Program-made: the position numbers and the translations under genes
In this document: one piece after another, positions 1-64,000 of the stretch
Position numbering within the stretch: position 1 is the stretch's first letter
Layout: each line of letters begins with the position of its first letter
Assembly (NCBI RefSeq): GCF_002159335.1
Contig: NZ_NFHP01000005.1
Coordinates: 1 to 64,000, forward strand
From: Collinsella sp. An7
Lineage (GTDB): Bacteria > Actinomycetota > Coriobacteriia > Coriobacteriales > Coriobacteriaceae
Length of the DNA stretch: 64,000 nt
Direction: 5' to 3'
Notes under the pieces: model-generated
What the model was told of the DNA's origin: nothing
Seen by the model: only the letters and a program-made list of their open reading frames with translations
The model's database searches: none

Positions 1-142
1 TGTCTAGCACGCGTAAATAGTACCGCTGTTCCGCCTACCGAGTACCGGCGTTCCGCGCACGCGGTACCGGCCCCAACCGAATAGCCTTTCCTCAGGAGGG
101 GGCGCCGCCCGGGTGCCCCCGACCCGTCGAAAGGAGGCCCGC

Positions 143-1720
143 ATGGCCACGAAGAAGGAGATAATGCGCCAGCTGCTGAAGGGGGTGAGCTGGAACGAGG
201 CGGCGAGGTCGCTCGGGTGCAGCAAGGCGACGGTGGCGAAGTGCGCCGCCAAGATGGACGAGGGGCGGATCGACTCGGAGAGACTGGAGTCGATGACCGA
301 CGCGGAGGTCTCGGGCCTCTTCGCCGACGGCAGGTCGAAGCGCGGCGAAGAGTACCTCGAGCCCGATTACGAGCGCGTCTGCGACCAGCTCGCGAGGGTG
401 CCGAAGATGACGCTCTCGCTGCAGTGGGCGCGCTACCTCGATTGTAACCCGGGCGGCAAGAGGCTCTACCAATACTCCCAGTTCTGCAAGAAGGTCGGCG
501 AGTACGCGAGGGCCCGCGGCCTCGCGGCGCGCATCGCGCACGAGCCCGGCAGGACGATGCACGTGGACTGGGCGGGCCTCACCGCATCGGTCTTCGACCC
601 GGTGACGGGCGGGAGGTCGCCCGCCTACCTGTTCGTCGCGGTCTTCCCCTGGTCGGGCTGGATATGGGCCGAGTGCTTCGCCGACATGCGCAGCCGGTCC
701 TGGATCCAGGCGCACGTGCACGCGTTCCAGGCGGCGGGAGGGGTCCCCGACGTCCTCGTGCCGGACAACTGCGCCACCGCCACCGACCGCAGGAGGAGGT
801 CCGACCCGGTGAAGGTCAACGACGCCTACCTCGAGATGGCCGAGCACTACGGGTGCGCGGTGGTGCCGGCCAGGGAGGGGAAACCGAGGGACAAGGGCGC
901 GGTGGAGAAGGCGGTGGACCTGTGCGAGATGTGGGTGCTCGCACCGCTCGCCGACGAGCGCCTCACGTCCCTCGACGAGCTGAACCGCGAGGTGCGGAGG
1001 CTCGTCGACGCCCTCAACGCCCGCGAGCGCGCCGAGGGCAGTCGCGACGACGCGTTCTTCGGCGAGGAGCGCGCGGCGCTGAACCCTCTGCCCGGGGCGC
1101 CGTTCGAGCTGTACGAGTGGAGGCGCTGCAAGGTGTCTCCGGACTACCACGTGCAGTGCGACCACATGCGCTACTCGGTGCCGCACCGCCTCGTCGGCAG
1201 GACCGTCGACGTGCGGCTGGGCGCGGCCTCCGTCGCGATCCTGGACGGCGGCGAGACCGTCGCGGAGCACCGGCGCCTGCGCGGCCGCAAGGGCCAGTAC
1301 TCGACCGATCCCGCGCACATGCCGACGGAGCACCTCGAGGCGCAGTCGCTGTGGACGCGCGAATGGTTCGAGCGCCGCGCCGGCGAGGTCGGCCCCGAGA
1401 CCAAGAGGCTGATAGGGTCGGTCCTCGACGCGCACCCCATCGAGGCGCAGGGCTACGTCCCGTGCTCGAACATCCTGTCCCTCTCCAGGCGCGGCCGGAC
1501 GGCCGAGCTCGAGGCGGCGTGCGCGAAACTCAACGCCTCCGGGGGCACGGCGACCTACACGCGCGTGAAGAACACCATGGCGGCGCTGAGGGCGGAGGCC
1601 GCATCGGCGCCGTCCGCTCGGCAGCCGACGGGACAGGTCGTCGACCGCGCGGAGCACGCCGGCAGGGTCCGCGGCGCCGAGTACTACCGCAGGAGGCGGG
1701 GTGGCTCCGATGCTCAGTGA
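143..1720 (+). CDS. istA: IS21 transposase IstA
   Basis: DDE-type transposase of the IS21 element, about 525 residues. An N-terminal helix-turn-helix region covers roughly residues 10-35 (SWNEAARSLGCSKATVAK). The catalytic acidic triad is visible as D in HVDWAG (about 142), D in VPDNC (about 208) and E in KGAVEKAV (about 255). I chose the ATG at 143 because AAGGAGG lies six bases upstream at 131-137; an in-frame GTG at 113 has no such site. The gene overlaps istB by about 20 bases, the usual translationally coupled arrangement. No internal stop or frameshift is seen, so it could be active. Confidence 0.95.
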   Translation: MATKKEIMRQLLKGVSWNEAARSLGCSKATVAKCAAKMDEGRIDSERLESMTDAEVSGLFADGRSKRGEEYLEPDYERVCDQLARVPKMTLSLQWARYLDCNPGGKRLYQYSQFCKKVGEYARARGLAARIAHEPGRTMHVDWAGLTASVFDPVTGGRSPAYLFVAVFPWSGWIWAECFADMRSRSWIQAHVHAFQAAGGVPDVLVPDNCATATDRRRRSDPVKVNDAYLEMAEHYGCAVVPAREGKPRDKGAVEKAVDLCEMWVLAPLADERLTSLDELNREVRRLVDALNARERAEGSRDDAFFGEERAALNPLPGAPFELYEWRRCKVSPDYHVQCDHMRYSVPHRLVGRTVDVRLGAASVAILDGGETVAEHRRLRGRKGQYSTDPAHMPTEHLEAQSLWTREWFERRAGEVGPETKRLIGSVLDAHPIEAQGYVPCSNILSLSRRGRTAELEAACAKLNASGGTATYTRVKNTMAALRAEAASAPSARQPTGQVVDRAEHAGRVRGAEYYRRRRGGSDAQ

Positions 1721-2480
1721 GGAGGACTTCGCCCTGTTCACGAAATGGCGCGTGGGCGCCTTCGGGAGGAAGCTTCGCGAGATCTGCGAGGACGAGGCGT
1801 TCGACGACATGACCTTCGAGGACAAGATCGGGGCGTGCATCGACGCCGAGCTCGAGGCCCGCGACAGCAGGAAGATCGACAAGGCGGTGAGGGCGGCCCG
1901 CTTCAAGATCAAGGGCGCATGCGTGGAGGACATCTACTACCTCCCCGAAAGGAACCTCACCCGCGACCGCATCGCCAGGCTCGCGTCCTGCGCGTGGGTC
2001 GAGGCCCGCGAGAACCTCGTGATCCTATCGGAGAGCGGAGGGGGCAAGAGCTACATCGCGCAGGCGCTCGGCGTCGCCGCCTGCCGGAACCTCATGTCGG
2101 TGCGCTACGCGCGGCTCAACGACATGTTCCGCGAGCTCAACGTGGCAAGGAGCGAGGGCCGCGTCTACGACGCGCTCGACCGGTTCTCGAAGCCGGACCT
2201 GCTGATCCTGGACGACTTCTTCACGACGCCGATCGAGAACCCGCTCAACGCGGTCGACCTGTTCGAGATTCTGGAGGCCCGGGAGGGCCGCGGCTCGACG
2301 ATGTTCGCGTCGCAGCTCGAGCCCGACCAGTGGTACCTGAGGATCAACTCGGAGCTGTGCGCCGACTCGATACTGAACCGGGCCGTGGAGCACGCCAGGA
2401 CCCTCGATATCAAGGGACCGAACATGCGCGAATACACCGCCGATCTCAAGGCGCAAGCGGAGAAGGGCTACTGGGACTGA
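1701..2480 (+). CDS. istB: IS21 helper ATPase IstB
   Basis: AAA+ ATPase that regulates IstA and target-site choice in IS21 transposition; 259 residues if started at GTG 1701. A P-loop is visible as SESGGGKS near residues 110-117, less canonical than the usual GxxGxGKT, and a Walker B strand as LLILDDFF near 167-174. AGGAGG at 1691-1696 is only four bases from GTG 1701, while an in-frame ATG at 1710 is 13 bases away, so the start is uncertain by three codons. The start overlaps the end of istA. Confidence 0.94.
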   Translation: MAPMLSEEDFALFTKWRVGAFGRKLREICEDEAFDDMTFEDKIGACIDAELEARDSRKIDKAVRAARFKIKGACVEDIYYLPERNLTRDRIARLASCAWVEARENLVILSESGGGKSYIAQALGVAACRNLMSVRYARLNDMFRELNVARSEGRVYDALDRFSKPDLLILDDFFTTPIENPLNAVDLFEILEAREGRGSTMFASQLEPDQWYLRINSELCADSILNRAVEHARTLDIKGPNMREYTADLKAQAEKGYWD

Positions 2481-2575
2481 CGCCCGGTACCCGATAGGCG
2501 GAAGGGCGGTACCGTCTCCCCGGAGGGTCGGTACCGCCCCCGAGGAACGCCGGTACTAAAAACGCGTGCTAGACA

Positions 2576-2661
2576 GCTCCGCCATCTCCCTTGCGGGCGT
2601 GGCCGTAATTGCGCTCTATGTCCTTATCGGGGCCATTGCGCGACGCCGCTCGCGCGCGTAG
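2576..2661 (+). pseudogene. 3' remnant of a membrane-anchored protein gene cut by IS21
   Basis: Immediately right of the IS21 end one frame reads SAISLAGVAVIALYVLIGAI followed by ARRRSRA and a TAG stop at 2659-2661. That is one hydrophobic span of about 20 residues ending in a short Arg-rich tail, the usual C-terminus of a sortase substrate or another tail-anchored surface protein. The 5' part is outside the window. The reading frame runs on into the IS terminal repeat, so the insertion truncated the gene within a few residues of its membrane anchor. Identity of the parent protein cannot be told from this fragment. Confidence 0.55.
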
Positions 2662-2692
2662 AGGCACAAAACCGGCAGACGGCATAGTGCCG

Positions 2693-2724
2693 AAAGGGGC
2701 GACTCCACCAGGAGTCACCCCTTT
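2693..2724. terminator. Hairpin terminator, probably bidirectional
   Basis: A 14-bp stem (AAAGGGGCGACTCC / GGAGTCACCCCTTT, one G-U type mismatch) with a four-base ACCA loop. It begins with AAA and ends with TTT, so it could stop transcription in either direction: the truncated gene on the plus strand and the galactofuranosyltransferase-like gene on the minus strand. Confidence 0.75.
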
Positions 2725-2777
2725 CCCATGGTTAATATAGACATCGCACGTTGCAACCGCATCGCGTCGCATTGCCC

Positions 2778-4625
2778 CTATTGACCGAGTCCCAGATACG
2801 AGGCCCAGAACTCGCGCGAGGTCAGATACGGCAGCGCGCTCTTATAGGCTGCGCGGACGTTTGCGCCCTCCCTCCGATAGCGTTTCATCAACTCCGCCTC
2901 GCGTTTGCGGATGGCGCGAAAGCGCTCACGGTCCATCTGGCGCACAATGCCCTTCTCGCGCGTCGGATCAAGATAGACGAGCACACGGCTGCGCACCGAC
3001 GACCCTTCAAGCGTCGTCTCGCCGTTTTTGACCACATAAGAGGGCGTTCGTCTCAACAGCGCATTGGGAAGATAGTGCTTATCGTAAGGAAGAAAGCGCC
3101 AGACCTTCATGAACGGCTGCGGATGAAACACGTAATCGACATTTGCCAGCACCTCTTGGGTGATTCCCGCGCGCGCCAACACATCAGCATCGAGTTCATC
3201 CACGGGAAGGAGCTTCTCGTTCTTTGCGCCGTTTTCTTTCATAAGCAGTGAGCCATCCGCATGCGCCAAGAACTCAGGGCCCTTGAGATAATCTTCAAAA
3301 CCATCGAGGGTAAGCTCAGCGGCAACGTAGTCAAGATCCCGAAGCGCAAGCCGGATGCTTCGCTTAAAGCGCAGTACGAATTTCTGCTCCGAAGCGCAGT
3401 CGTCGACGGCGATCATCGTCATGAAATTGCGCGTGTACTGGTAGCAATCCACCGAGGGGCGGAAACGCCCCTCAAAGCTCGCATGCCAAACGCAGATTCC
3501 GTCCATCGTCATATAAATCGGCTTATTGCGCATGCCAAACTCGACATCGTCGCACCGAATGAAGAACGGCATGGGGAGCCCATTTTTCTCAATGGCCGAA
3601 ACCGGAATGCAGCTAAACCACCATGCACCGTAAGCACGCGGAATCTCAACGTCGGTACGCTCGTTTTTAAGCATTCCCTCGAGCGTTCCAGCGTCGATAT
3701 CCTTTTTGATGCGCCGATACACGCCGTTTTCTACCACACGGCCCACATCCTCGTACTGCCGTGTGGGTTCTTCCAGTGAGAGCATGGCGCCGTTTACAAA
3801 TGCGTCGCGGTACCGTCCGCGCGCAAGCGACAGGAGGTTGTAGACGCGGATGATGCTCTCCGGCATGATACGCACGTCATCGTCCATAACAATAACGTGC
3901 GTAAAGATACCGGGAGTCTCCGTTGCCGCCATCATGCCGCGCGCAAAACCGCCCGAACCGCCCGCATTGGGGTTAGGCAGAACGGTCACGAGTTCATCCG
4001 AGAGCTCCTCAACATTGAGCGTGCGACCGTTGTCCACCACAAACATATGAAAGTTACGGGAGATAGGGCCGGACTCAGCCGAGATGCCCGACTTAACAAG
4101 CTCGATATTAGGGAGAATGTAACGCTCGTTGTTAAAGGTCGTTGTGGCAATAGCAAGCGAGATTGGGCGAATGCGGTCCTCCTCAACCTCGGCTCGCCAT
4201 GACGCCTCAAACATCTTTAGCGAAGAGTCTTGATGAGGGTCCAAAACGAAGCCGATGAGGTCGTAGCCCGTCAGCTCAAACGGAATCTCCAGCGTCACTG
4301 GAGATTCCAGTGCGTCCACGGTTCGAGAGGCGATCTCGCACGCGGCGTCTTCACCCTCGGGGACGCCGACCAAATGCACCTCTCCCGATCCAGAGACAGC
4401 GATCCGAAGCGTCACGGCAGTAAGCTCCGTATACTTATGCCACTTGCCGGCAGAGAGCCCGTTGATGTAGGTAAGAAAGTCGGCCTCCCCTGTTACCTCG
4501 AGCGCTTCGGCTTCTGCGTCGTAGCAAACTGCACCGCGTTGAGCACGATAGTAGAGCTCGGGGTGGTGCTCTGCATGAGCGTCTACCCGCAAGACAACGT
4601 TGGCCAGCTTATAATCGGTAGTCAT
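2778..4625 (-). CDS. GlfT2-like galactofuranosyltransferase (GT2)
   Basis: Glycosyltransferase of 615 residues resembling GlfT2-type polymerising galactofuranosyltransferases. An N-terminal beta-rich domain (about 1-150) precedes a GT-A domain: nucleotide-sugar region AIATTTFNNERY near 160, NPNAGGSGGFARGM near 218-231, the metal-binding DDD at about 248-250, and downstream WWFSCIP and CVWHASFEGRFRP, the last holding the conserved His. Known family members add UDP-galactofuranose to cell-wall or O-antigen glycans on the cytoplasmic membrane face. The start has GGAGA seven bases upstream. It is the last gene of the minus-strand glycan operon, 15 bases after the preceding GT2. No UDP-galactopyranose mutase (glf) is seen in the window. 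Confidence 0.82.
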   Translation of the reverse strand: MTTDYKLANVVLRVDAHAEHHPELYYRAQRGAVCYDAEAEALEVTGEADFLTYINGLSAGKWHKYTELTAVTLRIAVSGSGEVHLVGVPEGEDAACEIASRTVDALESPVTLEIPFELTGYDLIGFVLDPHQDSSLKMFEASWRAEVEEDRIRPISLAIATTTFNNERYILPNIELVKSGISAESGPISRNFHMFVVDNGRTLNVEELSDELVTVLPNPNAGGSGGFARGMMAATETPGIFTHVIVMDDDVRIMPESIIRVYNLLSLARGRYRDAFVNGAMLSLEEPTRQYEDVGRVVENGVYRRIKKDIDAGTLEGMLKNERTDVEIPRAYGAWWFSCIPVSAIEKNGLPMPFFIRCDDVEFGMRNKPIYMTMDGICVWHASFEGRFRPSVDCYQYTRNFMTMIAVDDCASEQKFVLRFKRSIRLALRDLDYVAAELTLDGFEDYLKGPEFLAHADGSLLMKENGAKNEKLLPVDELDADVLARAGITQEVLANVDYVFHPQPFMKVWRFLPYDKHYLPNALLRRTPSYVVKNGETTLEGSSVRSRVLVYLDPTREKGIVRQMDRERFRAIRKREAELMKRYRREGANVRAAYKSALPYLTSREFWASYLGLGQ

Positions 4626-4640
4626 AGATTCTCCGAACTG

Positions 4641-6431
4641 TTACGTATCTGACGAACCGGCAACTTGGAAGTACCCAGAACGCTGATCGAGGTTGCGATT
4701 GAAATAGGGATCGCCCGCCGCACGAACCGAAGGCCATTTTATATCGAATCTCGTGAGGTCTTCTTGGGTGAACTCGGGCGCATTCGTCGCGAGATCATAA
4801 CGTCGCTCGGGGCAGGTGGCGGCGGTTTGCAGCTTGACGGTCGGTGTTGTTACCACACGCGAACCGGCAGCGATGACGCGGTGACAGAAGTCTGCGGCGC
4901 CGATTTCACCTTCATACATCTCGTCAAAGCCATCGAGCTCGTTAAATTGCGCCCTGCTTACGCACATGCCCTCGACACTCGCGGCGCTCACGTTCTGAAA
5001 CGCCCGAAGGTTGCACTGATACGCCGGAAAATCGTCGGGATAGCCGCGATAGAGCGGGATAATGCCCTCATCTGTTACCGCCATGCCAAACATGCGATTC
5101 GCGCCATTGGCATAGAGCGTCTTGGGGGAAGTCACGCCCACGCCCTCAAGCGCACACAGGCCGACGAGCTGCTCGAGAGGCTCAGGGGTGATGAAGTAGC
5201 TCCCCGCATCGGCAAAGACAAGGTAGTCCCCCGTCGCCGTCCGGGCTCCAGCATTCAGCCGCGCAAAGACACCCGTCCCCTGCGCGACCTCAACCACGCA
5301 GATGCATAAATCAGAGAAGACATCGGCGGACACGTCCACACCTTCAGGTGCAACAAGCACGATCTCGCATGACTCGAAGCTGTTGTTTTGGCGGAAGAAC
5401 TCCAAAAAAAGCGCAGCATCGGACGTGTCACCGGCGCAGTCGACGATAACCGACACCGACTGATTGGCCGGCCGTGAGAACCAGAGGTTATGCGTGCTCA
5501 CGATACCAGAGGCGATGATGCGAGCGCCCGGTGCACACGCCTGAACGCGATTATACGCAGAAATGCGCGATGCCTTCTGACCATATGGCTTTGCATCGGG
5601 GTTAACCGCAGTAGACGCCTCGCTGATACGCCACCGATAGAGAACCTTTGGCACATGGTGAACAACTCGCGCATGCAGAGTCGCAAATTGAACCATGTTG
5701 TAGTCCTGCGCACCATCGTACCGGGCATCGCGCACCGGCATAGCATCAATCAGCGACCGCCTCACCGTCATGAGGTGAATAATGTAGTTCGTGCACAGCA
5801 GGAGCTCGGGGGAATAATCTGGCTTGAACAGCGGATGCCGCGGCACAAAGGTGCCGTTCTCACGCACCACTAAATCCTCGTCACAGTACAAAACGTCGAT
5901 TGCGGGATTCTCCCGCAACGCCTTGAAGTACTCAAACAGCACATCGGGCTCAACGAAGTCATCGTGATCGAGAAAGCAGCAGAACTCGCCAGTCGACGCC
6001 TCAATGCCTCGGTTGGTGTTCTCGGTGATACCGTGGTTTGCATCAAGTGTGACCACCTTTACGCGCTTGTCGCGACGCGCGTAGGCGTTCACCTCGTCAC
6101 AGAGCTCGGCGTTCTCCGGTGAAGCGTTTACCAGCACAAGCTCGAGCTTTGGATAGGTTTGAGCAAGCACTGAGTCTGCCATGGTATGCAGGTACTCAGT
6201 TGGCGTTTTATACAACGGAACGATAAAGCTAAAAAGCGGGGCATCCGCGATGTCCCCCGAAAGCCGGCATTGATCCTCGAGTTGCTGCGGTGTTGCACGA
6301 TGCGCCTCAAACCACGCAGCGTACTCCTTCTGCTGCGTCCAGGCGTCGATGGGAAAATCGTTCTGCGGCGGATTGAGATGCCGTCTCAGAAATCTCGCGG
6401 ACCGTTTTGCAAAATTAAGCACAGATGCCAT
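4641..6431 (-). CDS. GT2-family glycosyltransferase, two-part protein
   Basis: About 596 residues. The N-terminal GT-A domain has FSFIVPLYKTPTEYLHTMADS and the DxD-like FLDHDDFVEPD typical of family 2 enzymes. A second half (about 320-560) has another GT-A-like character (VSVIVDCAGDTSDAALFLEF, YLVFADAGSYFI), so it resembles two-domain rhamnosyl or glycan-chain transferases. I chose ATG 6431 because AAGGGG sits five bases upstream; in-frame starts at 6464 and 6497 lack this. It lies between the rml genes and the galactofuranosyltransferase-like gene, which suggests it builds the same glycan. Donor and acceptor cannot be read from sequence. Confidence 0.85.
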   Translation of the reverse strand: MASVLNFAKRSARFLRRHLNPPQNDFPIDAWTQQKEYAAWFEAHRATPQQLEDQCRLSGDIADAPLFSFIVPLYKTPTEYLHTMADSVLAQTYPKLELVLVNASPENAELCDEVNAYARRDKRVKVVTLDANHGITENTNRGIEASTGEFCCFLDHDDFVEPDVLFEYFKALRENPAIDVLYCDEDLVVRENGTFVPRHPLFKPDYSPELLLCTNYIIHLMTVRRSLIDAMPVRDARYDGAQDYNMVQFATLHARVVHHVPKVLYRWRISEASTAVNPDAKPYGQKASRISAYNRVQACAPGARIIASGIVSTHNLWFSRPANQSVSVIVDCAGDTSDAALFLEFFRQNNSFESCEIVLVAPEGVDVSADVFSDLCICVVEVAQGTGVFARLNAGARTATGDYLVFADAGSYFITPEPLEQLVGLCALEGVGVTSPKTLYANGANRMFGMAVTDEGIIPLYRGYPDDFPAYQCNLRAFQNVSAASVEGMCVSRAQFNELDGFDEMYEGEIGAADFCHRVIAAGSRVVTTPTVKLQTAATCPERRYDLATNAPEFTQEDLTRFDIKWPSVRAAGDPYFNRNLDQRSGYFQVAGSSDT

Positions 6432-6549
6432 GCCGTCCCCTTGTCGAACACCAACTGATGGCATTCTACCAAAGCGGACGGACCGCAGCGGATGCACAAT
6501 GCATCAGCCATGGTCCGCCCGCTATCGAGCGAAGCTTGTTTCTGAGAGT

Positions 6550-8031
6550 TTACCCCCGCAGCGCCCGCACGTACTCCTCGAGCTCGCGCTCCCAGTCGCC
6601 CGGGGTGAAGCCCGCCGCCTCGATCTTGGAGAGGTCGAGCGCGGAGTGGACCGGGCGCGGCGAGACGGGGCCGACCGCGGAGGCGTAGTAGTCCGCGGTC
6701 GACACGGGGCGCACGGCATCGCCGTTGCCGTTAGCGAGGTCAAAGACCTCGCGCGCGATCTCGGCCCAGCTGGCGGCGCGCCCCTCCCCCGTGAGGTTGT
6801 AGGTGCCGTAGGCGGCGGGGGCCACCGGCACCGTAGAGCCCTCGCGGTAACCGAGGAGATGGAGGATGCCCTCGGCCATGTCGCGCGTGAAGGTGAGCCG
6901 GCCGATCTGGTCGTCCACCACGGTGACCTCGGAGAGCGCGTCGCCCGAGTCCGCCACGCGGTCGGAGAGCGCGCACATGGTCTTGACGAAGTTCCTCCCG
7001 TCGCCGATGACCCAGCTCGAGCGCACGATGTAGTGCGCGGGGCACCCCGCCACGGCGAGGTCGCCCGCGGCCTTGGACTGGCCGTAGACGCCGAGCGGCG
7101 AGAGCGGCTCGTCCTCCGCGTGCGCCTCGGCGACACCGTCGAAGACGTAGTCGGAGCTCACGTGGACGAGCGCGATGCCGTGCTCGGCGCAGGTGCGCGC
7201 CATGAGCGCGGGGCCCGCCGCGTTGGCCGCCCAGCAGGCGACGCGGCCCTCGGGCGTCTCGGCGCGGTCGACGGCCGTGTAGGCGCCGCAGTTGATGACC
7301 GTGCCGTAGAGGGACCAGTCGTACTTGGCGTAGTCGACCGGGTCCGAGAGGTCGAAGGTGTCGATGTCGCAGTAGTCGAAGCCCGCGAGGCCGCGCTCCT
7401 CGGCGAGCGCGCGCACGGCGCGCCCGAGCTGGCCGTTGCAGCCGGTGACGAGCGTGCGCCTGGGCTCCATGGGGACGACGTCGGCGAGCAAGGGGTGGTT
7501 GCGGTCGGCCTCGGAGAGCTCCGCCCGCTCGAGCGGGATGGGCCACGCGATGGCGAGCTCGGGGTCGGCGAGGTTCACGAACGTGTAGGTCTTCTTGAGC
7601 TCGGCCGACCAGTGCGCGTCCACGAGGTAGGTGTAGGCGGTGCCGTCCTCGAGCGCCTGGTAGGAGTTGCCCACGCCGCGCGGCACGAAGATGGCGCGCG
7701 AGGGGTCGAGCGTGCAGGTGAATACCTCGCCGTAGGTGGGGCTGCCCGCGCGCAGATCGACCCACGCGCCGAAGACGCTGCCCGTGGCGACCGAGATGAA
7801 CTTGTCCCACGGCTCGGCGTGGATGCCGCGCGTGGCGCCCGCCTTGAGGTTGTAGCTGATGTTGTTCTGGACCCAGGAGAGGTCCGGGAGGCCGAGCGCC
7901 ACCATCTTGGCGCGCTGCCAGTTCTCCTTGAACCACCCGCGGTTGTCCCCGTGGACGGGGAGCTCCACCACCGTGAGCCCGGCGATGCCGGTCTCCTCGG
8001 CCCTGAGCTCCTTCTCGTACTCGAGCGCCAT
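6550..8031 (-). CDS. rmlCD: RmlC-RmlD fusion: dTDP-4-dehydrorhamnose 3,5-epimerase / reductase
   Basis: About 493 residues joining two steps of dTDP-L-rhamnose synthesis. Residues 1-200 are RmlC-like, a cupin epimerase, with NNISYNLKAGATRGIHAEPW holding the conserved His, then VDLR and VPRGVGNSYQAL. From about residue 205 an RmlD-like Rossmann domain begins (TLVTGCNGQLGRAVRAL), with HVSSDYVFDG, the Y-x3-K motif in YGQSKAAGD and VRSSWVIGDG. ATG 8031 follows GGAGGG at good spacing; a GTG lies two codons earlier. The GC-rich gene is followed upstream by rmlB and rmlA, completing the four-step pathway. Confidence 0.93.
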   Translation of the reverse strand: MALEYEKELRAEETGIAGLTVVELPVHGDNRGWFKENWQRAKMVALGLPDLSWVQNNISYNLKAGATRGIHAEPWDKFISVATGSVFGAWVDLRAGSPTYGEVFTCTLDPSRAIFVPRGVGNSYQALEDGTAYTYLVDAHWSAELKKTYTFVNLADPELAIAWPIPLERAELSEADRNHPLLADVVPMEPRRTLVTGCNGQLGRAVRALAEERGLAGFDYCDIDTFDLSDPVDYAKYDWSLYGTVINCGAYTAVDRAETPEGRVACWAANAAGPALMARTCAEHGIALVHVSSDYVFDGVAEAHAEDEPLSPLGVYGQSKAAGDLAVAGCPAHYIVRSSWVIGDGRNFVKTMCALSDRVADSGDALSEVTVVDDQIGRLTFTRDMAEGILHLLGYREGSTVPVAPAAYGTYNLTGEGRAASWAEIAREVFDLANGNGDAVRPVSTADYYASAVGPVSPRPVHSALDLSKIEAAGFTPGDWERELEEYVRALRG

Positions 8032-8095
8032 GCGCACCCTCCGAAATCCGTCGTCGTCCTACATCCCGGCCGCGCCGCGCGCCGGGGCCGCCCGC

Positions 8096-10096
<2,001 letters not shown>

Positions 10097-10213
10097 TCAT
10101 GCGGGCGCGAGCGAGCCGGATGGGACGTCTCTAGGCAAAGCGCACAGGGCGGCGCCACGCGCGTCACCCCACTCTCCATCGAATTGAAGAACCGCTTCGA
10201 TACGCCAGACAAA

Positions 10214-10700
10214 TCAGCTAGCAGAGCGGCAGGAAGAGCCTGGTTGTCCCCCCAGTTCCTTAAACTCAAAATGACGATAAAAGGCAGAAGCCTCGCTGTT
10301 TGCCGGATCGACCAGAAGCGCTCGGGCTCCTATCTGACCAGACACCTCGACGGAACGCAGTATAGCGTCCCTTAAAATGGAGGCTCCCAGCCCCTGGCCC
10401 TGAAAATGAACATCTACGCCCGGCATCCCCAGAAGTATCGGAGGTATGTGCTCAGGGGGTATTGCGTTTCAGCCAGCCACCCTCGACATCGGTGCGCAAT
10501 ACGGAATGCGCGCTCAACGCGTAGAGCCCCGCAATGATTCGCCCGCTGTAGACAACGTAGACGACCGCAGTCCCTTGCCTCATGCTCCGGTGCGCACGGC
10601 GACGCACCCATGCATCCACCACATCAACACCAGAGGTGAAATCGATTACAGCGTCTGACTCCAAGAGCTTACGAGGCGCCGAGAAGCAGCTCATTTCCAT
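10214..10700 (-). pseudogene. GNAT toxin (TacT-like), frameshifted
   Basis: Two frames together give a complete GNAT acetyltransferase. The 5' part reads from MEMSCFSAPRKLL through GRIIAGLYALSAHSV to GGWLKRN. The 3' part reads PEHIPPILLGMPGVDV then QGQGLGASILRDAI (the acetyl-CoA loop) and ANSEASAFYRHFEF. They are split at about 10455-10459, where a run of five C replaces the four that would keep the frame. TacT-type toxins acetylate charged tRNAs and are paired with a DUF1778 antitoxin, whose remnant lies six bases upstream. One extra base kills the gene unless it is a sequencing error. Confidence 0.8.
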
Positions 10701-10706
10701 ACCGGA

Positions 10707-10869
10707 TCACGTTGGAAGCCGGCGCGCCTCTTCGGGCATACCGGCATCGAGAGCGTTCTTGAACTCATTGAAGGCGTCTATCGAAAGACGGGTTGTGGAC
10801 TCCTCTGAAACGTCCCGACGAGCTGCGGAAAGCAGGTTCTCGAGAGCCCACTGGGCCAGGCTCGGTAAC
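10707..10869 (-). pseudogene. TacA-like (DUF1778) antitoxin, 5'-truncated by IS256
   Basis: About 53 C-terminal codons remain: LPSLAQWALENLLSAARRDV, then a short LSIDAFNEFKNALD helix and a stop. This matches the tail of ribbon-helix-helix DUF1778 antitoxins, which wraps the GNAT toxin. The frame meets the IS256-family end at 10870 and the N-terminal DNA-binding half is absent. I could not find it on the far side of the element (12197 onward), so insertion was probably followed by deletion or rearrangement. Confidence 0.68.
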
Positions 10870-12196
10870 GTACAATTTCTTGCGCACTTTGACAGCGGAA
10901 TAGCGTCCAGATAGGAAGGAGGGTACGGCCCGCCCCGGTATGGTTCGAGTTGTCGAGACAAGAAACATGCTGGAGGTAGACCATGCCCAAGCCCATCGTA
11001 ACATTGAACGAGGAATCGCTGAAGACTGACCTGCGCGAGCTGGTGAGGAGGACCGTCGAGGACACCCTGAACGGCCTTCTCGAGGAGGAGGCGAGGGACC
11101 TCGTCGGCGCCGAGCGGTACGAGCGCGCCGCCGGGCGCGAGGCGTACCGCGCCGGCCACTGCGACCGGAGCCTGACCATGTCGTCTGGCGAGGTCACGAT
11201 CCATATGCCCAAGCTCAAGGGCATGAGGTTCACCACGGCGATCATCGAGCGCTACCGTCGCCGCGAGACCTCGGTCGAGGAGGCCATGATCGAGATGTAC
11301 CTGGCGGGCGTCTCGACGCGCAGGATCGAGGACATCTCCGAGATCCTCTGGGGCTCCAGCGTGTCCGCGGCCACCGTCTCCAACCTCAACGACAAGGCGT
11401 TCTCGTCGGTTGAAGCCTGGAGGAACAGGCCGCTCGACCGGGCGTACCCCTACGCCTGCGTGGACGGCATCTACCTTAAGAGATCATGGGGAGGCTCCCA
11501 CGGGAACGTCGCCGTCATGGTCGCCATCGGTGTCAACGACGACGGCTACCGCGAGGTCATCGGCGCCGCCGAGGGGTTCACCGAGTCCGCCGAGTGCTGG
11601 TGGGAGCTCCTCTCGTGGCTGAAGTCCAGGGGGCTCCGCGGCGTGCGCATGTTCACCGGGGACAAGGCCGCCGGCATGGTGGGGTCCATCGCCGAGGTCT
11701 TTCCCGACGCCGCCTACCAGCGCTGCACCGTGCACTTCTACCACAACGTTCTCGCCAGGGTGCCCAAATCCAGGCGAGCCAAGGTCGCGGCCATGCTCAA
11801 GGCGATTCACGCCATGGAGTCCCGCGAAGCCGCCGAGGCCAAGGCGCTGGAGGTGGCCGCCGGCCTCGACGGCATGAAGCTCGGGGAGGCCGCCAAGGCC
11901 GTGAGGGACGGCTACGCGGAGACCCTGACCTACACGAGGTTCCCGCGCGAGCACTGGCGGCGCATACGCACCAACAACGCAATAGAGCGCCTGAACAGGG
12001 AGATACGCAGGCGCACCCGCGTGGTCGGCACCTTCCCCGACGGGAGGTCCGCGCTCATGCTCGTCTCCGCCAGGCTCAAGTACGTGGCCGAGAGCGAGTG
12101 GGGCTCGAGGCGCTATCTGGACGTGACGCTGCTGGACGAGTAGCCGTACCGGAGGGCGGGCCTATGGGCTGTCGGAAAGTGCGCAAGAATCTTGAC
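10870..12196 (+). mobile_element. IS256-family insertion sequence
   Basis: About 1,327 bp, normal for the family. Imperfect inverted repeats share TTCTTGCGCACTTT, at 10877-10890 on the left and as its complement near the right end at 12177-12190; the outermost bases are GT...AC. One intact transposase gene is inside. No clear 8-9-bp target duplication is seen: the left flank ends CTCGGTAAC and the right flank starts GGTACCCCT. That fits the missing half of the interrupted antitoxin gene and suggests a rearranged insertion. Confidence 0.85.
10983..12143 (+). CDS. IS256-family (mutator-type) transposase
   Basis: 386 residues. The catalytic DDE residues are visible as D in CVDGIYLK (about 161), D in FTGDKA (about 227) and E in NNAIERLNRE (about 335), with the family signature RRRTRVVGTFPD just after. 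CTVHFYHNVL near 248-257 is also typical. A GGAGG site lies eight bases before the ATG. The frame is intact, so the element may be active. Its GC-rich codon use matches the rml genes, not the AT-richer glycosyltransferase genes to its right. Confidence 0.95.
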   Translation: MPKPIVTLNEESLKTDLRELVRRTVEDTLNGLLEEEARDLVGAERYERAAGREAYRAGHCDRSLTMSSGEVTIHMPKLKGMRFTTAIIERYRRRETSVEEAMIEMYLAGVSTRRIEDISEILWGSSVSAATVSNLNDKAFSSVEAWRNRPLDRAYPYACVDGIYLKRSWGGSHGNVAVMVAIGVNDDGYREVIGAAEGFTESAECWWELLSWLKSRGLRGVRMFTGDKAAGMVGSIAEVFPDAAYQRCTVHFYHNVLARVPKSRRAKVAAMLKAIHAMESREAAEAKALEVAAGLDGMKLGEAAKAVRDGYAETLTYTRFPREHWRRIRTNNAIERLNREIRRRTRVVGTFPDGRSALMLVSARLKYVAESEWGSRRYLDVTLLDE

Positions 12197-12497
12197 GGTA
12201 CCCCTCAAAGATCGCGCTACTCTACCCGCTTGGCACGGACCGCCGCAAGGCATCTGAGGAATGGTCGAGCTGAATATACAAAGACCCCACGGCGATAAAG
12301 AAACGTAGAACCGAACAGGAATCGCCCCGCTACAGACCAGCGAGACAGCTATCGAAGACACGACCGATGATCGCTGGGCCCCCGGGGCTTGACGCAGAAA
12401 ATCTGGCGACGTAAGTTTGGCATATCAGAGCTTCTGAGGGGATGTCCATGCACCACTTTCTGTAGCATTGCCCGAAGTTATCGTCAGGTTTACAGCT
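12197..12497. other. Intergenic stretch right of IS256, no gene recognised
   Basis: Reading both strands gives only short frames with no family resemblance. I looked for the missing N-terminal half of the DUF1778 antitoxin here and did not find it. No clear terminator hairpin with a T-run was seen for the IS256 transposase or for the glycosyltransferase ending at 12498. Confidence 0.5.
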
Positions 12498-14000
12498 CTA
12501 TAAGTTTAAACTTCCTACGTGAGGCAGCACGCTCAAAACCTTTCTCAAGTTCGCGCTCAATCGATATGCTGCCGAATGCTCGAATGTCATTCGAACCCAA
12601 TCCGCACGCGAGTCTAGCTCATCGCTCTTCTCTTTAAGCAGAAAAAGCGACTGGAGTGCGTCGCTTGCCTCGATGGATTGTTTCATTCCATTCAGTATGG
12701 CCACTACAATCTCTTCCGCCTTGGAATCAGACGAAACTTCTTGAATGAAATTCGTGCATCCTTGTAATAGATATTCGCGAAAAAGCTCGATGCCATTATC
12801 AAATGAGGCGGAAATTGCGTCTAAAGAGTATTCAGTCGGAACGTTAAACGCACAAGAGTTTCCTTTTTGCTTGGCAAGCGGATGTTCATCACGCCCTTCA
12901 ATTTGGTTCTTAAGCTCTGCGGCTATTCTTTTTTCTGTTTTGTCCCAAAAAAATACTTTATGACCAAAACGGTATGCCCGAGAAGACGTGTATTTTTCCA
13001 ACATCGCATTTGGATAGTCTAGCTTCAAATCAATAAGATCTGCATACAACCAGCGACGGTCAGCTATAAAGTTATTGATAGAAATAGCAAATTCTATTGC
13101 CTCAGAAATACTCGAGCCAGATCTTACGTATTCCAAGAAGGGAACATCTTCCTCACATGCATTGTAAGAGGCGGCCCCCCGTATTGCGGCAACTGAGGGG
13201 AAAAAGAAGGTGTTATGTAAATCAAAAGCTTCAAGCAGGGAAAGATAGAAATTGAGATGATATGAACACCCTGCATTTTGGAGCGCAGCAAGCTCGTCGT
13301 CGATTATGGGACGATACGGATCTATATCACGGGTACGAGTCCAGCCGCAGGTCGTGGGAATCGCCTCAAACACCGAAGCGTACTTCTCCTTGATCTTTTC
13401 TTGAGCTAAGTAGTAGCTAGCATCACGAGTACCGCCGGACTCATGAATCACATCCGCCGGCAACACGGTAACAGCCATACCGGCCAAACCAGCCTGTAGA
13501 CAAAAATCTACAGCATAGAAATGCCAGCCATCGCACGCCTCATCATCAAACGAAAGACAATCGAATACCTTTGCGCTGCACCCGAATAGACATTCATCCA
13601 ACGTTTGGGCAGAAGTCGGAACGAGAGCCGTATGATGCCGCCAAAGCTTAGAGCCCTGATACATTCCCGAGCACATGAATCGCCCATGACCATCATCGGT
13701 TAGTCGTGCGCCCGCTACACCAATGATTTCAGATTCATTAGAACCGGCTCGCTTCAGAAAATCCGAAACAAAGGAGGATCCCAAAAAAACTATGTCCTGA
13801 TGCGAGAAGAGGAGCACCGGTGCATGAGCGAGACGAACGCCCTCGTTGTAAGCTGATGCGGCGGACTTCCACTTGTTATTCCGATTGTCGAGTCCGACTA
13901 GCTCAACCTGACAATCTAAACAGCCGATAGACTCTACGAGCCTCCCATACTGCTCGAGATTGTTGTAAACGCAGATTATCGACAAGTCGAATGAAGACAT
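12498..14000 (-). CDS. GT2-family glycosyltransferase with long C-terminal region
   Basis: About 500 residues. The first 270 form a GT-A family 2 domain: SIICVYNNLEQYGRLVESIG at the start, NNKWKSAASAYNEGV, and FSHQDIVFL in place of the usual DxD metal site. WHFYAVDFCLQAGLAG and VIHESGG follow. The remaining 230 residues have no recognised family and are rich in charged and aromatic residues. I chose ATG 14000 because GGGGTG lies four bases upstream. It follows the tandem GT4 gene by 23 bases. Base composition is distinctly lower in GC than the rml genes. Confidence 0.8.
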   Translation of the reverse strand: MSSFDLSIICVYNNLEQYGRLVESIGCLDCQVELVGLDNRNNKWKSAASAYNEGVRLAHAPVLLFSHQDIVFLGSSFVSDFLKRAGSNESEIIGVAGARLTDDGHGRFMCSGMYQGSKLWRHHTALVPTSAQTLDECLFGCSAKVFDCLSFDDEACDGWHFYAVDFCLQAGLAGMAVTVLPADVIHESGGTRDASYYLAQEKIKEKYASVFEAIPTTCGWTRTRDIDPYRPIIDDELAALQNAGCSYHLNFYLSLLEAFDLHNTFFFPSVAAIRGAASYNACEEDVPFLEYVRSGSSISEAIEFAISINNFIADRRWLYADLIDLKLDYPNAMLEKYTSSRAYRFGHKVFFWDKTEKRIAAELKNQIEGRDEHPLAKQKGNSCAFNVPTEYSLDAISASFDNGIELFREYLLQGCTNFIQEVSSDSKAEEIVVAILNGMKQSIEASDALQSLFLLKEKSDELDSRADWVRMTFEHSAAYRLSANLRKVLSVLPHVGSLNL

Positions 14001-14023
14001 GGACACCCCATACAATCTTACGA

Positions 14024-16294
14024 TTAACTATACAGAGAAAGGATTTCGCTCGTCAGACTACTCCAGTCACGAGAAAGAGCAGTCGCAATACCGTTCTCAA
14101 TCAGGTGACTACGAAGTTCCTCGTTCGATGCAACCTCTTCAATCAAAGAAACGGCGCGTTCTTCCTGACCACGTTCGAACAGCAAAGCGTTCTCTCTATC
14201 AACAAGATACTCGGCGTTTCCCGGGTTAGACAAGACAACTGAAACCCCGCCTGTCGCCATCATCTCCAAAGGAGGATACGAAAAACTTTCTAGCAAGCTC
14301 GTTTTAAGCAGAATATGGCACTGCCGATAGATATCCGCAACTTCCTCATGAGGAACTGAGTGCAAGAACTTGTCAACGCGATAGAAGGGTTTTGGTTTTC
14401 CCTTGTAAGAGAGATACCATACCTCAAAGCGTTCTGGATCGAGCGCATTTGCTATCCGAAAGCTCTCATCAACGTTTTTATAATCAACGCTACAGTCTCC
14501 CTCAATGAGAATTCTGATCTTACCGGAGTAATCGCGCGGGCACGGCTTGAACAAATCGCAATCGATGCCGTTCCGCGCATAACGGGCATACTTCCCATAT
14601 TGCGCTCGGAGCCAATTCTCGCACCATTGAGATATTGTGATGTGCTGTACATCATCTCGATATGTAGCCGAAGCTTGGAAACGATGCCAGTCAAGAGGTC
14701 CGTAAAATCCCTGCTCTTGGTTCTGCACGAAATAGTATTTCTTGCCGGCGTTCCAATATCGGGCAACGAACTGTTCCGTCTCCCAAAACGTGGCAACCAG
14801 TTTGTCGAATCTTCCGCATAATGGGCAATCATCTATCTGGGCCGGCAGCACCCGCCGGTTGAGGACAGGAAGGCGTACGTCCCCCACCGTAAACCATGAG
14901 TTCTCACCGAAACCGTCCAAAAGGGTAACGTCATAACCGGCATCGTGCAGAATCTGTGCGTGACGGAACGTCACAAGATTTCCACCACTGATATCGAGGG
15001 ATGGCACAGCAAGCGCGATGTTATTCGAGCTCACTTGCTTTATAAAATCAACAAGCCCGCATCCGCCAGAGATCGTAGTTTTAGAATTCATGCACACTTC
15101 ATAGGCGGCAGTACCAATTCTCTTTCGAAGGACCGAATCCCTGACGAGATCATAGAGCGCATTAAACCAATCATCGGCTGTATCGCACAAAAGACCCGTA
15201 ACGTTATGCTCTATTTCATGAGCAAATGCCCCCACGTTACTTGCAACAGTCGGAACTTTCACTAACGAAGCCTCGAGCCACTTGTTCTCCGACTTAGCGC
15301 GGTTGAAGACAGAGTCGACCAGAGGAGCGATGTTGATATCCATAGAGGCAATGAGCTTGGGTAAGCGGCGCCAAGGCAGAAACGATTCGGCAATGATGCG
15401 ATCTTTGTATTTAGCAAGCTCCTTCGGGACATCGAGCTCTCCAACAATGTGAAGACGAACCTCCGCACATCTGTCCATGAGCTTTTCAAGAGCCGGAATG
15501 ATAAATTGAAAATCCTCGTTATGCGTGATGCTTCCACTGAAATACCCAATATGAACAAGAGAGCGATCCTCATGTTGGGCTCGTAGAACAGCATTTTTCC
15601 AACGCTTCTTATCACGGGAGGAAACCTCATTCTCCTGCATGAAAGGAAGCACATCGCGCTCCTCAAGCGCTTTCTTAGATTGAAAAACCATACCTTCAGA
15701 CGCAACGTTGCGATTAATGTGAACTACCGGAAGATACTTCTTGAGCTCTTCAGCCATGCCCTCAGTAGTCGTAATTACGCCATCGCAGAGAAGCATTGTC
15801 TTTTGCATGGCGTCAACACCGGCATCGTATCCTGCTCGCTCCTCAGCAGACATCGTTTCAAGAAACTTAATTTGATCGGTATATTTTCGATCAATTACAA
15901 GATCATCGATGTCATATAGAACGGTCTTATTAAGCCGCTTTGCCTCGCGAATAAACTCTCCGACCCGATCATTATAGGGACACCGAAAAATAACAAATGT
16001 TCGCGCCGTACGAACCTCGTCTAGCTTAAGATTCCACTCATCTACTTTACGTGCGGACAAACCGTAAGCGATGCACTGCTCCACTTGATGGTCGACGCGG
16101 TATCTAATTGGATGAGGGACCGAGTAGGCACAGCCATTAATGAAGAGGACGTCAACAAACGTGTCGAGCGGATCAATCTTCTTACGGAATGGTTTCACCT
16201 GATCCAGATGGACCTTGATGCGATCCGTAAACGCATAGATACCATCCTCTTGAAAGGTAAACTTGGCATTGTGCAGCAGCTGCTTGATTCTCAT
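14024..16294 (-). CDS. Tandem GT4-like glycosyltransferase (two GT-B domains)
   Basis: About 756 residues with two GT-B enzymes in one chain. The first (about 45-425) contains FVIFRCPYNDRVGEFIREA, VLYDIDDLVID, IGYFSGSITHNEDF, VGELDVP and ENKWLEASLVKVPTVASNVG, with the sugar-binding Glu region. The second (about 428-750) starts ALAVPSLDISGGNLVTFRHA and ends LLKTSLLESFSYPPLEMMAT, a clear E-x7-E GT4 signature. Such double enzymes usually add two successive sugars, often in rhamnan or O-antigen assembly. ATG 16294 has GGAG upstream. It lies 34 bases after the DUF2142 gene. Confidence 0.83.
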   Translation of the reverse strand: MRIKQLLHNAKFTFQEDGIYAFTDRIKVHLDQVKPFRKKIDPLDTFVDVLFINGCAYSVPHPIRYRVDHQVEQCIAYGLSARKVDEWNLKLDEVRTARTFVIFRCPYNDRVGEFIREAKRLNKTVLYDIDDLVIDRKYTDQIKFLETMSAEERAGYDAGVDAMQKTMLLCDGVITTTEGMAEELKKYLPVVHINRNVASEGMVFQSKKALEERDVLPFMQENEVSSRDKKRWKNAVLRAQHEDRSLVHIGYFSGSITHNEDFQFIIPALEKLMDRCAEVRLHIVGELDVPKELAKYKDRIIAESFLPWRRLPKLIASMDINIAPLVDSVFNRAKSENKWLEASLVKVPTVASNVGAFAHEIEHNVTGLLCDTADDWFNALYDLVRDSVLRKRIGTAAYEVCMNSKTTISGGCGLVDFIKQVSSNNIALAVPSLDISGGNLVTFRHAQILHDAGYDVTLLDGFGENSWFTVGDVRLPVLNRRVLPAQIDDCPLCGRFDKLVATFWETEQFVARYWNAGKKYYFVQNQEQGFYGPLDWHRFQASATYRDDVQHITISQWCENWLRAQYGKYARYARNGIDCDLFKPCPRDYSGKIRILIEGDCSVDYKNVDESFRIANALDPERFEVWYLSYKGKPKPFYRVDKFLHSVPHEEVADIYRQCHILLKTSLLESFSYPPLEMMATGGVSVVLSNPGNAEYLVDRENALLFERGQEERAVSLIEEVASNEELRSHLIENGIATALSRDWSSLTSEILSLYS

Positions 16295-16328
16295 GCGGAT
16301 ACACTCCAATACATCGAGGATGCGGCAA

Positions 16329-17897
16329 TTAGGAAATCAGGGCATTCATTAAAATGTAGTATAGATATATATAATTCAACAAGCTGAGACTACTTAGTGC
16401 AATCCGATCAGCTTCTCTGTCGATATAGACAGCACGACTTCGGGATGCAAGCAGAATAGTGGGCAAGAGCGGAAGAAGATATCGCCCTTGAACCCCCTCG
16501 ATTATGGTTTCAGTCGTAAAAGTCCAGCCCAACCACATCGATAAAATAATGCCTAAAAATGCTAAGCATGAAAGCCCAATCATGCTAAGGCGGACCGATG
16601 CCGGCAAAACTAGGTCATCAACCTTGCTGCGCTGAGCAGCGACAATGAGAACAAGAAGATAGCCCACAACGAGGTACATGGGCGCCGCAATACTCGATTG
16701 AAAATACCCGAGCGAGCTACCGATGAGCGTGGTCCAATAAAAGTCCGCTTTCAAAAAGAGCGTTCGAAGCAGCATAAGAATGGACCTCGTCGGATGCAAA
16801 AGGATATCAGAGAGTGAATAATAGACACCCGCAGAGTCTCCACGTTCAACACCAATTGAAGATGCGCTTGCCATCGAGAGAAAGGTCGGCATCCTAAGAA
16901 CAATGATGGCAACACACATCAACAATATCAGCGATGCACAGTACAGCACCTTGTTCTTTTTTGAACCGTAGCGCTCACTTGGAACCAGTAGGAGGAAAAT
17001 TGCCAGTGCAGAGTATACAGCCTTGCACGGAGCAACTAGAACTCCCACTATTGCAATGCGCGCAAGTTCTCCTTTAGTAAGAGGGTGCTGCAGCTTTAAA
17101 GCTCTAAGAATTAGCGCTAGAAACAGAAAGGCAAGAGCAATAACACCCCCATCATAAGAATATGTTGAAGATAGATGCAACACCATGGGCAGCAGGGCAA
17201 CCGCCATGAACACGCTTTTCCCTATTGGGGTAATCCTGATAGCGATAGTGATAAGACACGCTACAAATAATAAGTTAAACAGCCTTCCGAGGTAGAATGT
17301 CGGAAATGCTCCAAGGCCCAATAACCTACCCAGCAATATTCCGCAGGCCGAAGGTAATTTGATATAAAAGGGATTCGATCCCAAGTCGAAGCTATAGTCC
17401 TCCACTAAAGATAAGGCATCGTTGTTCGAGCCCCATGAAAAAGACTGAGTAATCCATTCATAACTATCCCTATTCGCAACCCCATCGTTGCCCTTTTCAA
17501 ATATGAGAAGATCTTCCTCCCGTACAGGGAAGGAAGAGGAGTCGAATGGGGATGCTTGCCCAATAAGGTAATCTGACGTCCAATATGATGCCATAAAGTG
17601 ATAATGCTCGTCAGGAGCCGCAAGCGGGGGAAACAAGAAGCAAAAGGCGATACCCAGCACTAGAAAAATACTTGCAAACCAAATGAAATTCTGATCCTCC
17701 TTCATCAAGTGCCAGATACCAAAGCAAGCCACTAAGGCAATAACGCCAGAAAAAATGGCAAGTAATAGGACGACAAGGGAGTCGCACCTAGAAAAAAGGT
17801 AAATGGAGTAAATAATCACACAGAGTGCGCCAAGCACAACCCAAGTAATGGTGCTCTTTGCTTTGCCATCCAACCGAGATTCGAGAACCTCTTGCAT
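16329..17897 (-). CDS. DUF2142-type polytopic membrane protein
   Basis: 522 residues with about 12 hydrophobic spans (for example TWVVLGALCVIIYSIYLF and IWFASIFLVLGIAFCFLF). The motif FPPLAAPDEHYHF near residue 90 is the DUF2142 signature, an acidic-His loop like that of GT-C glycosyltransferases using lipid-linked sugars. Members occur in polysaccharide loci and are presumed extracytoplasmic glycosyltransferases or polymer modifiers, but function is not established. AAAGGA lies six bases before the ATG. It is in line with the flanking GT genes and has their AT-richer composition. Confidence 0.72.
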   Translation of the reverse strand: MQEVLESRLDGKAKSTITWVVLGALCVIIYSIYLFSRCDSLVVLLLAIFSGVIALVACFGIWHLMKEDQNFIWFASIFLVLGIAFCFLFPPLAAPDEHYHFMASYWTSDYLIGQASPFDSSSFPVREEDLLIFEKGNDGVANRDSYEWITQSFSWGSNNDALSLVEDYSFDLGSNPFYIKLPSACGILLGRLLGLGAFPTFYLGRLFNLLFVACLITIAIRITPIGKSVFMAVALLPMVLHLSSTYSYDGGVIALAFLFLALILRALKLQHPLTKGELARIAIVGVLVAPCKAVYSALAIFLLLVPSERYGSKKNKVLYCASLILLMCVAIIVLRMPTFLSMASASSIGVERGDSAGVYYSLSDILLHPTRSILMLLRTLFLKADFYWTTLIGSSLGYFQSSIAAPMYLVVGYLLVLIVAAQRSKVDDLVLPASVRLSMIGLSCLAFLGIILSMWLGWTFTTETIIEGVQGRYLLPLLPTILLASRSRAVYIDREADRIALSSLSLLNYIYLYYILMNALIS

Positions 17898-17929
17898 CCC
17901 AATCCTTTCTGACTTAGCAATTATGATGA

Positions 17930-18724
17930 TTACAGCTCGTTGCTCTTCTGGCTTCCCGAGTACACCTTGTTGATGAGGTGGGCTATCGGCGCGGGCCAGA
18001 ACTTCTTCAGCATAATCAGGTCCTCTCTCGTCCGCGTTTCATCGCGAATGAGCGCGGTCGTCTCGGAGCCCTCGTGGATACGATGGCGCATCAGAATCTC
18101 GGGAGCGTAGATGAACGAGCCCTCGAGTTTCGAAAAGCGTTCCCACGCCTCCCAATCCAAGTCGCATTTCATATCGTCCAGAAAGACGGGATCGGGCAGG
18201 TTCGAACGGCACAGCGTGACCGACGGGCAGCAGATTGCCGACCCCAAAGAGAGCACGCACCGCTTTGCGCCACGCTTGCCGAAGTTTGCCCGATTCTTGA
18301 GCGGCCCCAGCAAACGCCGCTTCACGTTCAACAGTCTGCTGTCGTCGCACTCCACCGTCCCACGCAGCTCCCCGTAGTCGGTAAAGAAGATGAGAGGCCT
18401 CTCCTCTTTATTCACCATAGACAGCATCGCCTCGGCATAAGCCGGAAGGTAGACATCGTCTTGGTGCGCAATCGTCACCAGGGAGGTGTCACAATGTCCG
18501 ATGGCGCAGTTCCAATCGTGGGCGATCCCGGGCTCGCCATCGTTCACGTAAAGCGGGAAGCCGTATTCATGGGCCAAATGCTCAATATGCTCGTTAGGCG
18601 TCGACGTCGAGATGAGCACCCGCGTAGGAACCGATTGAGCTTGAAGCGACTTCAGACACTCCTCCAAATAGGGAGAGCTCCCATAGGCGCAAACGGCAAA
18701 GGTATGATCATCCCGAGTGAACAC
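17930..18724 (-). CDS. GT2-family glycosyltransferase
   Basis: About 264 residues, single GT-A domain. TFAVCAYGSSPYLEECLKSL opens the fold, DGEPGIAHDWNCAIG and TIAHQDDVYLP (QDD as the metal site) follow, and RHRIHEGSET near the C-terminus is common in rhamnosyltransferase-like enzymes. I prefer GTG 18724, which has GGAAG five bases upstream, over an in-frame TTG at 18736. It is the first gene of the left minus-strand glycan operon, divergent from the flippase, so the 18725-18917 gap should hold promoters for both. Confidence 0.82.
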   Translation of the reverse strand: MFTRDDHTFAVCAYGSSPYLEECLKSLQAQSVPTRVLISTSTPNEHIEHLAHEYGFPLYVNDGEPGIAHDWNCAIGHCDTSLVTIAHQDDVYLPAYAEAMLSMVNKEERPLIFFTDYGELRGTVECDDSRLLNVKRRLLGPLKNRANFGKRGAKRCVLSLGSAICCPSVTLCRSNLPDPVFLDDMKCDLDWEAWERFSKLEGSFIYAPEILMRHRIHEGSETTALIRDETRTREDLIMLKKFWPAPIAHLINKVYSGSQKSNEL

Positions 18725-18898
18725 GGCATCTTCCAATCAGAACTCAACGCATGCAACACGCAAGAGATTGTAGCTGACAACACAAGTGACATAAAGCTGG
18801 CCCGTCATAGTCAACGCAACGGCCATCAACCTCACTTCCCAGGCAAAATATGGAAGTCCTAGAGGTTGGCTGCACAACGAAGCCCTGCAGCCACACCG

Positions 18899-18907
18899 TG
18901 ATATAAA
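18899..18907 (+). promoter_or_regulatory. Extended -10 promoter of the flippase gene; short or leaderless mRNA
   Basis: TGATATAAA matches an extended -10 element (TG-N-TATAAA). The flippase ATG begins only 11 bases after it, and no Shine-Dalgarno sequence lies between. If this promoter is used, transcription would start at or very near the start codon. No convincing -35 element is seen, as is usual with extended -10 promoters. Confidence 0.45.
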
Positions 18908-18917
18908 CTCTTGGCTT

Positions 18918-20171
18918 ATGAATACTCTACCTAAGGACATGCGTCCGCTCTCGCTACGCGCTAATGCTCTCTGGAATGCTGTCGGCTGCCTCTTTTATCT
19001 CGGCTGCCAGTGGCTTACCACCGTTCTCGTTGTACGCCTTTCCTCGGATTACGAAAACTCGGGTGCCCTTGCTTTTGCCATGGCAAATGGCATCATCTTT
19101 GCGTCTATCGGCCTCTACAAGATTCGAACCTTTCAGGTATCCGACGTAACGGGCGAATACTCATCCCGGGACTATGTGGCCTTTCGTTTTGCGACCATCG
19201 GCCTTGGCCTTATTTGGGCGGCAATCTACCTTCCCCTTTCATGCTCAAGCAACACGCAACTGCTCGGAGCGTCAGTAGCCTATCTTGTCTTTAAGTCTGA
19301 TGAGGTCTTTTCGGATGTGCTCTATGGCATTGACCAGAGGGCATATCGCATGGACTATATCGGAAAATCTCAGCTCATGCGCGGTGTGCTGTCACTCGTT
19401 GGGTTTGCACTGCCGCTCCACCTTCTTGACAATCTTGTTGCAGGCATCTTGGGAATGGCCGTGGGATGCATGGCAGTCACCGTGCTCTACGATATCCCCC
19501 ATGCACGTCGACTTGACGATATCCACCCTGCATGGAATCGCAGGCGCATGTTTTCACTCGGACGAGCCTGTCTGCTCGCCATGGTAGGCAGTTTGTGCGC
19601 AAACGGCATCGTCTCCCTGGTGCGTCAGTATTACGGCATCACGTATGGCAGCGAGGCCCTTGGTATCTACGCAAGCGTTGCCACTCCCGCCGTTCTTATC
19701 CAAGTCTCAGCTACCTACCTGTATAGCCCCATGATCGGATCCTTGGCAGAAACGCTGCGAGAGCACGGAAAGCAGGCCTTCCTCAAGCGATTCTTTGTCA
19801 TCATGGCACTCATTCTGGGAGTCCTTGCAGCTTTCATCGTGGCTCTCAGTTTTGTGGGCAATTGGGCATTGCAGCTGGTGTTTGGCGCATCAATTGCGCC
19901 GTATACATATCTCTTTCCCTTTGTGCTCATTGCCACGGCATGCGTTGGCATACTGTTCTACACCAACGATGTGCTCGTCGTGCTCCGAAGGAACTCCGTT
20001 ATGCTCGCCTGCAACCTCGTTGCTCTTGTCGCTGCCTTGGCGCTCGCCCTCCCCCTCACCGCACAGTGGGGCATGAACGGAATCAACTTCTCGGTAATCG
20101 GCGGATGCCTGATTGCCATCGCGCTCTCGACGTTCTTTATCGTGCACAGCGCCCAAATAGACAACGAGTAA
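18918..20171 (+). CDS. Polysaccharide flippase (Wzx/MOP superfamily)
   Basis: 417 residues with about 12 hydrophobic spans and short polar loops, such as ALWNAVGCLFYLGCQWLTTV at the N-terminus and INFSVIGGCLIAIALSTFF at the C-terminus. This is the layout of O-antigen/capsule flippases, which move lipid-linked repeat units across the membrane. It is the only plus-strand gene between two minus-strand glycan operons, a common place for the exporter. No ABC-type glycan exporter is seen in the window, so this protein is the best candidate for moving the product outward. Confidence 0.82.
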   Translation: MNTLPKDMRPLSLRANALWNAVGCLFYLGCQWLTTVLVVRLSSDYENSGALAFAMANGIIFASIGLYKIRTFQVSDVTGEYSSRDYVAFRFATIGLGLIWAAIYLPLSCSSNTQLLGASVAYLVFKSDEVFSDVLYGIDQRAYRMDYIGKSQLMRGVLSLVGFALPLHLLDNLVAGILGMAVGCMAVTVLYDIPHARRLDDIHPAWNRRRMFSLGRACLLAMVGSLCANGIVSLVRQYYGITYGSEALGIYASVATPAVLIQVSATYLYSPMIGSLAETLREHGKQAFLKRFFVIMALILGVLAAFIVALSFVGNWALQLVFGASIAPYTYLFPFVLIATACVGILFYTNDVLVVLRRNSVMLACNLVALVAALALALPLTAQWGMNGINFSVIGGCLIAIALSTFFIVHSAQIDNE

Positions 20172-20172
20172 T

Positions 20173-20214
20173 AACTTGCGGGCGGTATGCTAGCCGTACA
20201 CCACCCGCAACTTT
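20173..20214. terminator. Bidirectional terminator between flippase and amidase genes
   Basis: Stem of TTGCGGGCGGT (20176-20186) with ACCACCCGCAA (20200-20210), one mismatch, flanked by A-rich bases on one side and CTTTAA on the other. The two genes converge here, so one hairpin probably serves both. Confidence 0.7.
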
Positions 20215-20237
20215 AACTCTAGCTGTTACGGAGAAAG

Positions 20238-23200
20238 TTATAGTTTCTTAGCCTCATTGATGTAGTTGATGATTGCCTCACCATAGCTGCTGCCCGTTGC
20301 CCATTTGCCGCCAAGGGCGAGAATCGTGGTGGCACTCCCCCGCTTTACGTATGAGAAACGCGGATCAACAGCCTCATGCTTCAGAGAGGCGGTGGAGGCG
20401 TACGCCTTGAGATGCTGAACCTGTGCGCGGATGCCCGTTCTCACATCCTTAAACGTTGCACCTGCTGCCCCATTGCCCGTTGCGCCGATGCCGGCGAAGT
20501 TGCATTGCTCTGCCGAGACATCTCCGCCAAACCTGAGCCAATTGGTCTCGTGCATGGCCTGTGCAAACACCACGTCGGGACGAACCCCTTCATCATTGGC
20601 CTCAGAGATGATGATGTCCACAAACTTCTCAATGGAGTCAGCACCCTTAGCGGCATACGTACCGGACGGGTACGTGGCGTACTTCTTGTACTGCTTGACC
20701 ATCTGGGCCTTCTGCACCTGCGAGGACCCCATGATGGGCTGATCGATATTGTTCTTGAAAGCTCCTGCCGTAGAGCCTGGCGCCTTACCATTCTTAGCAA
20801 CCAGTTTGATCTGAATGGCCTGAGCCGCCTTGGCATAGCCTTGAGTGCCGGCGCTCTCACCATTCTTGGCCCAACCGAGCCAACCGTAATCGGCGGAGTG
20901 GATGCGGTAGTAGATGTCGTATTTCTTGGCCGCTTCTCCCGTAAGTTTAATCTGAACCGCTTCGATAGGAAGAGCGTGCCCCGTCGTACCGGCCGTACCT
21001 GTTGTCCAGCCCTGCCAGCCGATGTTGCTCACATGGGCACGAACCTGCACCCCACCGGATCCAGCACCGCTACCGAGCGAGACCCTGAGCGCTTCCATAG
21101 GCAGATTACGCCCCGTGGTACCACCCGTAGCCCCATCATTTACCGTAGCCTGCCAGCCGATATTGGAGACATGGGCCTGATAGGTAACATACTTCGTTCG
21201 GAACACGTCGCTTGTGGAACCGGGTGCCTTGCCGTTTTTCGCAACGAGTTTAATCTCAAGAGCCTCGACGCCGTAGGCATAACCCTGGCTACCCGCGCTC
21301 GCGCCGTTCTTTGCCCAGCCAAGCCAGCCGATGTTGGCAACATGGGTGCGATAATAGATGTCGTATTGATTGGCGAGTTCACCCGTCAACTTGATGCGAA
21401 CAGCCTCAACCTGGAGCGCTCGACCAGTCGTGCCCGCTGTCTTGCCGGCACCCACGGCATCCATCCAGCCGATGTTCATCACGTGCGCCTGCACGCTCAA
21501 GCCGCCAGAAATCTTAGCGTTTTGCACATTAATCTGCAGCGCCTCGATGGGAAGAGCCTTACCCGTAGTGCCCGCGGTACCGGACGTCCAACCCTGCCAG
21601 CCGATATTCCGCACATGCGCACGATAGGTAACAGAGGTGGGCTCGTTCTTCTTATCGCGGAACACATCGGACGTCGAGCCCGGTGCAGCACCGCCCTTAT
21701 TGACCAGAACGATCTCGATGGCCTGGACACCGTAGCCGTAACCCGAGGTGCCGGCACTCGCACCGTTCTTGGCCCAGCCGAGCCAACCGATGTTGGCAAC
21801 GTGAACACGATAATACACGTCGTATTTACTCGCAGCGCCACCCGTAAGCTGCAGCTGAACCGCCTGAACGGCCTTGTTCTGACCCGTGGTGCCCGACTGG
21901 CCACCATTTGAGACCCAGCCCTGCCACGAGCCGCCCACATTGGCGCGATACTGAATGCCTCCAGAAGAGGCGGCACTATTTAGAAGATTAACCTTGAAGG
22001 CCTCGAGATTGAAGTTCTTGCCCGTTGTGCCGGAAACCTTATGGTCGTAGACCGTATCCTCCCAGCCGATATTGCTCACATGGGACGTCACGGCAACCGA
22101 TGCCTGGGACTTAGCCGTACTATTCTTCCCCAAGTTGTACTGCTGTGCAACGGCCGTTGCATCCGCCTGGCCAAGCTGGGTCTGCTTCGAGGCGAGAATA
22201 GAGGCATCGGCGGCATTGGAAATGAAGGCATGCTCCACGATGATGGCCGGGATACCGTGCTTACGGGAGTTGCGAATCACGCCGTAATAATCGGCCATAC
22301 TGCCGTCGGGATAGAGGTTCGAGCCATTCTCGCCGTCACCGTAATCGCGGAACTTAACGCCGCGGTTATGCAGACCGAGCTTCTCGAGCTGAGCAAGAAC
22401 CTTGTTACCAAGCTCCGTGCCAACCTGATGCGCACTGCTGTTATAGGAGCTGCTGTTGGGAGCCCACACCTCGGCACCGCGGACATCAGCGCCCGCATTG
22501 CAATGCACGCTTACAAACACATCAGCACCCACTGTCGCCGCGCGGTCGGCGCGCTCTTGGAGACTCGGGCATTCGTTCTCAGAGCGCGTCAGGTATGCCG
22601 TGACGCCGGTATAGGTATCGAGCTCGTTTTTGAAGGCGTTGGCAATCGACCAGTTTACATTCTTTTCCTGCAGCCCATTTCCACTCGACCCACCGTCTGA
22701 ACCGCCATGCCCCGGATCGATGGCCACAACGAGGTAGTCCTCACGCGTAGAGGTGACCGCCGCGCGCGCACGAGACGCAGCAACGCTCGGAGCGGTGGCA
22801 TTCTTTTCGCTTTCGGCAACACCCTCGGCATCCGCTGCCTCAATGGCATCTTCCACCGAATCCGCAGGCTTAAGCTCACCGTCCTCACCGATTGTCAGAG
22901 CGGTGATACCGTCCTCGGACCCGCTGGCATCCAGCGCGTCAACAAGCTCGGACGAAACAACCTCATAGGTGTAGTCATTCGCGTCGTTTGAGTCTTCTGA
23001 GAAATCGATAACGAACTGCTGGCCCAAACCATCAACGCCATACGTTAGGCGCGCGAGCGTGTATGCATTAACCTGGCTATCGTCAGTGTACGAAACGGTA
23101 AAAAGAACCGCATTATCCACGATATTAGCCGCATCAACAAACGTCGACTCCCCCTGAGAACTAATCAGCTCAAGTTGAGCACTTGAAATCGTGCCGTCAA

Positions 23201-23684
23201 CGCCTGTCAGGCCGAGAGCGATGTTCTGCTCTTCTCCTATGGAGACGATGCTCTGGTCAACATAGACAAACTCAACCTGGGAGACCGGGACGTCCACCGC
23301 ATCTTGGCCGGAATCAGAGGTGGAATCTTCCGTAAGATCCTGCTCCGACAGCTCGGGCCTCCCGCCCAGAGAAGATGCGTCAGAATCTGCCGTATCGGTA
23401 TCGGCGGCTTCGGCGCCCAACACGGCCGAATCCGCTGAATCTGACAGCTCGGTGTCCTCGGGCTGATCAACCTTATCCGAGGTTGCCGTCTGGTCAGCAG
23501 CAAGACCCTCGATCGATTCAGAATCAGCCGTAATATCCTGTTCCGCCGCCGAATCATCGACCGTAGCCAGGTTGGCACCAGCAGTTGTCTCCGCATAGAT
23601 GGAGATAGGCTGCACAACGGGCGTAAACGCTAGAACACCCGTCAGCAGCCCGACCAATATCCGACTGGTCCATCTCGTGCTCAT
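20238..23684 (-). CDS. Secreted amidase_3 + nine ChW repeats + glucosaminidase-like domain
   Basis: About 1,148 residues. A signal peptide (ILVGLLTGVLAFTPVV) leads to an acidic Ser/Asp-rich region, then an N-acetylmuramoyl-L-alanine amidase domain at about 325-505 with AIDPGHGGSDGG, VSVHCNAG and the catalytic VEHAFISN. Nine ChW repeats (about 525-980) fall into three triads; every third repeat ends in a KGxAPGSTxxxF linker. The C-terminus (FAQAMHETNWLRFGGDV, CNFAGIGATGNG) is GH73-like endo-beta-N-acetylglucosaminidase. It could cut both peptide and glycan strands of peptidoglycan. ATG 23684 is chosen; GTG 23690 overlaps the stop of the upstream gene, implying coupling. Confidence 0.9.
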   Translation of the reverse strand: MSTRWTSRILVGLLTGVLAFTPVVQPISIYAETTAGANLATVDDSAAEQDITADSESIEGLAADQTATSDKVDQPEDTELSDSADSAVLGAEAADTDTADSDASSLGGRPELSEQDLTEDSTSDSGQDAVDVPVSQVEFVYVDQSIVSIGEEQNIALGLTGVDGTISSAQLELISSQGESTFVDAANIVDNAVLFTVSYTDDSQVNAYTLARLTYGVDGLGQQFVIDFSEDSNDANDYTYEVVSSELVDALDASGSEDGITALTIGEDGELKPADSVEDAIEAADAEGVAESEKNATAPSVAASRARAAVTSTREDYLVVAIDPGHGGSDGGSSGNGLQEKNVNWSIANAFKNELDTYTGVTAYLTRSENECPSLQERADRAATVGADVFVSVHCNAGADVRGAEVWAPNSSSYNSSAHQVGTELGNKVLAQLEKLGLHNRGVKFRDYGDGENGSNLYPDGSMADYYGVIRNSRKHGIPAIIVEHAFISNAADASILASKQTQLGQADATAVAQQYNLGKNSTAKSQASVAVTSHVSNIGWEDTVYDHKVSGTTGKNFNLEAFKVNLLNSAASSGGIQYRANVGGSWQGWVSNGGQSGTTGQNKAVQAVQLQLTGGAASKYDVYYRVHVANIGWLGWAKNGASAGTSGYGYGVQAIEIVLVNKGGAAPGSTSDVFRDKKNEPTSVTYRAHVRNIGWQGWTSGTAGTTGKALPIEALQINVQNAKISGGLSVQAHVMNIGWMDAVGAGKTAGTTGRALQVEAVRIKLTGELANQYDIYYRTHVANIGWLGWAKNGASAGSQGYAYGVEALEIKLVAKNGKAPGSTSDVFRTKYVTYQAHVSNIGWQATVNDGATGGTTGRNLPMEALRVSLGSGAGSGGVQVRAHVSNIGWQGWTTGTAGTTGHALPIEAVQIKLTGEAAKKYDIYYRIHSADYGWLGWAKNGESAGTQGYAKAAQAIQIKLVAKNGKAPGSTAGAFKNNIDQPIMGSSQVQKAQMVKQYKKYATYPSGTYAAKGADSIEKFVDIIISEANDEGVRPDVVFAQAMHETNWLRFGGDVSAEQCNFAGIGATGNGAAGATFKDVRTGIRAQVQHLKAYASTASLKHEAVDPRFSYVKRGSATTILALGGKWATGSSYGEAIINYINEAKKL

Positions 23685-23686
23685 CC

Positions 23687-24061
23687 TCACTCTGCCCCCT
23701 CCTCGTCATCATGAAGTGACCGCGATGTATTCTCATCAAACTCCAACAGCGCGATACGCTGCGTGAGATTCTTGATCTTAATGGTCTGCTTGCTGGCGAT
23801 AACGCTCAGCGAAAGCGCAATGGCAAGCAGGCAAAACAGACCGACGAAAAAGATGAAATTAGAAGGCGTCTCAAACCCAAGTACGTTGGAAAGGGTAAAG
23901 AGCGCATCAGGAAACACGGCGCTTACCAGCAGCGCAACAGCAAGCACCAGCCACAAGAGCGAATACTTGAGCAGCAATTGCTCCTTGGCAACCAGCCTAA
24001 AAACATAGCACGTCAGGGCAACGCAAAAGACGATAACAATGACCTGAAGAACTATCGACAT
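23687..24061 (-). CDS. DUF2304 small membrane protein
   Basis: About 124 residues. Three hydrophobic spans (IVLQVIVIVFCVALTCYVF, LLWLVLAVALLVSAVF, FIFFVGLFCLLAIALSL) are followed by a charged, coiled-coil-like tail. This is the DUF2304 layout. The family is regularly found directly after DPM1-like GT2 genes, as here, and is thought to be a membrane partner of that enzyme; this is association, not proof. GGGGAG precedes the ATG, which lies two bases after the GT2 stop. Its own stop overlaps the possible GTG start of the amidase gene. Confidence 0.8.
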   Translation of the reverse strand: MSIVLQVIVIVFCVALTCYVFRLVAKEQLLLKYSLLWLVLAVALLVSAVFPDALFTLSNVLGFETPSNFIFFVGLFCLLAIALSLSVIASKQTIKIKNLTQRIALLEFDENTSRSLHDDEEGAE

Positions 24062-24063
24062 GA

Positions 24064-24771
24064 CTACTCTCCCCGCTTGCGATGCGTAATACAGGCGATA
24101 ATGATGGCCAGAGAGACCTTGATCATGTAGTAAACACTTGCAAGCGCATTGATTGACGAGACGCCGCCCTGGCGCTCGTGCATGACCACAGGAACTTCCC
24201 GAATCGCAAAGCCTCGACATGCGGCGACAGCGATAGATTCCGGCTCAGGGTAATCAATCGGGTAGCTTTCGCAAAACAACGCAATCGCACGCTTGCCGCA
24301 TGCGCGAAACCCCGATGTGGGATCGGTGACGCGAACCCCCGCGAACGCGCGCAGGCATCCTGAAAGCCACGTCTTACCCACGCGCCGCATAAAAGTCGAT
24401 TTAAAGCCTTCGGTCTCTTCGATAAAGCGCGAGCCGATCGCCAAATCCGCTCCAGCGACAACGCCCTCTACCAATTCGGGAAGATATGAGGCATCGTGCT
24501 GCCCGTCGCCATCAAACTGAATATCTATATCGTATCCGTGACGTTGGGCAAATTTATGCCCAGCCTGAACAGCGCCACCGATTCCGAGATTCTGGGGCAA
24601 ATCAAGAACCCGTAGTCCTCGTTTGCGGCATACGTCGAGTGTGCCATCGCGCGAGCCGTCGTTGACCACGATGTAATCATATCCCGCAGCAACCACATTC
24701 GATACCGTGGCAACGATGTTCTCTTCCTCGTTATATGCGGGAATAATCACCAGCACACGTGGCTCAGCCAT
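24064..24771 (-). CDS. DPM1-like GT2 glycosyltransferase (polyprenyl-phosphate type)
   Basis: About 235 residues. PRVLVIIPAYNEEENIVATV, YDYIVVNDGSRDGT and QFDGDGQHDASYLP (metal-binding DGD) are the signature of dolichol/undecaprenyl-phosphate sugar transferases. These charge the lipid carrier with one sugar on the cytoplasmic face, supplying GT-C type enzymes outside. No C-terminal membrane spans are present, so the DUF2304 neighbour may provide the anchor. ATG 24771 has GGAGGGGG five bases upstream, far better than an in-frame start at 24861. First gene of a three-gene operon ending with the amidase. Confidence 0.85.
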   Translation of the reverse strand: MAEPRVLVIIPAYNEEENIVATVSNVVAAGYDYIVVNDGSRDGTLDVCRKRGLRVLDLPQNLGIGGAVQAGHKFAQRHGYDIDIQFDGDGQHDASYLPELVEGVVAGADLAIGSRFIEETEGFKSTFMRRVGKTWLSGCLRAFAGVRVTDPTSGFRACGKRAIALFCESYPIDYPEPESIAVAACRGFAIREVPVVMHERQGGVSSINALASVYYMIKVSLAIIIACITHRKRGE

Positions 24772-24942
24772 ATAACCCCCTCCGCATCCTCGAAACGCCA
24801 TACTCTCGAAAGTATGCACGAAGCAACATGAATAGGCACGCTCGGCAGTCGGACAACACAAAAGAATAGCGATGCGAACCAGGACCGGCCGTCGCAGCCA
24901 GAACCGGTTCGCATCATCTTTTGCTGCCCAAATTACGCAGCC

Positions 24943-27900
24943 TCAGCGTACGACAACAGCTTGGGAACCACGCAGGCTATATAGAAGATAGAACCTGCTG
25001 GCATCCATGGTCACATATCCAGAAATTGAATCGGAGAGGTACACGACATTCCGGGCGCGGTCAAATCCGCGAAGCACCACCGTGTGCGAATTCGTAACCG
25101 TGAAGTACTGCTTTCCGTTGTACCACTGCCTTGCGTACACGGCCCCGATGTTCGCCTGGCGAATGGTCGACCACACGATGACCGGATTCCCGTTTTGCAG
25201 GTGGGAATACATGCCTTCGAGCGAGACGCCCGAGACATCATACGCATGACGTGCCCCTCCGTGTTGCGATAAAAACGAATTGGCCGCATTTACAATCCCC
25301 GGCGCAGAAGTGCAATTGCCCGACGAGCTATGGGGATTACCCCAAAATGCCGTCACGAAATTAGACGAACTACGCGGAAGATATGAATCGGCAATCGTAG
25401 ACTTTGCCAAACCATAGCCGTAGTAGTTGAGCACATTAGTCAGGGCAACCGACTCGCACCCTGTGGGAAGCTCGGGATATTGCATGAGACACGGCACGTT
25501 GAGTAGAGCCGCGTTTACGGAATACGGCTTGTCGCGATAGGCATTTGCCGTAGAGCCGGGCGCGGCCGACCCCTTAGCCTTGATGACAACCTGAAACGCC
25601 TCCATGCGGTACCCAATGGTGCCGGTGCCCGCCTGACCACCGTTTTTGGTCCAACCCAGCCAGCCGTAGTTCTCCACATAGGCGCGATACCAGATGTCGT
25701 AGTAGGTTGCCGCCTGACCCGTCAGCTTAATCTTGATGGCCTCGATCTGTTTGTCCTTTGCTTGAGAACCCGCATCCTTTCCCGAATAAACATCAGACAT
25801 CCAACCGATATCTTGCACGTGAACACTGTAGGAAACATCTCCGGGGACCTGCGAAGCCGAACCGTACGTCACGCGAACGCCCGTAATCGCGCGAGCCTGG
25901 CCCGTCGTGCCCGACAAAACACCGTTAGAGACAGCTTTCTGCCAGCCACCGCTCGAAAGATACGACTGATACGATACCGCTGGAGCAGGGATGTAGGCGG
26001 GCACCGAAGACGAAGGGGTGCTCGCACCTTTTGCCACCAGCTTGACTTCAATGGCTTCAATAGGACGGTTTAAACCGGTAGTACCAGCAACCGACCCGTT
26101 GCGTGCCCAGCCGAGCCAACCGTATTCTGAGCTATGCACTCGATACACAACGTCATACTGAGACGCAACAGCACCCGAAAGCTTTATCTTGACCGCTTCA
26201 ACAGAAAGGGCTCTGCCCGTCGTGCCTGCAAGCGCACCCGTGCCCACAAAACCCTGCCAGCCGATGTTCGACACGTGCGCAGATACCTCAACGGAGCCGG
26301 ACACCGAGCCGCTAAAACCAACCCGCAACGCCTCTATCGACTTTGCCTTCCCTGTTGTTCCGGCGGTTTTGCCACTCGGCACAAGCGCCTGCCAGCCGAT
26401 ATCGCGACTGTGGGCCTGGTAAACAAGCGCAGGGGAGCCGGAATTTTTACGATAAGCGTTGGAAATAGAGCCGGGCGCGCCGGAGCCCTTCTTAACCAGC
26501 TGAACCTGAAGTCCTCGGACACCGGACGCACTGCCTTCAGACCCAACGGAGGTTCCATTGCAGCCCCAGCCAGACCAACCCCACGACGCCGTATTCACCC
26601 GATACCAGACGTCGTACGCAGTCGAGAGCTCCCCAGATAATTTAATCTGAACCCCCTCGATTTGCTGGCCATCTCGCGACGAGGAAGTCTGGGCGCCATT
26701 GGCATGCCACGACCCTTCCCAAGAGCCAAACTGCCTACGGACCCGATATTCAACCGTGCCGGTACGGATCTGATTATTCACCACGAGCGAGAAAGACTGG
26801 AGCGCGTTGCCCCCTGTCGTCGATCCGATGCTCAACGGGTTTGACCCGCTCACGCTGACAGATGAGCCCGTCACGCCATACGCGACGCTGGCAAGCGATT
26901 CACTTACTCCCGCGTAGCTGTTTGCCGTAGGGCCGGGAGCCGAACCGCCCTTCTTGACAAGCTTGATCTGCACAGCTTCAACTGCGTAATTCTTCCCCGT
27001 GGTTCCCGCAGCAGCTCCGTTGCACGTCCAGCCCATCCAACCGATATTGGCAGCATGAACTCGGTACCAGATATCCCAGTCATTTGCTACCTCACCAGAA
27101 AGGCGTAACTGTATGGCCTCGATATGCTTAGCCCTGCCGGTTGTGCCGCCAGTCCCCGTAGACCAGTTCTGCCACCCGATATCTTGCACGTGAGCGCGAA
27201 CGCTCACAGTTCCGCTATGCCCGTACCACGAGATGGAGGCGGAAACGGCTTCAACAGGCAGCGCTCGTCCCGTCGTTCCGGCGGTCGCACCATTTGAAAC
27301 GTTCTCTTTCCAGCCAATATTGCGCACGTGCGCGCGATATACTACCGATGGCGGTTCATCAGCGCGGTCTTTAAAGGGTGTCGACGTTGAGCCGTCGATA
27401 CCCTCTCCCTTTTTCACCAGCTTGATCTGTACAGCCTCGACCGCGTTGCCGTATCCCACAGATCCCGCATTTTGACCGTTCGAGGTCCATCCGAGCCATC
27501 CAAAGTTCGCCACATGAACCCGGTACCAAACGTCATACTGCGCGCCCAGCTCACCCTTAAGCTTGATGTTGAGCGCCTCGATAGACTTTGCTTGACCGGT
27601 AGTTCCTACGACCTTATCGCTCGAAACCTCCTGCTGCCAGCCGAGGTCAGAAATATGAGCTCGAATGACTAAGTCCGAGACGGGGGCACCCTTGAGCGTG
27701 AATCGCAGCGCTTCCACCGCCAGGGCACGCCCCGTCGTCCCCGCCTGCACACCATTGGCTACAGGGTTCTGCCAACCGATATTTGAAACATGAGCGGCAT
27801 AGGAAAGCTCGGGCGTGAGGGTAGACGCCTCAGTGGGAGCAGACTCAAGCGATTCCGACTCAATCCCCGCGCCCTCTGTCTCCTCCTCAACGGAGCCTTC

Positions 27901-28470
27901 ATCTGCCGACTCATCCAACCCCGCATCGCTGGTAAGCTGCCCTGCAGCGTCAGTGAATCCGTCCAGGGCACTCCCCCCGGATTCGCCAATACCCGAATCC
28001 TGGTCGGGAGGATACTGGCCGGAATCCCCCTCCCCGTTGTCAGGTTCAGGGGCGCTAGGGTCGGAGTCGCTATCGGCTTCGGGATTGGCCACATCTTGCG
28101 ACCCATCGCCATCATCACCGGGCTGAACCCCTGTAACGCCATTCTCGCCAGTAGACCCTTGAGCAGATTCTCCCCCCTCTTCCTCAGAATCTCCTGAAGG
28201 GGCAACGGGCACTGCGGCATCTCCCTCGGCGTCCTGAGAACTACCGTCAGCCATATCGACGTCAGCGCTGTCTGCGTAGTATTCGTCTTCTCCAATATTG
28301 CTCTCGGCTATGAACGTCGACGAGGACCCTACCTCCTGAGATGCAGTTGAGGCTGCAACTGATGCGTATGCCGAAACGGGCCCCAGCGGACACGATATCG
28401 CCAGCAGAGCACTCAACGCTCCTACCGAAAGGCAGCGAGCTACCGCCTTGGCCAATCCCCGTCTACTCAT
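24943..28470 (-). CDS. Secreted ChW protein (15 repeats) with C39-like peptidase domain
   Basis: About 1,175 residues. After a signal peptide (LSVGALSALLAISCPLGPV) comes a very acidic, Gly/Ser/Pro-rich region to about residue 230. Fifteen ChW repeats follow in five triads; the third triad is degenerate and lacks most GW dipeptides in its first unit. The last about 190 residues resemble the peptidase_C39_2 fold: TGCESVALTNVLNYYG holds the candidate catalytic Cys (about 1002), NSHTVVLRGFD the His (about 1128), and YLSDSISG the Asp. Its substrate is unknown; surface or wall-peptide cleavage is likely. ATG 28470 is preferred over TTG 28476. Confidence 0.85.
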   Translation of the reverse strand: MSRRGLAKAVARCLSVGALSALLAISCPLGPVSAYASVAASTASQEVGSSSTFIAESNIGEDEYYADSADVDMADGSSQDAEGDAAVPVAPSGDSEEEGGESAQGSTGENGVTGVQPGDDGDGSQDVANPEADSDSDPSAPEPDNGEGDSGQYPPDQDSGIGESGGSALDGFTDAAGQLTSDAGLDESADEGSVEEETEGAGIESESLESAPTEASTLTPELSYAAHVSNIGWQNPVANGVQAGTTGRALAVEALRFTLKGAPVSDLVIRAHISDLGWQQEVSSDKVVGTTGQAKSIEALNIKLKGELGAQYDVWYRVHVANFGWLGWTSNGQNAGSVGYGNAVEAVQIKLVKKGEGIDGSTSTPFKDRADEPPSVVYRAHVRNIGWKENVSNGATAGTTGRALPVEAVSASISWYGHSGTVSVRAHVQDIGWQNWSTGTGGTTGRAKHIEAIQLRLSGEVANDWDIWYRVHAANIGWMGWTCNGAAAGTTGKNYAVEAVQIKLVKKGGSAPGPTANSYAGVSESLASVAYGVTGSSVSVSGSNPLSIGSTTGGNALQSFSLVVNNQIRTGTVEYRVRRQFGSWEGSWHANGAQTSSSRDGQQIEGVQIKLSGELSTAYDVWYRVNTASWGWSGWGCNGTSVGSEGSASGVRGLQVQLVKKGSGAPGSISNAYRKNSGSPALVYQAHSRDIGWQALVPSGKTAGTTGKAKSIEALRVGFSGSVSGSVEVSAHVSNIGWQGFVGTGALAGTTGRALSVEAVKIKLSGAVASQYDVVYRVHSSEYGWLGWARNGSVAGTTGLNRPIEAIEVKLVAKGASTPSSSVPAYIPAPAVSYQSYLSSGGWQKAVSNGVLSGTTGQARAITGVRVTYGSASQVPGDVSYSVHVQDIGWMSDVYSGKDAGSQAKDKQIEAIKIKLTGQAATYYDIWYRAYVENYGWLGWTKNGGQAGTGTIGYRMEAFQVVIKAKGSAAPGSTANAYRDKPYSVNAALLNVPCLMQYPELPTGCESVALTNVLNYYGYGLAKSTIADSYLPRSSSNFVTAFWGNPHSSSGNCTSAPGIVNAANSFLSQHGGARHAYDVSGVSLEGMYSHLQNGNPVIVWSTIRQANIGAVYARQWYNGKQYFTVTNSHTVVLRGFDRARNVVYLSDSISGYVTMDASRFYLLYSLRGSQAVVVR

Positions 28471-28490
28471 ACTCAACCCACTTCTCTTCT

Positions 28491-28529
28491 AGAAGGCTAC
28501 CTCCGGCAATAGGCCGGAGGTAGCCTTCT
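28491..28529 (-). terminator. Strong hairpin after the NlpC/P60 ChW gene
   Basis: A perfect 17-bp stem, AGAAGGCTACCTCCGGC at 28491-28507 with its complement at 28513-28529, and a five-base loop. It lies 20 bases beyond the stop of the gene at 28550-31390 and just ahead of the C39-like gene, so these two genes are probably transcribed separately. There is no long T-run. Confidence 0.7.
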
Positions 28530-28549
28530 CACACCGATGATCGCCCCTG

Positions 28550-31390
28550 CTATCCCACAAACGGACGTGCCGCCCCGATAACCGTACCGGGTGCGTTAAT
28601 GCCGCGAATCGTCACGCCCCTACCAGGCCACGAATCGATAATCTGACCGTTGCCGATATAGATTGCCACGTGCCCGCGATAGTAGATCAAGTCGCCACGT
28701 TTAATGGAGGAGACGCTCACCGGCATGAACGTGTTGTTACGATACCAGTTGGTCGAGTTATACGTCTGCTCAGGAAGCCAGCGATGGTTATACGGGTTGT
28801 ACCAGCCCAAATCCATGCCGGTAGCGTACAGGCACTGAAGCACCAGACCCGAGCAGTCCACCGCTCCTCCAGGCGCCGTCGAGTACGGCTCGATGTAGCG
28901 CGTACCGAGATACTCGTAGGCGCGCTGGATAAACGCGTTGATGCAATCCTCACGCGTGGCGTTGTAGGGAATGCGAGAGGGTGTTACATAGGTAAACTCA
29001 CCCTTGCAGTAATCGGGAAGCTTAACCGTGTTGCAGCTCACCTGGGGATATTGTGAGGGGTTCTGCCATCCGATATAGACATAGTGGTCAAAGTACGAAC
29101 GCGTAGTGGAGCCCGGAGCAGCGGAACCCTTGCCTGTAACGGTTACCTGAATCGCCTCTACCTGAAGGTTCAGTTTGGTCGTACCAGCATAGGCGCCATT
29201 CTTGGCCCAACCGAGCCATCCGTAATTCTCAACATGGACGCGATACCAGACATCAAAGTACTTCGCCGCATCCCCAGTAAGCGAGATCGAGATGGCTTGC
29301 AGGTCGTTTCCCTTGCCCGCGGCGCCGGCGATAGCGTTATTGGTCACAGCACCCTGCCAGCCCACATTTGCCAAGTGAGCCTTATAACTTACACCACCTG
29401 ACACGGCACCGCCGTAGGAAACCTTGAAGGCCTCGACAGCACGGTTTTGACCCGTGGCACCCGCAGTACCACCGTTAGAAGTTGCAGCGCCCCAACCTTT
29501 ACCTACGGAATATGCACTGTAGGAAATCGTTGGCTTGGCCAGAAATGCAGTTCCTGCACCAGGTGCCGCAGACCCTTTCTTGAGCACTCTGACCTCAATA
29601 GCCTCAACCGGGCTTGCCAGCCCTTCAGAACCGGCAGGCTCCCCGTTCTTGGTCCATCCGAGCCATCCGATGTTGCGGACATGGGCGCGATACCAAATGT
29701 CATACGTATCGCCAAGGGAGCCATTCAAGCTAATCTTGACCGCTTCTATAGGCAGACCGCGACCTGTCGTTCCAGCTGTTGCGCCGTCACTCACGGCTTT
29801 CTGCCAGCCGATATTTGAAACATGAGCAGAATAGCTCACCGACCCGGAGCCCAATCCCGGCAGAGAAAGCGTGAACGCCTCGAGAGACTTCGCCTGACCG
29901 GTCGTTCCAAGTGTAAACGAAGGAGTAGACGATGAGGACTTGGAGCTCCTCCATCCAATTTCGGAAATGTGCGCACTCCAAATGGCCGTCGGACAACGGA
30001 AAGCGTTCGCCGTGGAACCCGGAGCACCCTTCCCCTTGGCAACAAGCTGGATCTCAACCGCCTGAGCAGCTTTGGCGTAGCCCTGCGATCCCGCACTTGC
30101 GCCGTTAGAGGCCCATCCGCCCCAGCCAAAATCCGCGGAATGTACCCGATACCAAACGTCATAAGAATTGGCGACATCACCGGTAAGCTTGATTTGCAAG
30201 GCCTCGATGGGGAGATTCCTGCCCGTTGTCCCCGCTTGGCCCGATGTCCAACCCTGCCAGCCGATGTTTTGAACATGAGCACGAACCTGTACGGCGCCCG
30301 AACCTGCGGAACCTCCGAGCGAAATCGTCAATGCCTCAAGATTGAGGTTTTTGCCGGTCGTTCCCGCTTGAGCGCCATCGGCCACCTTGCCCTGCCAACC
30401 TATATTCTGAACATGGGCGCTATACCCAATGGCATAGGTTCTAAAGGCATTGGCAGTGGAACCCGGAGCAGAACTGTTCTTGGGGAGCAAGACGACACGC
30501 ACCGCCTGAGCAGATTTGGCGTAGCCCTGCGAGCCTGCGCTCTCGCCATTCTTTGCCCAACCGGACCAACCAAAGTCGGCAGAATGGACCTGATACCACA
30601 CATCGTAGCTATTCGAAAGCTCGCCCGTCAGCCGTATTTTTATCGCCTCGATAGGGAGGTTCTTGCCAACTGTCCCCGCAACGCCGTTTGAGGAAACCCA
30701 ATCCTGCCAACCGATATTGCGAACATGGGCCATTACCTGGATATCGGAGCCATCGGCGCCCGAAAGATGAAGTCGCAGTCCTTCAAGGTTGAGATTTTGG
30801 CCGACCGTCCCGACAACCGCCTGTTCGCCCACCGGCCTGAGCCAACCGCGGTTCTGAACATGAGCCTCAACCTGAACAGCAGGCTTGGAAGCTTTCGTTG
30901 CGGAATCCCCGTCGCTACCTGTAGCAGATGGCTCCTGCTCGCTAAGTATTTCAGGATTAGCAGCGCCCTCAACCTCCCTCTGCTCATCTTTAGATTCACC
31001 AGTAACTTCGCTAGGAGAAGCGTCGGGTGCGGCAGTAGCAGAATCTTGATTCTGGTCCTCGGAGGGCCCCGAGGGAGCTTCCGGAGAAGAGGGGGTCTCC
31101 TCAGGCGCGCTCACATCTGCCGAGCCGGAGCCTGTATTAGTATCTACCTCATCTGCAGAAGATGATGCCAGGCCCTCAGAGTCATCAATGGGACTCTCTG
31201 GCGAGCCTGACGATGTATCCCCCGGTAACTCCTCAACGTCCTTCTCAGCCTGCTCAGCAGACTCAGCCAGAGGATGCAAAGAAGCTGCACCATCCTCTCC
31301 AGCAAATGCAAGAGAGAAGGGCATCGTCACAAGTGCGATAGCCAATACGGACGCACTTACGCCCACCAACAGTCTCTTTATTCCCCTCAT
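28550..31390 (-). CDS. Secreted ChW protein (12 repeats) with NlpC/P60 domain
   Basis: About 946 residues. A signal peptide (VGVSASVLAIALVTMPFSLA) and acidic Ser/Pro-rich region precede twelve ChW repeats in four triads (about 165-775). The C-terminal domain is NlpC/P60-like: GGAVDCSGLVLQCLYATG carries the catalytic Cys (about 844), KRGDLIYYRGHVAIYIGNG the His, and IIDSWPG follows. Such enzymes cut gamma-D-Glu-meso-DAP bonds in wall peptides. I chose ATG 31390, preceded by GGGGAGGAG; an upstream ATG at 31405 lies inside that site. Confidence 0.9.
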   Translation of the reverse strand: MRGIKRLLVGVSASVLAIALVTMPFSLAFAGEDGAASLHPLAESAEQAEKDVEELPGDTSSGSPESPIDDSEGLASSSADEVDTNTGSGSADVSAPEETPSSPEAPSGPSEDQNQDSATAAPDASPSEVTGESKDEQREVEGAANPEILSEQEPSATGSDGDSATKASKPAVQVEAHVQNRGWLRPVGEQAVVGTVGQNLNLEGLRLHLSGADGSDIQVMAHVRNIGWQDWVSSNGVAGTVGKNLPIEAIKIRLTGELSNSYDVWYQVHSADFGWSGWAKNGESAGSQGYAKSAQAVRVVLLPKNSSAPGSTANAFRTYAIGYSAHVQNIGWQGKVADGAQAGTTGKNLNLEALTISLGGSAGSGAVQVRAHVQNIGWQGWTSGQAGTTGRNLPIEALQIKLTGDVANSYDVWYRVHSADFGWGGWASNGASAGSQGYAKAAQAVEIQLVAKGKGAPGSTANAFRCPTAIWSAHISEIGWRSSKSSSSTPSFTLGTTGQAKSLEAFTLSLPGLGSGSVSYSAHVSNIGWQKAVSDGATAGTTGRGLPIEAVKISLNGSLGDTYDIWYRAHVRNIGWLGWTKNGEPAGSEGLASPVEAIEVRVLKKGSAAPGAGTAFLAKPTISYSAYSVGKGWGAATSNGGTAGATGQNRAVEAFKVSYGGAVSGGVSYKAHLANVGWQGAVTNNAIAGAAGKGNDLQAISISLTGDAAKYFDVWYRVHVENYGWLGWAKNGAYAGTTKLNLQVEAIQVTVTGKGSAAPGSTTRSYFDHYVYIGWQNPSQYPQVSCNTVKLPDYCKGEFTYVTPSRIPYNATREDCINAFIQRAYEYLGTRYIEPYSTAPGGAVDCSGLVLQCLYATGMDLGWYNPYNHRWLPEQTYNSTNWYRNNTFMPVSVSSIKRGDLIYYRGHVAIYIGNGQIIDSWPGRGVTIRGINAPGTVIGAARPFVG

Positions 31391-31480
31391 GGCACTCCTC
31401 CCCATCTAGCACCGTTGAGACAGATTGTGGTCTCTCCGTGGAGTTAAGTATACCTCCACCGCATCCCCACCTTGATACAG

Positions 31481-31514
31481 AAGCGGGGCGCGGCACCCGC
31501 ACCGCACCCCGCTT
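31481..31514 (-). terminator. Hairpin after the sialyltransferase-like ChW gene
   Basis: Stem AAGCGGGGCGCGG (31481-31493) with CCGCACCCCGCTT (31502-31514), one G-U pair, loop of eight bases. It lies about 45 bases beyond the stop of the gene at 31560-34925. Confidence 0.65.
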
Positions 31515-31559
31515 GACCATGCACGCAATTCCGTAGCCTCAGCCACGATGCCGGAAGTC

Positions 31560-34500
31560 TTATGCAACCTCAGATGCGTGGGAGGTGTCACCAGGAGCCG
31601 GGGCCCCTTTTTCCACTAGAATAACCTGAATGGCCTCGACAGGAAGCGCGCGACCAGAAGTTCCCGCCATGCTTCCGTTGCTCGCCCATCCCATCCAACC
31701 GATATTGCTGACGTGCACGCGATACCACACGTCGTAGTGCTGCGCCATCTCGCCAGTAAGCTCAACACGAATCGCCTCAATCGGCAGCGCACGTCCAGTC
31801 GTGCCCGCCTGGACACCATCCTTAGCCCAACCCTGCCAGCCGATTTCGGACACGTGGGCACGATAGCGAATCGATCCGCTGTAGGGAGCATTCTGAAGGC
31901 TCAGCTTGAGCGCTTCGAGTGACTTTGCCTGTCCGGTTGTTCCGGCAACACCGCCGTTTTTAACAACCTGCTGCCAGCCAAGGTCGGAGACATGCGCCTC
32001 CGCAGCCACCGAAGTTCCCGCCCGCTTAACGCCGACTTTGTGATAGCCACCATTTGTACGGGAATAAAGAGTGACGGCCGCATCCTCCTTACTGTAGATG
32101 CCGACGGCATAGCCATCTTGAGCAGCTGCCTGATCTGAGAACTCAATCAAGAAGCACGTCCGACCCGTGGGGCACAGCGCCCGTATATCTGCAGCGGCAG
32201 AAGAGGTCACCGGAGTGGCAAACCAGTCGATACCGGAATAGTCAATCGAACTATCCGGGGAAAGGGCCTCGTCCTTTGTCGCGCCAAAGAGGCCACACGC
32301 CATCTCTGACGTTGCCGAGTTGAACGTACTCGATCCGTAACCAGAAAGATGAACCTCAGGATTAAAGAACAGAATGAGCTCCGCCGCAACGGAGGAATCG
32401 ACATCGGTGATACCGAGCCTATCCAGCTGCTCTTGCTTCTGCGGATACATGTCAGTTGGGGTGTTCGGGTGACCTTTGTAGTAATAGGCGTACTCGTCGC
32501 CGTAGAGAATCTCAGTGATATCAGCGTACTCCTCAAAATACTGCTCACTCGTCACATAGGTGCCCAGAAGGATCATCGGCGTTTTGCCCTGCTCCTCGGC
32601 TTCGGTAAAGTACCCATCACTCAGGCTATACAGCTTCTTGAGCGCGTTGACCGTTGAGGAGCCTTTGCTCTGCAGGTCGCTCAACATGCTGGCGATGTTC
32701 TTTGCCTTAACCTGCGGGTTGGAAGAAATCTTGCCCGCAAACGCATTGCCGTCACCACTAGTAAAGAGATTGGTCCTGGTCATCCACCATTCGGTACCCG
32801 GCTCGCAGGCAAGAACCGCGTACATTGAGTCCCAGTGCTCATGAAAACCGTAGCCGGCCGAAACACGCCCCGTTGCGTACGCTTGGCTCTTTGCCGCATT
32901 CCACGAGGCAATTAGTTGATCTTGCTTGGCCTGCGGGTTCGATATCGCAAAAGCCTCGTTGGTAAACACATAGGTCGCCGACCCATCGGAGAGCATGGTT
33001 ATGCGGTACTGCCCCGAAGGAATCTTGTTGGCATAGATTATCTGGTGGATAAGCGTGCAGGTGATGTCATTGATATAGAGGTTGAACTTCGAGTTGGGAT
33101 TGAGCCGATACAGCGCGCCGACATAATCCGCAAAAGCCTGGTAATTGCTCGAGGTCTTGATGGCGCTCTGGGTAAGGTATGGCATGCCGTACATCCCAGA
33201 GGGCAGACTGTCCCAATTGTATGCGGACGGGCGATCGAGCATCACGATGGTCGGAATACTTGATCCAGCGGTACTCGTGTTGATATCCCAATACGACAGA
33301 GAGAAAAGCACCACGGGAAACGATGCAGAAAGCGGTGCCAAATTGTACTCGCTTGCGGTAACGCCCACTTCTTTGGTGACGCTCGCCACCACACGGCTGC
33401 CGTTGCGATACGAGACCGTGACCGAGAACGGACCATACGTGCCAAAGTTAAGCCGATACCCATCGCTGGGAATCTGCGCGAGCGCGCAGCTGCCGCTCAC
33501 CGACCTCGTGGTCTTTCCGTTGTAGCTCATCGTGGCCGTGACGCGCATCTCAGTCGCACCGGCGGCACGGAGCCGCGCAGCTGTGGCGGGAGCGATTGCA
33601 ACCGTTGTGGACTCACCTACTTGGGAGAACGTAGTCTCGGCCAGATTTGGTACAAAGTGGTCATCGACCGGGCCGGGTGCCTCGGCATTCTTGGGCAGCA
33701 AGAAAATCTCGACGGCCTGAACCGAACGGGCCCACCCGCTGCTGCCTGCATCTTCGCCGTTCTTTGCCCAGCCGAGCCAACCGAATTCAGCTGAATGGAC
33801 GCGGTACCAGATATCGTACGACTTTGAAACATCTCCGGTGAGTTTAAGTGAGATTGCCTCGATGCCAAGCGCACGGCCCGTGGTGCCAATCGTTCCGCCC
33901 GTAGTCCAATCCTGCCAGCCAACATTGGAGACGTGCGCCCTCATCTGAACACCGCCGCTTCCGGCACCAGCGCCCAACGATACACGAAGTGCCTCCATCT
34001 GGAGGTTCCGTCCCGTCGTGCCCGCCACGGCACCATCATCGACGCTTCCCTGCCAGCCGATATCTGCCACGTGTGCGCTATATGTGATGAGCGGTATGCG
34101 GAACGCAGGAGCATCGCTCGACGGCCCCGCTTCATTCTTAGGGTACAGGCGAACCTCAATCGCCTGAGCTGCCTTCGCGTATCCCTGGGAACCGGCACTC
34201 TCACCGTTCTTCGCCCATCCGAGCCATCCAAAATCGGCGGAGTGGACACGGTACCAGATATCATAGCTATCGGCGATGGTGCCAGTTAGCTTAAGCTGAA
34301 TGGCCTCGATAGATAGGGCCTGACCTGTTGTGCCCGTCTCGCAGGTCTCCCACTCCTGCCAACCAATAGTAGAGACGTGCGCGCGGACCAGAATGCCCGA
34401 ACCCGCGGGAGCCCCTTTAAGCTGAACGCGCAACGCCTCAAGAGGAAGATTCCGCCCCGTTGTTCCCGCGGTCTCGCCAAGACCCACCGCAGGCCTCCAC

Positions 34501-34925
34501 CCAAGATTCGACACATGGGGCTGTATGGAAAGCGTCGGAGCAGCCGTGGGCGCAGCGTCAAGAGTCTGCAGTTCTTCAGCAATCGCCGAATCATCGGCGA
34601 CACCGGCTGTCGCTTCCTCTCTGCGCGATGCCGGAGATGCGGCAGATGTCTCTACCGTGCTTGAGTCAGCAGAAGGTGCAACGACATCTGAATCAGCGAC
34701 GTCCTCAGCGGGCTTGTCTGCAACGTTCTCATCGCTCGTCGCACCGCTCTCCACGTCAACGGAAGGCGAGTCCGGCGGGGTGTTGACTTTCTGTTGATCA
34801 AACTCCGACGACACCGCCCCACCCTCAGAGGGCTCAACGGTATCTACCGCCCAGGCGACGTGAGGGGCCGCAAGCAAAAACGCAAGCCCCACAACGGCAA
34901 GTAGCGTGGCCTTCTTTCTGAGCAT
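31560..34925 (-). CDS. Secreted ChW protein (9 repeats) with internal sialyltransferase-like (GT80-like) domain
   Basis: 1,121 residues. A signal peptide (LLAVVGLAFLLAAPHVAWA) and Thr/Ser/Asp-rich region lead to two ChW triads, an Ig-like segment (about 430-530), a large domain (about 535-945) and one final triad. The large domain recalls GT80 sialyltransferases: MLSDGSATYVF (about 645) for the YDDGS motif with the catalytic Asp, YYYKGHP (about 818) for the CMP-binding Lys-His, SSVAAELIL for the conserved Glu, and GYGSSTF (about 863) for the Ser-Ser pair. All four elements are in family order. A glycosyltransferase with an export signal is unexpected. Enzyme activity is inferred, not shown. 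Confidence 0.72.
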   Translation of the reverse strand: MLRKKATLLAVVGLAFLLAAPHVAWAVDTVEPSEGGAVSSEFDQQKVNTPPDSPSVDVESGATSDENVADKPAEDVADSDVVAPSADSSTVETSAASPASRREEATAGVADDSAIAEELQTLDAAPTAAPTLSIQPHVSNLGWRPAVGLGETAGTTGRNLPLEALRVQLKGAPAGSGILVRAHVSTIGWQEWETCETGTTGQALSIEAIQLKLTGTIADSYDIWYRVHSADFGWLGWAKNGESAGSQGYAKAAQAIEVRLYPKNEAGPSSDAPAFRIPLITYSAHVADIGWQGSVDDGAVAGTTGRNLQMEALRVSLGAGAGSGGVQMRAHVSNVGWQDWTTGGTIGTTGRALGIEAISLKLTGDVSKSYDIWYRVHSAEFGWLGWAKNGEDAGSSGWARSVQAVEIFLLPKNAEAPGPVDDHFVPNLAETTFSQVGESTTVAIAPATAARLRAAGATEMRVTATMSYNGKTTRSVSGSCALAQIPSDGYRLNFGTYGPFSVTVSYRNGSRVVASVTKEVGVTASEYNLAPLSASFPVVLFSLSYWDINTSTAGSSIPTIVMLDRPSAYNWDSLPSGMYGMPYLTQSAIKTSSNYQAFADYVGALYRLNPNSKFNLYINDITCTLIHQIIYANKIPSGQYRITMLSDGSATYVFTNEAFAISNPQAKQDQLIASWNAAKSQAYATGRVSAGYGFHEHWDSMYAVLACEPGTEWWMTRTNLFTSGDGNAFAGKISSNPQVKAKNIASMLSDLQSKGSSTVNALKKLYSLSDGYFTEAEEQGKTPMILLGTYVTSEQYFEEYADITEILYGDEYAYYYKGHPNTPTDMYPQKQEQLDRLGITDVDSSVAAELILFFNPEVHLSGYGSSTFNSATSEMACGLFGATKDEALSPDSSIDYSGIDWFATPVTSSAAADIRALCPTGRTCFLIEFSDQAAAQDGYAVGIYSKEDAAVTLYSRTNGGYHKVGVKRAGTSVAAEAHVSDLGWQQVVKNGGVAGTTGQAKSLEALKLSLQNAPYSGSIRYRAHVSEIGWQGWAKDGVQAGTTGRALPIEAIRVELTGEMAQHYDVWYRVHVSNIGWMGWASNGSMAGTSGRALPVEAIQVILVEKGAPAPGDTSHASEVA

Positions 34926-35003
34926 GTCGAACCCATCCTCTCCCCATCAATCCGCCGCCCACACACCTTCGCGCGGACGACGAATTGCGTAACGCTCATC
35001 AAG

Positions 35004-38000
35004 TTACCAGATTACGACCTTCGTCCCACGCGGGATATGGTCGTAGATCCACTTGGCATTCTCGAGGGCAAGCCGTACGCAGCCTTCGGAGACCTGCACA
35101 CCCAGGCGACCATCCTGAACGTTAAACGTCCCCGGATTGTACTTAATCGAATGGAACAAGTAGTCGCCGTAGAACTGCGTGTAGTAGTAGCAGCTGTAGC
35201 CGTGCCCAAACACGTAGCCCTTTGCCTGTACCGTGTACTGGCCTTTCACGGTTGGCGTTGACGGTTTTCCCGGTCCGCACGGCCAGTAATAGAGCAGACT
35301 CCAGTGGCCTCGACCACCGACGAACACCCCCGTTCGACACGTAGCGGTATCCACGGCGAGGAGATAGCCCGTTGCACTCGAGATACCCTGAATCCGATTC
35401 GTCATGGCAAGCTGATCCGCCGGCACAAGGGGTTTTTCGGTATAGGACATAGTTGTGCTTCCGGGCGCCGGGGCACCCTTTGCCACGATTATTACCTGAA
35501 GCGCCTCGGCGCGATACCCTATTTTGGCCGTGCCCGCCGTAGAACCATTTTTAGTCCATCCAAGCCATCCGTACCCCTCAACGTGAGCGCGATACCAGAT
35601 ATCGAAATAGTTTGCCAGCTGACCGGTGAGCCGGATCTGCACAGCCTCGATCCTCTTGTTCTGGCCCGTTGTTCCCGCCAAAGCCCCGTTAGAGACTTCT
35701 TTCTGCCAACCAACATCTTGCACATACGCCCGGTAGGAAATGCCACCAGAAATCTGTGAAGACACCGAGAGCTTTACGCCTTCGATCTTGAGTGCCCTGC
35801 CGGTGGTTCCCGAGACACCTCCATTGCCCACCGTACTCGTCCATCCCAAGTCCTGAACATGAGTTTGCAGCGCAAGGGTTGGAATGCAAACGCTCGCAGG
35901 AACCGATGATGTCGGTCCAGCCGTGCCCTTTGGCACCAGCTTGATCTGAACGGCCTCAGCCTGCACGGCAAGGCCGGTTGTTCCGGCAACTTCCCCGTTC
36001 TTGGCCCAACCCAACCAGCCATACCCGGAGCTGTGAACACGGTAATAGATGTCGTACGAGTTGGACAGATCCCCGGTCAGCTGCAGCTTCACGGCCTGAA
36101 TTGCACGGTTCTTACCCGTTGTCCCGGCAAAAGAAGGTGCTGCAGCAGCAGACTGCCAGCCCGCGTCGGCAACGTGAGCGGTTACTTGAACAGTTCCGGA
36201 CGCCTTTGCATTTTGCACCGACACCCGCAACGCTTCGAGCGCAAGCCCTCTGCCGGTCGTACCCGCAGTGGCACCATCGGTCACTGCTGCCACCCATCCG
36301 ACGTTTGAGCTATGGGCTTGATACACAACCCGCGTAGATCCAGCGCTTGGCTCGACGAATGGCCCCGCAATCGAACCCGGCGCAGACGAGCCCTTCTTGG
36401 TCAATGCAACCTGAATCGCATTGATTCCGTCCGAGAATCCGTTAACACCTGCGGACGCACCGTTCGAGGTCCAGCCGAGCCAACCGCGACCCACAACCGA
36501 TACCCGATACCAAATGTCATATTTCGATGCCAAATCACCCGAAAGCTTCAGCGCGACCGCGCTCATCGCAAGCCCATTATTCCCAGTATTAACCTGGGTT
36601 CCTTCGCCAGTCCAAGAACCCTGCCAGCCGCTATACGTCAAAAGCGCACGGTACGACAAAGAGCCTTCGGCGATCTTGTTATTAACCGATACCGAGAACG
36701 ATTGCAGCGGATTCGACGACCCGGTGCTCCCGATGGCAACGGACGAAGCTCTTGAACTTGAAGTTTTCGCCCCACTCAGCGTGATTCCCGAAAGTGTAAG
36801 CGATTCCTCAGCCCCAACATAACTATTGGTGGTAGACCCGGGAGCACCCTTACCCTTTTGCACAAGCTGTATCTGGACCGCCTGAATGCTACACGCCTTA
36901 CCGGTGGTGCCCGCCGGAGAAGCGTTCGATGTCCAGCCAAGCCATCCAAGATTCGTTACGTGAACGCGGTACCAAATGTCGTACGACTCGGCTGCGGAGT
37001 CCGTAAGCCTTATCTGGAGTGCCTCGATGGAAAGCCCCCTTCCTGTGGTCCCAGCCGTACCAGAAGTCCAGCCCTGCCAGCCGATATTGCTAACATGCGC
37101 TCGCACCTGAACACCGCCCGAGGAAACCGCACCTCCGAGGGAGATGCTCAAGGCCTCAATCCCAAGGTTCTTCCCCGTCGTACCGGCAGCAGAACCATCA
37201 GTCACCCTTCCTTGCCAGCCAATGTTTGATACGTGAGCCTGATACCCGATGTAAAACACTCTGAACGCATTCTTTACCGAGCCGGGAGCGGATGATCCTT
37301 TGGGAAGCAGCTGAATCTGAACCGCCTGGGCAGCCTTGGCATATCCCTGCGAACCCGCACTTTCGCCGTTTTTGGCCCAACCTCCCCAGCCAAAATCAGC
37401 CGAGTGGACCCGATACCAGATGTCATACTGATCAGCAATTGGACCGGTGAGACTCAGCCTCAGTGCCTCAATAGGGAGGTTCCTGCCAACCGTGCCGGCA
37501 ACTTGGCCAGCCTGCACCGAGTTGATCCAGCCCAAATTGGAAACATGTGCCTGGAGCGAGATGCCCGAACCATCAGGAAATCCGACCAACGAGATTCTTA
37601 GCGCCTCCAAGTGGAGGTTCCTGCCGACTGTACCCGCTGTTTTCCCCAGCGAAACCGCATTTTGCCAACCGAGATTCTGCACATGCGCCTCAATGCCGAG
37701 CGAGGGCTTGGCTGCAGAATTGCTCTGGGCCTCTACAGAATTGTCCGCAGCGGACAATGGTGCAGCCTCCTCCTGCTGGATGTCGCCACCACGCTGAGGC
37801 GTGCTCTCCGAAGTGGAGTCCGGAGTATCCGCTGCGTTGTTATCCGCCGACGCAGTCGGTTCAAGCTCGTTCGATCCATCATCAGCTTCGGCGGGGGGAT
37901 CCGCCGGCACGGCCGATTCATCCTGTCCGTCGGTCTCCCCGTCCCCCGAAGGAAGAGCCGGACTCTCCCCCTGCTCCGTTGCAGCGTCAGTAGAGTTGAC

Positions 38001-38186
38001 ACTATCCCGATCAGAGTGGTCGGCCGCATCCGCGGCTGCAGGGACTTCACTCATTGGTTGCGATGCAGCATCTTGTGCATAGCTTGAAAGGGGAGAGAAT
38101 AGTAGCACCCCGGCCAACATACCGAGAGCTACAGTCTCGGCCAGTAACGCAACGCTCCTACGACGACTTGCAAAAAAGCCATTCAT
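35004..38186 (-). CDS. Secreted ChW protein (15 repeats) with L,D-transpeptidase (YkuD) domain
   Basis: About 1,060 residues. A signal peptide (ALLAETVALGMLAGVLLFSPL) and acidic region to about 170 precede fifteen ChW repeats in five triads. As in the C39-like protein, the third triad is degenerate (LQSFSVSVNNKI, SGWQGSWTGEG). The C-terminal domain (about 940-1060) is YkuD-like, with LFHSIKYNPGTF, then LGVQVSEGCVRLALENAKW holding the catalytic Cys (about 1032) in the S-x-GC-R motif. It would make 3-3 crosslinks in peptidoglycan or attach proteins to wall peptides. ATG 38186 follows GGAGG; an earlier in-frame ATG at 38210 has no site. Confidence 0.9.
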   Translation of the reverse strand: MNGFFASRRRSVALLAETVALGMLAGVLLFSPLSSYAQDAASQPMSEVPAAADAADHSDRDSVNSTDAATEQGESPALPSGDGETDGQDESAVPADPPAEADDGSNELEPTASADNNAADTPDSTSESTPQRGGDIQQEEAAPLSAADNSVEAQSNSAAKPSLGIEAHVQNLGWQNAVSLGKTAGTVGRNLHLEALRISLVGFPDGSGISLQAHVSNLGWINSVQAGQVAGTVGRNLPIEALRLSLTGPIADQYDIWYRVHSADFGWGGWAKNGESAGSQGYAKAAQAVQIQLLPKGSSAPGSVKNAFRVFYIGYQAHVSNIGWQGRVTDGSAAGTTGKNLGIEALSISLGGAVSSGGVQVRAHVSNIGWQGWTSGTAGTTGRGLSIEALQIRLTDSAAESYDIWYRVHVTNLGWLGWTSNASPAGTTGKACSIQAVQIQLVQKGKGAPGSTTNSYVGAEESLTLSGITLSGAKTSSSRASSVAIGSTGSSNPLQSFSVSVNNKIAEGSLSYRALLTYSGWQGSWTGEGTQVNTGNNGLAMSAVALKLSGDLASKYDIWYRVSVVGRGWLGWTSNGASAGVNGFSDGINAIQVALTKKGSSAPGSIAGPFVEPSAGSTRVVYQAHSSNVGWVAAVTDGATAGTTGRGLALEALRVSVQNAKASGTVQVTAHVADAGWQSAAAAPSFAGTTGKNRAIQAVKLQLTGDLSNSYDIYYRVHSSGYGWLGWAKNGEVAGTTGLAVQAEAVQIKLVPKGTAGPTSSVPASVCIPTLALQTHVQDLGWTSTVGNGGVSGTTGRALKIEGVKLSVSSQISGGISYRAYVQDVGWQKEVSNGALAGTTGQNKRIEAVQIRLTGQLANYFDIWYRAHVEGYGWLGWTKNGSTAGTAKIGYRAEALQVIIVAKGAPAPGSTTMSYTEKPLVPADQLAMTNRIQGISSATGYLLAVDTATCRTGVFVGGRGHWSLLYYWPCGPGKPSTPTVKGQYTVQAKGYVFGHGYSCYYYTQFYGDYLFHSIKYNPGTFNVQDGRLGVQVSEGCVRLALENAKWIYDHIPRGTKVVIW

Positions 38187-38363
38187 GCATCCTCCATCCC
38201 TCGGACACATAGAGTCTCCATAATTATACGCCTTGGGCCATCCGCAATATCGTTGGAAATCCAGACTGAAACAGGAACGAATCGTCAGCTCCGAAGGCTC
38301 TACGGATTCTCGGTGGCGTCAGGCCGCAAAGTGATGGGGCCCATTGGCAGCGTTGCACGATAC

Positions 38364-38400
38364 AAAAAGGGCACGTACGGATCGTCCGCATGTGCCCCTT
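38364..38400 (-). terminator. Rho-independent terminator of the LPQTA surface-protein gene
   Basis: Read on the minus strand, AGGGGCACATGCGGA pairs with TCCGTACGTGCCCTT through G-U pairs, then a run of five T. It lies about 30 bases beyond the stop at 38428. Confidence 0.82.
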
Positions 38401-38427
38401 AGGAAGAAACGCTATGTTAGTCAGCAG

Positions 38428-40230
38428 CTACTCAGACTTGCGGTCCTTGCGCTTGATGAGGCCGGTTTTGCCGGCGTAGACAAACGTGGCGCCAAAGGCC
38501 GCGGCAGAGGCACCGGCAAAGCCTGCGACGAGCGCGAGGTCAGCGGTTTGCGGCAGGTTGCCAGTCGGCTTGTTGGCCTGCTTCGCGCCAGCGCTCGAGG
38601 CATCGTCGTTCGTGTCGCCGCCCACCGTCTGCTGCGCGGGGTCGGGCTTCTCCCCCGTCGCCTCGTCGCCGCCCGATCGAATGTCCTCCTCGTCGCTCGG
38701 CGAGGACGTCTCCTCCTGCTCCTCATCCTGGCTCTCGGTGGTCGCCTCAACCGATCCCTCAGCGCCCTGCGTACCGTTAGCCTGCTCATCAACCTTGGCG
38801 TCCTCGTCAGACGCACCGTCAACATCCGCCGCGTCATCGGCAGACGGCACATCCGACCCCTCAGTCGTGGTGTTACCCGACGGCGCGCTCGGCGCGGGAG
38901 CAGGCTGGGACGGCGTCACGCTCGGACGCACCACCTCATCAGAGGCGCTCTCCTCCTCATCCGCCTCCCCAGCATCACCAGCGGGCGCAGATTCCGTGAG
39001 AATGTTGTTCACGCCAGAATTGGAGTTCGCCGAATTCGACGCACTACCATCCCCAGACCCACCATTGCCGGCCGCGTCACTCTGCACCGCGTCATCCACA
39101 ACCGCATCATCTTCCGACCCGGCAGAGTCGCCGGAACCGCTCTGCCCGCCAGAAGCAGAGCCATCACTCACCGCATCGTTCTCCGGAGCAATCCCGCCGG
39201 CCGTATCACCCGCCGACCCGGCACTCCCCTCACCAGCGCCCGCGTCGTCCGCCGGCGCGTCAGAGCTCCCGGCATTCGTCTCGTGCAGCGAGATGTAGGC
39301 CAGGCAGTCGTTCATTTCGTTGCGATAGCGGTTCCTCCAGCCCTTGTAGTACTGCGTCTGCGAGCTGTACTGCGCGATGTTGTCCGTCATCTGGGTTGCC
39401 AAGGCCGTCACAAACTCACGGTCCGTCATGTCGTTGCGAAGGTTCGCCCCTCGCAGGACCTTCTTAACGCCGCCCGTGCCCCACAGATTGGAGAGACCCC
39501 AGACCATCCCCTTCACGCAATCGGAGCGGCCCGACATATCGATGCCAAGCTCGCTCTTGAGCCAGCGCTCCGTGGGAAGGTAATAGCTGTTGTACGCGTA
39601 CGCGTCTTGAAACGCCGAGAACTCCGCGGGATCGGCGTCGTACGCAGCGTACCAGGCGTTCTGCACGGTCCGCCCAAGCTCTGTAAGCGTGCCGGCGGTC
39701 TTGTCATACATAGAGGCCGCACTCTTAATCTCAGAGCCGCGGTCAACAATCACCTTGAGCATCGCATACTTTGAGGGGTTCGTGCTGTACACAGCGGACA
39801 GGAACGGAACGAGCGAGTAGCGCCGATCGAACTGGTAGTATCCGAGTGCGTTATAGCCGTCGCCCGACCCAAAACCCTGGCGGTAGTTGCTGTGGCTCTC
39901 GTACTTGGTAAAGTACTTCATCTCGGCAGAGACGCTCACCGAAGAGAGGCTCGAGGCCAAGGAGCGCGCAGAGAGCGTCGACGCGACAGCGGCATCCTCG
40001 CAGAAGTCGGTCTTGTCGTAATCGCTCGGCGCGGGCAGGGTCACCGCCGGCTCGTCCTCGGCGGTGGCTACATCCGTATCGGCGGACGACGCGGCTTCCG
40101 GCTGCGCCGCAGCGTCGGCATCATGCTCGACGGGCGCCTCCTCGGCGTAGACGGGCGCGGCCGCTTGCGCGGCACCAAGGGAGAGCGTTAGGGCGAGTCC
40201 TGCGGCAACGGCGAGGTGACGGGGCTTCAT
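38428..40230 (-). CDS. Wall-anchored surface protein with lysozyme-like domain and LPQTA sorting signal
   Basis: About 600 residues. A signal peptide (LAVAAGLALTLSLGAAQAAA) is followed at about 100-320 by a compact domain with FTKYESHSNYRQGFGSGDGY, NALGYYQFDRRYSLVPFL and GLSNLWGTGG. The E-SH...YYQFD pattern looks like a lysozyme-like fold, but this is tentative. A 230-residue Asp/Ser/Gly/Glu-rich stalk leads to NLPQTADLALVAGFAG, a hydrophobic span and KRKDRKSE, a sortase signal with Ala in place of Gly after the Thr. No sortase gene is seen nearby. GGAGCG precedes ATG 40230. Confidence 0.75.
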   Translation of the reverse strand: MKPRHLAVAAGLALTLSLGAAQAAAPVYAEEAPVEHDADAAAQPEAASSADTDVATAEDEPAVTLPAPSDYDKTDFCEDAAVASTLSARSLASSLSSVSVSAEMKYFTKYESHSNYRQGFGSGDGYNALGYYQFDRRYSLVPFLSAVYSTNPSKYAMLKVIVDRGSEIKSAASMYDKTAGTLTELGRTVQNAWYAAYDADPAEFSAFQDAYAYNSYYLPTERWLKSELGIDMSGRSDCVKGMVWGLSNLWGTGGVKKVLRGANLRNDMTDREFVTALATQMTDNIAQYSSQTQYYKGWRNRYRNEMNDCLAYISLHETNAGSSDAPADDAGAGEGSAGSAGDTAGGIAPENDAVSDGSASGGQSGSGDSAGSEDDAVVDDAVQSDAAGNGGSGDGSASNSANSNSGVNNILTESAPAGDAGEADEEESASDEVVRPSVTPSQPAPAPSAPSGNTTTEGSDVPSADDAADVDGASDEDAKVDEQANGTQGAEGSVEATTESQDEEQEETSSPSDEEDIRSGGDEATGEKPDPAQQTVGGDTNDDASSAGAKQANKPTGNLPQTADLALVAGFAGASAAAFGATFVYAGKTGLIKRKDRKSE

Positions 40231-40428
40231 GTCGCTCCAATCTGCGGCTCTAAAGAGCAACCGCGGTTAAGGTACAGGTCACAGACCGTAGGAAGCCCAG
40301 TATTGCAAGCGCGTTACGCAAGGGTCAAGCGAATCACCCTACGCCCACGCAATTCGATTAAGGTTGAAGTTCAGCTTGAAGCGTGGGGCCCGGCGTTTTC
40401 GGGGCAAGCCGTTCGCCCCCGCCGGCCG

Positions 40429-40869
40429 CTACTCCCCCGGCTCGAGCTCGAGCTTGATCTCGGGCACGCGGGCGAGCTCGGCCAGGGTCACGCCGTCCAC
40501 GTAGCGCTCGATGACGTCGTCCAGGCCCTGCCAGAACTTGACTGTCGAGCACAACCCCGCGCGGTAGCATGCGCCCTCGATCCCCTCGCAGGCAACCGGT
40601 GCCGTGGTGCCCTCCGCCACGCGCAGAATGTCGCCCGCGCGAATCTCGTCCGCCGGGCGCGCGAGCACGTAGCCGCCGCCCTTGCCGCGCACGCTCCGCA
40701 GCAGCCCCGCCTGCATGAGCGGCCGCACGAGCTGCTCCAGGTACTTGAGCGAAATGTCCTCGCCCGCCGCCACCTCGCGCAGGGCCACCTTGTGACCGTC
40801 CTCGCGCCCGAAGGCGGCGATGTAAATCATGAGGCGCAACGCATAGCGCCCTCTAGACGATATGAGCAC
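40429..40869 (-). CDS. Rrf2/IscR-like regulator of the suf operon
   Basis: 146 residues. A winged-helix domain (about 1-75: LISSRGRYALRLMIYIAAF, ISLKYLEQLVRPLMQAGLL, GKGGGYVLARP) is followed by three Cys at about 94, 101 and 107 (CEGIEGACYRAGLC), a spacing close to the [2Fe-2S]-binding Cys of IscR. Such proteins sense Fe-S status and repress suf or isc genes. GTG start with AAGGGAG upstream. It diverges from sufC across a 222-bp gap that contains a promoter and two dyads, so autoregulation and suf control from the same region is likely. Confidence 0.88.
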   Translation of the reverse strand: MLISSRGRYALRLMIYIAAFGREDGHKVALREVAAGEDISLKYLEQLVRPLMQAGLLRSVRGKGGGYVLARPADEIRAGDILRVAEGTTAPVACEGIEGACYRAGLCSTVKFWQGLDDVIERYVDGVTLAELARVPEIKLELEPGE

Positions 40870-40985
40870 GCGCCCGCTCCCTTCTGCAAAGACCGCCGGC
40901 TAGGCACGGTACCGCACACCCGCCCCGCCAAGCACCACGGGGCGGATGACGCAAAACAACCCCGTCCCCAAATGAGCCACTTAGA

Positions 40986-41066
40986 AATCCTAGTGGATTA
41001 GTCGGATTTTATCTTGACTTCAACGGTATTCATCTTATCTTTATTCCGAGAGAATTCCTAGGATTA
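40986..41066. promoter_or_regulatory. suf promoter with candidate Rrf2 operator dyads
   Basis: A -35 TTGACT at 41014-41019 and -10 TATCTT at 41036-41041 are separated by 16 bases, facing sufC. Two related dyads flank it: AATCC-TAGT-GGATT at 40986-40999 and AATTCC-TA-GGATTA at 41053-41066. The second lies just downstream of the -10, where a bound repressor would block RNA polymerase. Assignment to the neighbouring Rrf2 protein is inference. Confidence 0.6.
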
Positions 41067-41091
41067 GCATCCTCGCACGCAAGGAGTCACC

Positions 41092-41922
41092 ATGCCTGCA
41101 TCAAACCCCCTGCTCAGCATTGAGGGCCTTTCGGCCGCCGTAGACGAGAAAGAGATCCTCCACGGTATCGACCTTAGCGTCGCCGCCGGCGAGACGCACG
41201 TCCTCATGGGCCCCAACGGAGCTGGCAAGTCCACGCTCGGCCACGTCATCATGGGCGACCCGGTCTACACGCAAACGGCCGGCACCATCACCTTCGATGG
41301 CGAGGACCTCACCGACCTTACGCCCGACAAGCGCTCGCGCGCCGGGCTCTTCCTCTCCTTCCAGGCGCCGGTGGAGATTCCCGGCGTGCCGCTCTCGAGC
41401 TTTTTGCGCGCCACGCTCGCTGCGCGCCCGGGCAAGCAGCTCAAGGGCAAGGAGTTCCGCCGCCGCGTAAAGGAGCTCTGCGCCGAGCTCGACATGGATC
41501 CCGCCTACCTCAACCGCGAGCTCGGGGTGGGCTTCTCGGGCGGCGAGAAGAAGAAGGTCGAGATGCTCCAGCTGCTGCTCCTCGAGCCCAAGCTCGCCAT
41601 CCTCGACGAGACCGACTCCGGCCTCGACGTCGACGCGCTCGGCGTGGTCTCGCGCGGCATCGAGCTCTACCGCTCGCGCTGCCAGGGCTCGCTCATCATC
41701 ATCACCCACAACACGCGCATCTTGGAGCACCTCGATGTCGACCGCGTGCACGTGATGGTGCAGGGCCGCGTCGTCCGCGAGGACACGGCCGACCTCATCG
41801 GCTGGATCGACGAGAACGGCTTCGAGAGCTTTGAGGGTACGGCCGCAGACGCCCCGTCTGAGGACGCTTCCGCCGAGCCCGCCCTCAGCGCCGCCGACCT
41901 CTCCGCCGTTGTCGAGCGCTAG
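41092..41922 (+). CDS. sufC: Fe-S cluster assembly ATPase SufC
   Basis: 276 residues, ABC-type ATPase that works in the SufBCD scaffold complex. Walker A is GPNGAGKS (about 40-47), the signature is FSGGEKKKVEM (about 147-157), and Walker B with the catalytic Glu-like position is LAILDETDSGLD (about 166-177). About 25 acidic/Ala-rich residues extend the C-terminus beyond the usual length. AAGGAG precedes the ATG. First gene of sufC-sufB-sufD-sufS-sufU, ten bases before sufB. Confidence 0.97.
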   Translation: MPASNPLLSIEGLSAAVDEKEILHGIDLSVAAGETHVLMGPNGAGKSTLGHVIMGDPVYTQTAGTITFDGEDLTDLTPDKRSRAGLFLSFQAPVEIPGVPLSSFLRATLAARPGKQLKGKEFRRRVKELCAELDMDPAYLNRELGVGFSGGEKKKVEMLQLLLLEPKLAILDETDSGLDVDALGVVSRGIELYRSRCQGSLIIITHNTRILEHLDVDRVHVMVQGRVVREDTADLIGWIDENGFESFEGTAADAPSEDASAEPALSAADLSAVVER

Positions 41923-41931
41923 GGAGGCGAC

Positions 41932-43344
41932 ATGGCAAAGCAGCGCACCGAGGTCGCGGACATCGACCGCAGCCTCTACGACTTCAAAGACTCCGAGGAG
42001 GGCTTTGAGCGGCTCGACGAGGGCCTCACGCCCGAGATCGTGACCGAGATCTCACGTCGCAAGGACGAGCCCCAGTGGATGCTCAACTTTCGCCTGAAGT
42101 CGCTCGAGATCTACCGGAGCTTCCCCAACCCCACCTGGGGCCCCTCCATCGCCGGGCTCGACATGGACCACATCGCCACCTACGTAAAGCCCAACACCGA
42201 CCAGGCCGCCACGTGGGACGAGGTGCCCGACGACATCAAGAACACCTTTGAGCGCCTAGGCATCCCCGAGGCCGAGCGGAGCTACCTCGCCGGCGTGGGC
42301 GCCCAGTACGACTCCGAGCTCGTCTACCACAACATGCAAGACACCGCCGCCAAGATGGGCATCGTCTACTCCGGCATCGAGGAGGCGCTCCACGAGCCCA
42401 GGTGGGAGGCGCTCATCCGCGAGAAGTTCATGACGCTCATCCCGCCCAAGGATCACAAGTTTGCCGCGCTCCACGGCGCGGTGTGGTCGGGCGGCTCGTT
42501 TGTTTACGTGCCCGCGGGGACCAAGCTCGACTTCCCCCTCCAGAGCTACTTCCGCCTTAACGCCAAGGGCGCCGGGCAGTTTGAGCACACGCTCATCATC
42601 GTGGAGGACGACGCCGACCTGCACTTTATCGAGGGTTGCTCGGCCCCCAAGTACAACGTGGCCAACCTCCACGCCGGCGCCGTTGAGCTCTTTGTGGGCA
42701 AGCGAGCGCACCTGCGTTACTCGACCATCGAGAACTGGTCGAAGAACATGTACAACCTCAACACCAAGCGCGCCCGTGTTGAGGAGGACGGTGAGATCGA
42801 GTGGATCTCGGGCTCGTTCGGCAGCCACGTGGGCTACCTCTACCCCATGAGCGTGCTCGTGGGGGCGCGCGCCCGCTCGAGCTTCACCGGCATCACCTTT
42901 GCGGGTGCGGGCCAGAACCTCGACACCGGCACCAAGGTCGTGCTCGCCGCGCCCGACACCTCGGCGAGCGTGGAGACCAAGGGCATCTCCAAGGGCGGCG
43001 GCATCCAGACGTTCCGCAGCTCGATCGTGGTGACGCCCGAGGCCGAGGGCGCGCAGGCGACGGTCTCGTGCCAGTCGCTCATGCTCGACGACGAGAGCCG
43101 CTCCGATACCATCCCAGCCATGGACGTGCGCGCCAAGAATGTCGACATCGGCCACGAGGCCACCATCGGGCGCATCGGCGACGACAAGGTCTTCTACCTC
43201 ATGAGCCGCGGCATCTCAGAGGAGGAGGCGCGCACCATGATCGTCAACGGCTTTGCGAACCCCGTCTCTAAGGAGCTGCCGCTCGAGTACGCCGTAGAGA
43301 TGAACAACCTGATCAAGCTCGAGATGGAAGGGGCTATCGGATAG
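41932..43344 (+). CDS. sufB: Fe-S cluster scaffold protein SufB
   Basis: 470 residues, the normal length. Family hallmarks include QYDSELVYHN, the EGCSAPKYNVANLHAG stretch, YSTIENWSKN, and near the end GHEATIGRIGDDKVFYLMSR with GFANPVSKELPLEYAVEMN. SufB forms the core scaffold with SufC and SufD on which the cluster is built. GGGAGG lies seven bases before the ATG. The stop is directly followed by the sufD ATG, so translation is coupled. Confidence 0.97.
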   Translation: MAKQRTEVADIDRSLYDFKDSEEGFERLDEGLTPEIVTEISRRKDEPQWMLNFRLKSLEIYRSFPNPTWGPSIAGLDMDHIATYVKPNTDQAATWDEVPDDIKNTFERLGIPEAERSYLAGVGAQYDSELVYHNMQDTAAKMGIVYSGIEEALHEPRWEALIREKFMTLIPPKDHKFAALHGAVWSGGSFVYVPAGTKLDFPLQSYFRLNAKGAGQFEHTLIIVEDDADLHFIEGCSAPKYNVANLHAGAVELFVGKRAHLRYSTIENWSKNMYNLNTKRARVEEDGEIEWISGSFGSHVGYLYPMSVLVGARARSSFTGITFAGAGQNLDTGTKVVLAAPDTSASVETKGISKGGGIQTFRSSIVVTPEAEGAQATVSCQSLMLDDESRSDTIPAMDVRAKNVDIGHEATIGRIGDDKVFYLMSRGISEEEARTMIVNGFANPVSKELPLEYAVEMNNLIKLEMEGAIG

Positions 43345-44649
43345 ATGGACGCTCTCGCAATCAAGCACGCCAGCGCCATGCCGGCGCCCACCTGGGGCTG
43401 GCTCAAGATGAACGACGCTCGGATCGACATCCCCGCCGGGCTTGCGCGGGGCGATGTTCCCGAGGTCGACGCTCCGCAGGCGCTCTTTGACACCGCGGTT
43501 TCCTTTGAGGGTGCCGTGGCCGAGCTGCAGGAGCGTCTTGACGCCGCGCGCAACACCACCCCGGACACCCGCGCCTGTGTGTGCGCCGTTCAGGGTGCAG
43601 CTACCGCCCCAAGCGATGCGGCGAACACCGACGGCAATCTTGGCGACCTCGACATCCCGGCGCTCTCGAGCTACCAGGAGCGCGCCGTCCGCGACGAGCT
43701 CGCCGGCGACGTGGCCCGCGCCTTTGAGACGGGCATCGGCATCGATGCCCGCGCCTACCTCAACTTCCTTGCCGGCGAATCGATCGTCCTCGGCACCGCC
43801 GAGGGGGCAACGGAGCAGGTGACGGTACGCGTGGCCGCCGAGGCGGACTGCGCCTCCGCGGCGAGCGTGGACCTCGTTGCCGCGCCGGAGAGCACCCTCG
43901 ACGTTGTACTCGAGCTCGATGGAACCGACGACTTCGGCGGAGCAGATGACGCACCCGCACTCATCGGCTCCACGATGCGCATCTTTGCCGGTGCGTGCTC
44001 CCGCGTGAACGTGACCGTCTACACCACCGCCCTCCCCGGCACGGTCGCGCTCGATGACGAGGGCTACGTGCTCGACGATGGTGCGCGCGTAACCGTGCGC
44101 CACGTGGTGCTCGGAGGCGGCACCACCGCCACGGGCCTTGCCGCCGACCTGCGCTGCGACACCGCGCGCATCGATATCGACACGAGCTACCTCGCCGGGG
44201 GGACCGAACGGCGCGACCTTGCCTACACGGTGCGCCACCGCGGCAAGAAGACGATCTCTAACATCATCGCCAATGGTGTGCTCGCCGGCACCGCCCAGAA
44301 GACCCTGCGCGGCACCATCGACCTCGTGCACGGTTGCAAGGGCTCCGAGGGCACCGAGCGCGAGACCGTGCTCATCGCCAGCAAGGGCGTGGACAACAAG
44401 ACCGTCCCCACCATCCTCTGCGACGAGGACGACGTGGCGGGCAACCACGGCGCCACGATCGGCCACGTCCGCCCCGACCAGCTCTTCTACCTCATGTGCC
44501 GCGGCGTCTCCGAGGCAGATGCCGAAGCGCTCTTCTTGCGGGCCAAGTTTGAGGACGCCGCGCTCACCGCGCCGAGCGAACGGGTGCGCCGCGCCGTCTG
44601 CCGCCTTGCCGAGCGCGCGATCGACGACTTTGAGGAGGAGTTCGCATGA
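43345..44649 (+). CDS. sufD: Fe-S cluster scaffold protein SufD
   Basis: 434 residues. The N-terminus is poorly conserved (PAPTWGWLKMNDARIDIP), as usual for SufD. The C-terminal beta-helix is recognisable by GVLAGTAQKTLRGTIDLVHG, VPTILCDEDDVAGNHGATIG and QLFYLMCRGVSEADAEAL, which carry the conserved Cys and His of the SufB-SufD interface. The ATG directly abuts the sufB stop and its stop overlaps the sufS start (ATGA at 44646). Paralogue of SufB. Confidence 0.95.
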   Translation: MDALAIKHASAMPAPTWGWLKMNDARIDIPAGLARGDVPEVDAPQALFDTAVSFEGAVAELQERLDAARNTTPDTRACVCAVQGAATAPSDAANTDGNLGDLDIPALSSYQERAVRDELAGDVARAFETGIGIDARAYLNFLAGESIVLGTAEGATEQVTVRVAAEADCASAASVDLVAAPESTLDVVLELDGTDDFGGADDAPALIGSTMRIFAGACSRVNVTVYTTALPGTVALDDEGYVLDDGARVTVRHVVLGGGTTATGLAADLRCDTARIDIDTSYLAGGTERRDLAYTVRHRGKKTISNIIANGVLAGTAQKTLRGTIDLVHGCKGSEGTERETVLIASKGVDNKTVPTILCDEDDVAGNHGATIGHVRPDQLFYLMCRGVSEADAEALFLRAKFEDAALTAPSERVRRAVCRLAERAIDDFEEEFA

Positions 44650-45989
44650 TCGATACCGAGCATGTTAGCTGCGATACCTGCACCGCGCCCACGGCGCCCG
44701 TTCTCGATGCCTCCGACGAGGCGTCGCGCGCCTGGCCGCGCATAAACATCGACGAGAACCCCTATAAGGCGGACTTCCCGCTCCTCGTGGCGCACCCCGA
44801 GATCTCCTTCCTCGACAGCGCCGCCACCGCACAGCGACCCGCCTGCGTGCTCGACGCCCAGCGCAGCTTCTACGAGACCATGAACGCCAACCCGCTGCGC
44901 GGCCTCTACAGCCTCTCCGTCGAGGCGACCGAGGCCATCGAGCAGGTGCGTGCGCAGATCGCCCGGCTCATCGGAGCAGTGGACGAGGCTGAGCGGCCGC
45001 GAGCGGCAGAGATCGTCTTTACGCGCAACACGAGCGAATCGCTCAACCTCGTGGCGAAGGCCTTTGCCCCCACGGTGCTCCGCCCGGGCGACGAGGTCGT
45101 CATCACCATCATGGAGCACCACTCCAACCTCATCCCCTGGCAGCAAGCGTGCCGTGCGGCCGGGGCCAAGCTCGTCTACCTCTACCCCACCAAGACGGGA
45201 GAGCTCACCGACACCGAGATCGCGGCCAAGATCGGCCCGCGCACCAAGATCGTGGCGGCCGCTCACGTCTCCAACGTCTTTGGCTGCCGCCTGCCACTTG
45301 AGAAGCTGGCCGCCGCTGTACACGCCCACGGTGGCTACCTTGTGGTGGACGCCGCGCAGTCGATACCGCACATGCCGGTGGACGTGCGCGCCATCGGGGC
45401 GGACTTTCTCGCCTTCTCGGGCCACAAGGCGCTCGGCCCCATGGGTGTGGGCGTGCTCTGGGGGCGCGCCGAGCTGCTCGACCAGGCAGAACCCTTCCTC
45501 ACCGGCGGCGAGATGATCGACTCGGTGACCGAGCAGGACGCCGTCTGGGCGCCCGTCCCCGAGAAGTTCGAGGCCGGCACGCAGGATGCAGCCGGCATCT
45601 ACGCCACGGGCACCGCCCTCACTTACCTCACCGAGCAGGTGGGCTACGAGCGTATCGCCGAACGCGAGCAGGCACTCGTGCACTACGCCATGAGCCGACT
45701 TGTGGAGCTTCCCTGGGTCGATATCCTCGGCTCCATCTACTGGGACCGCCATCATGGCGTCATCAGCTTTAACGTGCGCGGCATCCACCCGCACGACGTG
45801 GCGAGCATCCTCGACATGGAGGGCGTGTGCGTCCGCGCCGGCCACCACTGCGCCCAACCGCTCCTCGCCTGGCTCGGCTGCGAGAACCTCGCCTGCTGCC
45901 GTGCGAGCCTTGCCTTCTACAACGACCGCGCGGATGTGGACCGCTTTATCGACGGGCTCTCGACCGTCTGGAAAACCTTCCACGCCTAA
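44646..45989 (+). CDS. sufS: Cysteine desulfurase SufS
   Basis: 447 residues, PLP-dependent class V aminotransferase fold. It takes sulfur from cysteine for Fe-S synthesis. Visible hallmarks are DSAATAQRP, TRNTSESLNLVA, MEHHSNLIPWQ, the PLP Lys in FSGHKALGPMG (about 261), RAGHHCAQP and the catalytic Cys in ACCRASLAFYN (about 418). A roughly 45-residue N-terminal extension precedes the usual start. The ATG overlaps the sufD stop. The next gene, SufU, is the expected sulfur acceptor in this type of Suf system. Confidence 0.96.
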   Translation: MIDTEHVSCDTCTAPTAPVLDASDEASRAWPRINIDENPYKADFPLLVAHPEISFLDSAATAQRPACVLDAQRSFYETMNANPLRGLYSLSVEATEAIEQVRAQIARLIGAVDEAERPRAAEIVFTRNTSESLNLVAKAFAPTVLRPGDEVVITIMEHHSNLIPWQQACRAAGAKLVYLYPTKTGELTDTEIAAKIGPRTKIVAAAHVSNVFGCRLPLEKLAAAVHAHGGYLVVDAAQSIPHMPVDVRAIGADFLAFSGHKALGPMGVGVLWGRAELLDQAEPFLTGGEMIDSVTEQDAVWAPVPEKFEAGTQDAAGIYATGTALTYLTEQVGYERIAEREQALVHYAMSRLVELPWVDILGSIYWDRHHGVISFNVRGIHPHDVASILDMEGVCVRAGHHCAQPLLAWLGCENLACCRASLAFYNDRADVDRFIDGLSTVWKTFHA

Positions 45990-45990
45990 C

Positions 45991-46009
45991 GGTGCAAAGC
46001 CCCTGTCCC
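45991..46009 (+). repeat. Intergenic repeat, copy 1 (left of sufU)
   Basis: GGTGCAAAGCCCCTGTCCC directly after sufS. The same sequence recurs inverted at 46527-46544 on the far side of sufU (18 of 19 bases covered), so the two copies bracket the gene. Confidence 0.7.
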
Positions 46010-46049
46010 ATCGCCCCGCCATCGCCGCGCGGCACTGATTGGAGACCCC

Positions 46050-46478
46050 ATGGCCAACATCTACAGCTCCACCACCTTTATGGAGCACAACGCCCACCCC
46101 GACTACAAGTACGAGATGGACACTCCCACCCATAGCCACGACGGCATCAATCCGAGTTGCGGCGACGAGCTCACGCTCCAGCTCCGCGTGGAGGGGGATG
46201 TCATCGAGGAGGCGAGCTTTACGGGGCACGGCTGCGCCATCAGCCAGGCCTCGGCCGACATCATGGCCGAGCTCATCACGGGAGAGACCGTCGAGGAGGC
46301 GCGCCGCCTCTCGGGACTCTTCCTCGCCATGATCCGCGGCGAGAAGCTCTCCGAGGAGGATCTTGAGGACCTCGACGAAGCCGCGCAGCTGAAGGACATC
46401 TCGCACATGCCCGCGCGCGTCAAGTGCGCCGAGCTCGCCTGGCGCACCCTCGACGGCATCCTCGACGCAGCCGCCTAG
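46050..46478 (+). CDS. sufU: SufU-type zinc-dependent sulfur transfer protein
   Basis: 142 residues. The zinc ligands of SufU are all present: Cys37 and Asp39 in NPSCGDE, Cys62 in TGHGCAIS and Cys126 in VKCAELAW. SufU accepts persulfide from SufS and passes sulfur to SufBCD. A short insertion between the last two ligands (about 85-120, RGEKLSEEDLEDLDEAAQ) fits SufU rather than IscU. TTGGAG lies seven bases before the ATG. Last gene of the suf operon, 60 bases after sufS. Confidence 0.94.
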   Translation: MANIYSSTTFMEHNAHPDYKYEMDTPTHSHDGINPSCGDELTLQLRVEGDVIEEASFTGHGCAISQASADIMAELITGETVEEARRLSGLFLAMIRGEKLSEEDLEDLDEAAQLKDISHMPARVKCAELAWRTLDGILDAAA

Positions 46479-46486
46479 GAGGCACG

Positions 46487-46544
46487 AAGTCCCTGTCCCC
46501 TTGCCCCGGCGCCATACCGGCACAGGGGGACAGGGCTTTGCACC
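46487..46544. terminator. Hairpin and repeat copy 2 after sufU
   Basis: AAGTCCCTGTCCCC (46487-46500) can pair with GGGGACAGGGCTT (46526-46538). The right arm is also an inverted copy of the repeat at 45991-46009. The structure ends the suf operon, but there is no clean T-run, so it may be a mobile intergenic repeat serving as terminator. Confidence 0.6.
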
Positions 46545-46601
46545 GGGCTTTTGGGTACACTGCCTACACTGCCCCAGAGACCGAAGCGACAGGAAGCCAC
46601 C

Positions 46602-47912
46602 GTGTCCCGCCCCACCGACGAACATCAAGCGCAGACCGAGCGCGCCGGCGGCGCATCGCAGCCGCGGCGCTCCGGCGCGCCCAAGCTCTACGTGGGCGAC
46701 GCGTGGTCTTCGCGCGACCGCGATGCGGACCGCTCCTCGCTCAAGCAGGTGCGCTTCACCTTTGTCATCCTCGCCGTGGTCGCAGTGGCCTACGTTGTCT
46801 ACCTGGTGCTAAGCGGCCAGGCCGACGACTTCTTCCGCGCGCTCGTCGGCGTGGACCTCAGGTGGATCGTCGCCGGAATCGCCTGCTTCCTCCTCTACTA
46901 CGTTTTCGGCGTTCTCGCTTTCGCAGTTCTCGCCGCGCTCGACCACAACTCTCCCGTGGGGTACCGTGACCTCATGAGCGTCGAGACGTCAGGCGTGTTC
47001 TTTATGCGCCTCACCCCCGGCGGCGCAGGCGTCATTCCCTCGCAGATCTACCGCCTCACGCGCGCCGGTCTCTCGTTTGCCGACGCCACGGCACTGCAGT
47101 CTGTGCGCTTTACGCTCTACGAGGCGGGCGAGGGAATCTTTGCCGCAATCATGCTCGCGTTCTGCGGCGGCTATTTCCTTAAGACCTTTGCCGACGTGCG
47201 CATCCTCGGTCTCGACGTGACCTGGATCGGCATCTTTATCTTTGCCGTCAAGTTCGTACAGGTCTCGGGGGCGATTCTCATCTGCCTGCTCCCCGGGCCC
47301 ATCAAGGTGATCGCGCACGCCGGCCTGCGAGCGGGTCGCACGGTGCGCGTCCTCAACGAAGACCGCTACCAGCGTCTTCTCGACACCGTGGACACGCAGG
47401 TCGACACGTTTGCGCGCGCCTTCCGCAATGGCGCCGCCCATTGGCGCGTCATGCTCGTCGCCGAGCTCATCACCCTGCTTCAGCTCGGGTGCATGTACGC
47501 CCTCCCCTACTTTGTGCTCCGCTCCTTTGGGCTAGAGGCCGACCTCCTCATCTGCCTTGCCTCGGGTTCGCTGGTAGAACTCCTGGTAAACGCCATTCCA
47601 CTGCCCGGAGGCGCAGGCGGCGCCGAGGTGGGGTTTACGTACCTCTTTGGCAACATGTTCGGTTGGCACCTCTCCGCCGGGCTTGTGATCTGGCGAAGCG
47701 TCGAGTACCTGCTGCCCGTGCTCATCGCCGCACCCTGCATGGGCATGCGCTCCGCCTCGGGCGAGAGCATCTACCATCGCGCTATGCGCTGGCGCGCCAA
47801 CCTGGGCCGCCTTATCCGCCGCGACCGCAGCGGTATCGAGCGCCCGCAGGGCATCTCCTACAAGCCGCAGCGCGGCAAGGGCAAAAAGCGTGACAAACGC
47901 AACAAGGGCTGA
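46602..47912 (+). CDS. YbhN/UPF0104-like integral membrane protein
   Basis: About 436 residues with roughly eight hydrophobic spans between about 60 and 380 and basic tails at both ends. MRLTPGGAGVIPSQIYRLTRAG and the NAIPLPGGAGGAEVGF motif are those of the flippase-like domain shared with lysylphosphatidylglycerol synthases; the soluble aminoacyl-transfer domain is absent. Members of this group are suspected lipid or glycolipid transporters. GTG 46602 has AGGAAG upstream; an upstream TTG at 46551 falls close to the terminator hairpin. No clear link to the suf genes. Confidence 0.75.
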   Translation: MSRPTDEHQAQTERAGGASQPRRSGAPKLYVGDAWSSRDRDADRSSLKQVRFTFVILAVVAVAYVVYLVLSGQADDFFRALVGVDLRWIVAGIACFLLYYVFGVLAFAVLAALDHNSPVGYRDLMSVETSGVFFMRLTPGGAGVIPSQIYRLTRAGLSFADATALQSVRFTLYEAGEGIFAAIMLAFCGGYFLKTFADVRILGLDVTWIGIFIFAVKFVQVSGAILICLLPGPIKVIAHAGLRAGRTVRVLNEDRYQRLLDTVDTQVDTFARAFRNGAAHWRVMLVAELITLLQLGCMYALPYFVLRSFGLEADLLICLASGSLVELLVNAIPLPGGAGGAEVGFTYLFGNMFGWHLSAGLVIWRSVEYLLPVLIAAPCMGMRSASGESIYHRAMRWRANLGRLIRRDRSGIERPQGISYKPQRGKGKKRDKRNKG

Positions 47913-48099
47913 ACTTGCGCCGCAACGCCACCCCTCCTCAAAGCTTGTATAGCTAACACTCCGCTACTCCATGCGGAGCAAAGTGGACAACGCTTTGTTC
48001 CGCCCACATCCGTCGTGTCGCGGTACAATGGTCCTGCATGTCAGTGCCCGGCGGTGTCTCGCCACGCTGTCGGGGTTTACCACGAAAGAGAGGAGAGGC

Positions 48100-48834
48100 A
48101 TGCAGTACACAGCAGAAGTGGAGAACATGTGCCCCGTTGCCAAGGGCGCATACCACGGCCCGGCGCCCATCCCCGAGGAGGGTGCCTGGGTTCAGGCCAA
48201 GGAGATCTCTGACATCTCCGGCCTCACGCACGGTGTGGGTTGGTGCGCCCCGCAGCAGGGTGCCTGCAAGCTCACGCTCAACATCAAGGAGGGCATTATC
48301 GAGGAGTGCCTCGTCGAGACCCTCGGCTGCTCGGGTATGACCCACTCCGCAGCCATGGCCTCCGAGATTCTCCCCGGCAAGACCATCCTCGAGGCGCTCA
48401 ACACCGACCTCGTCTGCGACGCCATCAACGTTGCCATGCGCGAGCTCTTCCTCCAGATTGTGTACGGCCGCAGCCAGACCGCGTTCTCCGAGGGCGGCCT
48501 GCCCGTGGGCTCCTCGCTCGACGACCTCGGCAAGGGCCTGCGCTCGCAGATCGGCACCATGTTCGGCACCAAGGCCAAGGGCGCTCGTTACCTCGAGCTC
48601 GCCCAGGGCTACGTCACCCGCATGGCGCTCAACGACAAGAACGAGATCATCGCGTTCGAGTTCCTGAACCTCGGTAAGTTCACCGACGCCCTCAAGAAGG
48701 GCGCCACCCCCGAGGACGCCATCCAGGGCGCCATGGGTCACTACGGCCAGTGGGACGCTGCTGTCAAGTACATCGATCCGCGCACCGACGAGGAGACCCA
48801 CTCCGTCGAGTCCGTGTTCCCGGTTCACGAGTAG
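48100..48834 (+). CDS. NifU-like Fe-S scaffold-type protein paired with GGGtGRT protein
   Basis: About 244 residues. The middle resembles the NifU/IscU N-terminal fold: WCAPQQGACKLTLNIKEG, VETLGCSGMTHSAAMASEIL and a downstream region starting LVCDAINVAMRELFL. Cys residues stand at the positions where scaffold proteins bind Fe-S or zinc, although Asp of the first ligand pair is not present. ATG 48100 follows AGAGGAGAGG. It is always seen beside GGGtGRT genes, as here with an 18-base gap; the role of the pair is unknown. Confidence 0.75.
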   Translation: MQYTAEVENMCPVAKGAYHGPAPIPEEGAWVQAKEISDISGLTHGVGWCAPQQGACKLTLNIKEGIIEECLVETLGCSGMTHSAAMASEILPGKTILEALNTDLVCDAINVAMRELFLQIVYGRSQTAFSEGGLPVGSSLDDLGKGLRSQIGTMFGTKAKGARYLELAQGYVTRMALNDKNEIIAFEFLNLGKFTDALKKGATPEDAIQGAMGHYGQWDAAVKYIDPRTDEETHSVESVFPVHE

Positions 48835-48852
48835 AAAGGGAGGGAACGAATA

Positions 48853-49857
48853 ATGGCTGTTAGCTTCGAAGGTTACGAGCGCCGCATCGACAAGATCAAC
48901 GCGTGCCTCGCCGAGAACGGCATTTCCTCCCTCGAGGAAGCCGAGCAGATCTGCCTCGACAAGGGCGTCAACCCCCGCGAGATCGTGGCGGACGTCCAGT
49001 CCATCGCGTTCGAGAACGCCAAGTGGGCCTATACCCTCGGTTGCGCCATCGCCATCAAGAAGGGTGCCAAGACCGCTTCTGAGGCCGCATCCATGATTGG
49101 TGAGGGCCTCCAGGCCTTCTGCGTGCCCGGCTCCGTTGCCGAGGACCGCAAGGTCGGTCTCGGTCACGGCAACCTCGGCGCCATGCTCCTCGGCGACGAT
49201 ACCGAGTGCTTCGCCTTCCTGGCCGGTCACGAGTCCTTCGCGGCCGCTGAGGGCGCCATCGGCATCGCCAACAACGCCAACAAGGCCCGCAAGAAGCCGC
49301 TTCGCGTCATCCTGAACGGCCTCGGCAAGGACGCCGCCCAGATCATCGCCCGCATCAACGGCTTCACCTATGTGAAGACCCAGTTCGACTACTTCACGGG
49401 CGAGCTCAAGATCGTCGAGACCATCCCCTACTCCGATGGTCCGCGTGCCGCCGTTAACTGCTACGGCGCTGACGACGTCCGCGAGGGCGTTGCCATCATG
49501 TGGCACGAGAACGTCGACATCTCGATCACCGGTAACTCCACCAACCCCACGCGCTTCCAGCACCCCGTTGCGGGCACCTACAAGAAGGAGCGCCTCGAGG
49601 CCGGCAAGAAGTACTTCTCCGTGGCCTCCGGTGGCGGCACCGGCCGTACGCTGCACCCCGACAACATGGCTGCCGGCCCCGCCTCCTACGGCATGACCGA
49701 CACCATGGGTCGTATGCACTCCGACGCCCAGTTTGCCGGCTCCTCCTCGGTGCCTGCGCACGTCGACATGATGGGCCTCATCGGCATGGGCAACAACCCC
49801 ATGGTCGGTGCGACCGTCGCCTGCGCCGTTGCCGTCAACGCCGCGCTCAACGCGTAA
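48853..49857 (+). CDS. GGGtGRT family protein
   Basis: 334 residues. The name-giving motif SGGGTGRTLHPDNMAAGPAS lies near 270-290. HENVDISITGNSTNPTRF and MMGLIGMGNNPMVGATVA are further strongly patterned stretches. The family is widespread in anaerobic gut bacteria and has no known function. AAGGGAGG lies 10 bases before the ATG. Codon use is strongly biased to C-ending codons in both genes of this pair, suggesting high expression. It is followed by a strong terminator. Confidence 0.85.
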   Translation: MAVSFEGYERRIDKINACLAENGISSLEEAEQICLDKGVNPREIVADVQSIAFENAKWAYTLGCAIAIKKGAKTASEAASMIGEGLQAFCVPGSVAEDRKVGLGHGNLGAMLLGDDTECFAFLAGHESFAAAEGAIGIANNANKARKKPLRVILNGLGKDAAQIIARINGFTYVKTQFDYFTGELKIVETIPYSDGPRAAVNCYGADDVREGVAIMWHENVDISITGNSTNPTRFQHPVAGTYKKERLEAGKKYFSVASGGGTGRTLHPDNMAAGPASYGMTDTMGRMHSDAQFAGSSSVPAHVDMMGLIGMGNNPMVGATVACAVAVNAALNA

Positions 49858-49932
49858 ACACGCGTCCTCGGGATTCGGACGCCCTGCCGCCTTGAGCATG
49901 TCTTGAGGCGCCCGGGCAATTTCGAAACACCG

Positions 49933-49966
49933 CGCCGCCGCACGGGAAACCGTGTGGCGGCGTTTT
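49933..49966 (+). terminator. Rho-independent terminator after GGGtGRT gene
   Basis: A 13-bp stem CGCCGCCGCACGG with its near-perfect complement CCGTGTGGCGGCG, GAAA tetraloop and a following TTTT. It is the strongest terminator in the window. Confidence 0.93.
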
Positions 49967-50337
49967 AGTTTTGCCGACCTCTTACCCGTGCCTCTGCGCA
50001 CGAATCGCCCCCGTTGTCCGGCGGTGCACGCAGCCTGGCGCATTGCACGGACTGTTGCCCGACTCCCGGGACGTTTTGCGCCGCAATGAACCCGGTAATG
50101 AACCCGCAAATGCGCACCTGTCATAAGTACAGGTAGAGGGACGTACATTTCTCCGTGCAATGAACCCATGCCCCCTGTTTTGGCCTCAGCAGTACATTTT
50201 CGGGTTCATTGCGCGCGATAACGTACAGGGCGCAGCCGCACTCCGCTGCGCATCGGGCAGGCATGCACATCTGATGGGGCATTCCGAAACGTCGTCCTGC
50301 CGCCATCCCATTGGGCTCAAAAGTAACCAGATACAAA
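49967..50337. other. Intergenic region with short repeats, no gene
   Basis: No credible coding frame. It contains four copies of a 12-mer GCAATGAACCCG-type sequence (50083, 50095, 50157 and inverted at 50201) and two GTACAGG/GTACATTT pairs at 50128-50150 and 50192-50228. Confidence 0.6.
50083..50212. repeat. GCAATGAACCCG 12-mer repeats
   Basis: Copies: GCAATGAACCCG at 50083-50094, GTAATGAACCCG directly after at 50095-50106, GCAATGAACCCA at 50157-50168 and the inverted CGGGTTCATTGC at 50201-50212. The last two can form a hairpin with a 32-base loop. No function is recognised. Confidence 0.65.
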
Positions 50338-50338
50338 T

Positions 50339-50361
50339 AAAGCCCCTCGGAAGGGGCTGAA
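50339..50361 (-). terminator. Terminator after the tRNA genes
   Basis: Read on the minus strand: AGCCCCTT-CCG-AGGGGCTTTAT, a 7-8-bp stem with a short loop and T-rich end, just beyond the tRNA-Lys 3' end. Confidence 0.8.
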
Positions 50362-50367
50362 AGTTCG

Positions 50368-50444
50368 TGGTGGACCGTCAGGGATTCGAACCCTGGACCT
50401 TGGGATTAAGAGTCCCCTGCTCTAGCCAGCTGAGCTAACGGTCC
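50368..50444 (-). tRNA. trnK: tRNA-Lys (CUU)
   Basis: 77 nt including an encoded CCA. Acceptor GGACCGT pairs with ACGGTCC; the D-arm is TAGCTCAGCTGGCTAGAGC; the anticodon loop CUCUUAA gives CUU; the T-arm is CAGGGTTCGAATCCCTG. The outermost pair of the anticodon stem is a G-A mismatch, the rest is regular. Confidence 0.93.
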
Positions 50445-50463
50445 AACTATGTTCGGAAACTGA

Positions 50464-50541
50464 TGGGGTGGGTACAGGGACTCGAACCCTGGACCTACGG
50501 GACCACAACCCGTCGCTCTAGCCAACTGGGCTACACCCACC
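50464..50541 (-). tRNA. trnH: tRNA-His (GUG)
   Basis: 78 nt including the extra 5' G of tRNA-His pairing with C73, and an encoded CCA. The anticodon loop reads UUGUGGU, anticodon GUG; the T-arm is CAGGGTTCGAGTCCCTG. It lies 19 bases upstream of tRNA-Lys and probably shares its transcript. Confidence 0.94.
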
Positions 50542-50704
50542 ATGTCTCCGTGCGCGTTGCGCTAGGCTATTATGGCAGGGATTCTTCTTTGGTGCAACCC
50601 CTCATTTCAAAGAATTTTTCAGAGTGGTCAAAGTCATATGCTGACCAGCGAAAACAACTCAAACGGGCGGCAGCATCGCCATCAAAACAAGGGCCAGGCT
50701 AGTT

Positions 50705-51163
50705 CTACCGCTGCGCAGCGATGCGCCCACGGCGCCACAGGCGCGCTACCACATACGAAAGAACAACGCCGGTGGCTGCGCCGCAGCAATCGAGCAGGAC
50801 GTCCGTTACCTGGCCGGAGCGGCCCGCCACGGAGAGCTGGATAGTCTCGTCGATCGAGGGCACGAGCACGAGCAAGATTGCGAGCGCGGCAAGCCGCCGG
50901 CGCTCGCCGGTGTACCTCCGGTCGAGCGCGCGCGTGGCCACGATGCCCAAGAGACAGTACTCGCTAAAGTGGGCCGTCTTGCGCACCAAGAAGTTCGTCA
51001 CCCACTCGTACGGCAGACTTAACCCCGCCAAAAAGGACCGCACCGCATCCACGACCGCAAGGCTCAGGCTGCCGCTCCCCGACCCCGGGACGAGCGAGTT
51101 ACCCCAAATGAACGCGATGACGGCAACCGTAACCACAACCCACGGCAGCGAAACGCGACGCAC
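50705..51163 (-). CDS. VanZ-like membrane protein
   Basis: 152 residues with four hydrophobic spans. The VanZ pattern is clear: LVRKTAHFSEYCLLGIVA, PSIDETIQLSVAGRSGQVTD and VLLDCCGAATGVVLSYV. VanZ proteins are linked to low-level glycopeptide tolerance in some hosts, but most family members have no known role. GTG start, three bases after the stop of the unknown gene upstream, so the two are likely co-transcribed. Confidence 0.85.
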   Translation of the reverse strand: MRRVSLPWVVVTVAVIAFIWGNSLVPGSGSGSLSLAVVDAVRSFLAGLSLPYEWVTNFLVRKTAHFSEYCLLGIVATRALDRRYTGERRRLAALAILLVLVPSIDETIQLSVAGRSGQVTDVLLDCCGAATGVVLSYVVARLWRRGRIAAQR

Positions 51164-51166
51164 GGG

Positions 51167-52426
51167 TTACGCCTCCGCCCGCAGACGCGGCATGGAGGCC
51201 GTACCGCCCTGGATCACCTTGAGGTACTCATGGCTCGCGCGACGCACGCTCGTAGAGGGCACCTGGTCGAACTCCTCCTCGATGAGGTCGTTCACATGGG
51301 TGTGGCGCTCGGTGGCGCGCGCCCCCTCATCCACAGCCGCCGCGCGCTCGGGGCTCGGCGGAACGGGCGTGGGCTGCGTCATGGCAGTAGTCGTGCGGAG
51401 ATGCTTGCCCACGTAGGCAGGAGCAGCAGGATACGCATCTTGCACGGGTGCCTCCTCAACCTCAGTAATGATGGAGAGGGCGGCTGCCCACATGTCCTCA
51501 TGGCCGGTGTAGTCGCGCATGGGCACCGTGCCGGTGTCCTCGGACGCGTCTGCGCCCGCAGACGTCACACCAGAAGCTGCAGACATAACCGGCATGGGCG
51601 TCACGGGCACGGGCGCCGCATCGCCAGCCGCGGGAACCTGCGGCTTGAGCGAGGCGCCGTCGAGCGTGTCGAGCGAGGCGAGCGCCTCCCGACGCGCGGC
51701 GTCGGTATCGAGCGCGTGCTCGTCGGCCGCAAGATCGGCCGTCTGGGGCTCTAAGGAGACCGCAGACGTCACCGCAGTCGTAGCCGGCCCTTCTGCACCC
51801 GCAAGCGCCATAAAGACGGCCGTCGCGCTCTCGGGAGAAAGCACAATGGATGCAGCAGACGGTGCGCCCAATGCCGGGCCTGCCGCCGCGCCGGCCGAAG
51901 CGGCAGCCGCCGCCTCCCCTGCCTGTGCGGCGCCGGCACCCCGCGCACTCTCGCGCCGAAGCTCCTCAAAGGCAATCTCGTAGATATCCTTGGAATAACG
52001 AGGGTCGCAGCTGATGGGCGAATCCTCGTCGAGCATCGCGTCGATCTCGGCCCATGCCTCATCCTCGCGCGGTGCGCCCTGTGCGCGCGCAATCACCGGC
52101 ACGCCCTTGGGCGCGCGATGCCCGCCAAAGAAGCGCTCGATATCATCGTCATCCGCAGACCGCGTCGCCTCGGCCTCAAAGCCCGAAGAGGAGACTTCCT
52201 CCTCGGCACGGCGCAGCGCATGGTGCTCGATCGCCCAAGCAGATAGCGTGGTCACGCCCGTGCCGGCGAGCATGCCGACGGCGAGCGGCAGGGCCGAGGA
52301 CGCCACGGCGCGGTGCGCGCCGTCAAACGGCAGTGTCGCCGCAAACGCGAGCGCCGGAACCGCCAAGCCGATTCCGCACGAGAGCCCAGCGGCGACCGCA
52401 CGCACGCGACTGCATTGAGAAGCCAT
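51167..52426 (-). CDS. Unknown protein, two membrane spans and a long acidic disordered region
   Basis: 419 residues, not recognised. Two N-terminal hydrophobic spans (VAAGLSCGIGLAVPALAFAA and ASSALPLAVGMLAGTGVTTL) precede about 340 residues rich in Ala, Glu, Asp, Ser and Pro with little predicted structure. Small patterned segments remain: DEAWAEIDAMLDEDSPISCD and DIYEIAFEELRRE in the middle and SHEYLKVIQGGTASMPRLRA at the end. AAGGAG precedes the ATG. The composition suggests a membrane-tethered scaffold or division-associated protein, but that is a guess. Confidence 0.65.
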   Translation of the reverse strand: MASQCSRVRAVAAGLSCGIGLAVPALAFAATLPFDGAHRAVASSALPLAVGMLAGTGVTTLSAWAIEHHALRRAEEEVSSSGFEAEATRSADDDDIERFFGGHRAPKGVPVIARAQGAPREDEAWAEIDAMLDEDSPISCDPRYSKDIYEIAFEELRRESARGAGAAQAGEAAAAASAGAAAGPALGAPSAASIVLSPESATAVFMALAGAEGPATTAVTSAVSLEPQTADLAADEHALDTDAARREALASLDTLDGASLKPQVPAAGDAAPVPVTPMPVMSAASGVTSAGADASEDTGTVPMRDYTGHEDMWAAALSIITEVEEAPVQDAYPAAPAYVGKHLRTTTAMTQPTPVPPSPERAAAVDEGARATERHTHVNDLIEEEFDQVPSTSVRRASHEYLKVIQGGTASMPRLRAEA

Positions 52427-52804
52427 GGCGACACTCCTTCAACCACGCCGCCCGACAGCAGCCGGACGAACGATCCAAACGATCTCGCGCTAGAAACGGT
52501 TGATGAAGCTGCGGGAATCCCCCGCGCAACGGATGTGGTTCGATTCATCTGCGTTTTCCGTCGCGATTGACCCCATTATGCGAGAGGATTTTGCAAAATG
52601 CAAGCTCAGCGTGCCATTTGAGGCAACAGAAGGCACGCCTCAAAAAGCGGTGCAGGCACGGCGCTTCCCCGCCCGCGCATTCGGCGGCGCCGCACCCGGC
52701 CCAGGGGGCGTCAAACGGCAGGAGCCGGGCCCCGTCCACCCTACACGGCAGACGAGAGCCCGGCTCCACAAGCAGTGCAAAGCGCGACCGCGCCACCCAG
52801 AAGA
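52427..52804. other. Intergenic region between rho and the unknown membrane protein
   Basis: No coding frame is credible. A long hairpin after rho pairs GGAGCCGGGC (52721-52730) with GCCCGGCTCC (52758-52767). Another, weaker stem AGCGTGCC...GGCACGCC lies near 52610-52640. Upstream of 52427 is the promoter region of the unknown protein and VanZ genes. Confidence 0.55.
52721..52767 (-). terminator. Hairpin downstream of rho
   Basis: Ten-base perfect stem GGAGCCGGGC / GCCCGGCTCC with a 27-base loop, about 40 bases past the rho stop. It lacks a T-run, so it may be an RNA-stabilising or Rho-dependent end rather than a simple terminator. Confidence 0.5.
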
Positions 52805-55180
52805 CTACAACTCCCCGTGCTCCTGAGCGCGCTTGGCCGAGCGGATCAAGAACTCGCTGTTGGAGTTGGTGCCGCGCAGCCCCTTGATAAAGGCGGATGC
52901 GCAGCGCTCCGTGTTGCTCATGCTCGCGAGCACGCGGCGGATACCCCACACAAACGGGCGCATTTGCTCGTCGATCAGAAGGTCCTCGTTGCGCGTGCCG
53001 GATGCAATGGGGTCGATCGCCGGGAAGATGCGGCGGTCGGCAAGGTCGCGGTCGAGCTTGAGCTCCATGTTGCCCGTGCCTTTGAACTCCTCAAAGATCA
53101 CCTCGTCCATCTTGGAGCCCGTGTCCACAAGGGCCGAAGCCAAGATGGTGAGGGAGCCGCCGTTCTCGATGTTGCGGGCGGCGCCGAGGAAGCGCTTGGG
53201 CGGATAGAGTGCGGCGGAATCCACGCCGCCCGAGAGGATACGGCCCGACGCCGGTGCGGCGAGGTTGTAGGCGCGCGCGAGGCGGGTGATGGAGTCGAGC
53301 ACCACCACAACGTCGCCGCCAAGCTCCACGATGCGCTTGGCGCGCTCGATCACGAGCTCGGCCACGCGGGTGTGGTTGTCGGCCGGCATGTCAAAGGTCG
53401 AAGCCACGACCTCGCCCTTGATGGAGCGCTTCATGTCGGTGACTTCCTCGGGGCGCTCGTCCACCAGCAGGCAGATTACGTGCACCTCGGGGTTGTTGAT
53501 GGCGATGGCCTGGCAAATCTTCTTGAGAATGGTGGTCTTGCCGGCCTTGGGCGGCGAGACGATGAGGCCACGCTGGCCCTTGCCCACGGGCGCCACGATG
53601 TCGATGGCGCGCCCGGTGATGGAATCCTTGCCGTGCTCCATCTTGAGCGGCTCGTTGGGATAGATCGGCGTGAGGTCGGCAAACTTGGGGCGGACCTTGA
53701 TCTCCTCGGGGTCGAGGCCGTTGACCGTACGGATCTTGGCGAGCGCCGGATACTTGTCGTTGGCGCGCGAGGGGCGCACCGTGCCCTCGATGTAGTCGCC
53801 GGGACGCAGGCGGGCGGCGCGGATGAGGTTGGCGGGAACGAAGGCGTCGTCGCGACTCGGCATGTACCCGTGCACGCGCAGGTGGCCAAAGCCCTCATTG
53901 CCGAGCTCGAGCACGCCCTCTACGTCGCGGAAGCCCTCGGCGCGAGCGTTGGCGTTGTAGACCTCCTCCACGAGCTCGGGCTTCTTCTTGCCGGTGGGGT
54001 CAATCTCGAGCTCGCGCGCCTTCTCGCGAAGCTCGGCGACCTTCATGGCCGCGAGGTCCTCGCGCGAGAGGCTCGGCTCGGTGGGCACACCGTAGCGGTT
54101 GTTGCGCTGCTTGCCGTTGCGCTGCTGGCGCTTGTCGCGGCGATCGTTATGGCCGGCGCCGGCATTCTCGGAGCCGGCCTGCGAACCCTGCGCCGCGTGC
54201 GTGCGGCGATTGGCGCGTCGGTGGCCGGCACCATCCTGGGCGGGCTTGCCCTCGTCGCCCGAGGCGGGCTCGCGGTGGGACTCCGGGGCGTCCGTCTTGG
54301 CAGAGGCATCACGGTCGGTCCGCTTTTCCGCCGCCTTGCCCTCGGCAGCCTGCTCAGCCTTGGCTGCCTTGGCGCGGCGGCCGCGTCCCGGGCGAACATC
54401 CGCCGCGGGCGTTGGCGCAGCCTGGTCTTCGCCGCGAGTACGCTCCGATGCGGCAGAATCCTGCTGCTTGGCATCACCCTCGCCCTGATTCGCGGTGGCC
54501 TCCTGCTGAGCGCGCGCAGCAGCGAGAGCCGCAGCAGCGGCGGCGCGCTCGGCCTCTACATAGGCCTTGGGCTTGCGACCGCGGCGGTGTGGGCGCAGCG
54601 CAGGATCGACGAGGGGAATGGTTATCTCGCCCGGAGCAACGGGCGCCACGGGTGCAGCGGCGTCGGCAGCGGCAGGCGCTTTGGCAGCCCGCTCCCCCGC
54701 CTTCTTGCGAGTCGGCGCGGCGATCATCTCGGCAGCCTGCTCGGCCGCACGGCGCTGGCGACGCACCACCGAGGCCTGCGACACCTGCGCGAGTGCGCGG
54801 GCCTGGGCAACCTCGGGGCTGAGCTCGGCCTCGGGAGCGGCAGCGGAGGCATCGGCCGCAGAGGCTGCCTTCCGGGTGCGACGCGTGCGCTTGGGCGCCG
54901 GCTTGGCGTCATCCCCCGCCTGAGGCACATCGGAGGTCTCGGCGCTTGCGACCGCGGCGGGCTTGCGACCGCGGCGGCGCGGACGCTCGGATGCCTCGGG
55001 CGCGGCTGCATCGGACGTGTGCGACGCAACATCGGCCTCCCCCTCCGCGGCAGCCGGAGCTGCCTTCGTACGCGAGGTGGAACGAGGCGCAGCCGGGGCA
55101 GGTGCGGGCGTGCCCTCAACCGGGGCGGGCGCAGAAGCTCCCTCAGCCGATACCTGCGTGGATTCGTGTTCGTCTGCCAC
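52805..55180 (-). CDS. rho: Transcription termination factor Rho with long N-terminal extension
   Basis: 791 residues against about 420 in E. coli. The first 370 are low-complexity, Ala/Glu/Lys/Arg-rich, with patches such as RRGRKP and GRGRRAKAAK. The Rho N-terminal domain starts near 373 (MKVAELREKARELEID), the RNA-binding OB domain has GFGHLRVHGYMPSRDDAFVP, and the ATPase has SPPKAGKTTILKK (about 543), RPEEVTDM and VVVLDSITRLARAYN. Long basic extensions are known in actinobacterial Rho and widen RNA binding. GTG start at 55180. Confidence 0.96.
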   Translation of the reverse strand: MADEHESTQVSAEGASAPAPVEGTPAPAPAAPRSTSRTKAAPAAAEGEADVASHTSDAAAPEASERPRRRGRKPAAVASAETSDVPQAGDDAKPAPKRTRRTRKAASAADASAAAPEAELSPEVAQARALAQVSQASVVRRQRRAAEQAAEMIAAPTRKKAGERAAKAPAAADAAAPVAPVAPGEITIPLVDPALRPHRRGRKPKAYVEAERAAAAAALAAARAQQEATANQGEGDAKQQDSAASERTRGEDQAAPTPAADVRPGRGRRAKAAKAEQAAEGKAAEKRTDRDASAKTDAPESHREPASGDEGKPAQDGAGHRRANRRTHAAQGSQAGSENAGAGHNDRRDKRQQRNGKQRNNRYGVPTEPSLSREDLAAMKVAELREKARELEIDPTGKKKPELVEEVYNANARAEGFRDVEGVLELGNEGFGHLRVHGYMPSRDDAFVPANLIRAARLRPGDYIEGTVRPSRANDKYPALAKIRTVNGLDPEEIKVRPKFADLTPIYPNEPLKMEHGKDSITGRAIDIVAPVGKGQRGLIVSPPKAGKTTILKKICQAIAINNPEVHVICLLVDERPEEVTDMKRSIKGEVVASTFDMPADNHTRVAELVIERAKRIVELGGDVVVVLDSITRLARAYNLAAPASGRILSGGVDSAALYPPKRFLGAARNIENGGSLTILASALVDTGSKMDEVIFEEFKGTGNMELKLDRDLADRRIFPAIDPIASGTRNEDLLIDEQMRPFVWGIRRVLASMSNTERCASAFIKGLRGTNSNSEFLIRSAKRAQEHGEL

Positions 55181-55386
55181 TTGTATCTGCTCTACTTTCT
55201 CTCAGTCGGCTGTATTGCACTGCGCAACCGCCGACAGCTGCAACACGCCCAAGACCGCCGCAGCGCGGAGCATTCCCGCGCCAATTCATGCAACCTGACT
55301 CCCGCTTGGTACGATAGATACACAGATACACAACGATGCGGTGCGATGATTAGGCTGTAAACAGGGGTGCTTGGGCACTTTGGGCG

Positions 55387-55395
55387 ATTGTACCA
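55387..55395 (-). promoter_or_regulatory. rho: Candidate rho promoter (extended -10)
   Basis: On the minus strand TGGTACAAT fits an extended -10 element (TG-N-TACAAT). It would give a rho 5' leader of about 200 nt, long enough for attenuation by Rho itself. No good -35 is seen. Confidence 0.4.
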
Positions 55396-55672
55396 CAAGC
55401 TTCTAGAAAAAAGCTGATGTATTATCGGGCGCTCCCCGGAGAACCACCCAGCGGTTCCTTATGCGACAATCCGCAGCAACTGCGAGGGCGGTGATGGCGT
55501 TGTCACAGATTGTCACCTAGCGCCTGGCCTGCTCCGACCGGCGGACGCTCGTGCCGCCCTCCCTGGCCCGTAGGTACAGACCCACCGTCTCCCTGTCGTG
55601 CACGCGGACCTCCCGTCCGGACGCCGGGGGCGTCCAACGTTTTGTCCGCGGTCCCCTTGCTTCAATCGCTCT

Positions 55673-55819
55673 GTCCGATTCCCTCTGCTAACACGTAACT
55701 CGCCCAAACCCTTGCGTCCGATTCCTTCTGCTAACAGGGGTCCAATTCTTTCTACTAGAAAGAATCAGTCGAAAAACAGCGGCAAATCGACCGATTCTAT
55801 CTAGTAGTAGGAATTAGAC
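55673..55819. repeat. Cluster of GTCCGATTCYTTCTRCTA repeats, two forming 31-bp palindromes
   Basis: Direct copies: GTCCGATTCCCTCTGCTAAC at 55673, GTCCGATTCCTTCTGCTAAC at 55716, GTCCAATTCTTTCTACTAG at 55740 and GACCGATTCTATCTAGTA at 55789. The last two are each followed by an inverted copy (CTAGAAAGAATCAGTC to 55770, TAGTAGGAATTAGAC to 55819), making palindromes at 55740-55770 and 55789-55819. Spacing between direct copies is 43, 24 and 49 bases, so this is not a regular tandem repeat or CRISPR. Confidence 0.75.
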
Positions 55820-55950
55820 AGCGGAATGACGGAAATAACTGGACCGCAGGACAACAACAATGGGGCAACAGGAGCAGCCGAAAAGGAACAGCAGGCAAAT
55901 GGCAGCCGAATAATCCGCTGGAGCGAACTCTTGCCCCACCAGCAACACGC

Positions 55951-56448
55951 CTAGTTGTCGCTCGGCTCCTCCACCAGATAAGCAAAGCGCTCCTCAACGT
56001 CCTCCTCGGAGCAATCAAAGGCAACGGCAAGCTCCTCTACGGAGCGGCGATGCGCCTCCTTGAGGACGCGCGTGTAGTAGCTGCTCGGCTTTTTGGCGTT
56101 GCGCTCGGCCTCGCGGATGCGATGGCGCATAGTCTTGGCAACCAGCAGCGTATCGGGCATACCATGTTTGATGAGCTGCTTAAAGTGCGTCTCCTCGAGC
56201 GAGCTGTTGCGCTCGGTAAAGGAGTCGCACTCCATAGAGTCGTACCCCTCGATGAGCCGTTCGGCCTCCTCGCGCGAGACGGTCGGGTGCAGCCGGTCGG
56301 ATTGCGCGACGGGGTAGAGCATGCGCGTCTTGGCATGTCCCTGCCGGCACTCCAGGACGAGCATCGGCGCGGGGCCGCCCTCTTCGTAGCCCATGACCGT
56401 GCAAACGCCCTGCCCCGGGTGGATAACGTGCTCACCGATTGAAAACAT
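55951..56448 (-). CDS. CarD/CdnL-family transcription regulator
   Basis: 165 residues. The N-terminal Tudor-like RNA polymerase-interaction domain is clear (MFSIGEHVIHPGQGVCTVMG, then LYPVAQSDRLHPTVSREEAERL), and the C-terminal helical DNA-binding part follows (RHRIREAERNAKKPSSYYTR, RRSVEELAVAFDCSEEDVEE). CarD proteins stabilise open promoter complexes, notably at rRNA promoters. GGAGG lies four bases before the ATG. Confidence 0.88.
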   Translation of the reverse strand: MFSIGEHVIHPGQGVCTVMGYEEGGPAPMLVLECRQGHAKTRMLYPVAQSDRLHPTVSREEAERLIEGYDSMECDSFTERNSSLEETHFKQLIKHGMPDTLLVAKTMRHRIREAERNAKKPSSYYTRVLKEAHRRSVEELAVAFDCSEEDVEERFAYLVEEPSDN

Positions 56449-56723
56449 GCTGCCTCCGTCTCATAAGCTCAGTCATATAAGAATACCACGTTTACGTGCT
56501 CTTTTGATGATATGCTACACATTCTGCGCACATTTGAGCTGCGCTTTCTCTTTCATAGACCCACCTTCCGCACCGCGCTCCCGGCATTCCGGGCGTGCCA
56601 CAGCGCACGCGCTCCGCACAAGATGTGCTAGAGTATGCGAGCGTATGGATATAGGCTGCGAGCTGCGGATTCAACTGCCAATGATGGAAGGCCGCTCGCG
56701 GTTGCGATGCTCGAGGAGGATGC

Positions 56724-58565
56724 ATGCCCGAGAAGATCGAGGAGCTGGTGCGCGCTGCGCTCAAGGCGGCGCAGGAAGCCGGCGAGCTGGCCGAGTTCGA
56801 TGTGCCCGATTGCGGCATCGAGCGCCCGGCCGACACGAGCCATGGCGAGTGGACCTCCACCGTGGCGCTGCGCTCCGCCAAGCTTGCCCACACCGCGCCC
56901 CGAAACGTGGCCGAGGCCATCGTTCGGCATCTGCCGCAGGGCGACATCATCGACCATATTGAGGTTGCGGGCCCTGGCTTCATCAACTTCTACCTCACCG
57001 TTGGCGCCCGCTGCACCGTCTTTGCGGAGGCTCGCGCACAGGGTGCCGACTTTGCGCGCTCCAACGTGGGCGGCGGCCAGAAGTGCCAGGTTGAGTTTGT
57101 CTCGGCCAACCCCGTTGGTCCCATGCACGTGGGCCACGGGCGCTGGGCGGCGCTCGGCGACTCGCTCTGCCGCGTGATGGAGCATGCCGGCTACGACATC
57201 GAGCGCGAGTTCTACATCAACGACCACGGCTCGCAGATGGACGTCTTTGGTCGCTCGCTCGTAACCCGCTACCTGCAACTCGAGGAGCTCATGCGCACCC
57301 GCGGCATATCGCTCGACGAGGCCCACGAGGCGCTCGAGGCCGACCGCGTCGCCTACGTGGACGACGAGGAGGGCGCACACCCCGAGGAGCACCCCTACGC
57401 CACCGCCTTTAACGAGACGCTCGGCGGCAACGCCTATGGCGGCGCCTACATCATCGACGAGGCCGCGCGCTTTGTAGCCGACGACGGCGACCGCTGGGTC
57501 GGCGCCGACGAGGACGAACGCCTTATCGAGTTCCGCGAGCGCGGCTACGCCCACATGCTCGACGACATCAAAAAGACCTGCGCCGACGCCAACTGCACCT
57601 TTGACGTGTGGTTCTCGGAGCGCACGCTCTATGAGCGCGACGAGAGCGGCACCAACGCCGTTGAGCGCGCCTTCCAGGCTTTGCGCGACATGGGCTACCT
57701 CTACGAGCGCGAGGGGGCGCTGTGGTTCCGCTCGACCGATCTCGGTGACGACAAGGACCGCGTCCTCGTAAAGGCCAACGGTGAGTACACCTACTTTGCG
57801 AGCGACGTTGCCTACCACTGGAACAAGTTCCAGCGCGTGGAGCACGTGATCGACATCTGGGGCGCCGACCACCACGGCTACATCAAGCGCGTGGCGTGCG
57901 TGTGCGACGCCCTCGGCTACCCTGGCCGCTTTGAGGTGCTGCTCGGTCAGCTCGTGAACCTGCTGCGCTCGGGCAAGCCCGTGCGCATGTCCAAGCGCCG
58001 TGGCACCATGGTGACCTTCCGCGAGCTCCTCGACGAGGTGGGCTCCGACGCCGCCCGCTACACGCTCATCAGCCGCTCCTCCAACCAGATGATCGATTTT
58101 GACATCGACGCGGTAAAGGAGAAGAGCAACGCCAATCCCGTCTACTACGTGCAGTACGCGCACGCCCGCATCTGCTCGATCCTGCGCCGCGCCGCCGGTG
58201 TGACCGCTGAGGAGGCCGAGCAGCTCGGCATGGACGCGGTGGCCGCGCGCGCCGTGGGTGAGAACGTTGACCTGGCGCTCCTGACCGATCCCGCGGAGCT
58301 CGCCCTCGCTCGCAAGCTCTCTGAGCTCGAGGAGCTCATCGCGAGCTGTGCCCGCGACCGCGCACCCTTCCGCCTCACGCACTACGCCGAGGAGCTCGCC
58401 GGGCTCTACCACGCCTTCTATCACGATTGCCAGGTGCTCCCGAGCGAGGGACGCCCGGTTGCCGAGGAACTCTCTCGCGCGCGCCTTGCCGCCTGCGACG
58501 CCGTGCGCATCGTGCTCGCGCTCGTGCTCTCGCTCGTGGGCGTCTCGGCGCCGACGAGCATGTAG
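56724..58565 (+). CDS. argS: Arginyl-tRNA synthetase
   Basis: 613 residues, class I synthetase. The N-terminal additional domain (about 1-115) is followed by the HIGH-type motif NPVGPMHVGHGRWAALGDSL (HVGH at 135-138) and the KMSKS-type motif VRMSKRRGTMV (about 420-430), where Met-Ser-Lys-Arg replaces MSKS. NQMIDFDID and YYVQYAHARICSILRRA belong to the anticodon-binding region. AGGAGG precedes the ATG. It ends with a terminator at 58617. Confidence 0.97.
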   Translation: MPEKIEELVRAALKAAQEAGELAEFDVPDCGIERPADTSHGEWTSTVALRSAKLAHTAPRNVAEAIVRHLPQGDIIDHIEVAGPGFINFYLTVGARCTVFAEARAQGADFARSNVGGGQKCQVEFVSANPVGPMHVGHGRWAALGDSLCRVMEHAGYDIEREFYINDHGSQMDVFGRSLVTRYLQLEELMRTRGISLDEAHEALEADRVAYVDDEEGAHPEEHPYATAFNETLGGNAYGGAYIIDEAARFVADDGDRWVGADEDERLIEFRERGYAHMLDDIKKTCADANCTFDVWFSERTLYERDESGTNAVERAFQALRDMGYLYEREGALWFRSTDLGDDKDRVLVKANGEYTYFASDVAYHWNKFQRVEHVIDIWGADHHGYIKRVACVCDALGYPGRFEVLLGQLVNLLRSGKPVRMSKRRGTMVTFRELLDEVGSDAARYTLISRSSNQMIDFDIDAVKEKSNANPVYYVQYAHARICSILRRAAGVTAEEAEQLGMDAVAARAVGENVDLALLTDPAELALARKLSELEELIASCARDRAPFRLTHYAEELAGLYHAFYHDCQVLPSEGRPVAEELSRARLAACDAVRIVLALVLSLVGVSAPTSM

Positions 58566-58616
58566 GCAGAAGGCTCCGCGAGACGCTCTGGCCGCACAAC
58601 GCCAACGTGGCACTAC

Positions 58617-58648
58617 GGGGGATGGGCCCAGATGCCCATCCCCTTTTT
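58617..58648 (+). terminator. Rho-independent terminator after argS
   Basis: GGGGATGGGC (58618-58627) pairs with GCCCATCCCC (58634-58643), loop of six, followed by TTTTT. Confidence 0.92.
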
Positions 58649-58765
58649 GTATAGGGACGAGAATGGGGCGCAAGCTCCCCGACGCCCCAGCAAGCCAAAC
58701 GCCCGCAGGCCAACCGGGCCTATAATGCTCTGAGAAAACCGACCGCCAACCGCAAAGGAGCACCC

Positions 58766-59380
58766 ATGGCAGAGACCCTCAACGCTGGTATGACGCGCGA
58801 CGAGGCGTATGCCCTTCTTGCCGCGCACAACCACGACGCTTTCCACCTCGAGCACGGCGAGACCGTGGAGGGTGTCATGCGCTATTTCGCTCGCGAGATG
58901 GACCCCGAGAACGAGGAGTTCTGGGGCATCGTGGGACTTCTTCACGACGTGGACTGGGAGGAGTGCGCAGACGAACCCGAGCGCCACTGCGTCGACGCCG
59001 CGGCGATGATCGAGGAGGCAGGTGGCACCCCCGAGCTCATCCGCGCCGTGCAGAGCCATTGCTCGGACTTTAACCCGGATCTCCCCCGCCCCGAACTCGA
59101 GATGGAGAAGGTCCTCTTTGCCTGCGAGGAGCTCACCGGTCTCATTGGCGCCGCAGTGGTGATGCGCCCCTCCAAGAGCGTCATGGACTTTAACGTTAAG
59201 TCGCTCAAGAAGAAGTTCAAGGACAAGCGCTTTGCCGCGGGCGTCAACCGCGACACGATCCGCCACGGTGCCGAGATGCTCGGCTGGGAGCTCGACGAGC
59301 TCTTTGCCCGCACGATCGAGGCCATGCAGTCCTTTGCCCCCGACCGCGACACGTTTGGCAAAGACGAGGCGGCAAAGTAG
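58766..59380 (+). CDS. HD-domain protein (probable metal-dependent phosphohydrolase)
   Basis: 204 residues. LEHGETVEGVMRYFAREM supplies the first His, VGLLHDVDWEE the HD pair, and VQSHCSDFN a further His, the usual metal ligands of the HD superfamily. Single-domain HD proteins of this length are common in gut bacteria and mostly have no assigned substrate. AAAGGAG precedes the ATG. It stands alone between the argS terminator and an inverted-repeat element. Confidence 0.8.
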   Translation: MAETLNAGMTRDEAYALLAAHNHDAFHLEHGETVEGVMRYFAREMDPENEEFWGIVGLLHDVDWEECADEPERHCVDAAAMIEEAGGTPELIRAVQSHCSDFNPDLPRPELEMEKVLFACEELTGLIGAAVVMRPSKSVMDFNVKSLKKKFKDKRFAAGVNRDTIRHGAEMLGWELDELFARTIEAMQSFAPDRDTFGKDEAAK

Positions 59381-59397
59381 GCCGCGCTGTCGCTAGA

Positions 59398-59548
59398 TGT
59401 CAACTCGACACGGAAAACTGTGTACGGCTGGCAGCACACACGGTAGACGCCTATGTTCGTCGGAAGAAGGTGCAGGTAGAGGACTTGCACGATTTTCCTC
59501 TACTCGACAGGCCGCCTTCCATACACAGTTTTCCGTGTCGAGTTGACA
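59398..59548. repeat. 151-bp element with perfect 27-bp terminal inverted repeats
   Basis: The 27 bases at 59398-59424 (beginning TGTCAACTCGACACGG) are exactly the reverse complement of 59522-59548. Between them, GTAGAGGA and TCCTCTAC form an inner hairpin and GTGCAGGTAGAGGACTTGCAC is a further stem. No coding capacity. It resembles a MITE-like or structured intergenic element and partly matches the motif at 50127-50150. It may also end transcription from the HD gene and from the converging scrB-like gene. Confidence 0.8.
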
Positions 59549-59624
59549 CATGACTCAGACACGAGAGCGACGACCCGCCGCACCGCGGCGGGTCGTCGCG
59601 CGAAAGCCATTGCTCAGAGCCGCC

Positions 59625-61049
59625 CTAAGCGTAGGTGCCCCGCATGCCATCGCCCATGGGGTAGACCACAGCGTGTGCGCAGGTGCCGGCACACGAAACG
59701 GTCAGGTTCTCCGCCACCGGGAACCACCGCGTGGCGAGCGCACGGGCACCGTCGTTGGCAAAGACCTCCACGGCGGAGCTATCCACCAAAACACGCAGGG
59801 TATCGAGGCGCTCGAGCGGCACGCGCCGCTCCGTGCGACCCGCACCGAGCCCCTGCTGCGCGCCTGGCACAGCGTCGAGGAAGCGCAGCACGAGCTCTCC
59901 CCCGCTCCACGAGACCTCAAGAACCCCGTCGAGGGTGAGCGTGAACGGCCCTTCCACGCCCTCAACCACCACGTCGGCTCGATGCTCGCCCAGCGCGGCG
60001 CGCGGGTTTGCCGCAAGCCCCACGGGCTCGCCGCGAAGCTCCGCAAGCTCCGGCACCGGCACCTGGGCGATACCGCCGTCCGCGCGGCGGCTGAGCACGC
60101 GCGGGACCGTGAGGCAGTGACACCAGGTCATACCAGCGGGCGCGCTCGTATAGGGCGCCTCGGGCATGCCCATCCAACCGATGAGGATGGTGCGGCCTGC
60201 ATTGTCAACAAAGGTCTGCGGTGCGTAGAAATCAAAACCGCTGTCCCAGCGTTCAAAAAGATCCGGATCCACCGTCTCGGCATCGATGAGCCGCTCGCCC
60301 GCTGCAAGCGGGATATAGCCTGCAACGTCGCGCAGCCCGCCCGACCACGCGTGGTCGGCCATGCCCTGAGGGCAGATGGAGAGGTACTCGGCGCCGTCGA
60401 GCGCAACGCGGTCGGGGCACTCCCACATAAAGCCAAACGCCTCGGTCGGCCGCACGATGCGATGGAGCGTCCACGCTAGACCGTCGTCCGAGCGGTAGAT
60501 GAGCGCCATGCCCTTGTCAAAGAGGTCGCGCGCGCCAAGGAGCATCCACCACACGCCGTCTTGCCGCCACACCTTGGGATCTCGCACATGGCACGAGCAG
60601 ACGGACGGGTAATCGGCGTTGCGCATAAAGACCTGCTTGGGCGAGAGGGTAAAGCCGTCCTCGCTCTCCACGCGAATCTCGTTGGCCTCGCGACCCGCAT
60701 GGATGTAGTCGTAGTTGCCGGGGAGCTTGACGTTGCCCGTGTAATAGAGGCGCATAAGGTCGCCGCCATCGGACGCCGCGTCCGGCACGATCGCCGCGGA
60801 GCCCGAGTACGCGCCCGACGCCTCCTCGGGGAGCTCGGGCGCAATCGCCATCCCGTGCTGCTCCCAGGTCACCAGGTCGCAACTCGTAGCGTGACCCCAC
60901 CCGCGCGGAGCGTGTGGCTCGGGCCACGTGGGGCTGTACTGAAAGAACACGTGGTAGACCCCACGGAAGTGGCAGAGGCCGTTGGGATCGTTGAGCCAGC
61001 CGGTAGGCGGCATGATGTGAAATCCCATGCGCCAGCGATCTGCGTTCAT
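59625..61049 (-). CDS. scrB: GH32 sucrose-6-phosphate hydrolase (invertase)
   Basis: About 474 residues. The five-bladed propeller hallmarks are present: PTGWLNDPNG (nucleophile Asp), FFQYSPTWPE, SGSAAIV, the RDP of VRDPKVW, and WECPD with the acid/base Glu. A C-terminal beta-sandwich ends with VDSSAVEVFANDG. It splits sucrose-6-phosphate to glucose-6-phosphate and fructose after PTS uptake. ATG 61049 follows GAAAGG; a start at 61103 would add 18 unconserved residues. Last gene of the sucrose cluster, 160 bases after the transporter. Confidence 0.9.
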   Translation of the reverse strand: MNADRWRMGFHIMPPTGWLNDPNGLCHFRGVYHVFFQYSPTWPEPHAPRGWGHATSCDLVTWEQHGMAIAPELPEEASGAYSGSAAIVPDAASDGGDLMRLYYTGNVKLPGNYDYIHAGREANEIRVESEDGFTLSPKQVFMRNADYPSVCSCHVRDPKVWRQDGVWWMLLGARDLFDKGMALIYRSDDGLAWTLHRIVRPTEAFGFMWECPDRVALDGAEYLSICPQGMADHAWSGGLRDVAGYIPLAAGERLIDAETVDPDLFERWDSGFDFYAPQTFVDNAGRTILIGWMGMPEAPYTSAPAGMTWCHCLTVPRVLSRRADGGIAQVPVPELAELRGEPVGLAANPRAALGEHRADVVVEGVEGPFTLTLDGVLEVSWSGGELVLRFLDAVPGAQQGLGAGRTERRVPLERLDTLRVLVDSSAVEVFANDGARALATRWFPVAENLTVSCAGTCAHAVVYPMGDGMRGTYA

Positions 61050-61209
61050 AACGGGCCTTTCTATTGAGCCCGCCGTCTTAGGACTGCGGGCGAGGACGAA
61101 CAAATCAGATATGGCGAAGCGCCGCTGCAGAAGGGTAACAACCGCAGCGAGACGCCAAGCGGCGCGGGCACCCCGGCCATCTTAGCCAGAGCGCCCGCGC
61201 TGCGTGCAG

Positions 61210-62625
61210 CTACGCTGCCTCGGTCGAGCCTTCTGCCGACGGATCGCGGTAGAGCACGAAGGTCAATCCAAAGGAGGCGGCCGCCGCGATCGCAAACATG
61301 ATGACATACTGCACGGGCTGGTTGAGGCACAGCAGGATGCCGAAGATGCCCGTCACGCCCGTGCCGGAGGCTGCGAGGCCCACGATGCTCGCAAACATCG
61401 CGCCCAGGCCGCCGCCGATGCAGCCGGCGATGAAGGGCTTGAAGAAGCGCAGGTTCACGCCGAAGATGGCGGGCTCGGTGATGCCCATGAAGGCCGACAA
61501 CGAGGACGGCAGGGCAAGCGAGCGGATCTTGACGTCGCGGGTCTTGAGGGCAACGGCGAGCGCGGCGCCGGCCTGGCCGATGTTGGCGGCGCTGGCGAGC
61601 GGCAGCCAGTAGGTCACGCCGTAGCTCGCGATCTGCCCGAGGTCGATGGTGGTGTACATCTGATGGATGCCCGTGACGACCGTCGGCGCGTACAGGGCGC
61701 CCATGATGAGCGAGCCGATGCCAAGCGGGAGCGTGAGCAGCACCTGGATGGCCCCGAGGATGGCGTTCTCGGCCCAGACGAAGATCGGGCCGACGGCGAT
61801 CATCACGATGTAGGCCGTCGCGGCAACCGAGACGAGCGGCGTCACAAAGAGGTCGAATGCCTCGGGCACGACCTTGTGCAGGCGCTTCTCGATAAAGGCC
61901 AGAATACCCGCTGCGATGACGATGGGGATAACATGGCCCTGATAACCCGTCCACTCAATGGAGTAGACACCAGGGATCACCGGGAAGGTCTGCAGAACGC
62001 CATCCGTAGCCACGGTGTTGGCGTTCTGGAGCGCCGGGTTGATGAGGATCATGCCCATGACGGCGCCGAGGTAGGGGTTTGCCCCAAAGGCACTCGCCGC
62101 GGAGAAGCCGATGAGAATCTGCAGGAACGTAAACGCCGTATTGGAGACGAGGTTCAAGATCTGATACCAGGCGTTATCGGTCGAAAGCGTGATAAAGCCG
62201 TTGCTGTCCATAAAGGAGAGCGCGCTCATGATGCCGAGAAGCAGGCCTGATGCCACAATCGCCGGGATAATCGGCACAAAGACGTCGCCCAGAAGCTTGA
62301 TGGCACGCATGAAGGGGTTCTTCTGCTGCTCGGCCGCTGCCTCCTTGGCCTCAGCCTTGGTGGCAGCAGTGATGTGTCCGAGCTTGATGAACTCGTCGTA
62401 GACCTTATTGACCGTGCCGGTGCCGTAGATGACCTGCAGCTGCCCGGAGGCCTTGAAGTTGCCCTTGGCGCCGAGCGCGTCATCGACCTTCTTCTGGTCA
62501 ACCTTGCTGTCGTCGGCGATCACGAGCCTGAGCCTCGTGGCGCAGTGCGCTGCCGAGACCACGTTGTCGGGACCGCCGATGGCGTCGAGAATCTGACGCG
62601 CGGCCTCTTGGTAATCCATTGCCAT
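61210..62625 (-). CDS. scrA: Sucrose-type PTS permease, EIIBC
   Basis: About 471 residues. The EIIB domain comes first, with the phospho-Cys at residue 28 in SAAHCATRLRLVIADD, then an Ala/Lys/Glu-rich linker (about 105-115) and a ten-span EIIC domain (VPIIPAIVASGLLLGIMSAL, TGIHQMYTTIDLGQIASYGV, GITEPAIFGVNLRFFKPF). There is no EIIA domain, so a separate EIIA-glucose type protein must supply phosphate. ATG 62625 has GGGAGG six bases upstream. Sucrose specificity is inferred from the GH32 and LacI-type neighbours. Confidence 0.9.
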   Translation of the reverse strand: MAMDYQEAARQILDAIGGPDNVVSAAHCATRLRLVIADDSKVDQKKVDDALGAKGNFKASGQLQVIYGTGTVNKVYDEFIKLGHITAATKAEAKEAAAEQQKNPFMRAIKLLGDVFVPIIPAIVASGLLLGIMSALSFMDSNGFITLSTDNAWYQILNLVSNTAFTFLQILIGFSAASAFGANPYLGAVMGMILINPALQNANTVATDGVLQTFPVIPGVYSIEWTGYQGHVIPIVIAAGILAFIEKRLHKVVPEAFDLFVTPLVSVAATAYIVMIAVGPIFVWAENAILGAIQVLLTLPLGIGSLIMGALYAPTVVTGIHQMYTTIDLGQIASYGVTYWLPLASAANIGQAGAALAVALKTRDVKIRSLALPSSLSAFMGITEPAIFGVNLRFFKPFIAGCIGGGLGAMFASIVGLAASGTGVTGIFGILLCLNQPVQYVIMFAIAAAASFGLTFVLYRDPSAEGSTEAA

Positions 62626-62683
62626 GCCAACCTCCCTATCGGTTGCGATTCCACGCTGCAAGCGTTTAGGCGTCTTGCGTGTA

Positions 62684-62870
62684 TGTGGAATCGTTCTCAC
62701 ACTTAGTGATATAGCGTGTAGCACGCATGCGTGTAAGCATGCTCCGGCGAACGGTTAGAAATTGTCGGTAAACGTCATTATCGCTGGCCTAGTCTGCATC
62801 AGGCGGTGCTGCGATGCACGCTTGTGTGCCGCATCTCTTCTGAAACCAATATGGAATCGATTCCGCATTG
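62684..62870. promoter_or_regulatory. Operator region of the sucrose transporter gene
   Basis: A 24-bp palindrome at 62847-62870 has a perfect core GGAATCGATTCC and outer CAAT/ATTG, with only two mismatched pairs. A second, weaker dyad TGTGGAATCGTTCTCACA lies at 62684-62701. Both share GGAATCG, as expected for LacI/GalR-family sites. They lie between the repressor gene and scrA, the usual place for substrate-inducible control. Confidence 0.7.
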
Positions 62871-62913
62871 AATAACCCAGTACTCTCTATCGATGCCCGG
62901 CCCGCGATGTCTC

Positions 62914-63900
62914 CTATGCGCGCGTGGAATCGCGCGGGATGACCTCAAAGCCCATCTTGATCTCGCGCGGGATGCGGTCCGAGCTCGTCATGAGCCCCAC
63001 GAGCATCTTAGCTGCCTCGATGCCCGAAGTCTTGTAGTGGTAGGAGACCGTCGTGAGCCTGGGCGTGATGACCTGCGAGAGCTCGCTGTCGCCCACGCCC
63101 GCCACCTGCACCGCCTCGGGCACGGCGATGTCGGCCTCGCGCAAGCAGGTAAGCGCGCCGTAGGCGATAGAGTCGGTGGCGCAAACGATGGTGTCGATGC
63201 CCAACTTGCGCTCGAGCAGCTGCTCGCAGGCGGTATAGCCCGCATCAACGGAGAAATCGGCCACGATCTGCGCCTCGGGCGGGCACGCAATCCCCCGGTC
63301 GCGACACGCGGCGAGAAAGCCCTCGTGGCGGCGCTTGCCCGCGGCCACATCGTCCTCCAAAACGCCGATGTACGCCGGACGCTCGCCCCGCTCGAGCACC
63401 TGCTCGGTTAGCTGGTAGAGCGCGCCAAAGTCGTCCTGGTAAATGCACCATTGGCCGGCGAGCTCCTGATCGAGCACCACGAGCGGCACGGGGAGCGAGG
63501 CGATGGCCTCGCGGTGCGCGCGCGTAAAGACCGTGCCGATGAGGATGACCCCGTCGACCCGCCCGCCCTCAGAGAAGAGACGGAGAAACCCGACCTCGCG
63601 CTCGGGATCATTATCCGTGTTGGCAAGGAGCACCTGGTAGCCGGCCTCGTTGAGCACCGACGAGATACCCGCGACCATCCGACCCACCGAGGCGGAGTTG
63701 ATCTTGGGGATGACCACACCCGCCACGCGCGTCTTGCCCGTACGGAGCGTCTGCGCCTGGCGCGAGGGGACGTAGCCCGTCTCGTCGATAACCCGGCGGA
63801 TGGCGGCGCGCTTCTCCTTTGAGACGTAGCCGTCGTTGAGATAGCGCGACACCGTGGCGCGCGACACACCGGCCATCTTCGCGATCTGGTTGATATCCAT
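62914..63900 (-). CDS. scrR: LacI/GalR-family repressor of sucrose genes
   Basis: 328 residues. The N-terminal DNA-binding helix-turn-helix and hinge are standard (DINQIAKMAGVSRATVSRYL, GYVSKEKRAAI). The periplasmic-binding-protein-like sensor follows with VAGVVIPKINSASVGRMVAG, VDGVILIGT, and VSYHYKTSGIEAAKML at the end. Its place upstream of the PTS and GH32 genes on the same strand makes it their likely regulator. AGGAGG precedes the ATG. Confidence 0.9.
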   Translation of the reverse strand: MDINQIAKMAGVSRATVSRYLNDGYVSKEKRAAIRRVIDETGYVPSRQAQTLRTGKTRVAGVVIPKINSASVGRMVAGISSVLNEAGYQVLLANTDNDPEREVGFLRLFSEGGRVDGVILIGTVFTRAHREAIASLPVPLVVLDQELAGQWCIYQDDFGALYQLTEQVLERGERPAYIGVLEDDVAAGKRRHEGFLAACRDRGIACPPEAQIVADFSVDAGYTACEQLLERKLGIDTIVCATDSIAYGALTCLREADIAVPEAVQVAGVGDSELSQVITPRLTTVSYHYKTSGIEAAKMLVGLMTSSDRIPREIKMGFEVIPRDSTRA

Positions 63901-64000
63901 GGAGCCTCCTCGCCTACGCGCAAGAGTCTACCACGGCGCCCTACGGCGGAAGGTGCGTCGGAGTGCCGCGCAGCAGGCCACAGCGCCCTACTACGGCCGA
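63901..64000. other. Window end, upstream of the repressor gene
   Basis: About 100 bases with the ribosome site of the repressor and GC-rich sequence. No further gene or clear promoter is seen before the edge. Confidence 0.5.

Follow-up and report, generated by a model that had tools for sequence, protein, structure and literature searches.

In the GT80 sialyltransferase PmST1, D141 serves as the general base, and the D141A substitution lowers activity about 20,000-fold; H311 contacts both the phosphate and the sialate carboxylate, the H311A variant is 30-fold less active, and D140 is said to make no substrate contact (PMC2169525). In a polysialyltransferase, the glutamate equivalent to E338 of PmST1 binds the ribose hydroxyls, and the equivalent lysine contacts cytosine (PMC5517516). 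The H85D variant of PdST, which has been compared with PmST1 H112A, retains donor hydrolysis and loses transfer. GT80 enzymes are also reported to carry out CMP-dependent reverse sialylation and to have sialidase and trans-sialidase activity (PMC10795189, PMC8512710). Gonococcal Lst uses host CMP-sialic acid, and the earlier view of its surface location was revised recently (PMC11078009). Our literature searches on Collinsella sialyltransferases and on extracellular bacterial sialyltransferases returned nothing relevant, and we found no paper on a GT80-like surface family in the library searched.

Here, we describe an exported protein of Collinsella sp. An7 with a GT80-like domain at its center. 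The window that we analyzed is a 64,000-nucleotide stretch of contig NZ_NFHP01000005.1, and its relevant features are as follows:

31560–34925, minus strand: whole ORF, with exactly these ends; ATG start, 1121 aa; exported ChW protein with the GT80-like domain at its center
34848–34925, minus strand: signal peptide, residues 1–26, ending in AWA (MLRKKATLLAVVGLAFLLAAPHVAWA); from the sequence and from N-terminal export signals family-wide
33681–34538, minus strand: two N-terminal ChW triads, about residues 130–415 (Pfam PF07538; GW positions)
33360–33653, minus strand: Ig/FnIII-like beta-sandwich, about residues 425–522 (AlphaFold2 model; VIA Z 9.9 against FnIII domains)
32067–33359, minus strand: predicted GT-B domain, GT80-like, about residues 523–953 (models, Foldseek, VIA, hhalign)
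33231–33233, minus strand: codon of the invariant R565 (aligned to PmST1 R63)
32985–32987, minus strand: codon of D647, predicted catalytic base (PmST1 D141; alignments, role from PMC2169525)
32466–32477, minus strand: KGHP, K817–P820 (H819 = PmST1 H311, K817 = PmST1 K309; alignments, roles from PMC2169525 and PMC5517516)
32379–32381, minus strand: codon of E849 (PmST1 E338; alignments, role from PMC5517516)
32328–32333, minus strand: codons of S865-S866 (PmST1 S355-S356; alignments)
31608–32009, minus strand: C-terminal ChW triad, about residues 973–1106 (Pfam PF07538; GW positions)
35004–38210, minus strand: upstream neighbor, an exported ChW protein with an L,D-transpeptidase (YkuD) domain (Pfam)
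28550–31405, minus strand: downstream neighbor, an exported ChW protein with an NlpC/P60 domain (Pfam)

The initial annotation of this DNA, made from sequence alone, had proposed an exported, wall-binding protein whose central domain lies between ChW triads. Pfam bore this out: PF07538 (E 6e-109) found nine ChW repeats, six N-terminal to the central domain (two triads) and three C-terminal to it (one triad), and the 1121-aa protein has both the repeats and the export signal of a ChW cell-surface protein. The Ig/FnIII-like domain that precedes the GT-B domain is an addition to that annotation.

The gene is one of five in a row on the minus strand (20238–38210) that encode exported ChW proteins, each with a different cell-wall enzyme: an amidase with glucosaminidase, a C39-like peptidase, NlpC/P60, the GT80-like domain, and YkuD. 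Adjoining this row is a 610-aa ORF (38428–40260, minus) with a T6SS_VgrG3-like_C domain (E 1e-9) at residues 191–315; the lineage of this genome is Gram-positive. A surface-polysaccharide cluster at 2778–18736 (minus) encodes a GlfT2-like galactofuranosyltransferase, GT2/GT4 enzymes, and a DUF2142 membrane protein, and is interrupted by a Mutator-family transposase at 10983–12143 (plus). Neighbor-gene clustering revealed no family-wide conserved partner gene, save other ChW proteins, GT2 enzymes, and DUF2304 at some loci.

We built two AlphaFold2 models from family alignments (pLDDT 91.0 and 91.3). In Foldseek, the best 13 matches of the first model and the best 18 of the second were all GT80 sialyltransferases, with E-values of about 1e-8 to 1e-10 (lowest 1.9e-10). 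VIA gave Z-scores of 18.9–23.5 for 21 GT80 entries and 10.2 for the next protein. Both comparisons thus assign the predicted structure the PmST1-type GT-B fold of GT80, and the predicted fold, named beforehand as a refutation test, is GT-B and specifically GT80-like. The best overall structural match was 2z4t, in an alignment spanning the Ig-like and GT-B domains; the longer model has an FnIII/Ig-type beta-sandwich at about residues 425–522, and the Ig-like domain of 2z4t is likewise placed. On these models, the view that the central domain is built like the GT80 sialyltransferases is well supported.

Four GT80 elements had been read from the sequence in order, and we find them as S646-D647-G648-S649, K817-G818-H819-P820, E849, and G862-Y-G-S865-S866-T867. 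An hhalign comparison of 55 family members with five GT80 sequences, drawn from the Vibrio plasmid and PDB alignments, aligned all four, DG(S), KGHP, E, and SS, with an E-value of 6.8e-7. Three MAFFT modes agreed in placing R565, D647, S649, and G788-T789 on PmST1 R63, D141, S143, and G266-T267, and K817, H819, E849, and S865-S866 on K309, H311, E338, and S355-S356. The Asp and His that the initial annotation expected in GT80 positions are therefore there in hhalign and MAFFT alike, as D647 on D141 and H819 on H311. D647 and G648, the catalytic Asp-Gly pair, were invariant in all 64 aligned relatives covering both positions; K817–P820, which includes the HP motif, and E849, the counterpart of the ribose-binding Glu, were invariant in 65 of 65 aligned relatives, and the S865-S866 positions held Ser or Thr in nearly all. 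Our second scan relied on KGHP and AELILF patterns, which overstates how conserved KGHP and E849 are among the 67 loci; no pattern covered D647, however, and the same residues were invariant in a 16-member alignment obtained mostly from a pattern-free whole-genome search. Judging from these alignments, the four-element match is no chance.

Other GT80 marks were missing. The D/E-D/E-G motif lacks its first acidic residue (PmST1 D140), with Ser in 54 and Thr in 10 of the 64 relatives covering the position, and neither H112 nor W270 of the acceptor site is conserved, other residues being aligned there by hhalign and MAFFT. The window protein did not match Pfam PF11477 (GT80) at its curated cut-off, which a single relative (L082) passed with 27.7 against 25 bits. 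With PF07388 (polysialyltransferase), the window domain scored 20.5 bits, below the cut-off of 23.3; one relative (L075) passed with 28.7 bits, and weak matches occurred in 25 of 55 relatives. A PF11477 search of the whole own genome gave one chance-level match, elsewhere, and a PDB sequence search with family profiles gave none. The link to GT80 was made through one divergent relative, profile-profile comparison, and structure. No NCBIfam model matches the family, and the catalytic domain of the window protein passes no Pfam family cut-off. Since the first acidic motif residue, the acceptor residues, and the Pfam cut-off all fail, we call the domain GT80-like and do not claim membership; that it is GT80-like and works like GT80 is a well-supported prediction.

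When whole genomes were searched, the domain turned up in 11 of the 67 from the family and in 20 of the 299 from the order. It was absent from all eight other genomes of the same genus, and the gene is therefore accessory. A one-genome-per-species scan yielded 67 loci, some of them on MAG contigs that may be mis-binned, in Collinsella, Slackia, Senegalimassilia, Thermophilibacter, Actinomyces, Trueperella, and Propionibacteriaceae, and also in Lachnospiraceae, Erysipelotrichaceae, Christensenella, Anaeroplasmataceae, a spirochaete, and others. The relatives that keep the site, about 65, come from Coriobacteriia, Actinomycetales, Bacillota, Mycoplasmatota, and a spirochaete. In a tree, the ChW-bearing Bacillota (Sellimonas, Drancourtella, and Thomasclavelia) stood beside Coriobacterial members within a 13-member group (support 97/97), a placement that suggests transfer between phyla. 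We found no relative of the domain on plasmids, phages, or viral contigs. One genome (G039; L011/L013) holds a copy with in-frame stops, one TGA and two TAG in its larger piece, which is probably a pseudogene or an assembly error; relatives hold intact copies.

The initial annotation had suggested asking how widely the domain occurs with export signals; we found a hydrophobic one at the N terminus of every relative with a readable start (55/55; 53 by a simple rule and two by eye), compared with 125 of 337 neighboring ORFs given the same freedom of start choice. These were signal peptides, lipoboxes, or N-terminal anchors, with several single-pass membrane anchors. Some lipoprotein calls made by the lipobox rule proved to be ordinary signal peptides, and only about nine relatives look like true lipoproteins (e.g., L065, L067, L069, L077, L080–L082, and L085). 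The modules accompanying the domain differ between members, with ChW present in 11 of 48, ricin-type lectin in eight, LRR_5 in eight, choline-binding in two, and SLH in one. With export signals family-wide and modules varying, we reasoned that the domain is extracellular by design rather than through a single odd fusion.

A GT80 from a Vibrio harveyi plasmid (PF11477, 104 bits) starts with a lipobox signal, MFNRFKTALGLVLVVVTMISGC, and the Photobacterium JT-ISH-224 sequence (2z4t) has a lipobox-type LLTLILLTACNN near its start. Marine GT80s therefore also look exported, and the export puzzle is shared and no oddity of the window protein alone. Nucleotide-sugar donors had been considered unexpected outside the cell. 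The strangeness of a surface location is diminished by these two enzymes and by the reverse GT80 reaction: trans-sialidation would need only CMP and a sialoglycan, and could thus let such an enzyme work outside the cell. The Vibrio gene itself, on the conjugative plasmid pvh5 (NZ_CP150472.1; L095, 1655–2869), is annotated as a hypothetical protein and lies upstream of an outer-membrane beta-barrel protein gene.

Within the own genome (99.7% complete), PF02348 gave GlmU-like and weaker matches, and neither a NeuA nor a CMP-Kdo synthetase was seen; the candidate NeuA match was rejected as GlmU. PF03102 matches near 45 bits were likewise rejected as NeuB, the own-genome one reading as DAHP synthase, and no BNR_2 sialidase was seen in this genome. 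NeuA/NeuB were absent from 18 of 19 domain-bearing Coriobacteriales genomes, the own one included. CMP-sialic acid is therefore not self-made and, if it is the donor, comes from elsewhere; lacking NeuA, NeuB, and a BNR_2 sialidase, the genome offers no positive link to sialic acid. The exception, G148 (C3 59433–60919; L096, L100), has a CTP-transferase/NeuB pair beside a DegT-type aminotransferase, possibly a locus for another nonulosonate of pseudaminic or legionaminic type. By eye, two distant relatives (L063, −4 to −2; L077, +1 to +3) adjoin genes for an apparent CDP-glucose 4,6-dehydratase, a TPP enzyme resembling acetolactate synthase, and an SDR, a combination like that of branched CDP-sugar (yersiniose-type) pathways. 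A relative of the dehydratase also lies near L082.

Our preferred reading, which we consider reasonably probable, is a cell-wall-bound extracellular GT80-like transferase whose CMP-linked donor, most likely sialic acid, comes from outside. The signal peptide would export the protein, the ChW triads would keep it wall-bound, and the Ig-like domain would present the GT-B domain. This domain would bind CMP via K817, H819, E849, and S865-S866, and D647 would act as the base on an acceptor hydroxyl, so that a nonulosonic acid, most likely sialic acid, would be transferred from CMP with inversion. Scavenging might supply the donor, or a reverse (trans-sialidase-like) reaction might generate it on site from CMP and host sialoglycans. 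Because the GT80 galactose-acceptor residues H112 and W270 are not conserved, the acceptor, and perhaps the chemistry, would differ. We infer the activity, the identity of the donor as CMP-sialic acid, its outside origin, and the acceptor; sialic acid is the leading, unproven candidate for the substrate. Against host sialic acid stands the presence of members in bacteria from termite guts and reactors (source inferred from isolate names), where it is scarce.

It is doubtful, although a reading to be taken seriously, that the protein is instead an active GT80-like enzyme using another CMP- (or CDP-)activated sugar, such as another nonulosonic acid or Kdo, and decorating a cell-wall polysaccharide. 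The HP motif and CMP-site architecture are common to beta-Kdo transferases (PMC5517516), the acceptor-side residues of GT80 are lost, and the window gene lies near polysaccharide glycosyltransferases. The gene content of the domain-bearing genomes fits as well, with NeuA/NeuB missing from all of the 19 Coriobacteriales genomes but G148, whose layout suggests another nonulosonate, and with apparent CDP-sugar genes beside L063 and L077. However, H819 aligns with the PmST1 His that also contacts the sialate carboxylate, PF02348 detected no CMP-Kdo synthetase in the own genome, and the CDP-sugar neighborhood is confined to two or three loci, with a CDP leaving group that would differ from CMP.

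The initial annotation had also raised a lectin derived from a transferase, and we find a lectin or a CMP-sensing pseudoenzyme for adhesion to host glycans improbable. Its surface location beside binding repeats, the ricin-type lectin modules of eight relatives, the lost acceptor residues, and a donor that is not self-made would all suit such a protein; the base D647 and the whole CMP-contacting set, however, are invariant down to about 30% identity, and a general base and a phosphate-binding His are not expected in a lectin. Finally, GT-B folds are alike, and UDP-sugar enzymes do appear lower in the VIA lists (Z about 10), but a merely generic match to another class, e.g., an NDP-sugar epimerase or a UDP-sugar transferase, is strongly disfavored and very improbable given the Z gap (18.9–23.5 versus 10.2), the profile E-value of 6.8e-7, the conserved CMP-site residues, the extra Ig-like domain placed as in 2z4t, and significant Pfam matches for sialyltransferase families only.

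Bacteria coated with sialic acid can evade the immune system of the host, and the sugar is an object of competition among gut bacteria. Conserved GT80-like enzymes on commensals that lack their own CMP-sialic acid, as in our preferred reading of a wall-bound transferase, would point to host- or neighbor-fed extracellular sialylation. A nucleotide-primed trans-sialidase family of gut and oral bacteria, using environmental CMP to move sialic acid (or a like sugar) from host glycans to bacterial surface glycans, seems to us unlikely; if true, it would mean widespread undescribed extracellular transferases that work without their own nucleotide-sugar synthesis. This family opens the old question of why export signals occur on some GT80 enzymes to direct testing, and it may yield glycan-remodeling enzymes with new specificity.

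Compared with known systems, Neisseria Lst (GT52) is likewise a transferase needing CMP-sialic acid that its bacterium cannot make, but it is of a different family and without wall repeats, and gonococcal Lst is a partial precedent. The polysialyltransferases (GT38/PF07388; MhPST, PDB 5wcn) have in common the HP motif, the ribose Glu, and an acidic residue preceding Gly, with a lower structural match (Z about 10). PmST1/PM0188 of Pasteurella multocida (GT80) shares the fold (Z about 21) and the CMP site, whereas the window protein lacks equivalents of H112 and W270 and falls below the PF11477 cut-off. From the Photobacterium alpha2,6-sialyltransferases (JT-ISH-224, PDB 2z4t; P. damselae 0160, PDB 4r83), the window protein differs in its low structural identity (11%–12%), its S-D-G in place of D-D-G, its lost galactose-acceptor residues, its wall-binding repeats, its Gram-positive and related hosts, and an own genome without donor synthesis genes. 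These enzymes nevertheless have an Ig-like domain followed by GT-B, as here, with the catalytic Asp, the His, the ribose Glu, and the Ser-Ser in the same order and spacing, and the likeness to 2z4t extends to the N terminus, where a lipobox-like signal corresponds to the export signal of the window protein.
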